IMG/VR virus record: IMGVR_UViG_3300042486_001501 | Coordinates: 1-35,829 of that record | From: a virus | Direction: 5' to 3' (one strand) | Length of the DNA stretch: 35,829 nucleotides | Shown: piece by piece, positions 1-35,829 of the stretch | How the letters are laid out: each line of letters begins with the position of its first letter | Numbering within the stretch: position 1 is the stretch's first letter | Notes under the pieces: model-generated | What the model saw: only the letters and a program-made list of their open reading frames with translations | The model's database searches: none | What the model was told of the DNA's origin: nothing | Position numbers and translations under genes: made by a program

Positions 1-126
1 GCTGAGCCTCGCAGCCGGGATCCCGCAGCTTCGACCTCGCCGCAACAGGTCAGCGCAAGCCTGTCCAAACCCATAGGGTGGGTCCTGACCCACCGCGCAG
101 ATCGCCCCGCGGAAGGTTGCCCAACG
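1..126. other. Host intergenic flank, left of prophage
   Basis: No convincing gene is visible here. A short frame is open on the minus strand but has no start signal and resembles nothing I know. The stretch contains the dyad at 77-94. It bears no resemblance to the bufB-like sequence that lies immediately right of the prophage, so the two flanks do not join into one gene. Confidence 0.6.
77..94. repeat. REP-like palindrome in the host flank
   Basis: GGTGGGTC-CT-GACCCACC has 8-bp perfect arms and a 2-base centre. From memory, such dyads are frequent between genes in Xanthomonadales and related genomes. That is recollection and was not counted here; only one copy is in this window. Confidence 0.45.
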
Positions 127-169
127 TGTAGCGGCGCTCGATAAATCCGCCCCATTGTGCGCGATAAAT
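127..169. mobile_element. Left end of the Mu-like prophage
   Basis: The end starts with TGT at 127-129. CGATAAAT boxes follow at 139-146 and 162-169, a period of 23. The right end, read inwards, has TGT, then TGATAAAT 12 bases in and CGATAAAT 23 further on. The matching geometry on both sides defines these as terminal transposase-binding sites. Mu-type elements also end in TG...CA. The five bases outside (CAACG, 122-126) do not match those outside the right end (CCGGT). Confidence 0.8.
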
Positions 170-183
170 GCCGCGCCTCGAAG

Positions 184-199
184 TTGCGGGAGCCGCAAC
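184..199 (-). terminator. Hairpin near the left end
   Basis: TTGCGGGAGCCGCAAC folds into a 6-7 bp stem with a GAG loop. Almost the same 16-mer (one base different) stands at 35542-35557 near the right end. Both sit where a late operon runs towards an end of the element. They may stop transcription or bind a protein at the ends. Confidence 0.4.
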
Positions 200-233
200 A
201 AGTTTGCAGCCGGTGAGGGGCTGACGAACGAAA

Positions 234-262
234 GAGGCGGCCGGGTCGCCCCAGGCCGCCTC
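234..262 (-). terminator. Terminator of the leftward late operon
   Basis: A perfect 9-bp stem, GAGGCGGCC/GGCCGCCTC, has an 11-base loop. Read on the minus strand it is followed by TTTCGTT, the form of an intrinsic terminator. It lies 25 bases beyond the stop of the last leftward gene. Confidence 0.7.
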
Positions 263-286
263 GTTCAGGGTGCCGCTGGTTGAGGG

Positions 287-517
287 TCAATCCGCGGCGG
301 ACCAGATCCGGTGGGCGGCGTCGTCGCCCACCCAAGTGCCGTCCTTGTCCAAGCCCCGGCAGGCCAGTTCGTGCCTGGCCAGGGCGTTGAGGTCGACTTG
401 GCCGCGGGCTACCGCCAGCAGGAAGGTGGTTGAGGCGACCTGAAGCAGCGAGGCCTCATCGAATGTGATGCCCGGGAGGCGGGCTGCTTGGATCGCGGTG
501 CGGGCTGCTTGGGTCAT
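287..517 (-). CDS. Small conserved phage protein of unknown function
   Basis: The protein has 76 residues with the start at 517, where GGAG stands about 7 bases upstream. An ATG at 571 is possible but has no such signal. It contains 'DLNALARHELACRGLD' and 'GTWVG' in its C-terminal half. I recall this pattern from small accessory proteins in phages and plasmids, but it has no function I can name. It is the last gene of the leftward late operon, downstream of the methyltransferase, and is followed by a good terminator. No membrane segment or signal peptide is visible. Confidence 0.6.
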   Translation of the reverse strand: MTQAARTAIQAARLPGITFDEASLLQVASTTFLLAVARGQVDLNALARHELACRGLDKDGTWVGDDAAHRIWSAAD

Positions 518-575
518 GGTCGGTCTCCGTCGTCGGGAGTCCAGTAACGCTCTACCCATGAACGATAGCAAGCGG

Positions 576-1346
576 TTACCGCGACCAAGTGCGGTAGATC
601 ACCTCGCGTCGTTCGGGGCCGTCGCCACCACCGATGGTGTAGCGGATCGGGACCAGCTCGTGGGGCAGCCAGTCGAACAGCTTGCGGATGCGCGGGTGGT
701 CATTGATGGTCAGGATCGCGTGGCCCTTGAGGGTGCGCAGCACGTCGGCCAAGGCCTCGTACTGCTCCCAACCGAAGTCGACGCCGTAGCCCTCTGTTTC
801 CCAATACGGCGGGTCCAGTAGGAACAGCGTCGTGGGGCGGTCGTAGCGGCTCACACAGGCCTGCCAGGGTAAGTGTTCGATGGTGACCCGGTGCAGTCGC
901 AGGTGCGCCGCAGACAGCTCCTCCTCCAGCCGCAGGAGGTTGATCCGCTTCGCCGCGGTCGGCCCCACGCCGAGGGAGCGCCCCTGCACTTTGCCGCCAA
1001 AGCCGAGCTTCTGCAGGTACCAGAACCTGGCCGCGCGTTGGATATCGGTGAGGGTGTCCGGGTGCCGCATCTGCGCCCACCGGTACATCTCCCGGCTGAC
1101 CAGCGACCAACGAAACTGGCGCATGAACTCGTCGAGGTGGGCGGCAACCACGCGGTAGAGGCGCACCAGCTCGCCGTCGATGTCGTTGAGCACCTCGATC
1201 GATGCCGGCTCACGGGCGAAGAGGACGGCAGCGCCGCCCGCGAAGGGCTCGCAGTAGCACTTGTGGGATACCTCCTCCAGCATCGGTAGGAGGGTCGGCA
1301 ACAGACGGCGTTTGCCGCCTGGCCAGGGGATGATGGATTTGCTCAT
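576..1346 (-). CDS. DNA adenine methyltransferase, D12 class
   Basis: The enzyme should transfer a methyl group from S-adenosylmethionine to N6 of adenine in DNA. The 256 residues carry the family hallmarks: PGGKR near residues 9-13, the cofactor loop EPFAGG at about 33-38 and the catalytic DPPY at about 178-181, then YW. The length is normal for Dam-like D12 enzymes. It sits at the distal end of the late tail operon, the position that the DNA modification gene mom occupies in Mu. A likely role is protecting phage DNA from host restriction late in the cycle; that role is inferred from position. No cognate restriction gene is nearby, so it looks solitary. A strong hairpin (1446-1475) lies between it and the tail genes, so its expression may be set apart from theirs. 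Confidence 0.9.
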   Translation of the reverse strand: MSKSIIPWPGGKRRLLPTLLPMLEEVSHKCYCEPFAGGAAVLFAREPASIEVLNDIDGELVRLYRVVAAHLDEFMRQFRWSLVSREMYRWAQMRHPDTLTDIQRAARFWYLQKLGFGGKVQGRSLGVGPTAAKRINLLRLEEELSAAHLRLHRVTIEHLPWQACVSRYDRPTTLFLLDPPYWETEGYGVDFGWEQYEALADVLRTLKGHAILTINDHPRIRKLFDWLPHELVPIRYTIGGGDGPERREVIYRTWSR

Positions 1347-1445
1347 GTCTCAGCCTGTGAGAGGGGATTGACCGAGCCTGCGCATCCCTCGCGAGGGGGA
1401 CGGAGCCTTGCTCGGCTTTCCACGGCGAAGACGTGGGATTTCGAG

Positions 1446-1475
1446 GGCTGGGCGGCGCGCCAACGCCGTCCAGCC
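1446..1475 (-). terminator. Strong hairpin between tail gene and methyltransferase
   Basis: GGCTGGGCGGCG pairs with CGCCGTCCAGCC (12 pairs, one G-U) around a 6-base loop, in the 148-base gap between the last tail gene and the methyltransferase. No T-run follows on the minus strand, only CTCGAAATCC. It could be a partial terminator or an RNA-stability element. Confidence 0.45.
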
Positions 1476-1494
1476 GCTCTGTTTCTGCGCGTCG

Positions 1495-2310
1495 CTACAT
1501 CAGCTCGACGAAGCGCATGCCTGCCGTCAGCTGGTCGCCGCCGGCGTGTTCGAGCTGCAGGCCCTCGGTGCAGTGGCCGTAGAAGCCCAGCCGGTGCATT
1601 GAGTGGGCGTCCGTCCGGGGCGTCGCGAAGACGTGCCGCGTGGTGCCGATGCGCATAGCGAGCTGCTGCAGGTCCATGACCGAGTTGTCGCCCGTGCCGA
1701 TGCAGTCGCCGAGCGGGGCCGCGCCGTAGCGCAGCTCCAAGGTTCGTGCCTTCTGCTCAAGCGATTCGTAGCCCTGTCGGCCCCGGGAGATAGCCATCTG
1801 CCCGGGGTCCATGACGCCTGCGCGCCACGGCCGCAGGATCGCGGTCGACGGTCGCCAGAACGGGCCAGCCCACATGCGGCCGATCGAGAAGGCGCCGAGT
1901 CCTCCGCTGACCGCGCTGATGTCGATGAACGCGCCGCGCGCAGTCACCGGCGCAGGCAGGATCAGCATGTCGTGTCGCAGGAAGCCGTCCGGGTACGCCT
2001 GTGGTGCGCGGACGATCGTGTCGAAGTAGACGTTCGAACCCGCCGCGTTGAGGTAGCCGAAGCGGAAGCGGACGTTGGAGAGCGTCGTGAACCGGAAGTC
2101 GAGCAGCCCCATCGCCGAGAGCAGCCGGTTGTCGTTCCAGAACGCGACCAACTGAATCAGGCCGCCGGTATTGTTCGAGCTGCCCCACACATCGCTGAGC
2201 TGGGGAGAACGCAGGTTCGCGATGCTGCCGATCACATTGCTCGTGCCGGTCGCGTTCAGGGCCGTAGCCGTGGGGGTCACCCAATTCTCGTACGCGATGC
2301 CACCGCTCAT
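1495..2310 (-). CDS. Phage tail-tip / virion structural protein
   Basis: The protein has 271 residues. The start at 2310 is chosen because its ATG overlaps the stop of the upstream tail gene as ATGA; an in-frame ATG at 2532 lies deep inside that gene and is rejected. It is rich in beta-prone segments and aromatic residues (GLIQLVAFWNDNR, WAGPFWRP) and has no signal peptide or coiled coil. By position, directly after the tape measure and a hub-like protein, it is probably a distal-tail or tail-tip protein of the kind found in B3/D3112-like phages. The family was not identified by a motif; the call rests on order and composition. Confidence 0.6.
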   Translation of the reverse strand: MSGGIAYENWVTPTATALNATGTSNVIGSIANLRSPQLSDVWGSSNNTGGLIQLVAFWNDNRLLSAMGLLDFRFTTLSNVRFRFGYLNAAGSNVYFDTIVRAPQAYPDGFLRHDMLILPAPVTARGAFIDISAVSGGLGAFSIGRMWAGPFWRPSTAILRPWRAGVMDPGQMAISRGRQGYESLEQKARTLELRYGAAPLGDCIGTGDNSVMDLQQLAMRIGTTRHVFATPRTDAHSMHRLGFYGHCTEGLQLEHAGGDQLTAGMRFVELM

Positions 2311-3848
2311 CCCTTGTCTCCTTCCACAAAGCTCGGGCCTTCGCCCCAAAGATCGAGCGTGACCCGCCGGCTGCCGAGTTCGCCTTTCACACCGATGACA
2401 TTCAGCAGGCGCCCCGCGGCCAGCCCGAAGCGCGGCAGGGTGAGGCGTACTACCGAACCCAGCGGCAGCGTCGCTGCGGTCAACGCATCGAGCAGTACAG
2501 GCACGCGGTACCACCACTTCGGCCCTGCCCACAGCGTCCCGCGGCGGCTTGCCTCGTCCGTGGTGCCAGCGATCGTGGTGAACAGCGTCGGCATGCCCGC
2601 GAGCGCGCTCTCGGCTCGCTGGAGCGCCCCTATGGCGCGAGCGCGCGCGTAGTCACTGGCCACCGAGAACGTCACGCGGAACCTGAAGTCGCGCGACTGC
2701 TCGACACCGGCGTTGGTATCGCGAACGCTGCCCGCCTGCTCGGATGACGTCAGCACGTGCCAGTTGCGGGCGCCGCAGACGATCGACGACAGACCAGGTG
2801 CTGAGTCGAACTCGACCTGCACAGGCCCGTCGAGTCGCGAGCGGTTGATCTCCAGCACCGGCGAGCCGCTCGGCAGTCGCAAAGGCTGCATACGAAGCAC
2901 GCCGTCGGTGCCGATGCTCCACCAGCCGCCGATGGTGTCGGCCAGCTCATCGAGCACCTGCGCGTAGGTCTCTGCCTGGAAACACCAGCGCCCCATGAGC
3001 GGAAGTCCGAGGGACGTGCTGAGCGCGTCGATGCCAGCCAGGTCAATCCGAGCGCTCGACCAGCCTCGCCGGGTCTGCAGCAGGTACGCGACGATGCGGG
3101 GCAAGCGCCCGTTGTCCAAGCCCGAACCAGGGCCGGGGCCGAACGCGCTGCAGGTTATGCGCCCAGCGCTTGCCTGGAGAAGCCGGAAGCCGAAGGTGGG
3201 CGCGATGTTGTGATCGGCCCACTGGGTGCCGGCGGTCAGCAACACGCCCGAGTCGCGAACCTCAGTGACTGCGGTCAGCCCCGACCCCGCGACGAAAGAA
3301 TCGTGGATGCCGAAGCGAAGCAGCGTCGGCTCGATCGACAGCGCAGGAACCCCGAGGCAGTGACCGAGCGTGACCGGATAGGGCGTGCCAGCCAGTGGCC
3401 CCGAGGGAATGGTCGCTTCTTGCAGGGGCACTTCCAGCTCGCGCGTCGCATCGCCCAGCACCAGGCGCACGGCCGACTCGCCCACGGACTCCAAGCGCTC
3501 GACGATGGCGCGGGCGACGATCGGCATCGAGGCCACGGTTGTGGCTTCAGTGCCGAGCCGGATGCGGACAACGCGCCCCCGCAGCGACAGGCTCAACAGG
3601 TCATCGAGCGCGCCGTCCGTGTTGATCAGTTCGATCGCACCCACACCCGCGGTGGCGCGGCCGCCCTTGGACCAGTACACGGTGTTGGCCCGCCGCTCGA
3701 ACGCGATCCCGCGACCGCCCGGCAGCCTGGCCTGTGCGTAGACGCCCGCAGACGGATCGATGTAGCGACCATCCGAGTACCAACGGCTGCCGGAGCCAGT
3801 TTCCAGCTCGACAAGCACTCGCGGGAGGCCCTGCGTCGCGAACGTCAC
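2307..3848 (-). CDS. Phage tail protein, hub/baseplate-like
   Basis: The protein has 513 residues, starts with GTG at 3848 just after the tape measure stop, and is coupled to the next gene by ATGA. Its N-terminal part (about 1-150) reads like the domain that begins many siphophage tail-tip proteins: short beta strands, 'VELETGSGSRWYSDG' and 'IELINTDGALDDLL'. The middle contains a Trp-rich stretch (IGGWWSIGTDGVLR) as seen in gp27/gpD-like hub proteins. It probably forms the ring at the distal end of the tail to which adhesion proteins attach. The assignment is from position after the tape measure and overall character. Confidence 0.65.
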   Translation of the reverse strand: MTFATQGLPRVLVELETGSGSRWYSDGRYIDPSAGVYAQARLPGGRGIAFERRANTVYWSKGGRATAGVGAIELINTDGALDDLLSLSLRGRVVRIRLGTEATTVASMPIVARAIVERLESVGESAVRLVLGDATRELEVPLQEATIPSGPLAGTPYPVTLGHCLGVPALSIEPTLLRFGIHDSFVAGSGLTAVTEVRDSGVLLTAGTQWADHNIAPTFGFRLLQASAGRITCSAFGPGPGSGLDNGRLPRIVAYLLQTRRGWSSARIDLAGIDALSTSLGLPLMGRWCFQAETYAQVLDELADTIGGWWSIGTDGVLRMQPLRLPSGSPVLEINRSRLDGPVQVEFDSAPGLSSIVCGARNWHVLTSSEQAGSVRDTNAGVEQSRDFRFRVTFSVASDYARARAIGALQRAESALAGMPTLFTTIAGTTDEASRRGTLWAGPKWWYRVPVLLDALTAATLPLGSVVRLTLPRFGLAAGRLLNVIGVKGELGSRRVTLDLWGEGPSFVEGDKG

Positions 3849-3849
3849 C

Positions 3850-6800
3850 TCAGGCTCCCATCATCATGCGGTCGTAGGCCCGGCGCTGTTCGTCCGTCAG
3901 CTCCCGCGTGCCTTCGCGCTGCGCACGCTCCAGATCTTGCAGGCGTGTCTCCAGCGCGCGTTGGCCGCGGCTGTTCTCTTCGCGCAGAGCGCGTAGCTCT
4001 GCCACGACGGCGGCCGAGTCGCCGCCCGCCGGCCCCAGCGTCAGGCCAGAGCGACGAGCAAAGTCCGCCACCGCGGCGGGCAGGATGGTTTCACCGCGGT
4101 GAATCAGTGCCGGGCCGGTGCGTGGCACGAAGGCAGTGCCAACGTCAAAGCTTTCGAGGCCGCCAGTGCCCTCGGGCAGATTGCGGCGGCCGATCGCCTC
4201 GATCGCAAGGCGGATGGCGCCCAGTTCGACGAGCTGCGCCGTCGCCGTCGCGTTGATGTCCCGCAGGGTGCTCAGCTCGCTGACCACAGGCCCCGGCCCG
4301 ATGCCTTCGAAGAAGGGCGCGAGCAGCTCACGAATCGCGGGCGGCATCGCGCGGATCGCGGCTTCGGCATCTTCCACGGCCGCCGTCGCATCCGCGTCCG
4401 TCGTCGCGCTTCGAATGGCATCGAGCGGCGCCGTCAGCTGAGTCCGGAACTCTTCCGGGATCTGTTCGAGGGTGCGATCGAGCGCCTGATTCAGCAGCGA
4501 CTGACGCTCGCCGAGGTCGCCCAGCTCGATGCCGACGTTGGTGGCCAGCTCGGCGACGTCGATACCCAGCTGCCGCGCCAGCGCAGCCAAGCTGACGGCC
4601 GTCTCCGCGCTCAGCTCTTCCAGGTTGATGCCCAGGTCAGCAGCCAAGGCGGTGAGGTTCAGCCCGATGGTTTGCGCGACCTCTGCCAGAGGCTCGCCGG
4701 TGCGCTCGATCAACTCGCGCACCATCAGACCCAGCTCGCGGACCATTTCCTCGCGCTGCGCCGCCAACTGCTCATCGAGCAAGGCATCACGGCGGTCGTA
4801 GAGCGCCTGCAGCTCCGGCGAGACGAATGGCGAACCGACACCGGCACCGCCGATGCTGCCTGCGCCGCCGGTGCTCCCCGTGCCGGGGTCGGCCAGCTGG
4901 AGGCCCAGCAGGCTCTGCATGCGTGCACGGACGTAAGCCTCGGTGTCAGTGAACTGCTGGCCACTGGCACTGAAGTCGCGCTCCTCGCGCAGCAGCAGGT
5001 CAGCCAGCTGAGTGACCCGCTGCAATGCGTCGACGTCGCCGCCTTGAGCGGCCGCGACGGCTTGGTCGAACTGGCGACGCGCCTCGGCCAGGCGCTGCTC
5101 AGGCGTGAGGCTTGAGGCGTCGCCCAACAGCTGGCTATCCAGCCACGCGCGGATGTTCTGCAGGGCTGACAGCTGCGCCTGGTAGACGCCGCGTGCGGCG
5201 TCGCCGACCTCCGAGATGCTGCCGATCTGGCTGTCGGTGCTGGCGCGCTGGGCTTCCTCAATCTCGCGGATCTGCGCGTCGATATCGTCGAGCGGCGAGC
5301 CATACAGATCCTGGACGAGGTCGGCCGCCGCCTGCCGCAGGCGAGCGATCGCCGCGGCCGCGCGCTGCGAGGCGATCTGGTGCACGAGCGCGAGGTCTTC
5401 TTCGGCCGCAGCCTGCATGCCGGCGGCCCGGGCCGCCTCGTGCAGCGCCTCGCGGGCGTCAGCTGCCCAGCGGTCGATGTCGCGCATCTCGCGCGCGAAG
5501 TCGCTCATGCCTGCCGAGGTCAGCTCGTCGCTCAGCTCCGCGACCAGGTTCCGATAGTCCTGGGCAGCCTGAAGCTGCGCTTCGAGCGCCTCGGCCGCAC
5601 TCTCCTGCCGGTCTTCGAGCAGCGTGTAGTAGGCATCCGCCGTGCCCGACAGCCGCAGCAGCGTCGCAATCTGCTCGCGGCCGCTCTCCGTCGTCGCATC
5701 GAGGCTCTGCATAAGCGCCCACATGCCCTCGCGGGTCGCAGGCAAAGCCAGGCCAGCCTCAGTGAGCGCCCGGGTGAGGTCGCTCTGTAGCAGCTCGAAC
5801 TTGCGGCCTTCGGGGGCAAAGTTGTCCATGAAGGACGCCATGCCCGAGAGGAACTCTTCGATGCCGCCACTCAGCTCGATGAGGCCCTCGCTGATCTGCG
5901 CGAATTGCTCCGGACTGGCCGCGTCCAGGGAGAAGCCGAGTCGATCAAGCGCTTCGCGCGTGACCTGGACGCCTGTGGCGACACGCACCAAGGTCTCGCC
6001 AAGGCCTTCGCCCAGCCTTTGGAACTGAGCAACGAAGGGCACGACGTCGCCCGCCAGGTCATCGAAGATCGAGCTGAAGACCGCGAGAAGTTCCGCCTGC
6101 TGCTCCTCGGGCTTCAGATCCTTGAGGGAGATTCGGATCTCCTCCAAGCGGAAGCGCTCCAGCGCGTCTTCGATGTCTTCGGGCAGCATGCCGAGAGCAA
6201 GCGCGCCCTGGCGCACCGTCTCGACCAGCGAGTTGATGATCAGCTGGAACTGGTTCTCGAACTCTTCCCCGACGGGTGCGAACTGCTCGCGCGTCCGGCG
6301 ACTGCCGAATCTCCAGCTGCGGTACTGCTGCTCTTCGTAGGCGCGTACGTCGATGTTCCCCAGGCTGCCGCCGCCAAGCGCCAAGCCCTGATCGGTGACG
6401 CGCGAAGAGCCACCGAGGAAGCGTCCCAGCAGGCCGGTGCCGAAGATCGGGTCGCCCAAGCGGGACAGGAAGCGCCCCCAGCCGACCTCATTGAGCTCGG
6501 TGTCGCGCGGCCAGCTGAACTCAACTGCGCCCGCGCCGCGCGCCAGCATGCCGCCCGCCGAGTCGATACCGCTCTGCAGCTGCTGCAGGGCGCGCAGCAT
6601 GCCGCGGTTGATGCCCACCAGTTCCGACGTTGCGTCGGCGGTGATTTCCATCGCGTTGAGGATCGACTCTGACTTGGCTTCAGCGTCGCCCAACACCGTG
6701 CCGGTGCCCTGCCGCTCCTGGCGGATACGCGCCGTATCGGTGAAGCCGCTCGATCCACCGAAGGCGCCGATACTGCCGGCCAGATTCGCGATGAGAGGCG

Positions 6801-9354
6801 CGATCGCCGCTGCCATAGCCGCCATGCGGACCGGCGCGGAGTACGGGTCACCCGTGCCCTGGTTGAGAATCGCCGAGATGCCCTGCACGAGCGCCAACGC
6901 GTCGATGGCCACCTGCATCGCCTTGAACGCATCGCTGCCGTTCTTGGTGAGCGACTGCATGCCGCGAAGCGCCTCGGAAGTCGCCTCCACGATGCCGGCA
7001 CCGAGCGAGCCGCGCATTTCATCAAGGTAACCCTGCAGCTCAGCCATCGCTGCTCGCAGCTCCTCGACCGACTGCGTCCCCTTGCCTGCCAGCGCCAGCT
7101 CAAGTGCATCGCCAACGAGCTCGATGTCCTGCAGCAGGCGGTTCAGGGGCGTGTCGGCGAGGTCGGCCAGCACGTCTTCAACCGAGCGCGTGGCCTCCTG
7201 GCTCTGTTCGACGGCGTCTTCGAGGTTCTTGGTGAACTCCCTTGCTGCGTTGTCGCGGGCCTGCGCAAGACCCGCCACCGCCTCGGCAGAGAGGCTATTG
7301 GTCGCCGCCAGGGTCCGCTCGATATCGAGCAGCTGCGTCAGCTCATCGCGGTACGCGATGGCTGCGGCCACGCCGGGGCCGCCCAGCGCGATGGCCTGTC
7401 GGTCGAGGATCTTGGAGAGTTCAGTGCTGGCCTGAGCCGAGCGACGGTTCGCCTGTTCCAGCTCGCGCTGGGCCTTCGCTGCCTCTGTAGTGGCACGGCG
7501 CGTCTCGTTGGCTGCACGCTGCTGCGCGGTGCGGGTTGCCTCCAACTGCTCGACCAGGCGCACGTACTCGGCGCCAAGCGCTTCGACCTCCGACCGGCTG
7601 CGGCCCGTAGCCACGCCGGTGGTGATGAACTCTGCGGCCAGCTTCTGCGCGTAGCCCACCACGCCGAGCTGGGCCTTCTCCAGCGCCGTCGCTGCAGCCT
7701 CGGAGCCCTCGGTGATCTGCTGGTACAGATCATCGAACTTCGCGTCCGCAGCGATACGGCTCGAAAGCCCCAGTAGGGCGCCGTATGCGTCGGCAATGCC
7801 GTCAAGCGCGGCACTCACGCCGTCAGAGTTGGCGAGCTGGTCGATCGAGGCCTGCAGCGCATCCAGCTCAGGGGCAAGCTGCTGGCGCAGGGTGTCGGCG
7901 AGGCGCGCGCTTTGCTGGTCATGCTCGGCAATGCGCTCGGTCAGCTCGCGCCAACGCTGGGCGGTCTCCGTGCTGTTCACGTCGCCTGCGACCAGGCCTG
8001 CGTTGTTGATCAGGTCGCGGTAGGTCTCGGTCAGCCGCTCCAGCTCGATCCGGTTCGCGCGGATCTCTTCCGATTCGCGCGCGAAAGCTGCGATCGACGT
8101 GGCCACATCCGGCCTGCGCAGCGACGAGTACTGCTGCCACTGGCCGTTGAGTTCGCGCACCCGCTCCGTCGACTGCTCCACCGAGTCGACGCCCGCCTTG
8201 AACGCGGCATCGCGCGCCTCTTCGGCGTCCATCGCTGCCTTGATTCCCAGCGCCAGGCCGCCGATAGCGAGCACAGCCACGCCGACAGGGCCGCCGACCA
8301 GGCTGAGCAGGCTCGCGCCAAGCGTGCGAGTCGCAATCGCCAAGCCGCTCGTGCTGGTGGTGGCGATCACCATTGCGGCTGACACCGCCTTCAGCGTGGC
8401 CACCGAGGGCAGCAGCGCCGGCAGGAAGCGGGCGCCGTAGACCACGGCAGCTGCGAGGGTCACTTCCGCCAGTAGGTCCAGGTTCTGCGCCACGAGCTGG
8501 ATCCCGCTGGCCACCGCCTGCGATGCGCCGAAGGTCTGATCGGACTCGCCGATGAACTGCACCGCGGCGTTCTTCAGCTGCTGCATCGAGCGCGCGATGG
8601 TCAGCGGCAGCTGGGCGAACTCTTCGGCGATCGCATCCGCCTGGTCGCCGGTGAGCGCCTTGCGCAGCACATCGGCGGTGAGCTGGCCATCTTCGGCCAG
8701 GCCGCGCAGTTCGCCACGGGTGACGCCAAGGCTTGCGGCCAAGGCCTGCATGAGGCGCGGTGCGGCTTCGTTGACGGAGTTGAATTCATCGCCGCGGAGT
8801 GCACCCGCCGCAAAGGCCTGGCTCAGCTGTGTGATTGCACCCGCCGCGGCACCGCCGCCGGTGCCGGAAACGGCGAAGGCCTTGTTCACCGTCTCGGTGA
8901 TGCGCAGCACCTCGGCTTGGCTCGCGCCCACGTCGCCGAGGGCGCCGTCCAGTCGCGTGTACAGGCCGACCGTCGCTTCGAGCTGCGAGGACGTGTCCTG
9001 CGCAATGCGGAACGCCTCGGACTGGCCGCGCGAGAACTCGGCCTGCGTGTCGGCGACCAGGCGGATACGCGCCTGCATGTCGGAGTACGCGTCCGCCGCT
9101 CCTGCGAGCGCGCGCACACCCTCGATCGACACCCAAGCGGCGCCGAGCGCGAGCACCTCGTTGCGCACCTTGCTGATCTGCGCCGTGAGGAAGTCCGCGC
9201 CCTGGGCGGTGCGATCCATCGCCCGCGTCGCGCGATCCGATGTCGACTCCGCAGCAGGACCGATGCTGCCGATCGCATCACGCGCCTGGCCGGCGCCAGC
9301 GCCGACGCCATCGGCGTTCATCGTCATGCGAAGGGTTACGGTCTGGTCTGCCAC
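3850..9354 (-). CDS. Tail tape measure protein
   Basis: At 1834 residues this is the largest gene in the window. It starts with GTG at 9354 behind a good AGGAG. The protein sets tail length and leaves the tail during DNA injection. Residues about 70-260 form the phage tape-measure N-terminal domain (NEAAPRLMQALAASLGVTRGEL region). Hydrophobic stretches follow at about 300-370 and 820-880, and most of the rest is Ala/Glu/Gln-rich helix. Residues 1557-1611 are five tandem 11-residue repeats. The C-terminus has the usual 'VPRTGPALIHRGETILP' motif. It is about twice the length of the lambda homologue, which predicts a tail of roughly 270 nm by the usual 1.5 A per residue rule. Confidence 0.95.
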   Translation of the reverse strand: MADQTVTLRMTMNADGVGAGAGQARDAIGSIGPAAESTSDRATRAMDRTAQGADFLTAQISKVRNEVLALGAAWVSIEGVRALAGAADAYSDMQARIRLVADTQAEFSRGQSEAFRIAQDTSSQLEATVGLYTRLDGALGDVGASQAEVLRITETVNKAFAVSGTGGGAAAGAITQLSQAFAAGALRGDEFNSVNEAAPRLMQALAASLGVTRGELRGLAEDGQLTADVLRKALTGDQADAIAEEFAQLPLTIARSMQQLKNAAVQFIGESDQTFGASQAVASGIQLVAQNLDLLAEVTLAAAVVYGARFLPALLPSVATLKAVSAAMVIATTSTSGLAIATRTLGASLLSLVGGPVGVAVLAIGGLALGIKAAMDAEEARDAAFKAGVDSVEQSTERVRELNGQWQQYSSLRRPDVATSIAAFARESEEIRANRIELERLTETYRDLINNAGLVAGDVNSTETAQRWRELTERIAEHDQQSARLADTLRQQLAPELDALQASIDQLANSDGVSAALDGIADAYGALLGLSSRIAADAKFDDLYQQITEGSEAAATALEKAQLGVVGYAQKLAAEFITTGVATGRSRSEVEALGAEYVRLVEQLEATRTAQQRAANETRRATTEAAKAQRELEQANRRSAQASTELSKILDRQAIALGGPGVAAAIAYRDELTQLLDIERTLAATNSLSAEAVAGLAQARDNAAREFTKNLEDAVEQSQEATRSVEDVLADLADTPLNRLLQDIELVGDALELALAGKGTQSVEELRAAMAELQGYLDEMRGSLGAGIVEATSEALRGMQSLTKNGSDAFKAMQVAIDALALVQGISAILNQGTGDPYSAPVRMAAMAAAIAPLIANLAGSIGAFGGSSGFTDTARIRQERQGTGTVLGDAEAKSESILNAMEITADATSELVGINRGMLRALQQLQSGIDSAGGMLARGAGAVEFSWPRDTELNEVGWGRFLSRLGDPIFGTGLLGRFLGGSSRVTDQGLALGGGSLGNIDVRAYEEQQYRSWRFGSRRTREQFAPVGEEFENQFQLIINSLVETVRQGALALGMLPEDIEDALERFRLEEIRISLKDLKPEEQQAELLAVFSSIFDDLAGDVVPFVAQFQRLGEGLGETLVRVATGVQVTREALDRLGFSLDAASPEQFAQISEGLIELSGGIEEFLSGMASFMDNFAPEGRKFELLQSDLTRALTEAGLALPATREGMWALMQSLDATTESGREQIATLLRLSGTADAYYTLLEDRQESAAEALEAQLQAAQDYRNLVAELSDELTSAGMSDFAREMRDIDRWAADAREALHEAARAAGMQAAAEEDLALVHQIASQRAAAAIARLRQAAADLVQDLYGSPLDDIDAQIREIEEAQRASTDSQIGSISEVGDAARGVYQAQLSALQNIRAWLDSQLLGDASSLTPEQRLAEARRQFDQAVAAAQGGDVDALQRVTQLADLLLREERDFSASGQQFTDTEAYVRARMQSLLGLQLADPGTGSTGGAGSIGGAGVGSPFVSPELQALYDRRDALLDEQLAAQREEMVRELGLMVRELIERTGEPLAEVAQTIGLNLTALAADLGINLEELSAETAVSLAALARQLGIDVAELATNVGIELGDLGERQSLLNQALDRTLEQIPEEFRTQLTAPLDAIRSATTDADATAAVEDAEAAIRAMPPAIRELLAPFFEGIGPGPVVSELSTLRDINATATAQLVELGAIRLAIEAIGRRNLPEGTGGLESFDVGTAFVPRTGPALIHRGETILPAAVADFARRSGLTLGPAGGDSAAVVAELRALREENSRGQRALETRLQDLERAQREGTRELTDEQRRAYDRMMMGA
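4522..4686 (-). repeat. Five tandem 11-residue repeats in the tape measure protein
   Basis: Residues 1557-1611 divide into AEVAQTIGLNL, TALAADLGINL, EELSAETAVSL, AALARQLGIDV and AELATNVGIEL. Leu, Ala and Ile/Val recur at fixed places with a 33-base period. Eleven-residue periodicity is typical of helical rods in tape measure proteins. DNA identity between units is low, so it is a protein-level repeat. Confidence 0.75.
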
Positions 9355-9385
9355 GGGCTCTCCTATTTGGCCGGGGTCGGCGTGT

Positions 9386-9745
9386 TCATCGCTTGGCGTT
9401 GAGCAGTGGCCGCGCGGCTGCCACCAGACACGCCACCCGATCGCTCACGTCTTCCCAGCTCTGCCTTGGCACGCGATGCACGAGCAGTGCGGATCGCAGC
9501 TCGGATTGGGAAATGCCCTGCCACATCGCTGCGCCGTAGCCCATCAGCAGGGTCCACTGGCAGGCCCGGTAGATGCGCACCGCGAGCCAGTTGCAGGGCA
9601 GCACGCCCACCTTGTTGCTCTGAGGTGTGCTCTCGACGCGGGCGATCACCTCAGCGGGTGCGCCGAACGCTCTCAGCTGTTCGGCGACGCCCTTGGTATC
9701 GATCGACTTGCGGCCGCCGCTCAGCGCTTCGGCGACCGCTTCGAG
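9386..9745 (-). CDS. Tail assembly chaperone GT extension, made by -1 frameshift
   Basis: This frame (119 residues) has no good start of its own; a GTG at 9649 lies inside it. It is open without a stop right back to the slippery site at 9745-9751 in the end of the upstream chaperone gene. Frameshifting there would fuse it to the first 130 residues of that protein, giving about 249 residues. This is the layout of lambda G/GT: the T part recruits the tail tube protein and the G part coats the tape measure. It lies between the chaperone and the tape measure gene, exactly the conserved place. The extension has a Cys/Trp-rich segment (LPCNWLAVRIYRACQW). Confidence 0.85.
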   Translation of the reverse strand, partial: LEAVAEALSGGRKSIDTKGVAEQLRAFGAPAEVIARVESTPQSNKVGVLPCNWLAVRIYRACQWTLLMGYGAAMWQGISQSELRSALLVHRVPRQSWEDVSDRVACLVAAARPLLNAKR

Positions 9746-9751
9746 TTTTTT
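9710..9751 (-). promoter_or_regulatory. Programmed -1 ribosomal frameshift site
   Basis: On the minus strand, codons GCA AAA AAC give the classical heptamer A_AAA_AAC (9751-9745). A 5-base spacer (TCGAA) follows. Then comes a 9-bp stem, GCGGTCGCC pairing with GGCGGCCGC (one G-U), around a 12-base loop that contains the zero-frame stop (9723-9721). Slippery heptamer, spacing and stem together match known -1 frameshift signals. Confidence 0.85.
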
Positions 9752-10134
9752 GCCGGTGCCGCGCGATAGCCGCTGAAGAAGGCATCGAACGTCGCCTGCA
9801 GGAGCGTCAGGTGCGCGAACACCATCTCCTTCTGCTTGTCCGGTTCGAATGCCGTGCCGTGGCCGTCGCCGATGCCCTCGACGCCTTCCAGCACCTGGCC
9901 CAGCACCTCGCGCTGGTACTGAGTGATTTCCAGCGTGGTGGCCAGCTGGCGGTTGCCGTGGTCATCCACTTCACCGACCTCGCGCACTCCGTCGACGAAC
10001 TCCAGAAACTTGTCCGGCTCGACGAACTTGAAGCGAGCAGTGAAGTCGCCCTCGTTGAACACGCCCGGCTTGTCGGTGGGCAGGCGCACCTTGACGGTGG
10101 TGGCGAAGGTGCTGGTCTGGGTGAGCTTGAGCAT
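9721..10134 (-). CDS. Tail assembly chaperone (G-like)
   Basis: The protein has 137 residues. The start at 10134 is supported by GAGGA about 7 bases upstream; the longer frame to 10254 runs into the tail tube gene and is rejected. It would bind the tape measure during tail assembly and is not expected in the virion. The evidence is its place between tail tube and tape measure, its size, its acidic helical character and the frameshift signal near its 3' end. In the zero frame it ends in a basic tail (KNSKRSPKR). The sequence itself is not a family I can name from a motif. Confidence 0.8.
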   Translation of the reverse strand: MLKLTQTSTFATTVKVRLPTDKPGVFNEGDFTARFKFVEPDKFLEFVDGVREVGEVDDHGNRQLATTLEITQYQREVLGQVLEGVEGIGDGHGTAFEPDKQKEMVFAHLTLLQATFDAFFSGYRAAPAKNSKRSPKR

Positions 10135-10216
10135 GTCGGTCCTCGTGCTTGGGGAAAGGCAGCCGCGATCGCGCGCGGCCGCCGGATGTCGTGGCTTGCC
10201 CGCTGAGCGCGGTGGA

Positions 10217-11146
10217 TCAGGTGTAGGTGATCGAGTACTCGTCGCCGCCGGCACCGCTCGGCACCGCGGTGAACGGAATTTCGAAGCCGGCGACGCCCTC
10301 GATGTCGATCGGCCGCGGGTATTCGAGCTGGGCGCGGATCGGCACCGCGACGTTCAAACCGGCCGAGCGCGTGATGGTGTTGGTGATGGTGACGACGCTC
10401 TGCGCATCCGCCAGCGCCCACGGGTTCCAGACCGAGAGCAGATCGTTCTTGACCACCTGCAGGCTGCCGGCCGGCTTGCGATCGGTCACGATGACCTGAC
10501 GGCTCTCGCTGGTCTCGATCAGCGGGATGGTCGCGTTGGCGTTCAGGCTCAGCTGGCGAGCGTGGACCGCCGTGCCACCGACCTGGCAGTTCCAGGTCTC
10601 GGTCTCGATCGCAGGCGGCGTCTGGAAGGCCGACCAGTCGATGCCGACAGGCGCCTCGCCGTCCTGCGGGATCACCAGCAAGCCGGTGAGCTGCACGCTG
10701 GCCTTGGCGTACTCACGGATGTTGAAGGTCATGTCCATCGACCCGCGCACGCCGAGCATGCGGAAGCGAATGCCTGCCCAGTAGAAGTCGAAGGTGCCGC
10801 TCGGCACGCCCGTGCTGATCGGAGCGTAGACCGCGCTGGTGGTGGGCGTGAGCGTCTCGCTGTGGCTGCAGATGCGCAGCAACGCAGACAGGGGCGCGGC
10901 AGTGCCCGCTGCAGCCGCACCGATGAGGTCCACTTCGGCACGGAAGGTGATGCGTTTCCCGACCAGGACGAAGGGGTCGCCGCCGAAGTACGGTCGATCA
11001 ACCGCACGCTCCAGCTTGTCGGCAGCAGGCTCGATGCTGCTGTTCATCAGCAGCAGCGCGTTAGCGGCGGCGATGGTGGCGGCGGTGCCGTAGGTGGTCT
11101 CGATGGCCAGCAGGCCGACGCGATCTTCAGAACTGCGGAAAGGCAT
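10217..11146 (-). CDS. Phage tail tube protein
   Basis: The 309-residue protein has a strong AAGGAG 6 bases before its ATG, as expected for a protein made in many copies. The N-terminus 'EDRVGLLAIETTYGTAA' is the usual opening of major tail proteins in transposable siphophages. The rest alternates short beta strands and turns, consistent with a tail tube fold, and a C-terminal region (residues about 215-309) could be an extra domain. It lies directly before the chaperone and tape measure. It should stack as rings to make the tail tube. Confidence 0.8.
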   Translation of the reverse strand: MPFRSSEDRVGLLAIETTYGTAATIAAANALLLMNSSIEPAADKLERAVDRPYFGGDPFVLVGKRITFRAEVDLIGAAAAGTAAPLSALLRICSHSETLTPTTSAVYAPISTGVPSGTFDFYWAGIRFRMLGVRGSMDMTFNIREYAKASVQLTGLLVIPQDGEAPVGIDWSAFQTPPAIETETWNCQVGGTAVHARQLSLNANATIPLIETSESRQVIVTDRKPAGSLQVVKNDLLSVWNPWALADAQSVVTITNTITRSAGLNVAVPIRAQLEYPRPIDIEGVAGFEIPFTAVPSGAGGDEYSITYT

Positions 11147-11149
11147 GGG

Positions 11150-11389
11150 TTACTCCTTGGTGCGGGCGCTGGTGCGCCGACGCGGCGCGGATTCGATGGG
11201 CGGCAGCGCGGTGGCGCTGCCGTCGTGGACTTGCTCGGCCAGGTCGAGCGCCTCCACGTCGCCGTCGACGTGCTCGATAGCGATTGCGGCCGCGCCGCGA
11301 TCGGCCGTGGTGGGCTGGAGGCAGGTCAGGCTGCCGTCCGGCTCGCGCCGGTAGCTGCCGCCGTCGCGCGGCATGGGAAGGGTGTTCAC
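11150..11389 (-). CDS. Small protein between tail terminator and tail tube
   Basis: The protein has 79 residues and starts with GTG overlapping the upstream stop as GTGA; the tail tube gene ends 3 bases upstream of the next ribosome site. It is rich in Asp, Ala and Arg with no recognised domain, membrane segment or signal. Small genes at this place occur in many transposable phages and are usually of unknown function. It is accepted because of tight coupling and because it fills the gap exactly. Confidence 0.6.
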   Translation of the reverse strand: MNTLPMPRDGGSYRREPDGSLTCLQPTTADRGAAAIAIEHVDGDVEALDLAEQVHDGSATALPPIESAPRRRTSARTKE

Positions 11390-11826
11390 TGGCGAACCTC
11401 CGCTCGGTACTTGGTTTCGTAGATCACCTGGCTGCAGAGCCAGCCGGTGGCGTAGAACTCGTCGCGCGCGCCCACGAAGTGCAGTGCGCCGAAGCGCGTG
11501 AAGCCGTCGGGGCTCCAGCCCATGAGCCGCGCGTCGACATCGGCCTGCAGGGCATCCATCACGCGCCGCGCCGATGAGCCCGACTCGGCGGTGCCGGCAT
11601 GGCTGACGAACAGCACCACCTGCAGGCTCACGCGAATGTTCTGCAGCAGCACGCCATTGCTCACGCCGATCGGCGGCTCTCCCTGGCGCTGATGAACCAC
11701 GTAGGCCGCAGGCGCCGCGCGCGGCTTCTGAGCGATCGCAGTGGCGAGGTCCGCCGCGTCGCCGATCAGCTTCAGCGCGCTGACGCCCTGCAGGCGCTCA
11801 ATCGCAGAGGCGGTGGGGAAGCTCAC
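11386..11826 (-). CDS. Tail terminator-like protein
   Basis: The protein has 146 residues and a GTG start that overlaps the DUF1320 gene stop. Its pattern (VLLQNIRVSLQVVLFVSHAG, then a C-terminal ALHFVGARDEFYATGWLCSQVIYETKY) matches the minor tail or tail terminator proteins that cap the tube at the head end. Such proteins have a mixed alpha/beta fold with long beta strands. The position between DUF1320 and tail tube fits. Exact family membership cannot be confirmed by eye. Confidence 0.65.
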   Translation of the reverse strand: MSFPTASAIERLQGVSALKLIGDAADLATAIAQKPRAAPAAYVVHQRQGEPPIGVSNGVLLQNIRVSLQVVLFVSHAGTAESGSSARRVMDALQADVDARLMGWSPDGFTRFGALHFVGARDEFYATGWLCSQVIYETKYRAEVRQ

Positions 11827-12344
11827 AGCGCGTCCAGGCTGTCGCGCGAAAACATGCGCGGCTTCGAGGTGTAGCGAATCGGCCCCGTGTCCTCGGCATC
11901 CGGGTCAGAGTTGCCGGGCGCCAGGGGATCGTTGGCGCCCAGGCTGAGCTGGCCAGCTGCAACACGCTCCAATGCGGCACGTGCCTCGCGGTAGTCGCGC
12001 TCGATGCGGCCCAGCTCCGTGCTGGCACGCTCGCGCGACAGGTGCACGTGGTAACGGGCAATCGCTCGCCCCCACGTGCCGAGCACCGGGAAGTCCGCCG
12101 CGTCGAGCGGCAGCTCATAGCCGCGCTGCGCGAGGTAGGCCTCAACCTCGCCACTGGCGCGCTCGCAGGCGTCTAGCACTGCTGCAAGCCCCGCGTCCGC
12201 CGCATCGATCTCCGCTGCGCTGTAGGCGCTGCGATCGCCGCCGGAGAGCGTCAGCTGCCAGAGCTCCAGCGGCAGCTCGAAGAGCTGGGCCAGCTCCAGG
12301 CTGGCACCGGCTCCGGTCGAGAGTTGGGCGGGCGTGATGTACAC
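11823..12344 (-). CDS. DUF1320 family protein (Mu gp36-like), head completion
   Basis: The protein has 173 residues and a GTG start 3 bases after the gp35-like stop. The N-terminal 'MYITPAQL', the central 'AYLAQRGYELPL' and 'IARYHVHLSRE', then 'DYREARAALERVAAGQLSLG' are the conserved features of DUF1320, the Mu gp36 group. These proteins are thought to be head-tail connector or head completion proteins. It lies after the major head protein as in Mu. The last 30 residues are acidic and less conserved. Confidence 0.85.
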   Translation of the reverse strand: MYITPAQLSTGAGASLELAQLFELPLELWQLTLSGGDRSAYSAAEIDAADAGLAAVLDACERASGEVEAYLAQRGYELPLDAADFPVLGTWGRAIARYHVHLSRERASTELGRIERDYREARAALERVAAGQLSLGANDPLAPGNSDPDAEDTGPIRYTSKPRMFSRDSLDAL

Positions 12345-12347
12345 GGG

Positions 12348-12800
12348 TCAGGCCTTCGGCTTTGCGGTCTTTGCGGCCGCCTTCTTGGGCGCCGCTTTGG
12401 TGCTTCGGCTCGGGGCGCTGGAGACCGGTGCGACCGGCCCGTGTCCAGCGCCCTCGCCACGGCCTCCGCTGTCGGCGTTGGGGGGAACGCCGCCAGCGGT
12501 TCCGGAGGTGGTCGAGCCCTCCGGCGTCGCCTCCGAGGTGGGCTTGCCGTCCGCTGCCGTCGACTCACGGCTGCGGGAGGCTTTCGCGTCAGACCGCGAC
12601 GCATCGCCCTCTCTCTGCGCGTTGTTCGAGTCCTCGCGCTCTTCGCCGCTGGCGACCTCGACCAGGTGCGGGTCAGCGAGCAACAGCTCCATGCGCGGGT
12701 GGTCTGCGGGCACCGCGGTGGCCCTCGGGCCGAACTTGATGCCGGCGCGGAAGTAGCGCGGGTGCGCGGCAGTGCGGGTGCGGAAGAAGCGCTGGGACAT
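12348..12800 (-). CDS. Mu gp35-like head protein with low-complexity tail
   Basis: The protein has 150 residues. The start at 12800 is chosen over 12830 because AGGAG stands 6 bases before it. The first 50 residues (RFFRTRTAAHPRYFRAGIKFGP, then LLLADPHLVEV) match the small gp35/HI1506-type proteins of Mu-like phages. Residues after about 60 are low complexity: Ser/Gly/Glu-rich, then an Ala-Lys-rich basic end (APKKAAAKTAKPKA). The basic tail may bind DNA or RNA; this is inference. It sits between the major head protein and gp36, as in Mu. Confidence 0.75.
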   Translation of the reverse strand: MSQRFFRTRTAAHPRYFRAGIKFGPRATAVPADHPRMELLLADPHLVEVASGEEREDSNNAQREGDASRSDAKASRSRESTAADGKPTSEATPEGSTTSGTAGGVPPNADSGGRGEGAGHGPVAPVSSAPSRSTKAAPKKAAAKTAKPKA

Positions 12801-12865
12801 GGGTGTCTCCTGCAGGCCAGCGACGCTCACGCGTCGCCGGCCAGGTCAGTGGGTGAGCGCTGGGG

Positions 12866-13762
12866 TCAGATCCAGTCGCTGACGAGCAGCTCGGCGCTGC
12901 CGGCCCACTCGTTTCCGCCGTTCTCGTCCTTCACCAGGAGCTTGCGAGCCGTGGCTTCGAGCGAAGACGGCACCACCAGCAGGTTCGGCCGAATGCCAAG
13001 CGGGCGGCCGCCATCGGCTTTGAAGCCGCGCATCGCTGCGCGCGCGGCGCCGTAGGTCGCAGCCGTCAGCGCCTCGTTGCTGCGGTAGGCCATCTGCCAG
13101 AAGCCGTAGCCGGCGTTGTGGCGTGCGCGAATGCCGTAGCGGTACTCGTCGTTGGTGAACACGCCTTCATCGTTCCGGTCGGTCATCGCCTGCAGATCAG
13201 CCGCCGCGCGCACCTGGAGGATCAGCGGCTTCAGCGCCCGACTCACGTCAAGCAGGTACCAGTTGGGGCCGGTTCCGCTGGTGTTGACGTTGCTGGTCGC
13301 GGTGACAGCGCCCGTGCCATCGGTGTTCGCATAGACCGGGTGGTCGGTGTCGAAGAAGTTCTGGCCGTCGTAGCAGAGGGTGCTGCCGCCGGCAGCCAGC
13401 AGCGCGAAGATCAGCTCATCCGGGTGCGAGGCCGCGGCGCGACCCATCTCGGCGAACAGCGGGCGGTAGATGCCGAGGTTGTCGTCTTCGATGTCGGTGC
13501 GCTTCACACCAACCGTCGCCTCGAAGGTCTTGTTGAGGATCTGGTAGGCGTCGGCCTGCATGTCCTTGACGACACGCGCGCCGATCCACTCACGCAGCTT
13601 CGGGAACTGGCCGAGCCAGCCGTAGGTGTTGCCAGCGGTGCTGCTGGGCACCGGCGTCGCCACCTTCTGCCAGTCGGTCGGCGTCGCGGTGAGAGCGGCC
13701 TGGAACTCGCCGCGAAAGCCCTGGAACAGGGCCGTGATCAGTGCATTGGTGATGAGAGCCAT
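12866..13762 (-). CDS. Major head subunit (Mu gpT-like)
   Basis: The 298-residue protein matches the Mu gpT family. The N-terminus has 'ALITNALITALFQGFRGEFQAAL', followed by 'WLGQFPKLREWIGARVVKDMQ' and 'TFEATVGVKRTDIEDDNLGIYRPLFAEMG'. The middle has 'LCYDGQNFFDTDHPV' and the C-terminal part has 'RPNLLVVPSSLEATARKLL', all hallmarks of this family. It builds the icosahedral capsid. It follows the protease/scaffold genes as in Mu, with a 64-base gap that contains a small CTCGCGA/TCGCGAG hairpin. Length is normal for the family (about 300). Confidence 0.95.
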   Translation of the reverse strand: MALITNALITALFQGFRGEFQAALTATPTDWQKVATPVPSSTAGNTYGWLGQFPKLREWIGARVVKDMQADAYQILNKTFEATVGVKRTDIEDDNLGIYRPLFAEMGRAAASHPDELIFALLAAGGSTLCYDGQNFFDTDHPVYANTDGTGAVTATSNVNTSGTGPNWYLLDVSRALKPLILQVRAAADLQAMTDRNDEGVFTNDEYRYGIRARHNAGYGFWQMAYRSNEALTAATYGAARAAMRGFKADGGRPLGIRPNLLVVPSSLEATARKLLVKDENGGNEWAGSAELLVSDWI

Positions 13763-13826
13763 GAGGAGCCTCTAGCGGTTGCGTGGTGGGGCGCGTGGGG
13801 GCGCGGTGCTCGCGAGTCGCGAGGCA

Positions 13827-14321
13827 TCAGTCGGTGGGCAGGCGCTTCGCGTACTCCTCGGGCGTCAGGCCCAGGAGGCGCGCGGCCTGCTGCTGCTCGG
13901 CGTTGAGAGCGGTCTTGGTAGCGCCCGGCGGCGGACCCTCGATGCCCGCGTCCGGGGCGATGACCGGTGCGCTGGCCACGAAGGCCTGGAAGCGCTCCAG
14001 CCCGGCGCGATCGCTGCAGGAGGCGCGGTGGTACTCGACCGAGGTCGGAGCGATCTTGCGAGCCTGCAGCGCGCTCTCGATCGCCGCATCGACGGCCGTC
14101 TTGTGGGCAGCCGTGTCGCGCTGGAGCAGCTGCTGCTCGGCGTTGGTCGCGCGCTGCAGCACCTGGTCGTAATCGGCGCGCGGCACGTAGCGCTCCAGGT
14201 TGGCGGCCTCGCTGTTCATCGCCGTTTTGAACTTGCTGATAGCAGCTAGCACAGCGGCTTCGTCAGCATCTGCGTCCACGCCAAGGGCGGACGCCACGGC
14301 GGCGGTCAGAACAAGTTTCAT
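13827..14321 (-). CDS. Head scaffold protein Z, nested in gene I
   Basis: An in-frame ATG at 14321 inside gene I has a perfect AGGAG 6 bases upstream, better than the signal in front of gene I itself. It would make the C-terminal 164 residues alone, starting MKLVLTAAV. In Mu the scaffold Z is produced the same way from the 3' part of I. The product is helical and Ala/Glu/Gln-rich, as expected for a scaffold. The presence of the internal ribosome site is seen; its use is inferred from Mu. Confidence 0.75.
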   Translation of the reverse strand: MKLVLTAAVASALGVDADADEAAVLAAISKFKTAMNSEAANLERYVPRADYDQVLQRATNAEQQLLQRDTAAHKTAVDAAIESALQARKIAPTSVEYHRASCSDRAGLERFQAFVASAPVIAPDAGIEGPPPGATKTALNAEQQQAARLLGLTPEEYAKRLPTD

Positions 14322-14798
14322 GGGTTGCTCCTGGTTGAGGGCTTGCAGCGGCAAGTTGGGCGTGTTGGTCAGCCCGGCAGACACCAGCCGCACGATGCGG
14401 CCGCTGGCGGGATCGAAGTCGAAGACCGGGCTGATGTAGCGGTACTCGCGGTTGAGCACCTGGTCGTGGCCGCGGTCGGTCCACTGCACGTCAGCCCAGA
14501 GCGCGCCGCCGCGAACGTTCAGCGCAGTGATCCAACCTGCGGCAGGTGCGGGCTCGCCCTTCGGCGCCCGGTGCTGGGTGGCGTGCTCCCAGTCAATCGG
14601 CAGCTCGACGCCGCGCTGCCCGAAGGCATCGAGCACGGCATTGATCGACGGCTGGTCGAAGGTCCACTCGCGGCCATCGCGACCTTTCACGGTGGGGCCA
14701 GCGGGGATCAGCGGAATCGCGCCAGGAACACCGGGCGCATCGCCTGCGGCGAGCAGTCCGAGTTCGGTGCAGAGAGCGAGGGTGTGAGCGGTGCGCAT
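13827..14798 (-). CDS. Head maturation protease (Mu gpI-like)
   Basis: The protein has 323 residues. The N-terminal 160 are the protease part: 'IPLIPAGPTVKGRDGREWTF', 'ELPIDWEHAT' with a His, then 'WADVQWTDRGHDQVLNREYRYISPVFDFD' and 'LVSAGLTNTPNLPLQAL'. The C-terminal 164 form the scaffold Z. It cleaves scaffold and head proteins during prohead maturation. It is the first gene of the leftward late operon and starts 35 bases after the Mor-box-like dyad. No Shine-Dalgarno is visible; instead a 7-bp hairpin (14799-14816) touches the start codon. The true transcript may be nearly leaderless. Confidence 0.9.
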   Translation of the reverse strand: MRTAHTLALCTELGLLAAGDAPGVPGAIPLIPAGPTVKGRDGREWTFDQPSINAVLDAFGQRGVELPIDWEHATQHRAPKGEPAPAAGWITALNVRGGALWADVQWTDRGHDQVLNREYRYISPVFDFDPASGRIVRLVSAGLTNTPNLPLQALNQEQPMKLVLTAAVASALGVDADADEAAVLAAISKFKTAMNSEAANLERYVPRADYDQVLQRATNAEQQLLQRDTAAHKTAVDAAIESALQARKIAPTSVEYHRASCSDRAGLERFQAFVASAPVIAPDAGIEGPPPGATKTALNAEQQQAARLLGLTPEEYAKRLPTD

Positions 14799-14816
14799 GG
14801 GGCGATTCTTCGCCCC
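14799..14816 (-). promoter_or_regulatory. Hairpin directly before the gene I start codon
   Basis: GGGGCGA-(4)-TCGCCCC makes a 7-bp stem that ends next to the ATG at 14798. Its loop and 5' arm cover the place where a ribosome site should be. It also overlaps the expected -10 of the late promoter (AAGAAT). It could hold down translation of I relative to Z; that use is inference. Confidence 0.4.
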
Positions 14817-14832
14817 GCCACCACCGCGTTGA

Positions 14833-14850
14833 GTTTCAGCGCCCTGAAAC
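14833..14850 (-). promoter_or_regulatory. Mor-box-like dyad, leftward late promoter
   Basis: GTTTCAG-CGCC-CTGAAAC is identical in 18 bases to the dyad at 27150-27167 before the other late operon. The shared sequence extends 9 bases further towards each operon (CTCA, A/G, CGCG). An AAGAAT hexamer begins 23 bases after the dyad, on the minus strand. That puts the dyad centre about 33 bases upstream of the -10, close to the arrangement of Mor at the Mu middle promoter as I remember it. Confidence 0.65.
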
Positions 14851-14910
14851 GCGCTGGGGATTGTTCGGCGGGAGACTCACGCCGAGTCGCGCGCATGATC
14901 TGCGCCGCGA

Positions 14911-14934
14911 CCACGGGTCGTCAATGACCCGCGG
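14911..14934 (-). terminator. Hairpin after the cargo block
   Basis: CCACGGGTC pairs with GACCCGCGG (9 pairs, one wobble) around GTCAAT, 20 bases beyond the stop of the membrane-anchored cargo gene. No T-run follows. It probably separates cargo transcription from the late promoter just downstream. Confidence 0.45.
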
Positions 14935-14954
14935 CCGCAAGAATGCAAACGGTG

Positions 14955-15920
14955 CTAGCGCCTCGCGGGCGTCGCGGCAACTGTGTCCGCAGCCCCGTGC
15001 AACTCCAAGAGAGTGATCTCAACCGGCACCATGCCGCCGCGGCGCTCGCTCATTCGGTAGCGCACCACCACGCGAGCTCGCACTTCCAACTTACCGGCGA
15101 GGTCATTGATGGTGACCTCATCGCCCAGGGTCAACTTCACCCTGTCATCGAACACACCGTCGAGCCTCGCGCGCCAACCGGACGTACTCGAGTCGCGGTT
15201 CATCTGGCGGATGTCGACCAGCGCGTCCTCGAACTCCTCTTCGGACTCATGAGGCTCGCCGGTGACGTCCTTCGGCATCATCCGAACCACTTCGCTCGGC
15301 ATCACAGCAGCCTCGCCGAACTTCACGGTGGCGTCGGGCTCACGGTGAGCCGGTGCCAGGATATGCGCCGCCGCCTGGGTGACGTCTTTCTTGCGGTCCC
15401 GCACCGCCGATTCGATGATGCTGGCGAAGGCCTCCGGGCTGACTTGGTAAGCCTCGGCGCCAATCGCGATGATGGTGTTGTTGTTGGCCTGGATCAGGGC
15501 TCGCTCTTCAGGCGTGGCCTCGCCAGCGGTGAAGCGGCTGACCGCGTAGGCTACGAGCGCAGCGGTTACCGCAGACAGGAAAACTGCCTTGGTCACGGGC
15601 GACCCCTTGGGTGGAAGTTCTTTGTACATACCGGCCCAATCTAGCTCGCGTACCGCCTTCTGGAACCGCTTCAAGCTGCGCTCGTTGTCGAAGATGAGCT
15701 GCAGCCAGAAGCTCTCCTTGAAGGAGCCCTGCTCGATGCCATCAACGAGCAGTTTGACCTCAAGCACCGTCGCCTGCGTGAGCTTCTTCAAGACGCCCGG
15801 CAACACTCTTTCAGATAGCCGACCCATCGCCAACAGCGAATCGACGACGTCTTGCACGGGCAGCGGCTTTTCGTTGCTGTAGACGATCGAGTGTTCAACG
15901 TACAACGCAACTTCAGTCAT
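14955..15920 (-). CDS. Membrane-anchored cargo protein of unknown function
   Basis: The protein has 321 residues. The start at 15920 has AGGAGG upstream; the longer frame to 16016 is rejected. The N-terminal about 115 residues (ALYVEHSIVYSNEKPLPVQDVVDSL...) form a mixed domain. One hydrophobic segment follows at about residues 118-136 (AVFLSAVTAALVAYAVSRF). After it comes a likely cytosolic domain with an acidic patch (HESEEEFEDALVDI) and a final beta-rich part. I do not recognise the family. It sits between the repressor side and the late operon, is transcribed with the immunity block, and is bounded by hairpins. This is the usual place for lysogen-expressed cargo such as exclusion or defence genes; that role is inference. 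Confidence 0.7.
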   Translation of the reverse strand: MTEVALYVEHSIVYSNEKPLPVQDVVDSLLAMGRLSERVLPGVLKKLTQATVLEVKLLVDGIEQGSFKESFWLQLIFDNERSLKRFQKAVRELDWAGMYKELPPKGSPVTKAVFLSAVTAALVAYAVSRFTAGEATPEERALIQANNNTIIAIGAEAYQVSPEAFASIIESAVRDRKKDVTQAAAHILAPAHREPDATVKFGEAAVMPSEVVRMMPKDVTGEPHESEEEFEDALVDIRQMNRDSSTSGWRARLDGVFDDRVKLTLGDEVTINDLAGKLEVRARVVVRYRMSERRGGMVPVEITLLELHGAADTVAATPARR

Positions 15921-16026
15921 CCGGAATCCCCTCCTGCCGGCACATAGGTCGGCGCCAGCTTGCAGCCGACGCATTTGGCATGAGCGCGACCGGCGGCCGC
16001 GCCCACGGTCTAGCAAGGTCCGCGAC

Positions 16027-16221
16027 TCAGTCTTTCGGCGGCAGCCGCTCTTCTGCTATGCGCACCGCTTCTTCCTCAGTCTCTAGCGGCCCTTCGCCCC
16101 AGCCCGGCACCACGTACGACCCATCGGGCTCGATGCGCTGGATGTGCACCTCGCGACCACTTGGGCCACGCACATAGAGGTCTCGAATCTTGGGCTTGTC
16201 GTCATCGAACATGGGCTTCAC
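16027..16221 (-). CDS. Small acidic cargo protein
   Basis: The protein has 64 residues with a clear GAGGAG upstream of the ATG at 16221. It is charged, with an N-terminal 'DDDKPKIRDLYVRGPSGREVHIQRIEPDG', a middle 'YVVPGWGEGPL' and a C-terminal helix rich in Glu. No domain is recognised. It is preceded by an AT-rich promoter-like palindrome (16263-16276) and lies upstream of the membrane-anchored gene, so the two may be expressed together from that promoter in the lysogen. Confidence 0.65.
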   Translation of the reverse strand: MKPMFDDDKPKIRDLYVRGPSGREVHIQRIEPDGSYVVPGWGEGPLETEEEAVRIAEERLPPKD

Positions 16222-16265
16222 TCCTCGAATGGATGTTTGCGCGGCCCTACGGCCGCCTGCGCGCG

Positions 16266-16296
16266 TTTATAAACGCCAGCCGGCCCGACCCGCCAA
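16266..16296 (-). promoter_or_regulatory. Predicted promoter of the cargo genes
   Basis: On the minus strand TTGGCG (16296-16291) is followed after 17 bases by TTTATA, within TTTATAAAC. The -10 part lies in a perfect 14-bp palindrome, GCGTTTATAAACGC (16263-16276), a rare AT-rich island in this GC-rich element. A further hairpin, GCGGCC-CTAC-GGCCGC (16241-16256), is in the leader. It points at the gene starting at 16221. Confidence 0.55.
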
Positions 16297-16367
16297 CACT
16301 CGCCGCGCCCAGGGGCTGGGAGCGGCTCACAGCGCCTCTCTTGATCGCGCGATCTGAAACGAGAAAT

Positions 16368-16395
16368 CCCGGCGTCGCAGTGTGCGAGCGCCGGG
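16368..16395 (-). terminator. Terminator after the secreted cargo protein
   Basis: CCCGGCG-TCGCA pairs with TGCGA-(G)-CGCCGGG, 12 pairs with one bulged G and a 3-base loop. On the minus strand it is followed by ATTTCTCGTTT. It starts 22 bases beyond the stop at 16417. This is a convincing intrinsic terminator. Confidence 0.75.
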
Positions 16396-16416
16396 GTTGC
16401 GAACAGCTCGTGGCGA

Positions 16417-17364
16417 TCAGTTCGACTGGGCGCGCTTGGCGGACTCCATCTCCGCAGCAACCTCGGCCGCCCATGCCTGGATGTAGGCCGGAGCCTCGCC
16501 CTGCATTTCCATTGCCTTGGCCAGCTCGGCATCACGCACTTCCGCTGCAAGCGACTTGTCCTGCGCTGCAGGACCGCTCAGCGGCGTTGCGACGTCCGCG
16601 CGATCCCTGACGCGCACCGCCACCATCGGGTTGCCACTGCCAGTCGGCGATCCGGTCTTGAGGTAAAGCCAGTAGCGACCGCCGAGCGAGCGATTCGCGC
16701 CTGCCGGGTAGACGAAGAGCTTGTAGTAGCTGGTCGAGGAGTCCAGCAGCGCCAGGTACTCACCACGGGACTGCTCGAAGGACGCCAGGCCCAGACCCGC
16801 AGAGCTGTACCGGCGGCGCATCTGCACGTACTGGGTTCCGTTGCTGCCTGTGAACGGGCGGTCGAACACCAGGAACTCGCTATCACCTAGACCCACGACG
16901 TTCATGGCGAAAGCCCACTCGCCCCACAGCCTGTCATCGCGCTGCGGATAGCCGAACATGAACTTCTGCAGCTGCACTGTCTCGCCGGCCTGGGTCAACG
17001 TCGCGCGCTCATCGCCCTCAAAGACGATGGTCAATGCGCCTGGGCTGGTGGTCTGCTCAGGTGCGCGGTAGGCGCAACCGATGCACTGGCCGTTGCGGAA
17101 ACCCAGCAGTGATGCGTTGAGCGTGCGCGTGCCAGGGTTGTACGTGCCGGTGCTGATGTACCACTGCGGCGAGCCGTCCTGGGCGAAGGTGTAACTGGCC
17201 ACCACCATCGTGTTGTTCTGGGAAACGATGAACCAGCCGCGGCCGGACTGGCTCGGGTTCCACCACACGCCGTCCTCCGGCGCGAGTGCGTGAGCCTGCG
17301 GCAGGCAGGCGAAGAGCAGCGCGAGCAGCGCTGCCGAGAAGATTGCTGTGACCCCTGATTTCAT
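16417..17364 (-). CDS. Secreted cargo protein with a GVWWNPSQSGRGW repeat-type domain
   Basis: The 315-residue protein has a clear signal peptide (MKSGVTAIFSAALLALLFACLPQAHA, cleavage near residue 26). The mature N-terminus reads 'APEDGVWWNPSQSGRGWFI', then 'ASYTFAQDGSPQWY' and 'NPGTRTLNASL'. I recall this module from exported proteins of Xanthomonadales and relatives, where its function is not established. One Cys pair (CIGC) could bind metal or form a disulfide. The C-terminal 50 residues are helical and charged. A host-type exported protein on a prophage suggests lysogenic conversion. It is bounded by its own gap upstream (17365-17526) and a terminator downstream. Confidence 0.75.
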   Translation of the reverse strand: MKSGVTAIFSAALLALLFACLPQAHALAPEDGVWWNPSQSGRGWFIVSQNNTMVVASYTFAQDGSPQWYISTGTYNPGTRTLNASLLGFRNGQCIGCAYRAPEQTTSPGALTIVFEGDERATLTQAGETVQLQKFMFGYPQRDDRLWGEWAFAMNVVGLGDSEFLVFDRPFTGSNGTQYVQMRRRYSSAGLGLASFEQSRGEYLALLDSSTSYYKLFVYPAGANRSLGGRYWLYLKTGSPTGSGNPMVAVRVRDRADVATPLSGPAAQDKSLAAEVRDAELAKAMEMQGEAPAYIQAWAAEVAAEMESAKRAQSN

Positions 17365-17513
17365 TGATCGACTCCATCGAGATGCGAGAACGCTGCCGGC
17401 TCAGCTTGACCCCGGTACTGGCCGCGCCGGGTTGCGCGATTGGGCTTCCGGCAGCGCAAGGACATGGTGGCGCGCGGAGGCGGCCACCGGTATCGGCGAA
17501 ATGCCGAATGAGG

Positions 17514-17531
17514 GGTAGGAGTTTTCCTACC
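17514..17531 (-). terminator. Hairpin overlapping the stop of the 17527 gene
   Basis: GGTAGGA-GTTT-TCCTACC is a perfect 7-bp stem whose one arm includes the TAG stop at 17527-17529. No strong T-run follows on the minus strand. It may be a terminator or mRNA 3' end for the repressor transcript. Confidence 0.45.
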
Positions 17532-18042
17532 GGATGTCACGGGCACCGAGCGGGTGCCAGTTGCTCCGATGCAAGAGATGCGCCTGCACAGCCTCCAGCT
17601 TGCCGGCCACAGCTCGACAAGCCCTTGCGAGCTGCGCCTCGCGCTTGAGGCCGAACAGCCAGCCCAGCACCCCAGCGCCGATCGCGACCATCCAGCCCGC
17701 CATCATGAAGTCGGACGGCAAGTGCTTCATCGCGAGCAGTCCGAACACCGGCGGGCTCATGGCCATGCCGATGGTGAGGATCGACGCGTTGGAATGGCGC
17801 CTCTGCAGATGCTCCAGCTGAGCGGCGAGGCGGTGCTGCTCCTCCACCAGCTCGGCCGTCAGATAGGCCGCATAGCTCTCCCGGCTCGACGCGTTGAAGT
17901 TGACCTGGTTGTTATTGCCTTGCACCGCCACGTTGCCGGTGCCGCCGACCCGCTGCCGGAGAACCGACTCAGCATCGTCCGCAGGCGTTGAATCCCCAAC
18001 AAGGGCGCGAGCGCGCGCCCGAAGTGCATCTTCGTCAAACAT
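17527..18042 (-). CDS. Membrane protein with VQGNNNQVN motif, beside the repressor
   Basis: The protein has 171 residues. An N-terminal cytosolic part (1-40) is followed by 'GNVAVQGNNNQVNFNASS' at about 35-52. A charged helix follows, then two hydrophobic segments at about 91-106 and 112-131 (GMAMSPPVFGLLAM, MMAGWMVAIGAGVLGWLFGL), and a basic C-terminus. I recall 'V.GNNN.VN'-type motifs from small proteins near signalling and defence effectors, but this is not decisive. It lies directly downstream of the repressor (73-base gap) and is probably co-transcribed, so it should be made in the lysogen. Superinfection exclusion is a reasonable guess. Confidence 0.7.
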   Translation of the reverse strand: MFDEDALRARARALVGDSTPADDAESVLRQRVGGTGNVAVQGNNNQVNFNASSRESYAAYLTAELVEEQHRLAAQLEHLQRRHSNASILTIGMAMSPPVFGLLAMKHLPSDFMMAGWMVAIGAGVLGWLFGLKREAQLARACRAVAGKLEAVQAHLLHRSNWHPLGARDIR

Positions 18043-18115
18043 CCCCTGTTTCTCCCATAGGCGCGGAAGTCCGCGCGGTTGCGATCTCAGGGCATGGCTT
18101 TCTCAGCCGCTGCGA

Positions 18116-18565
18116 CTACGCCGCGGCGCGCACCAATCGAAGCACGTTGGACTTCGCCTGCTGCTCAGGCCCTGCCGTGAGTTGGTACGCAACAACGATG
18201 AGTTCGGCGAGTTTCGCCGGAGGCAACTTCCGCTTGATCTCGGCCAAGCCTTCGAAGACGCCCTCTGCTGCCAGGCGTAGCCGATGCTCGTCCGTGATCT
18301 GCACGGGCTGCTCTTTTGGAGAATCTGTCGACGTCGACGGATTTGGGGATCCCGTCGATCCGGTGAGGATGTACATCACGTCAAGACCAGCGAGAGCAGC
18401 GCGCGCGAGAACTTCAGCGCCGGGCGATGCGAGCCCACGCTCGTACTTTCCCCACATCTCGCGAGACACCCCGCAAAGCTCTGCAGCCTTGGTTTGGCTG
18501 AGTCCTGCGGCTGTCCGCTGCTCAGAAATTCGAGAACCAAAGTTCACGCTCACGCCCCTTGACAT
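18116..18565 (-). CDS. Prophage repressor, Cro/CI-type HTH
   Basis: The protein has 149 residues. Residues about 13-57 form a helix-turn-helix of the Xre/CI type (LSQTKAAELCGVSREMWGKYERG). A Pro/Ser/Thr linker (NPSTSTDSPKEQP) follows, then a C-terminal helical domain that may oligomerise. No Ser-Lys peptidase pair of LexA/CI cleavage type is visible. It is transcribed leftward, head to head with the Ner-like gene. Its start codon overlaps the -35 of the early promoter and there is no Shine-Dalgarno. Two similar palindromes, one upstream of its start and one inside codons about 7-11, are likely operators. It keeps the early operon off in the lysogen. Confidence 0.85.
   Translation of the reverse strand: MSRGVSVNFGSRISEQRTAAGLSQTKAAELCGVSREMWGKYERGLASPGAEVLARAALAGLDVMYILTGSTGSPNPSTSTDSPKEQPVQITDEHRLRLAAEGVFEGLAEIKRKLPPAKLAELIVVAYQLTAGPEQQAKSNVLRLVRAAA
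18322..18343. repeat. Near-perfect palindrome with core GTCGACGTCGAC (copy 1)
   Basis: AATCT-GTCGACGTCGAC-GGATT is a 22-base palindrome with one mismatched pair. It lies in the linker-coding part of the repressor gene at 51 percent of the element length. It shares the 12-base core and AT-rich shoulders with the copy at 19856-19881. Confidence 0.7.
18532..18547. promoter_or_regulatory. Second operator-like palindrome, in the repressor gene
   Basis: GAGAAC-CAAA-GTTCAC differs at one arm position from the perfect palindrome at 18567-18582. The centres are 35 bases apart, on nearly the same face of the helix (about 3.3 turns). It lies in the start of the repressor gene. Confidence 0.6.
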
Positions 18566-18587
18566 GGAGAACTAAAGTTCTCATCCT
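18559..18587 (+). promoter_or_regulatory. Early promoter of the lytic operon
   Basis: TTGACA (18559-18564) is a perfect -35. After exactly 17 bases comes CATCCT (18582-18587), a weak -10 with 3 of 6 matches. The spacer is the operator palindrome, so repressor binding would block polymerase. It points to the Ner-like gene at 18626. Confidence 0.65.
18567..18582. promoter_or_regulatory. Operator palindrome in the early promoter
   Basis: GAGAAC-TAAA-GTTCTC has perfect 6-bp arms and fills the spacer between the -35 and -10 of the early promoter. A sister site lies at 18532-18547. It is the best candidate binding site for the repressor or the Ner-like protein. Confidence 0.75.
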
Positions 18588-18625
18588 GTGCCTGCCCCAT
18601 TCACAACAGGCAGGCAGGATAGCAA

Positions 18626-18886
18626 GTGAACACGAACGTCCCACCCCCGAGCCGAGAACTGCTGCTCAAGGTCAAGGCTCACTTCGTCGGGAAGGGCACC
18701 ACGCTCGCAGCCTGGTGCCGCGACAACAAGGTCGACCAGTCGCATGCGCGCCAAGCACTGCTTGGAAGTTGGGATGGCCCTCGCGGCCGCGCCGTGCGCC
18801 TGAAGTTGGCCACCGAGGCTGGCATCACCGCCGATCCCACGCCGTCGCAAAAGCCCGCCGCCAAGCGCGGCAAGGCGGCCGCATGA
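18626..18886 (+). CDS. Ner-like early DNA-binding regulator
   Basis: The protein has 86 residues and a GTG start at 18626 with AGGCAGGA upstream. 'LAAWCRDNKVDQSHARQALLGSWDGPRGRAVRLKLATEAGI' reads as a helix-turn-helix of the type found in early regulators of B3-like transposable phages. The C-terminus is basic (KPAAKRGKAAA). It is the first gene of the lytic operon, opposite the repressor, as ner is in Mu. It should turn down the early and repressor promoters after induction. Its stop overlaps the next start as ATGA. Confidence 0.75.
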   Translation: MNTNVPPPSRELLLKVKAHFVGKGTTLAAWCRDNKVDQSHARQALLGSWDGPRGRAVRLKLATEAGITADPTPSQKPAAKRGKAAA

Positions 18887-19116
18887 GGCCCTCGACCCTC
18901 CGCGCGGGCGACACCCTGCGCCGTGTCTCCGGCGTCGGCGCCAACCCGACCCGTGTCTTCGTCTTCGTCCGCATCGAGCCGGGCCGCGCCGGCCGCCGAG
19001 CTGACGCCGTCCTGCAGTGCGAGGACTACCGCGGCTTGAACGGTCCCGACGATGCCGGCCTCTGCACGGTCAGCACAGGCGAGCTGGCCCGCCACTTCCA
19101 GCAGGTGCCGGCATGA
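18883..19116 (+). CDS. Small early protein of unknown function
   Basis: The protein has 77 residues and starts at 18883 in an ATGA overlap with the Ner-like gene. It is mostly beta-prone: 'LRAGDTLRRVSGVG', 'FVFVRIEPGRAGRRADAVLQCEDYRG' and 'CTVSTGELARHFQQV'. No domain is recognised. Its stop again overlaps the following start, so it is translationally coupled in the early operon. Confidence 0.65.
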   Translation: MRPSTLRAGDTLRRVSGVGANPTRVFVFVRIEPGRAGRRADAVLQCEDYRGLNGPDDAGLCTVSTGELARHFQQVPA

Positions 19117-19232
19117 ACCCGCGCCGCCGCACCACCGACCTGGATCGCCGCCAGCCAGGGCTTGTGTTCTCCGGCCTGCTCGTGGTGACCGGCTGGCTTC
19201 TGATGCTGGCCGCTGCCCTGGGGTGGATCTAA
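19113..19232 (+). CDS. 39-residue single-span membrane protein
   Basis: The start at 19113 overlaps the previous stop as ATGA, and its stop overlaps the next start as TAATG. The first 14 residues are basic (NPRRRTTDLDRRQ). They are followed by one hydrophobic helix (LVFSGLLVVTGWLLMLAAALGWI) to the end. This is the layout of a small inner-membrane peptide with the N-terminus inside. Its function is unknown. Confidence 0.6.
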   Translation: MNPRRRTTDLDRRQPGLVFSGLLVVTGWLLMLAAALGWI

Positions 19233-19534
19233 TGAGCGCCCCCGCCGTGCTGACGCGCGCATGGGCCGTCATCCAGGCGCTGTCCGGGCACGCCTTCGAA
19301 GGCCGACGCCTCAAGGACGTTGCCGAGACTGTGCAGCAGTCCCCGCCAACAACGCTGCGCGACCTCGAAGCGCTGGAAGACATCGGCCTGGCCGAGCGCA
19401 TGCCAGGCCGCCCCGACTGCTGGCGCCTGTCGCCGCGCCTCGTGCAGCTGGCCCACGCCCACCAGGCGCAGATGGCGCGGCTGCGCGAGCGGCTTGACGC
19501 CTTCGATCACACCTACACCCGCACCCCGAACTGA
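19232..19534 (+). CDS. IclR-like winged-helix early protein
   Basis: The protein has 100 residues. Residues about 5-70 (TRAWAVIQALSGHAFEGRRLKDVAETVQQSPPTTLRDLEALEDIGLAERMPG...WRLSPRLVQLAHAHQ) match the DNA-binding half of IclR-type regulators. The ligand-binding half is missing, and a short helix follows. Proteins of this size are common in the early region of B3-like phages. It probably binds DNA during lytic growth; the target is unknown. It is coupled at both ends by overlapping stop and start codons. Confidence 0.75.
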   Translation: MSAPAVLTRAWAVIQALSGHAFEGRRLKDVAETVQQSPPTTLRDLEALEDIGLAERMPGRPDCWRLSPRLVQLAHAHQAQMARLRERLDAFDHTYTRTPN

Positions 19535-20436
19535 TGAGAGCCCCGACGATGCCAAAGAACGCCACCCCCATTTCCGGCGAGCTGGTTCAGCGCGACGCCG
19601 AGTACAACCGCACCACCCAGTTGCTGGTCGCCGAGTTCGGGGAGGGGTTGCATTGGGACCCCGACCACTACACCGCCGCCATCGCGGCCGAGATGAAGCG
19701 CGGCTGCGAAGCCTTCCTGCGCGCCGGTCGCCTGCTCGTGGTCGCCAAGGGCTGCGCCAGCCACGGCGAATGGTCCGGCATGCTGGGCCGGCTCGGCCTG
19801 GAGTCGCGCCAGGCGCAGCGAATGATGGAGGCCGCCCGCCGCGTCGCCGCGCTGCCAAATGCGTCGACGTCGACGCATTTGCTCGAAGCCGCCGGCAGCC
19901 CCAGCAAGCTGATCGAGCTGCTCAGCCTGCCCGAAGACCAGTTCACACAGCTCGCCGAAGAGGGTGAAACGGGCGAGCTGAGCCTCGACGACGTCGCCAA
20001 GATGGGCGTGCGCGACCTGCGCAATGCAGTGCGCGAAGCCCGCGCCGACCTCGACGCCAAGGACGAGCGCGCCGCCGAGCGCGAACGCAAGATCGAGGCG
20101 CTGCAGAAGGAGCTGCGGAAGGCCAAGGGCCAGCGCGAGCGCGCCACACCGGACGAGCGTGCGGCCGAACTGCGCACGCTGACCACCACCACACAGATGC
20201 ACCTGGTCGCCGCGGTGCACGCCCAGGGCGAGGACGCCGACAGCCTGTTCGAGCGCTTCCGCAGCCTTCGCGAAGCCGCCGAGCTGGCGGGTGATGCCGG
20301 CGAGCACGATGACTTCATGGCCGGCCTGGTTGGCGACCTGCTCGGCCAGCTGCGCCGCCTGCGCGACACCTTTGGGTTGCCGCCGGTGAACGACGGCGCG
20401 TGGATTGCCGAGCAGCTCAAGAAGGTCGGGGGCTGA
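19534..20436 (+). CDS. DUF3102-like early protein with coiled coil
   Basis: The protein has 300 residues if started at 19534 (overlapping the previous stop); an ATG at 19549 would give 295. The N-terminal 100 residues (RDAEYNRTTQLLVAEFGEGLHWDPDHYTAAIAAEMKRGCEAFLRAGRLLVVAKG) match a phage DUF3102-like domain. It continues 'GEWSGMLGRLGLESRQAQRMMEAARRV', which is like the substrate-recognition helix region of such proteins. A long charged coiled coil spans about 165-215. The gene carries a perfect 26-base palindrome in codons for NASTSTH. It lies directly before the transposase. A role in DNA binding or replication control is likely but not known. Confidence 0.7.
   Translation: MRAPTMPKNATPISGELVQRDAEYNRTTQLLVAEFGEGLHWDPDHYTAAIAAEMKRGCEAFLRAGRLLVVAKGCASHGEWSGMLGRLGLESRQAQRMMEAARRVAALPNASTSTHLLEAAGSPSKLIELLSLPEDQFTQLAEEGETGELSLDDVAKMGVRDLRNAVREARADLDAKDERAAERERKIEALQKELRKAKGQRERATPDERAAELRTLTTTTQMHLVAAVHAQGEDADSLFERFRSLREAAELAGDAGEHDDFMAGLVGDLLGQLRRLRDTFGLPPVNDGAWIAEQLKKVGG
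19856..19881. repeat. Perfect 26-bp palindrome with core GTCGACGTCGAC (copy 2)
   Basis: The arms CAAATGCGTCGAC and GTCGACGCATTTG are exact reverse complements with no spacer. The core and AT shoulders match the palindrome in the repressor gene (20 of 24 bases alike). It lies inside an early gene, where such symmetry is not explained by coding. Confidence 0.85.
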
Positions 20437-20438
20437 GC

Positions 20439-22247
20439 ATGGCCGCCGTGCACTCGCCCGCACTGCTGGAACAGCTGGCCGACGTCGCCCGCGCAGCCGC
20501 CGCGGCAGGTCACGGCGGCAAGTCCCGCGTGTACGAGGCCGCAGCCCAGCGCATGGGCTGCTCAGTGGCGACGCTACTCCAGCGCCTCAAGCTGGTGCGC
20601 GTTGGCGCACCTCGCAAGCGCCGCGCCGATGCGGGCGGGCATGCGCTCACTCGCGATGAAGCCGCCTTGATCGCGGCGACGGTGGAAGAGACACGACGCC
20701 TGACCGGCACCGGCGCGCTCGCGTTGGAGCACGCGGTCGAGATCCTCCGCAGCAACGGCAAGATCGCGGCCGGCCGTGTGGACACCGACACCGGCGAGTT
20801 CACGCCGCTGAGTGTGAGCGCGATCCGCCGCGCGCTGCGCCACTACAACATGCACCCGGAGCAACTGGCCGAGCCCACACCAGCCGCGCGCCTGCAGAGC
20901 CCGCACCCGAACTGGTGCTGGCAGATCGACGCATCGGTGAGCCGCCAGTTCTACCTTGCCGACGATGGCACCCGGGTGATGCCCGAGCGCGAGTTCTACC
21001 GCGGCAAGCCCGGCAACCTGGTGGCGATCAACGACTACCGCCTCTGGCGCTACGTGGTCACCGACCACGCCAGCGGCGCGCTGGAGGTGCTGTACGTGCG
21101 CGGCGCGGAGAGCAGCGCAAACGTGCTGGCCAGCTTGATCCACGCCATGACGCGCCGTGCGGACGGCACCATGCACGGCGTGCCGCGACACCTGATGGCC
21201 GACCCCGGCAGCGCCATGAAGAGCCAGGTCACGGCGAACCTGTGCGCGGCACTCGGCATCAACCTGATCATCAACGAGGTGGGCAACGCCCGCGCCAAGG
21301 GCCAGGTCGAGAACGCGCAGTACCTGTGGGAGCGCAGCTTCGAAGCGGCCCTGAAGCTGCGCGCCCCGGTGACCAGCCTGGAAGAGATCAACCGGCTGGC
21401 GGCCGAGTTCGCGCGCAACTTCAATGCCACCGCGATCCACAGTCGCACCGGAACAACGCGCCGCGATGCTTGGCTTCGCATCACTCGCGAGCAGCTGATC
21501 GAGGCGCCGAAGGTGGAGACCCTGCGCGCCTTGGCGACGACGGTGCCGGTGCCGCGCCGGGTTCGCGACTACCGCGTCAAGCACGGCGGCCGCGTGTGGG
21601 ACCTGACCGGTCTGCCGGGCGTCCTGAACGGCGCCCAGGTCGAGGTGGTGATCAACGCGCTGGACCCCACCACGCTGCGGGTTGTCGTGACCGGCGACGA
21701 CGGTCGCCCTGGCTACTACTTGGCACCTGAGATTCGCACCGGCGAGTACGGCTTCGAGCTGGGCGCAGCGACCATCGGCGAGAACTTCCGCGCGCCGCCT
21801 GAGACGCCGACCGACGCTGCCCGCAAGGAGATCGATCGTCTGGCGATGGGCGTGGCCAGCGACGCCGAGGCAGCCGCAGCGCGCAAGACGAAGCGCCTGG
21901 CCTTCGGCGGCACCGTGGACCCGCTGAAGCCGAGTCGCGAGCTGGAGGTTGTGCCGGCGCTGCCGCGCGCCTCAACGCCCAGCACGGTCGCAGCGCCCGC
22001 CGAGGTCGAGCCCGCGCCGCGGCTGCCGCAGATCAACCCTGTCTGGCAGGCGCAGGTGCTGTCGCACGAGGACATGGCCCGCGGCCTCAAGCGCCGCGTG
22101 GAAGCGCTCGGCGGGACTTGGGATGCGGCCCAGATGTACGCGCAGATGGTCCAGCGCTGGCCTGACGGCGTGATCGAGGACGAGCTCGATGCGTGCGCTA
22201 CGGCGCTGCTGCGCGGCGGCCTGCGGGTAGTTGGGGGTGCGGCATGA
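20439..22247 (+). CDS. Transposase, MuA-like (DDE recombinase)
   Basis: The 602-residue protein catalyses strand transfer of the phage ends into target DNA for both integration and replication. The start is at 20439; an in-frame ATG at 20400 lies within the upstream gene. The N-terminal 150 residues contain helix-turn-helix regions for end binding. The catalytic triad is visible: D164 (WQIDAS), D255 (MADPGS) and E291 (GQVENAQ), with D and E 35 residues apart. The stretch about 380-470 is the beta-barrel-like domain (WDLTGLPGVLNG...). The C-terminal 100 residues would contact MuB. It overlaps the ATPase gene by ATGA. The likely binding boxes are at both element ends. Confidence 0.95.
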   Translation: MAAVHSPALLEQLADVARAAAAAGHGGKSRVYEAAAQRMGCSVATLLQRLKLVRVGAPRKRRADAGGHALTRDEAALIAATVEETRRLTGTGALALEHAVEILRSNGKIAAGRVDTDTGEFTPLSVSAIRRALRHYNMHPEQLAEPTPAARLQSPHPNWCWQIDASVSRQFYLADDGTRVMPEREFYRGKPGNLVAINDYRLWRYVVTDHASGALEVLYVRGAESSANVLASLIHAMTRRADGTMHGVPRHLMADPGSAMKSQVTANLCAALGINLIINEVGNARAKGQVENAQYLWERSFEAALKLRAPVTSLEEINRLAAEFARNFNATAIHSRTGTTRRDAWLRITREQLIEAPKVETLRALATTVPVPRRVRDYRVKHGGRVWDLTGLPGVLNGAQVEVVINALDPTTLRVVVTGDDGRPGYYLAPEIRTGEYGFELGAATIGENFRAPPETPTDAARKEIDRLAMGVASDAEAAAARKTKRLAFGGTVDPLKPSRELEVVPALPRASTPSTVAAPAEVEPAPRLPQINPVWQAQVLSHEDMARGLKRRVEALGGTWDAAQMYAQMVQRWPDGVIEDELDACATALLRGGLRVVGGAA

Positions 22248-23419
22248 CCCTGCGCCTGCGCGCCGTGCTCGACGACGCCGGAATCAAGCATGCGGCCGTC
22301 GCCGATGCCTGCGGAGTGAGCAAAGCCACGCTCTCGCTGCTGCTGACTCGCGGCCAGTGGCCCCGCCGCAAAGACCTCGCCGCGCAGCTGCGCGACGGCA
22401 TCACTTCGTTCCTGGCGTCGCGCGGCCTTGCGGCCACCGACGCCTTCAAGAAGGCCCCGCCGCGCAGCAACGCGGCGGGGCCGGTTGCCCCCGCTGTAAC
22501 CCCGACTGAGACCACAAACGAGGACCCCGACATGCTACTGCGAAAGCAATCCCTCACCCCTGCGGCGCGCCAGCACTTCCAGCTGGCCCGCGACCCGTTC
22601 ACCGAGTGCCGCGAGCCGGCCGACGTGTTTCTGAGCCCCGACGCCCGCTATGTGCGCGAGGCGATGTGGAGCGTGTGTCGGCACGGAGGATTCCTGGCCG
22701 TGGTCGGCGAGAGCGGCGCCGGCAAGTCGACGCTGCGCGAAGAGCTGGTCGAGCGCATCCAGGCTGAGTCACCCGGCACGATCCTGGTGCAGCCCTACGT
22801 GCTGGCCATGGAAGACAAGGACAGCGTGGGCAAGACCCTCCGCAGCCAGCACATCGCCGAGGCGATTGTGCGGGCGGTGGCCCCCCTGGCCAAGACCATG
22901 AGCAGCCCCGAGGCGCGCTTCCGCCAGCTGCACGAAACCCTGCGCGACAGCCACCGCACCGGCGCGCGCCACGTGCTGCTGATCGAAGAAGCGCACTGCC
23001 TGCCGGTCCCGACCTTGAAGCACCTGAAGCGCTACCTCGAACTCAAGGACGGCATGAAGCCGCTGATGAGCGTGATCCTGCTGGGTCAGCCCGAGCTGGC
23101 ACTGAAGCTCAACGAGCAGGACCCGGGCGTGCGCGAGGTGGTGCAGCGGATCGAGCTGGTGCCGCTGGCACCGCTCGACCAACACCTTGAGGCCTATCTG
23201 CAGCACCGCTTTCAGCGCGCCGGAGTGAAGCTCGCCGACGTGGTCGATGCCTCGGGCCTCGAAGCGCTGCGCGCCCGACTGACGCCTGCACAGGGCCGTC
23301 AGCGCGGATCGCTGCTGTACCCGCTGGCGGTCCACAACTGCCTGGCCGCTGCAATGAACGCTGCTGCTGAGCTGGGTGCACCGAAGGTCACCAAGGGTGC
23401 GTTCGGAGGTGCGTCATGA
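22244..23419 (+). CDS. MuB-like AAA+ ATPase, target selection
   Basis: The 391-residue protein would bind DNA, select targets away from the phage itself and activate the transposase. The start at 22244 overlaps the transposase stop. The N-terminal 60 residues hold a helix-turn-helix (AVADACGVSKATLSLLL). The ATPase domain has Walker A GESGAGKST at about 155-163 and Walker B VLLIEE at about 244-249, followed by AHCL. It resembles the ExeA/TniB-type group that includes MuB proteins of B3-like phages. The helix-turn-helix plus ATPase layout is the same as in Mu B, with a longer linker (about 65-100). Confidence 0.93.
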   Translation: MTLRLRAVLDDAGIKHAAVADACGVSKATLSLLLTRGQWPRRKDLAAQLRDGITSFLASRGLAATDAFKKAPPRSNAAGPVAPAVTPTETTNEDPDMLLRKQSLTPAARQHFQLARDPFTECREPADVFLSPDARYVREAMWSVCRHGGFLAVVGESGAGKSTLREELVERIQAESPGTILVQPYVLAMEDKDSVGKTLRSQHIAEAIVRAVAPLAKTMSSPEARFRQLHETLRDSHRTGARHVLLIEEAHCLPVPTLKHLKRYLELKDGMKPLMSVILLGQPELALKLNEQDPGVREVVQRIELVPLAPLDQHLEAYLQHRFQRAGVKLADVVDASGLEALRARLTPAQGRQRGSLLYPLAVHNCLAAAMNAAAELGAPKVTKGAFGGAS

Positions 23420-23667
23420 GCGCACCGGACGTCTTCCACCCCAACTCAACCGAGTGCCCTTCCTGCAAGACCCGCTGGGACATCGTGGGTGATGTCTACA
23501 TCACTGGCCTTGTGCAGCCCGAGGATGACCTGCTGCGCCAGGCAAAGATCGGAATCGCTATTGGCTGTCCCGGCTGCGATCTGGACTTTGAGGTTTGGCT
23601 GCCGCTGAACACCTTCCAGCAGATGCAATCGGCCGACGATGGCTCGGAGGTGTGCGATGGGAACTGA
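23416..23667 (+). CDS. Small zinc-ribbon-like early protein
   Basis: The protein has 83 residues and starts in an ATGA overlap with the ATPase gene. Two CxxC pairs, C14/C17 (ECPSCK) and C51/C54 (GCPGCD), are spaced as in a zinc ribbon. Between them lies 'WDIVGDVYITG'. No family is recognised. It may bind nucleic acid or a protein partner. It is the first of several small uncharacterised genes between the ATPase and DUF3164. Confidence 0.65.
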   Translation: MSAPDVFHPNSTECPSCKTRWDIVGDVYITGLVQPEDDLLRQAKIGIAIGCPGCDLDFEVWLPLNTFQQMQSADDGSEVCDGN

Positions 23668-24073
23668 CACGCACATCCCGCTGACTGATTCACCCCCGAC
23701 CGAAGCCGAGCGCACGCGCCTGCTGGGTCTGCTCGATGAGCTTGCCGGCGTCTTGGGCATGCCTTCTGACTGGGGCACCGGCACGCGCATTGCGCAGTTC
23801 GGATTCGACGTGCTGCGCCTGCGGTTCCTGCTGCGCAGTGCCTCCACGGTGCAGGACATGGATGCCGAAGAGGCGCGCATCAACGCGATGATCGAAGCCG
23901 CGGCAAGCGCGCAGGGCGCGATCGCAGCGGACGAGAGCATCACGGCGCAGGTTCGGTTGTCGCTGCTCGGGATGCTCGCTGAGAGTGCCGATGAGCTGTG
24001 CGGCGTCATCGTTCGGCAGCAGGGTCAAGCCGCGCTGCATCTGAGTCAGGCTGCGCCGGGCGGTGCCGCATGA
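23657..24073 (+). CDS. Early protein of unknown function, helical
   Basis: The protein has 138 residues with the start at 23657, overlapping the preceding gene by 11 bases; the ATG at 23639 is rejected as it lies deeper in that gene. It is almost all helix: 'TEAERTRLLGLLDELAGVLG', 'DVLRLRFLLRSASTVQDMDAEEARINAMIEAAASAQG' and 'VRLSLLGMLAESADELCGVIV'. There is no membrane segment. It is coupled to the next gene by ATGA. Its function is unknown. Confidence 0.6.
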   Translation: MGTDTHIPLTDSPPTEAERTRLLGLLDELAGVLGMPSDWGTGTRIAQFGFDVLRLRFLLRSASTVQDMDAEEARINAMIEAAASAQGAIAADESITAQVRLSLLGMLAESADELCGVIVRQQGQAALHLSQAAPGGAA

Positions 24074-24372
24074 GCGCCGTGATGGAGGCCGCCACCGACG
24101 CACCGCTCGACCCGTGGAACGAAGCGTTCCGCCGCGGATGCGCAGCAGCGCTGTCCGCTGTGTACGCCGCGCAGGACGTCGGCAGTTCGGTGCTCGGCAT
24201 CGACATCACGGGCCCGAACCCGCGCGTGCTGATATCGCCGCCCGCACAGCCGAGCCTGCTGCCCGGCGCCATGCGCAAGCGCGAGAGCCGCGGCGGATGC
24301 ATGCGAGTGCTGATGGTCGCCGTTCGCCATGGCGCCTTGATCGAGTGGGAAATCACTCGGGAGGTGCGGTGA
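24070..24372 (+). CDS. Early protein of unknown function
   Basis: The protein has 100 residues with an ATGA start. The N-terminal helix 'WNEAFRRGCAAALSAVYAAQ' is followed by beta-prone 'VLGIDITGPNPRVLIS' and a final 'RVLMVAVRHGALIEWEITREV'. No known domain is seen. It overlaps the next start by one base (TGATG). Confidence 0.6.
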   Translation: MSAVMEAATDAPLDPWNEAFRRGCAAALSAVYAAQDVGSSVLGIDITGPNPRVLISPPAQPSLLPGAMRKRESRGGCMRVLMVAVRHGALIEWEITREVR

Positions 24373-24569
24373 TGCGTGGGCCAGCTCAAGAGCACCGCCG
24401 GCTCACCGCGATGCGCGTCGCGCTGTGGTGCGCAGCTCAGCCGCGTTGCCCTACACCGCAGCAGATCGCTAAGCACTTCCGCATGAAGTTGATGACTGCG
24501 CGTGAGCACCGCAGCGACTTCCTCACCGCTCGCACTCCGCCGGCGCCTGGGGAGTTGCCGCATGGATGA
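24372..24569 (+). CDS. Small HTH-like early protein
   Basis: The protein has 65 residues. 'RVALWCAAQPRCPTPQQIAKHFRMKLMTAREHRSDFL' has the shape of a helix-turn-helix, with the likely recognition helix at about 43-53. It starts with ATG overlapping the previous stop. It could be a small DNA-binding protein; the target is unknown. Confidence 0.6.
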   Translation: MRGPAQEHRRLTAMRVALWCAAQPRCPTPQQIAKHFRMKLMTAREHRSDFLTARTPPAPGELPHG

Positions 24570-24708
24570 GGACGAGATTCCGCGGCCGTGGCTCGCGTGT
24601 GTTGAAAACGCTTTCTACGACATCTTTCGCAACCAGTACGAAGCCGAGCAGGACGAGGCCGACAGGCGCGCTGCGGCGGCAAAACAGGAGCAACCCGATG
24701 AGCGATGA
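24562..24708 (+). CDS. 48-residue acidic early protein
   Basis: The start at 24562 overlaps the preceding gene by 8 bases, and the gene overlaps DUF3164 by 11. The sequence is 'DEDEIPRPWLACVENAFYDIFRNQYEAEQDEADRRAAAAK', acidic and helical. No domain is known. It is accepted because of position and coupling, with modest certainty. Confidence 0.5.
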   Translation: MDEDEIPRPWLACVENAFYDIFRNQYEAEQDEADRRAAAAKQEQPDER

Positions 24709-25318
24709 ATCCATTCCCGCAGGCTACCGTCGCGACACCCAGGGCCGCCTGGTGCCGGAGAGCCAGATTCGCCCCATCGACCTGGCTCGCGACGAGCTGG
24801 TGCAGGCGCTGGTGCGTGACGCACTGCCGCTGCGCGACCAGCTGCTCGACTACCGCACACGCGCGTTCGCTGACATTCAGGCCTTCATCGAGCTGAGCGC
24901 TGAGCAGTACAACGCGAAGGTCGGCGGCGCGAAAGGCAACGTGACCCTGCTCAGCTACGACGGCGAGTACAAGGTGCAGCGCGCGATTGCTGAGAGCATC
25001 GTCTTCGACGAGCGCCTGCAGGCGGCCAAGGCCCTCATCGATGAGTGCCTGCGCGAGTGGACGCAGGACGCGCGCGCAGAGATTGCCACCCTGGTGCAGG
25101 ACGCCTTCCGCGTCGATGGCAGCGGCAACATCCGCACCGGCAGCGTGCTGGGGCTTCGTCGGCTGGCGATCGACGATCACCGCTGGCAGGAGGCCATGCG
25201 CGCGATCGGCGAGGCTGTGCAGGTCGTCGGCAGCAAGACCTACCTGCGGCTCTACAAGCGGACCGCGACCGGCGCCTATCAGCCGATCAGCCTCGATATC
25301 GCGGCGGTGGTGCCATGA
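24698..25318 (+). CDS. DUF3164 family early protein
   Basis: The protein has 206 residues with the start at 24698. It matches DUF3164: 'IPAGYRRDTQGRLVPESQIRPIDLARDELVQALV', then 'LSAEQYNAKVGGAKGNVTLLSYDGEYKVQRAI', then 'FDERLQAAKALIDECLREWT' and the C-terminal 'RWQEAMRAIGEAVQVVGSKTYLRLYKR'. This family is nearly always present in the early region of Mu-like phages. No biochemical role is established that I know of. It overlaps the following gene by ATGA. Confidence 0.9.
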   Translation: MSDESIPAGYRRDTQGRLVPESQIRPIDLARDELVQALVRDALPLRDQLLDYRTRAFADIQAFIELSAEQYNAKVGGAKGNVTLLSYDGEYKVQRAIAESIVFDERLQAAKALIDECLREWTQDARAEIATLVQDAFRVDGSGNIRTGSVLGLRRLAIDDHRWQEAMRAIGEAVQVVGSKTYLRLYKRTATGAYQPISLDIAAVVP

Positions 25319-25536
25319 ACTCGCGTAGCGCAGCAAGGCTACGGGAGCGGGCCGCCAAAGCGGTCATCAAGAAGGCTTGCGCCGCGGCAGAAGCGGTCGA
25401 AGCCTACACGCGCGCATGCATCGCTTGTGCTGACGGCACAGGCCCGAGCGGCCCGGATGATGACCGCTATGCGCTCGTCAGAAGGTTGCGCGAGTACTCG
25501 GCATTCCTTGAGCGCAAGTACGGGGCGCCAGCATGA
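25315..25536 (+). CDS. Small early protein of unknown function
   Basis: The protein has 73 residues with an ATGA start and an ATGA end. It is basic at the N-terminus (RSAARLRERAAKAVIKKACAAAEAVEAYTRACIAC) and mostly helical. No domain is recognised. Confidence 0.55.
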   Translation: MNSRSAARLRERAAKAVIKKACAAAEAVEAYTRACIACADGTGPSGPDDDRYALVRRLREYSAFLERKYGAPA

Positions 25537-26132
25537 GCCGCCCCGAAGCCGAGCGCCGCCGCAAGCAGCTGGCGGCAATCCACGCCGCGAAGCGGACGCT
25601 GGACATGGACAACGACACCTATCGGGCGCTGCTTGAGCGTGTGAGTGCGACCGCAGGCCCGGCGGTGCGCAGCGCGGGCCAACTCGACCCTGGGCAGATC
25701 TACGCGGTGCTGGAGGAGTTGAAGCGCCTCGGCGGACTCAAACCGTCGCCGAAGACGAAGGGCAAGCCCGCGAACTTCGAGCAGCTGCCCGAGATGATCA
25801 CGAAGGTCGAGGCCTTGCTTGCGGACATGAAGCTGCCCTGGTCGTATGCGGACGCGATCGCCATGCGCCAGTTCCGGATCCAGCGCGTCGCGTGGTGCCG
25901 GAAGGAGGACCAGCTGCGCGCGATCATTGCGGCGCTGCACGTCGAGCAGGAGAAGCGCGAGCTGCTCCGCGATATCGAGGCGACGTGCGCTCGACTGGAA
26001 ACGAACCTGGAGGGTATCGAGCAGCGGTACCGGCTCGGCTCGCCGCGTTGGCGCCGAAACCGCGACTCGCTACGGTCGGTACGCGACGCGCTCGCCAGGG
26101 ACTTCCCGCATGCGGAGGCCACTGTCGAATGA
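25533..26132 (+). CDS. GemA / Mu gp16-like regulatory protein
   Basis: The 199-residue protein has the family hallmarks: 'QLAAIHAAKRTLDMDNDTYRALLERVSA', then 'VLEELKRLGG', and in the middle 'LPWSYADAIAMRQFRIQRVAWCRKEDQLRAIIAALHVEQ'. The last 50 residues are a charged helical extension. In Mu, GemA influences host gene expression and DNA supercoiling, and in relatives gp16 lies just before mor, as here. Its exact role is not settled. It overlaps both neighbours by ATGA. Confidence 0.88.
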   Translation: MSRPEAERRRKQLAAIHAAKRTLDMDNDTYRALLERVSATAGPAVRSAGQLDPGQIYAVLEELKRLGGLKPSPKTKGKPANFEQLPEMITKVEALLADMKLPWSYADAIAMRQFRIQRVAWCRKEDQLRAIIAALHVEQEKRELLRDIEATCARLETNLEGIEQRYRLGSPRWRRNRDSLRSVRDALARDFPHAEATVE

Positions 26133-26686
26133 GCGTCCGCCTCACATGCCCCGCGTGCGGCTGCCAGGGTGATGCCGAGGCCTTCCTCGCCGAAGACGAG
26201 GGCAAGCGCCTTGCGGCCCGCTTCGCTGCGATGGAGCCGATCCTGGGCCGCGCGGTGCTGGGCTACCTGCGGCTGTTCAAGCCGCCAAAGCAGGCCCTGC
26301 GCCTGGCGCGCGCGGCGAAGCTGGTCGAGGAGCTGGTCGAGCTGATCGAGCCCGGCACGGTCTGCCGTGACGAGCGCAGCGGCGCGCGCCGCGCAGCACC
26401 GCAAGCGCTGTGGGCGGCAGGCATGGAGCAGATGCTGGCCAGCCCGCCCAGCGGCCTGCCGCTGGCGAACCACCACTACCTGCGCGCGGTGGTTTGGGGG
26501 CTTGCGGACGAGGCCGCCGCAGCAGCTGAGCGCAAGGTCGAGGAAGACCGCAAGGCCGGGCGCCACCGTGCGCCGACGAAGGCGGAGCCCGAGGACAAAG
26601 CCGCGGCGCGGCGCGCGTTCGCACGCCAGATGGTGGACCTGGGCACCTGGACACAGGAGCAGGCCGATGAATACCTCCAAGGCTGA
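26129..26686 (+). CDS. Early phage protein with N-terminal CPACGC
   Basis: The protein has 185 residues. It starts 'RLTCPACGCQGDAEAFLAEDEGKRLAARFAAM', then 'YLRLFKPPKQALRLARAAKLVEELVELIEPG'. A charged C-terminal part with 'AFARQMVDLGTWTQEQADEYL' follows. I recall this arrangement from replication-region proteins of phages, but the function is not known. The three cysteines near the start could bind zinc. It overlaps Mor by 20 bases. Confidence 0.65.
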   Translation: MSVRLTCPACGCQGDAEAFLAEDEGKRLAARFAAMEPILGRAVLGYLRLFKPPKQALRLARAAKLVEELVELIEPGTVCRDERSGARRAAPQALWAAGMEQMLASPPSGLPLANHHYLRAVVWGLADEAAAAAERKVEEDRKAGRHRAPTKAEPEDKAAARRAFARQMVDLGTWTQEQADEYLQG

Positions 26687-27098
26687 GCAGCCCGAGCTGT
26701 TCGACGCGTTGACCTGCGACCCGCTCGACTTGATCGAGCGCGGCGGCGATGCGCTGTCGGACATTAGCCGCTGGCCGCAACGTCTGCGCGAGCTGTTCGA
26801 CATCGAGTACCGCTATTCGCTGCGCTCGATGCCCGAGGCGCAGGCGGCCGCGGATGCGGCTGCGCGCACGCTGCTGATCGCGGACTATCTGGGTGGCAGC
26901 GCGCTCTATCTTCCGCGTGGCGACGCACTGCGCAAGGCCGTACGCGATGCCACGATCTACGCACGCTTCAGTCGCGCGTCGAACATGGATGCGCTGGCCC
27001 GGGAGTTCGGAGTCACCACGCCTCACCTGTACGAGATCGTCGCCCGCGAGAAGGCGAGGCATATCGCCAAGAGGCAGGGGCGATTGTTCGCGGAGTAG
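26667..27098 (+). CDS. mor: Mor/C-family transcription activator
   Basis: The 143-residue protein has the Mor core: 'YLGGSALYLPRGDALRKAVRDATIYARF' at about 74-101. A helix-turn-helix follows, 'SNMDALAREFGVTTPHLYEIVAREKARH' (104-132). In Mu, Mor binds a dyad upstream of the middle promoter as a dimer and recruits RNA polymerase. Here it is the last early gene, followed by a terminator. I see no second Mor/C homologue in the window, so this one probably switches on both late operons through the dyads at 14833-14850 and 27150-27167. Confidence 0.9.
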   Translation: MNTSKAEQPELFDALTCDPLDLIERGGDALSDISRWPQRLRELFDIEYRYSLRSMPEAQAAADAAARTLLIADYLGGSALYLPRGDALRKAVRDATIYARFSRASNMDALAREFGVTTPHLYEIVAREKARHIAKRQGRLFAE

Positions 27099-27121
27099 CC
27101 CGCTGCTAGAGTCCACCCCCG

Positions 27122-27146
27122 AAAGGCCCGCCATGCGCGGGCCTTT
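27122..27146 (+). terminator. Terminator of the early operon
   Basis: AAAGGCCCGC pairs perfectly with GCGGGCCTTT around a 5-base loop. It starts 24 bases after the Mor stop and 4 bases before the late dyad. The A's and T's flanking the stem allow it to work in either direction. Confidence 0.85.
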
Positions 27147-27149
27147 GTC

Positions 27150-27167
27150 GTTTCAGCGCCCTGAAAC
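27150..27167 (+). promoter_or_regulatory. Mor-box-like dyad, rightward late promoter
   Basis: GTTTCAG-CGCC-CTGAAAC is identical to the dyad at 14833-14850 and continues with the same CTCA-(A/G)-CGCG towards the operon. A weak TCTGAT begins 26 bases after it. It stands between the early terminator and the holin gene, 110 bases upstream of that start. Confidence 0.7.
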
Positions 27168-27277
27168 TCAGCGCGCTTCACCCGCCGCGCACTCTGATCG
27201 CGCCAGCGCGTGCTGGCTCCTCGTTGGACCGGGGCGGCGGGTGTCGGGCTCGCCGCCCCAATTCTCGGAGTGCGGCG

Positions 27278-27583
27278 ATGCAGACGACTGATTCCACCAC
27301 GCGCGCGCGGCGCGCGTTCGACAAACTGACCAGCCAGCCCGTGCTGCTGGTCGCGATCGCCACCTTCGCGGTGGTGCTGTTCCTGAACCCCATGAAGCTG
27401 GGCCTGATGCTCTACGGCATCGCCAAGCTCACCGCGTTCGCCTTCGCAGGCGACTGGGTCGACAGCCGCATCTTCAAGCGTGCCCAGCCCGAGCAGCTCG
27501 ACGGCATCGCCCAGGGCACCGCGTGGAAGCGCAAGGGCTTGATCGTGGCGGCGGCGATCATCGCTGGGGCGCTGGTGCCCTGA
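27278..27583 (+). CDS. Putative holin
   Basis: The protein has 101 residues with the start at 27278 (GGAG upstream). Hydrophobic stretches lie at about residues 21-36 (VLLVAIATFAVVLFLN), 39-56 (MKLGLMLYGIAKLTAFAF) and 88-101 (GLIVAAAIIAGALVP), with charged parts between. Size, membrane layout and position just before the transglycosylase fit a holin that opens the inner membrane for the lytic enzyme. It starts the rightward late operon. The family cannot be named from the sequence. Confidence 0.7.
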   Translation: MQTTDSTTRARRAFDKLTSQPVLLVAIATFAVVLFLNPMKLGLMLYGIAKLTAFAFAGDWVDSRIFKRAQPEQLDGIAQGTAWKRKGLIVAAAIIAGALVP

Positions 27584-28278
27584 TGAATGGACACCGCCTT
27601 CTCGTGCTTCTGCTGGCCGCCTTTCTCCTGGCGGCCGCCGGTGGTGTACGTGCACTGTCCGCCCAGGAGTCCGCTGCGGGAGCTGCTGCACAGCATCTGC
27701 CGCGTGTCGACGCCGCGGCCGTGGCTGCGGTTCGCATCCCATCCGCCAGCGTGGGCTATCGCCTGCAGGTGGAGCGTGCTGCCGCTGAATACTTCGGCCT
27801 GCAGGCGAGTCCGGCGCGGCACGCGGCACAGATCCACCAGGAGTCGGCGTGGCGCCCGACAGCGGCCAGCGCCTACGCCCAAGGTCTCGCTCAGTTCACA
27901 CCCGCCACGGCGAGGTGGCTGCCCGAGGTCTGCCCGGAGCTGTGGGGCTTCGACCCCTGGGACCCGTCGCAGTCGATCCGCGCAGCCGCTTGCTACAACC
28001 GGTGGCTGTACAACCAGGTGACCGCTGCCAGCGAGTGTGATCGCTGGGCCTTCGCCCTGTCCGCCTACAACGGCGGCCTGGGCTGGGTGCGTCGTGACCG
28101 AACGCTAGCGTCGGCTTCGGGGGCCGATCCTGCTCGCTGGTTCGGTCACGTGGAGGCCCACTCGCGACGCGCGAAGTGGGCCATCCGCGAGAACCGCGAC
28201 TACGTGCGCCGAATCCTGCTGGCGCTGGAGCCGGCCTACATCCGTGCGGGCTGGGACGGTGCCCCCGCATGTCCGTGA
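27583..28278 (+). CDS. Lytic transglycosylase endolysin (SLT domain)
   Basis: The 231-residue protein cleaves the glycan strands of peptidoglycan for lysis. It has an N-terminal signal or anchor (RLLVLLLAAFLLAAAGGVRA, residues 5-24), so it may be exported by Sec and released as a signal-anchor type endolysin. The SLT fold is seen in 'IHQESAWRP' with catalytic E87, then 'YAQGLAQFTPATARW', and later 'WAFALSAYNGGLGWV' and the final 'ENRDYVRRIL'. It overlaps the holin by one base and the spanin gene by 10. Confidence 0.9.
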   Translation: MNGHRLLVLLLAAFLLAAAGGVRALSAQESAAGAAAQHLPRVDAAAVAAVRIPSASVGYRLQVERAAAEYFGLQASPARHAAQIHQESAWRPTAASAYAQGLAQFTPATARWLPEVCPELWGFDPWDPSQSIRAAACYNRWLYNQVTAASECDRWAFALSAYNGGLGWVRRDRTLASASGADPARWFGHVEAHSRRAKWAIRENRDYVRRILLALEPAYIRAGWDGAPACP

Positions 28279-28889
28279 TCACTTCCACCACAGGGCTCGC
28301 GAAGGTCGGCGGCGCCAAGCTGCTGCCCTATGCGCTGGTGGCCGCCGTCGCGCTGGCACTCCTCAGCGCGACTGGCGGGTTTTATGCCGGGCAGGAATTC
28401 GAACGAGGCAAGGCCGCACTGGCTGTGCTGCCCGAACTCCGCGCCAACAACGTGGCGCTCGCAGAGCACGCTGAAACCATCCGCCGCGAGTCGATCGCTG
28501 CACAGGACCGCTTCCGCCGCTCGGCCTTGGCGCTTGAGCTGGTGCGCACCCGCTACGAGGATTCGCTCAATGAGATCGACCGCATCGCCTCGGCACAAGG
28601 CGCGGCTTTGGATGAGTACCTGGCCTCGCGGCCTGAGCTGGATGCTGTGCGTCTGGATGCTGACGGCGTGCGCCTCTGGAACGCCGCGGCGCGTGGCGCC
28701 GATCCCGCCCAGCCCGCCACCGGAGGCGCCAGCGGCCGAGCTGCGCAGGCCCTGCCCGGAGACGCTACCGGAGCTGCAGGAGGGCGCCAGCGTGGCGGAC
28801 ATGCTGCGGGCGTGGAAGCGAGCGGCGACGCAGTACCAGCAGTGCCGACGCCGACAGGCCTCGCTGGCGGAGGGGCTCACCACCTATGA
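28269..28889 (+). CDS. Inner-membrane spanin (Rz-like)
   Basis: The protein has 206 residues. The N-terminal 15 are cytosolic, one membrane segment spans about 18-38 (LLPYALVAAVALALLSATGGFYAG), and the periplasmic part is a charged helix to about 140, then Gly/Ala-rich. This is the layout of Rz, which fuses inner and outer membranes with Rz1. A second reading frame (28612-28965) within and beyond it encodes a lipoprotein, the classic Rz/Rz1 arrangement. Confidence 0.8.
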   Translation: MSVITSTTGLAKVGGAKLLPYALVAAVALALLSATGGFYAGQEFERGKAALAVLPELRANNVALAEHAETIRRESIAAQDRFRRSALALELVRTRYEDSLNEIDRIASAQGAALDEYLASRPELDAVRLDADGVRLWNAAARGADPAQPATGGASGRAAQALPGDATGAAGGRQRGGHAAGVEASGDAVPAVPTPTGLAGGGAHHL

Positions 28890-28965
28890 GCAGGCCGTCC
28901 AGGCGAACTACTGCGCCGACCTCCGAGCCGCAGGGCTCGACAGCGAACACTGCCCGCAGCCGTGA
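28612..28965 (+). CDS. Outer-membrane spanin lipoprotein (Rz1-like), overlapping Rz
   Basis: The frame is +1 relative to Rz. An ATG at 28612 begins 'MSTWPRGLSWMLCVWMLTAC': a positive charge, a hydrophobic stretch and a lipobox LTAC. After the Cys comes a proline-rich part (APIPPSPPPEAP) typical of Rz1. The predicted product is 117 residues, with Cys20 lipidated. It starts inside Rz and ends beyond it, overlapping the next gene too. Together with Rz it should complete lysis at the outer membrane. Confidence 0.75.
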   Translation: MSTWPRGLSWMLCVWMLTACASGTPRRVAPIPPSPPPEAPAAELRRPCPETLPELQEGASVADMLRAWKRAATQYQQCRRRQASLAEGLTTYEQAVQANYCADLRAAGLDSEHCPQP

Positions 28966-29170
28966 CCCGGTGCTGCAGCTGCGCGAACACCTGCGCAGCT
29001 ACGTGCACACACTCGAAGCGCGCCTCAAGCGAGGCACGGTCGACGGCGAGCGCATGACACCCGCGATCCGCGCGGGCTTCAACGGCCAGTACAGCGCCTT
29101 CAGCGCCTGCCTGGCTGACCTGGAAACCGCCCTGCAGGGCAAGAACGTGGAGAGACGACCCTGTGTCTGA
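28886..29170 (+). CDS. Late protein of unknown function
   Basis: The protein has 94 residues and starts in an ATGA overlap with Rz, inside the Rz1 frame. The N-terminal 25 residues are low complexity (RPSRRTTAPTSEPQGSTANTA). They are followed by a helical part 'LQLREHLRSYVHTLEARLKRG' and 'FNGQYSAFSACLADLETALQGKN'. The first 27 codons overlap Rz1, which may explain the odd start. No domain is recognised. Confidence 0.6.
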   Translation: MSRPSRRTTAPTSEPQGSTANTARSRDPVLQLREHLRSYVHTLEARLKRGTVDGERMTPAIRAGFNGQYSAFSACLADLETALQGKNVERRPCV

Positions 29171-29375
29171 TCTAGGAGACCAGGCGCAAGAAGGCGCTGA
29201 GCTCGATCGCCGGCTCGCGCTGCTTGCGCATGAGCGCAGACAGCCCGCCGCCGGTGTCATGCACACCGAATGCGAGGACTGCGAGGGCCCGATCGAGGCC
29301 AAGCGCCTGCAGGTATTGCCCTACACCAATCGCTGCGCGAGCTGCGCTCAGGACTATGAGCGGAGGCGCCCGTGA
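29163..29375 (+). CDS. TraR/DksA-type zinc finger protein
   Basis: The protein has 70 residues and a GTG start at 29163. Four cysteines, C37, C40, C58 and C61 (CEDC...CASC), form the C4 zinc finger of TraR/DksA proteins. An N-terminal helix and 'KRLQVLPYTNRCASCAQDYE' complete the match. TraR-like proteins bind RNA polymerase in its secondary channel and change promoter choice. It sits early in the late operon and may help shift host transcription. Confidence 0.85.
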   Translation: MSDLGDQAQEGAELDRRLALLAHERRQPAAGVMHTECEDCEGPIEAKRLQVLPYTNRCASCAQDYERRRP

Positions 29376-29740
29376 TGCCGGCTTGGATCGGCACTGCACT
29401 CCAGATCGCACAGATCGCCGCCGTGGTGGGATCAGCAGCGGTGAGCCTGTGGGTCTACATCCGATCGCGAAGTGACACACGCGACGCAGCGCTGCGCTCG
29501 TCGCTTGAAGAGTGCGCGGCGGACATCGAGGTGCTCACCGCCGACGTGAATGCGCTCAGCGTGCGCGTCGCGCTGGCTGAGAAAGCGGTGCAGGACATGC
29601 CGTCGCATCACGACCTGGAGGGCATCCGCCTGCAGGTGGCTGGCGTCAACGGACAAGTCACCGCACTCAACGAGCGAACGATGAGCACGCACAACGCCGT
29701 CGTCCGCATCGAGCAATTCCTGATTGGGGCCAAGCGATGA
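29375..29740 (+). CDS. DUF2730 family membrane protein (Mu gp25-like)
   Basis: The protein has 121 residues; the ATG at 29375 overlaps the previous stop as TGATG, and a GTG at 29372 is possible. One membrane segment (about 5-27: IGTALQIAQIAAVVGSAAVSLWVYI) is followed by a long helical coil (LRSSLEECAADIEVLTADVNALSVRVALAEKAVQDMPSHHDLEGIRLQVAGVNGQV). This is the DUF2730 layout found upstream of the terminase in Mu-like phages. Its role is unknown, possibly in lysis or packaging. Confidence 0.8.
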   Translation: MPAWIGTALQIAQIAAVVGSAAVSLWVYIRSRSDTRDAALRSSLEECAADIEVLTADVNALSVRVALAEKAVQDMPSHHDLEGIRLQVAGVNGQVTALNERTMSTHNAVVRIEQFLIGAKR

Positions 29741-30033
29741 GCAAGACCTTCGCCGATATCGTCACCGAGGACCGCCGTCTGGTGCTGCTGCGCATCCTGC
29801 GAGAGCAGAACGCGCGCCGCGCAAACAGCTCGGTGCTGACCGCGGCCATGGACCACTACGGCCACGCGATCACCCGCGACTACACCCGCACCCAGCTGCG
29901 CTGGCTGGAAGAGCAGGGCCTGGTGCAGCTCGAAGACGTCGGGCCGGTGCTGGTAGCCACCCTGACCGAGCGCGGCGCCGAGTGCGCGCGCGGCTTGGCG
30001 GTGGTGGACGGCGTCGCGCGGCCGAGCTCGTAA
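29737..30033 (+). CDS. Mu gp26-like winged-helix protein
   Basis: The protein has 98 residues with an ATGA start. 'DRRLVLLRILREQNARRANSSVLTAAMDHYGHAITRDYTRTQLRWLEEQGLV' and 'VATLTERGAECARG' form a winged helix. This family (sometimes called VpaChn25_0724) is found just upstream of the DUF3486 terminase-side gene in Mu-like phages. It probably binds DNA; the function is not established. Confidence 0.8.
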   Translation: MSKTFADIVTEDRRLVLLRILREQNARRANSSVLTAAMDHYGHAITRDYTRTQLRWLEEQGLVQLEDVGPVLVATLTERGAECARGLAVVDGVARPSS

Positions 30034-30036
30034 GCC

Positions 30037-30585
30037 ATGAGCGGCCGCAAGTCGAAGGTTCACCGCATGCCGCCTGAGCAGCGCGAGTTCATCCAATCGC
30101 TGCTGCGCGAGGATCGCTACACGCTCAACGAGATCGTCGGCGAGGTGCGCGCGCGCTGGCCGGAGGCTGACGTCAGCCGCAGCGGCCTGTACCGCTACCA
30201 GGCGGGCTTCCGCGAGATGACCGCGCGCATGCGCGAAATCGAGCACGCGGCCAGTGCGCTGGTCGGCGAGCTGGGCGAAGGCGTGGGCGAGAAGGCGGGT
30301 GCGCTGCTAGCGCAGGCGGTCACCACCCTGGCCACCAATGCGGCGCTGCGCGCGCAGGAAAAGGACGACATCACCGTCGACGAGGTGCGCAAGCTGGCAC
30401 AGGCCGCGAAGCACGCCATCGACACCCGCCGCATCTCGCTGGCCGAGCGTGAGCAGATCGAAGAGGCCGCGCGCAAGCGGCTGCTGCGCGAGCAGCAGGA
30501 GCGGCTGTCGAGCACGGTCAAGGCCGGCGGCCTGTCGCAGGAATTCGCCGACACGCTGCGCAAGCAGGTGCTGGGCATCGAATGA
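30037..30585 (+). CDS. DUF3486 family protein (Mu gp27-like), small terminase
   Basis: The protein has 182 residues. The N-terminal helix-turn-helix, 'RMPPEQREFIQSLLREDRYTLNEIVGEVRARWPEADVSRSGLYRY', is the DUF3486 hallmark. A long helical region follows (MTARMREIEHAASALVGELGEGVGEKAGALL, then an Ala/Arg-rich coil). It is thought to be the small terminase subunit that recognises the phage end for packaging. It overlaps the large subunit gene by ATGA. Confidence 0.9.
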   Translation: MSGRKSKVHRMPPEQREFIQSLLREDRYTLNEIVGEVRARWPEADVSRSGLYRYQAGFREMTARMREIEHAASALVGELGEGVGEKAGALLAQAVTTLATNAALRAQEKDDITVDEVRKLAQAAKHAIDTRRISLAEREQIEEAARKRLLREQQERLSSTVKAGGLSQEFADTLRKQVLGIE

Positions 30586-32147
30586 GCCAGACGCTCGCCA
30601 ACCAGCTGCCCGCATCGGACGCCGCGCTCTACAACGCGGCGTCGCCGGCTGTGTTGCTGCCCTACCAGCAGCGCTGGATCGAGGACACCAGCCAGCTCAA
30701 GGTTGCCGAGAAGAGCCGCCGCATCGGCCTGACCTGGGCAGAGGCTGCGGACAACGTGCTCACCGCGGCTTCGACGCGTGTGGCCGGCGGCCAGAACGTC
30801 TACTACATCGGCTACAACATGGACATGGCCATCGAGTACATCGAGGCCTGTGCCATGTGGGCGCGCGTCTTCAACCAGGCCGCAAGCGCCGTGGAAGAAG
30901 GCGAGGAGGTCTTCAAGGAGGGCGACGACGAGCGCCACATCAAGACCTACACCATTCGCTTCGCCAGCGGCTTCCGCATCGTGGCTCTGTCCAGCCGCCC
31001 GGCGAACCTGCGCGGCAAGCAGGGCGTGGTGGTGATCGACGAAGCTGCATTCCACGGCCAGCTCGGCGAGCTGCTCAAGGCCGCGCTGGCGCTGCTGATC
31101 TGGGGCGGCCGCGTGCGGGTGATCAGCACCCACGATGGCGACCAGAACCCGTTCAATGAGCTGGTCACCGAGATCCGATCCGGTAAGCGCCGCGGCAGCG
31201 TGCACCGCATCGAGTTCAAGCCTGCGGTCGCCGATGGCCTGTACAAGCGCGTGTGCCTGCGGCTTCGCAAGCCGCATGACGAGGCTGAGCAGGCGGCCTG
31301 GGTGCAGGGCGTCTACGACTTCTACGGCGACGCGGCTGATGAGGAACTTGACGTCATCCCGAGCCAGGGCTCGGGCGCATGGCTGACCACCAGCCTGATC
31401 GAGGCGCGGATGTTCGAGGCGCCGGTGCTGCGCTTCACCGCGCCGAAGGGCTTCGAGCAGCGCTCCGACCACGACCGCTGGCAGGCGGTGCAGGACTGGC
31501 TGGAGGCCGAGGTCGAGCCCCACCTGAAGAAGCTCGACCCGAAGCTCGACAGCATCTTCGGCCAGGACTTCGGCCGCAGCGGCGACCTCACGGTGATGGT
31601 GCCCGCGCAGATCCTGCAAAGCCTGACGCGGCGAGTGCCGTTCCTGGTCGAGCTGCGCAACATGCCGCACCGACAGCAGGAGCAGGTGGCGAAGTTCATC
31701 CTCGATCGGCTGCCGCGCTTCCGGAAGGCCGCGCTCGACGCGCGCGGCAACGGCCATGCGCTGTCCGAGTTCCTGGCGCAGGCCTACGGGTACGAGCGCG
31801 TCGAACTGGTGATGCTGACGGAGACCTGGTACCGCGAGCAGATGCCGCCGATGAAGTCGGCCTTCGAAGACGCGCAGATCGAGCTGCCGCGCGACAAGGA
31901 CGTGCTCGCGGACCTGCGCGCGATCAAGGTGGTGCGCGGCGTTGCGCGCGTGCCGGATGGCAAGGCCAAGGGCAGCGACGGTGGCCAACGCCACGGCGAC
32001 GCCGGCATCGCGATCGCGCTCATGCATTACGCGAGCCGGCAGGACGTGGAGGTGATCGACTCCCACCGCGTTCGGCCTGACGACACCTTCGAAGAAGACA
32101 ACCAGATTCGCACCGGCGCCAACTGGCGCGCGCAGAAGGGGCTGTAA
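30582..32147 (+). CDS. Terminase large subunit (Mu gp28-like)
   Basis: The 521-residue protein is the ATP-driven DNA packaging motor and headful nuclease. The ATPase part has a Walker A-like 'KSRRIGLTW' at about 44-52 and Walker B 'VVVIDEAAF' (149-157, with D153-E154). The nuclease domain begins at 'FGQDFGRSGD' near residue 327, an RNase H-type Asp, followed by 'ALDARGNGHALSEFLAQAYG'. The C-terminus carries the usual 'DAGIAIALMHYASRQ'. It is followed after 3 bases by the portal gene. Confidence 0.95.
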   Translation: MSQTLANQLPASDAALYNAASPAVLLPYQQRWIEDTSQLKVAEKSRRIGLTWAEAADNVLTAASTRVAGGQNVYYIGYNMDMAIEYIEACAMWARVFNQAASAVEEGEEVFKEGDDERHIKTYTIRFASGFRIVALSSRPANLRGKQGVVVIDEAAFHGQLGELLKAALALLIWGGRVRVISTHDGDQNPFNELVTEIRSGKRRGSVHRIEFKPAVADGLYKRVCLRLRKPHDEAEQAAWVQGVYDFYGDAADEELDVIPSQGSGAWLTTSLIEARMFEAPVLRFTAPKGFEQRSDHDRWQAVQDWLEAEVEPHLKKLDPKLDSIFGQDFGRSGDLTVMVPAQILQSLTRRVPFLVELRNMPHRQQEQVAKFILDRLPRFRKAALDARGNGHALSEFLAQAYGYERVELVMLTETWYREQMPPMKSAFEDAQIELPRDKDVLADLRAIKVVRGVARVPDGKAKGSDGGQRHGDAGIAIALMHYASRQDVEVIDSHRVRPDDTFEEDNQIRTGANWRAQKGL

Positions 32148-32150
32148 GCC

Positions 32151-33692
32151 ATGAAGTCACGCATTCTCGGCCCGGACGGCCAGCCCATCGAGTACGACGT
32201 GCTGAAAGAAGAGGTCGCCGCAGGCGGCCTCACCGGTATTCGGCAGGTCTGGCACCCCAGCGAAGCCACAGGGCTCACGCCTGGCAAGCTCGCGCGCATC
32301 CTTGAAGACGCCGCGCAAGGCGAGGCCACGGCCTACCTGACGCTGGCAGAGGAGATGGAAGAGCGCGACCTGCACTACGCCTCGGTGCTTGGCACGCGCA
32401 AGCTGGCGCTGGGCGGCCTGAGCATTCGGGTCGATTCGCTCAGTGACGACGCGGCCGATGTGCGCATCGCGGACGCTGTGCGCGAGCTGGTGGATGACCC
32501 GATGTTCGGCGAGGCCGTCTCCGACCTGACCGACGCGCTCGGCAAGGCGTACAGCGTGGTCGAAATTCTGTGGGATTCCAGCGGCCGCGAGTGGCGCCCG
32601 AAAGACCTGAAGCACCGTGATCCGCGGTGGTTCCGCTATGACCGTGAAACGGGGCAGGAGCTGCGTCTGCTTGATGAAACCGCGCCGGCCGAGGGGCTGC
32701 CGCTGGCACCGTACAAGTTCATCGTGCACCGGCCGCGCATCCGCGCAGGCCTGCCGATCCGCGGCGGGCTCGCGCGCCTGGCCGCTCCTGGCTACATGTG
32801 CAAGGCCTGGAGCTGGCGCGACTGGATGGCCTTCGCCGACATCTTCGGGCTGCCGATGCGCGTCGGCCGCTATGGGCCGGGCGCTAGCAAGGCCGATATC
32901 AGCAAGCTCATGGCGGCAGTCGCGAACCTCGGCAGCGATGCCGCGGCCGTGCTGCCCGATAGCACCCGGATCGAGTTCGAGCAGGCTGCCAACGTTGCGG
33001 GCGCCGCCGACTTCTTCGAGCGCCTGACCAACTGGTGGGACAAGCAGATCAGCAAGGGCGTGCTGGGCCAGACCATGACCTCGGACGACGGCGGGTCTAT
33101 GGCTCAGGCGAAGGTGCACAACGAGGTCCGCATGGACCTCCTGGAGGCCGATGCCAACGCGCTGCAGAACACGCTCAATCGGCAGTTCGTGCGGCCGTTC
33201 GTTGACCTGAACTTCGGGCCTGGGCGCTATCCGAAGCTCGTGGTGCAGGTGCCGCAGCCGGAGGACGTGGCAGCGCTGGTCGACGCGCTGCAGAAGCTGG
33301 TGCCGCTGGGTTTGGAAGTCGAGCAAAGCGTCATCCGCGACAAGCTGGGCTTGCCCGATCCAGACCCGAAGGGCGTGCTGCTGCGCGCGCCTGCTGCGTC
33401 CGCTGTGCCCGTGATGAACCGGGCACTGAATCGCGAGAGCATCGAGACCGATGCAGCCGACCTGCAGGCCCAGACGCTCTCGCGCGAAGCCGCGCCTGCA
33501 TGGGAGGCGGTCCTCGACCAGGTCGAGGCCATCGTGCAGCGCGCCGAGTCACTCGAAGACCTGCGCGCACAGCTGCTGGCGGCCTACGGCGAGCTGACCA
33601 AGGATCAGCTGGGCGAGGTGATGGCGATGGCGTTCGCGGCCGCGGAGCTGGCCGGACGCTACGAGCTGAGCGAGGAGTCGGCGCGTGGCTGA
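32151..33692 (+). CDS. Portal protein, DUF935 (Mu gp29-like)
   Basis: The 513-residue protein forms the dodecameric ring through which DNA enters the head. It shows the DUF935 hallmarks: 'LTPGKLARILEDAAQGEATAYLTLAEEMEERDLHYASVLGTRKLAL', 'KAYSVVEILWDSSG', 'YMCKAWSWRDWMAFADIFGLPMRVGRYG' and 'GQTMTSDDGGSMAQAKVHNEVR'. The C-terminal 100 residues are helical. It overlaps gpF by 8 bases. Confidence 0.95.
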   Translation: MKSRILGPDGQPIEYDVLKEEVAAGGLTGIRQVWHPSEATGLTPGKLARILEDAAQGEATAYLTLAEEMEERDLHYASVLGTRKLALGGLSIRVDSLSDDAADVRIADAVRELVDDPMFGEAVSDLTDALGKAYSVVEILWDSSGREWRPKDLKHRDPRWFRYDRETGQELRLLDETAPAEGLPLAPYKFIVHRPRIRAGLPIRGGLARLAAPGYMCKAWSWRDWMAFADIFGLPMRVGRYGPGASKADISKLMAAVANLGSDAAAVLPDSTRIEFEQAANVAGAADFFERLTNWWDKQISKGVLGQTMTSDDGGSMAQAKVHNEVRMDLLEADANALQNTLNRQFVRPFVDLNFGPGRYPKLVVQVPQPEDVAALVDALQKLVPLGLEVEQSVIRDKLGLPDPDPKGVLLRAPAASAVPVMNRALNRESIETDAADLQAQTLSREAAPAWEAVLDQVEAIVQRAESLEDLRAQLLAAYGELTKDQLGEVMAMAFAAAELAGRYELSEESARG

Positions 33693-34911
33693 CCCAGCCA
33701 TCCAAGGCGTGTTGCGGCGACCCTTCGCGCAGCAGGTCGCCTTCTTCCGAGGCAAGCTCGGGAACCTGGTGCCCACGTCGACCTGGCGCGATGTGATGCG
33801 GCAACAGCATGACCGCGCGTTCATCGTGGCGGGCGCGCAGAACGCGGACTTGCTGGCGGGTCTGGCGGCGTCGATAGACCGCGCGATCGCGCAGGGCACG
33901 AGCATTGAGGACTTTCGGCGCGACTTCCGTCAGCTGGTGCGCGAGACCGGGTGGGACCCGAGCGGCGAGTTCAACCAGCGCACGCGCACGATCTACGGCA
34001 CGAACCTGCGGACCAGCTATGCCGCCGGCCGTACCGCGCAGCTGCGCGAGGGCGGCTTCCCGTTCCTGCTCTACAAGCATGGTGGCTCGACAGATCCGCG
34101 CCCGCAGCACCTCGCGTGGGATGGCCTCGTGCTGCCTGCCGATCATCCGTTCTGGCAGAGCCACACGCCGCCCAACGGCTGGGGCTGCTCTTGCCATGTG
34201 GTGGGTCTACGCCGGCCCGAGGATGCCCGCCGGCTGGGTGGTGATCCGAGCAAGACGCTGCCGGACGGTTGGGATGCGCGCGACCCGGCAACCGGCGCGC
34301 CGAAGGGTATCGACGAAGGCTGGGACTACAGGCCGGGAGATACGGTCTCCGACATCGTCGAGGCGATGGCAGCGAAGACCCAGCAGTGGGAATACACCCT
34401 GGCCAAGGCCTACATGCAGGACGTTCCTGCAGCCGTGAGCGATCGACTGGCTGAGGCTTACCGCAGGCTGCCGAGCGTGGTAGAGGCGGCCCGGGTCTAT
34501 GCGCAGGGAGTGCTGGAGAAGCTGCCGCGCGATGAGTACTTCACCCTGGGCCTGCTGACTTCGGCGCAATCCGCGACCGTCCAAGCGCTTAAAACCGTCG
34601 ACGTCACCCGATTTGACTTTGCGCTGGATCGGTTTGGCCCGTTGCACGTGCGTGAGCACCACGGGAACCAGACGATTGAGGCTCGTCGCGGGCAGCGTGC
34701 GGTGGTGCCCGCGGACTACGGCCGCGTGCCCGCGGTGCTGAACGCACCGGATGCGATCGAGGACGCAGGCCGCGCCGCGACGTCAGGCCAGCCGCTGGTC
34801 CGCTATCGCAAGAAGGTAGGGAGCGAGGAGTTTGTTGCGGTATTCGAGCTGCGCAAGCAGCGCCGGATGCTGGCCCTAGAAACGCTCTACATCCGGGTGA
34901 TGAAGCCGTGA
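33685..34911 (+). CDS. Head morphogenesis protein (Mu gpF-like)
   Basis: The 408-residue protein starts with GTG at 33685. The region about 100-175 has 'RTIYGTNLRTSYAAGRTAQLRE', then 'DPRPQHLAWDGLVLPADHPFW' and 'PPNGWGCSCHV', the core of the SPP1 gp7/Mu gpF family. This minor head protein is needed for head assembly and may be in the virion. The C-terminal 200 residues form a second domain, ending 'FELRKQRRMLALETLYIRVMKP', like a phage-barnase-type fold as in some gpF extensions (inference). A 76-base gap without a gene follows. Confidence 0.92.
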   Translation: MADPAIQGVLRRPFAQQVAFFRGKLGNLVPTSTWRDVMRQQHDRAFIVAGAQNADLLAGLAASIDRAIAQGTSIEDFRRDFRQLVRETGWDPSGEFNQRTRTIYGTNLRTSYAAGRTAQLREGGFPFLLYKHGGSTDPRPQHLAWDGLVLPADHPFWQSHTPPNGWGCSCHVVGLRRPEDARRLGGDPSKTLPDGWDARDPATGAPKGIDEGWDYRPGDTVSDIVEAMAAKTQQWEYTLAKAYMQDVPAAVSDRLAEAYRRLPSVVEAARVYAQGVLEKLPRDEYFTLGLLTSAQSATVQALKTVDVTRFDFALDRFGPLHVREHHGNQTIEARRGQRAVVPADYGRVPAVLNAPDAIEDAGRAATSGQPLVRYRKKVGSEEFVAVFELRKQRRMLALETLYIRVMKP

Positions 34912-34987
34912 CCTTATCCCTAACGTCCGAAACGCTTCTGGGTATGAGCCAGACGGTATGTGCCACGGCGCACCGCAAGGATAGCTC

Positions 34988-35539
34988 ATGACCCAGCGCA
35001 ACGCAGTCGTCGTCGAGGTAGATGACCGGCAGGTTCGAGCGATGCTCGACCGCCTGGGCAAGCTCGGCACCAACACCAAGCCGCTGCTGCAGGAGATCGG
35101 CGAGGGCTTGGCCGAAACCACCAAGCAGCGCTTCGACACGAGCCGCGCACCGGACGGTAGCCGCTGGGCAGCCAACACCCAGACCACGCTGGAGCGCTTC
35201 CTCGGCAAGTTCCGCAGCAGCTTCAGCGCCAAGACCGGCAAGCTGAGCAAGCAGGGCGCGGAGCGCGCCAGCGGCAAGAAGCCCCTGGTCGGCGAGACCG
35301 GGGCGCTGAAGACCACAATCAACTACCAGGTGGGGGCTGGCTTCGTCGACATCGGAAGTCCCATGATCTACGCCCGGGTGCAGCAGTTCGGCGCAGCGGC
35401 CAGGAGCTTCTCCGGCGGCCGCGCCCCGTGGGGCGACATCCCGGCGCGACCGTTCCTGGGCATCTCGGCGGACGACTCCACCTGGCTGCAGGAGCGTCTC
35501 AGCGAGGCCCTCGCCGAGGCCGCGACCGGCCCCGGCTAG
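34988..35539 (+). CDS. Virion morphogenesis protein (Mu gpG-like)
   Basis: The 183-residue protein belongs to the phage virion morphogenesis / tail completion family: 'RAMLDRLGKLGTNTKPLLQEIGEGLAETTKQRFDTSRAPDGSRWAANTQTT', later 'LVGETGALKTTINYQVGAGFVDIGSPMIYARVQQFGA' and the C-terminal 'IPARPFLGISADD'. In Mu, gpG acts in head-tail joining or assembly and is followed by I on the same strand. Here it is the last rightward gene and lies about 110 bases from the right end of the element. I lies 20 kb away on the other strand. Confidence 0.92.
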   Translation: MTQRNAVVVEVDDRQVRAMLDRLGKLGTNTKPLLQEIGEGLAETTKQRFDTSRAPDGSRWAANTQTTLERFLGKFRSSFSAKTGKLSKQGAERASGKKPLVGETGALKTTINYQVGAGFVDIGSPMIYARVQQFGAAARSFSGGRAPWGDIPARPFLGISADDSTWLQERLSEALAEAATGPG

Positions 35540-35541
35540 AA

Positions 35542-35563
35542 TTGCGGGAGCTGCAACTTTGTT
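35542..35563 (+). terminator. Terminator after gpG near the right end
   Basis: TTGCGG-GAG-CTGCAA forms a 6-bp stem with one wobble pair, followed by CTTTGTTT. It ends the rightward late operon. It is the near-copy of the hairpin at 184-199 at the other end. Confidence 0.65.
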
Positions 35564-35609
35564 TCCACGCCCGTTTCACTTCGGCTCGATCGATTCCGCT
35601 TGATTCCGG

Positions 35610-35652
35610 ATTTATCGAGCTTCTCCCCTGGTATTTATCAAGCTCGGGAACA
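35610..35652. mobile_element. Right end of the Mu-like prophage
   Basis: Read inwards from 35652: TGT, then TGATAAAT 12 bases in (35640-35633) and CGATAAAT 23 further on (35617-35610). The geometry matches the left end exactly. Host sequence resumes at 35653 with CCGGTCAC, in the reading frame of the bufB-like gene. Confidence 0.8.
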
Positions 35653-35829
35653 CCGGTCACGCTGTGGAAGCTTTGGCCGACGGCAGCGAATTGCGCATCG
35701 ACGACCACGGCTCGGTGGTCAGCGCCGAGGTGTGGGCGCTGTACGCCGCGGTGCTGGCCCGCTGCGGCCCACTGCCCACCCTGATCGAGTGGGACACCCG
35801 CGTGCCCACCTTCGAGACGCTGCTGGCGC
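35653..35829 (+). pseudogene. 3' part of a host DUF692/MNIO (BufB-like) gene, interrupted by the prophage
   Basis: The frame beginning at the element edge reads '[20 protein letters not shown]', '[23 protein letters not shown]' and 'VPTFETLLA'. These are C-terminal hallmarks of DUF692 multinuclear iron oxidases, which modify cysteines in small copper-binding peptides (BufB with BufA and BufC). 'DDHGS' and 'PTLIEWD' are especially characteristic. The window ends before the stop. The first host codons continue naturally from a typical 'HLAGH' of the family, so the prophage seems to have entered there. The N-terminal part is not in the window. Confidence 0.8.

Follow-up and report, generated by a model that had tools for sequence, protein, structure and literature searches.

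A palindrome maintained within coding sequences of transposable phages is probably the cognate site of a DUF3102-family protein

The window, that is, the whole 35,829-nucleotide stretch of viral DNA analysed here (IMG/VR record IMGVR_UViG_3300042486_001501), holds a transposable phage, in which the gene of a DUF3102-like protein is located between the early regulatory genes and the transposase genes (Table 1). No target duplication was seen at the ends of this element; a close relative (G002) has identical ends and the 6-bp target duplication AGTGAA.

Table 1. Features of the phage genome, in the coordinates of the window.
Feature	Position	Strand	Remarks
Transposable phage, 5'-TG..CA-3' termini	127..35652 (right end approximate)		left TGTAGCGGCGCTCGATAAAT.., right ..CTCGGGAACA
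HTH (XRE-type) repressor gene	18116..18565	-	alternative docking location in phages related to this one
Site 2 (weak relative of site 1; 22-mer 18322-18343 with one mismatch)	18320..18345		inside repressor gene
Ner-like early gene	18626..18886	+	relative in phage Gregale annotated as Ner-like antirepressor
Small IclR-type HTH protein	19229..19534	+	upstream of DUF3102-like gene
DUF3102-like protein P0001, 300 aa	19534..20436	+	predicted HTH DNA-binding domain and long coiled coil; proposed site 1 binder
Predicted recognition helix, residues 91-105; specificity residues R92, Q95 (half-site bases 6-8)	19804..19848	+	
Site 1 (cognate; arm GCGT, centre ACGT)	19856..19881		inside DUF3102-like gene
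Residue 124 (Ser)	19903..19905	+	begins helix 123-129; covaries with palindrome centre, bases 10-13
Transposase A, rve integrase core	20439..22247	+	syntenic with annotated transposase A; match under curated cut-off; immediately 3' of DUF3102-like gene
Transposase B (AAA ATPase, AAA_22)	22193..23419	+	
Site 3 (weak copy TAAAACCGTCGACGTCACCCGATTTG)	34590..34615		inside Mu F-like gene

The DUF3102-like gene contains the perfect 26-base palindrome CAAATGCGTCGACGTCGACGCATTTG (site 1), and a second palindrome with a single mismatched pair, AATCTGTCGACGTCGACGGATT (site 2), lies within the HTH repressor gene. The initial annotation of this DNA described both correctly, along with their common core GTCGACGTCGAC (20 of 24 bases alike), their positions at 51% and 56% of the element (termini 127 and ~35652) and the encoded peptides of the form N-x-S-T-S-T (N-A-S-T-S-T at site 1, N-P-S-T-S-T at site 2). 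The core is found exactly twice in the whole window; the third, weaker copy (site 3) has a counterpart in two close relatives, CAAA[AT]CCGTCGACGTCACCCGATTTG. Site 1 is significant on its own, far beyond chance: when 300 copies of the window were generated with a first-order Markov model, one contained a perfect 26-mer (mean 0.003). Site 2 is significant only through its likeness to site 1 because such copies commonly hold 22-mers with one mismatch or none (mean 1.4, compared with three observed in the window). When the palindromes were sought at the same places in relatives, as the initial annotation had proposed, site 1 was found at the same codons, and unchanged in L001-L003, L005-L007, L012-L013 and L017, whereas site 2 was not conserved among the close relatives of the window.

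Across the family, the symmetry persists while the sequence changes. Relatives of the DUF3102-like gene, down to ~33% protein identity, carry a perfect palindrome at the same codons with the sequence altered on both sides, and therefore, it is the symmetry of the DNA, not the peptide, that is kept, as the initial annotation had surmised. Conservation of the peptide is rejected as an explanation given that the encoded amino acids vary between relatives that retain the symmetry (NASTST, NRATSHD, NVATSQH, NHSHAND, KAPTLAL); this is the opposite of amino acids kept with the symmetry lost, the pattern named at the outset as contrary to the DNA-based reading. In the 62 unique in-gene sites, the information content of half-site bases 6-9 is 0.2-0.7 bit, yet pairing is seen in 94-98% of the cases, compared with ~30-47% expected from composition. 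An unbiased scan of IMG/VR yielded 98 sites, about two thirds of them within a DUF3102-family gene, with all four free pairs complementary in 71 (chance 1/256) and three free pairs complementary in a further 24. The natural arms fall into ~29 types, the CAAA ends of the half-site are nearly invariant, and the length is fixed at 26 bp. Some records, namely phiSHP3 and L009-L011, lack a clean in-gene site and carry a degenerate one; in the transposable prophage of G055, no site was found within the 39 kb examined.

The Pfam family DUF3102 (PF11300), which carries no assigned function, matches 40 of the 44 members of the alignment of these proteins (best E 3.3e-8); the window protein alone scores E 0.0014 (19.3 bits), under the curated cut-off of 24.4. 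Neither full-length nor domain-only structure models gave a significant fold match in the PDB, with SopB, Spo0J and Noc recurring at non-significant E values of 1.5-7, and sequence searches of the PDB gave weak matches to repeat proteins only. The ParB/Srx CTPase domain (ParBc) is not among the Pfam families listed as matching members of the alignment, and no ParA-like partner was detected among the genes scanned, the adjacent ATPase being transposase B.

The link between the protein and the palindrome comes from covariation. In a comparison that matched overall identity and set aside residues 108-118, which the palindrome itself encodes, bases 6-7 were most clearly associated with residues 95 and 92, base 8 with residue 92, and the centre with residue 124. 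At bases 6-7, GC goes with Gln (38 of 42), CG with Arg (11 of 12) and GG with Lys (4 of 4), and G at base 8 with Arg, His or Tyr (59 of 61); the in-gene class GT pairs with several different residues. In the structure model, R92 and Q95 are placed on the predicted recognition helix and residue 124 at the start of a helix (pLDDT 87 and 92). Close relatives have swapped the DNA-binding domain, with 88, 27 and 94% identity in the N-terminal, middle and C-terminal parts, respectively. For sites outside the gene, mostly in repressor genes, the code predicted 9 of 12 correctly (permutation P 5e-5), the exceptions being L075, L186 and L193. PM105 was dismissed as a counter-example once an off-consensus site was found in its repressor gene; this site, CATATGTTGCGCCATCGCAACATATG, is the sole candidate in all 39,593 bases, and its arm, GTT, is the one expected from Thr/Phe. 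In the window itself, neither site 2, with the arms CT/CC, nor site 3 obeys the code of the DUF3102-like protein. Symmetry irrespective of sequence, as in a cruciform, was considered since two copies in one phage differed in their arms, and was dropped with the arm-residue code; the odd copies are off-code second copies or array members.

Taken together, the residue-base covariation and the out-of-gene predictions strongly favour one of the several candidates listed in the initial annotation, a site for the DUF3102-like protein. On the evidence of sequence comparison, DUF3102 very probably binds DNA as a dimer and in a sequence-specific manner, with the palindrome as its usually single cognate site, and it appears nearly certain that the palindrome is bound by the DUF3102-family protein whose gene holds it; that site and protein also change together in coupled evolution is likely. 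The palindrome would thus be an operator-like or centromere-like site, each 13-base half of which is read by one subunit of a homodimer with a ParB/SopB-like helix-turn-helix. The recognition helix would read bases 6-9, residue 95 contacting bases 6-7 and residue 92 base 8, whereas residue 124 would address the centre. Since identical subunits would bind the two halves, the symmetry would be retained, and a shift in the specificity of the protein would entail a shift of both halves. A phage usually has one good site, located either in the DUF3102 gene or in that of the repressor, a general second location with cognate sites in other phages. As for the purpose of binding, the site might serve self-identity or loading, a plausible role with a probability just short of even: the early protein would mark or organise its own genome during replicative transposition, segregation or packaging, with the specificity diversified between phages. 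This role is favoured by the latitude of the site, which can occupy various places and genes. A partition-like role, also among the initial candidates, is possible.

Similar sites also occur in arrays. In candidate satellites, which have transposable-phage termini, ~8 sites of mixed specificity make up an array. Of the 44 array sites, 41 share an arm with a phage (11% expected) and 24 match the exact 8-base half-site of phages (0.1% expected). Two of these elements, L276 and L277, share their termini with phiSHP3 and have no recognisable transposase among their ORFs; five satellite ORFs scanned with Pfam and PHROGs included no recognisable integrase or master repressor. Searches with the Mor protein for further satellites returned known records only. 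Like PICI and P4, the array elements are small, have no recognised replication genes and possess late-gene parts (Mor activator, tape measure, shortened protease/scaffold); unlike these satellites, they have transposable-phage termini, a 6-bp target duplication and the mixed array of DUF3102 sites, and no integrase was recognised among the ORFs examined. Arrays of many specificities are what one would expect if satellites profit from recognition by the DUF3102 proteins of several helpers. The arrays could instead be decoys, in which foreign sites soak up the DUF3102 of competing phages and so inhibit them. This is a possible but rather doubtful reading of the arrays, suggested by L128, an autonomous phage that has its own cognate site and still bears an array of other specificities; it sits less well with the arrays in the candidate satellites, which combine phage termini with no recognised transposase and would need a helper.

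Several other explanations of the palindrome itself have to be weighed against the protein-site pair. The presence of the sites in the DUF3102 gene, within the early operon, or in the repressor gene would suit an autoregulatory operator or roadblock, whereby DUF3102 blocks transcription in its own gene or in that of the repressor, so as to adjust early-gene activity or silence the repressor; in satellites, where the array stops ~90 bp ahead of the Mor start, it would sense helper induction. However, both locations are in use although a block on the early operon acts in the opposite direction to a block on the repressor, the sites are mid-gene rather than at promoters, and the L128 array is downstream of the repressor gene, all of which makes this role possible but rather unlikely. 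An operator for the repressor, another of the initial candidates, is not supported because the arm covaries with DUF3102 residues. The same tracking of DNA-recognition-type residues by the arm counts against a hairpin acting in the mRNA (11-bp stem and 4-base loop). Compensatory changes would look the same in such a hairpin, and in the L200 array symmetry is weaker at the centre than in the arms, but the would-be loop is symmetric as well (pairing is 98% at base 12 and 84% at base 13) and the sense-strand mismatches (18 A.C versus 7 G.T) betray no preference for G.U, so that the RNA reading is very improbable.

Quasipalindrome correction by template switching would yield symmetric changes without any protein and could help the two arms to change jointly. 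As a neutral process that keeps long palindromes perfect without selection on symmetry, it is hardly credible given the fixed length and nearly invariant ends, the confinement of the palindromes to DUF3102-bearing phages and related elements, and a residue-arm code that holds for sites inside and outside the gene. A central strong gyrase or pairing site resembling the SGS of Mu was initially suggested by the position at 51-56% of the element and by the conservation of the DNA. Site 1 is indeed, like the SGS, a cis site carried by a transposable phage, but the central location is specific to the window's own clade, most relatives having the palindrome at roughly 18-28% of the length from one end, and arms that differ between phages in step with a phage protein are not something a gyrase would need; this explanation is the most improbable of all. 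A host repeat of the REP/BIME type finds no support either: the palindrome is absent from 59 of the 61 Stenotrophomonas genomes, and elsewhere its copies are confined to a prophage or to phage-like array elements.

The protein-site pair proposed here has counterparts among partition and related proteins. ParB/Noc (Spo0J), SopB and KorB are HTH dimers that bind palindromic sites (parS, NBS, sopC and OB), often near or in their own genes; a handful of residues, both within the HTH and outside it, determine their specificity. DUF3102 would resemble them as a putative HTH dimer on a palindrome, but it has a short N-terminus, a long coiled coil and no detected CTPase domain, no ParA gene was identified, the site is 26 bp long with ~29 natural arm types, and the carrier is a replicatively transposing phage. 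Diversification of ParB/Noc specificity has been studied (PMC7383237). ParT, a ParB-like protein of the Streptomyces plasmid SCP2, is reported to load at parS without CTP (PMC12260392) and, unlike DUF3102, belongs to a plasmid partition system.

Judged by title and abstract, none of the three open-licence papers that mention DUF3102 concerns such a site, and no description of transposable-phage satellites was found. The broadest formulation, for which the chances seem evenly balanced, is that transposable phages identify their own DNA by a diversified protein-site pair within coding sequence and that there is an undescribed class of satellites with polyvalent arrays, served by or disarming many helpers. 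With the protein-site pair, a domain of unknown function would gain a function and a DNA target, together with a natural recognition code in which two or three residues distinguish ~29 half-site arms. The palindrome would exemplify a regulatory or centromere-like site maintained within a coding sequence at the expense of the peptide, and the arrays would make candidate satellites of transposable phages recognisable. The pair would also offer a handle on how replicating transposable phages discriminate their own DNA from that of hosts and rivals.

Both palindromes described in the initial annotation, a perfect 26-base one in the DUF3102-like gene and a 22-base one in the HTH repressor gene, are present. 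Simulating 300 first-order Markov copies of the window yielded a single perfect 26-mer, so the first site is significant; near-perfect 22-mers were ordinary, so that the interest of the second stems solely from its resemblance to the first. A weak third copy lies within the Mu F-like gene.

The window, an IMG/VR record, contains a transposable phage whose termini are at 127 and about 35652; its close relative G002 has identical ends plus a 6-bp target duplication. The DUF3102-like gene, whose product also weakly matches PHROG 1748 (a family of unknown function), is flanked by a small IclR-type HTH gene on one side and transposase A and B on the other (functions from profile matches), and the same neighbourhood is found in Stenotrophomonas phage phiSHP3 and Pseudomonas phages PM105 and Ps59. 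The early region is close to an end of the phage in phiSHP3 and PM105, unlike in the window, which has the portal and Mu F genes on the right of this region and the capsid and tail genes on its left, the latter on the opposite strand. For the B3-like early operon, the Fc02 paper leaves most early genes without a function (PMC9936078).

Relatives, collected via the DUF3102-like protein and not via the palindrome, hold a palindrome at the identical codons of this gene (four examples are tabulated; there are many more). Among 62 unique in-gene sites, the CAAA ends are almost invariant and paired in 98–100%; half-site bases 6–9 (the arm) carry only 0.2–0.7 bit, yet are paired in 94–98%, compared with about 30–47% calculated from base composition counts. 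The encoded peptide varies freely. Thus, the relatives change peptide and sequence but hold the symmetry, which bears out the earlier proposal that the DNA, not the protein, is kept. A pattern scan of IMG/VR for CAAATNNNNCGACGTCGNNNNATTTG, genes ignored, gave 98 matches; all four free pairs are complementary in 71 (expected 1/256 each) and three in 24. About two thirds lie within a DUF3102-family gene, and most of the others, given enough flank, are no more than a few kilobases away from one. IMG/VR records are redundant and possibly fragments; all site counts given here refer to sequences and not to independent events. A phage (~38 kb) usually has one good site. A different palindrome also recurs in two Ps59-type relatives, and the 24-base near-palindrome in the repressor gene of phiSHP3 and L009–L011 has only GTCGAC in common with the family.

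Features and coordinates in the window and in the compared records (L, sequence records; G055, a Stenotrophomonas genome)
Feature	Location	Strand	Details
DUF3102-like gene, houses 26-base palindrome	19534-20436	+	300 aa; Pfam DUF3102, 19.3 bits (weak)
Perfect 26-base palindrome	19856-19881		
22-base palindrome	18322-18343		
Weak third copy	34590-34615		
Mu F-like gene	33685-34911		C-terminal PBECR3 nuclease-like domain (PF18812, E 1.3e-9); possible toxin domain
Portal and Mu F genes	30582-35652		
In-gene palindrome	L004		CAAATCGTGCGACGTCGCACGATTTG
In-gene palindrome	L008		CAAATGCGTCGCGCGCGACGCATTTG
In-gene palindrome	L014		CCAAATGCGTCGCATGCGACGCATTTGG
In-gene palindrome	Ps59		CAAAAGCGCCAACGTTGGCGCTTTTG; protein identity about 33%
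Repressor-gene site	PM105:11180		CATATGTTGCGCCATCGCAACATATG
24-base near-palindrome, repressor gene	L018:3568-3591 (phiSHP3); L009-L011:3202-3225		TTCAGCCAGGTCGACCTGCCTGAA
Different palindrome	L104:442-467; L103:1601-1626 (Ps59-type relatives)		TGTATTTTTGCGCGCGCAAAAATACA
Swapped-domain DUF3102 gene (L293)	G055:C1:1045390-1046322		
G055 array element	L276:9124-17988		8865 bp; TGTTC...TACA
G055 array element	L277:8437-17399		8963 bp; TGTTC...TACA
L139 element	L139:900-10600		array 3922-5806
Arrays with other palindrome kinds	L128:5990-6470; L200:8640-9100		e.g. AT-centred (CTCCGCAAAATTGCGGAG) and AAAAGCGACACGGTGTCGCTTTTG

In the aligned DUF3102-family proteins, a motif Z-x-A-X-R precedes the palindrome-coded loop. 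Residue X (95) tracks bases 6–7 (GC-Q 38/42, CG-R 11/12, GG-K 4/4; also CA-H/Y, TC-G/N, TT-S/A, GT-A/V/S/H/F/W), and residue Z (92) tracks base 8 (G with R/H/Y in 59/61, T mostly with S/T, C with D/K/S). With overall identity matched (20–60%) and palindrome-coded residues 108–118 left out, bases 6–7 score highest for covariation with residues 95 (0.64) and 92 (0.44), base 8 with residue 92 (0.55) and bases 10–13 with residue 124 (0.54). The AlphaFold model places residues 92 and 95 on the second HTH helix (helices 79–87, 91–105) and residue 124 at the start of helix 123–129, followed by a coiled coil (159–203). This code is derived from the data set that it summarizes; the closest to an independent test are PM105 and the sites outside the DUF3102 gene, where the trivial link via the coded peptide is removed. 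The in-gene rule is correct for 9 of 12 such sites (permutation P 5e-5; misfits L075, L186 and L193). For PM105 (Thr92, Phe95), the code predicts the arm ‘GTT.’, and the sole candidate in the whole genome is CATATGTTGCGCCATCGCAACATATG.

Seven of the nine out-of-gene sites tested lie within HTH repressor genes, so the repressor-gene copy, paired with the first site in the initial annotation, is a general second location in these phages. The window's own copy departs from the code and does not line up in close relatives, and hence is probably a weak site or a relic.

The pattern is present in only 2 of 61 Stenotrophomonas genomes. One of these, G055, has a transposable prophage with an exchanged DNA-binding domain in its DUF3102 protein (88, 27 and 94% identity to L017 by parts, the 27% domain lying between near-identical N- and C-terminal parts), consistent with selection for changed specificity. 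G055 also carries two elements with 6-bp target duplications (CTATTC and GATGGG) and termini matching those of phiSHP3 (left, TGTTCAGGGGTGAGATATATCAGGGGG vs TGTGCAGGGGTGAGATATATCAGGGGG; right, TGTACCGGCGCGCGATAAAT vs TGTAACGGCGCGCGATAAAT). Beside its left end, each has an array of eight mixed palindromes; arrays with differing arms also occur in L139, L128 and L200. The G055 elements encode a Mor-family activator, a tail assembly chaperone, a tape measure and a shortened head protease/scaffold, with no transposase recognized among their genes; no DUF3102 was found in the related L200. These ~8.9-kb elements and L200 are candidate satellites of transposable phages. The L139 element (Mor, shortened protease, tape measure, tail fibre and Bro-N genes) has no blastn match to L276; its array includes the GTTGCC-type site class of L055, a DUF3102 phage in the same isolate. 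The arm is one known from phage DUF3102 genes in 41 of 44 array sites (29 of the 256 possible arms are known from these genes), and 24 sites have an exact known 8-base half-site. The arrays may recruit helpers, sense them or titrate the protein of rivals. The other palindrome kinds in the L128 and L200 arrays are perhaps sites of other protein families.

The sequence comparisons show that the recognition residues of one protein and both halves of one palindrome evolve together; a DUF3102 homodimer would bind the palindrome. The closest counterpart in working is ParB-family proteins with parS, and ParB/Noc specificity has reportedly been the subject of a published study (PMC7383237). Membership is not claimed, since no CTPase domain was detected in the DUF3102 family and the ParB fold match was not significant. 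The main rival reading is that the palindrome is an operator. Either of two genes can host the site and its genome position is variable, from which we infer that the palindrome would work less as a promoter operator than as a cis mark that tolerates different locations, for example a site for loading or identity.
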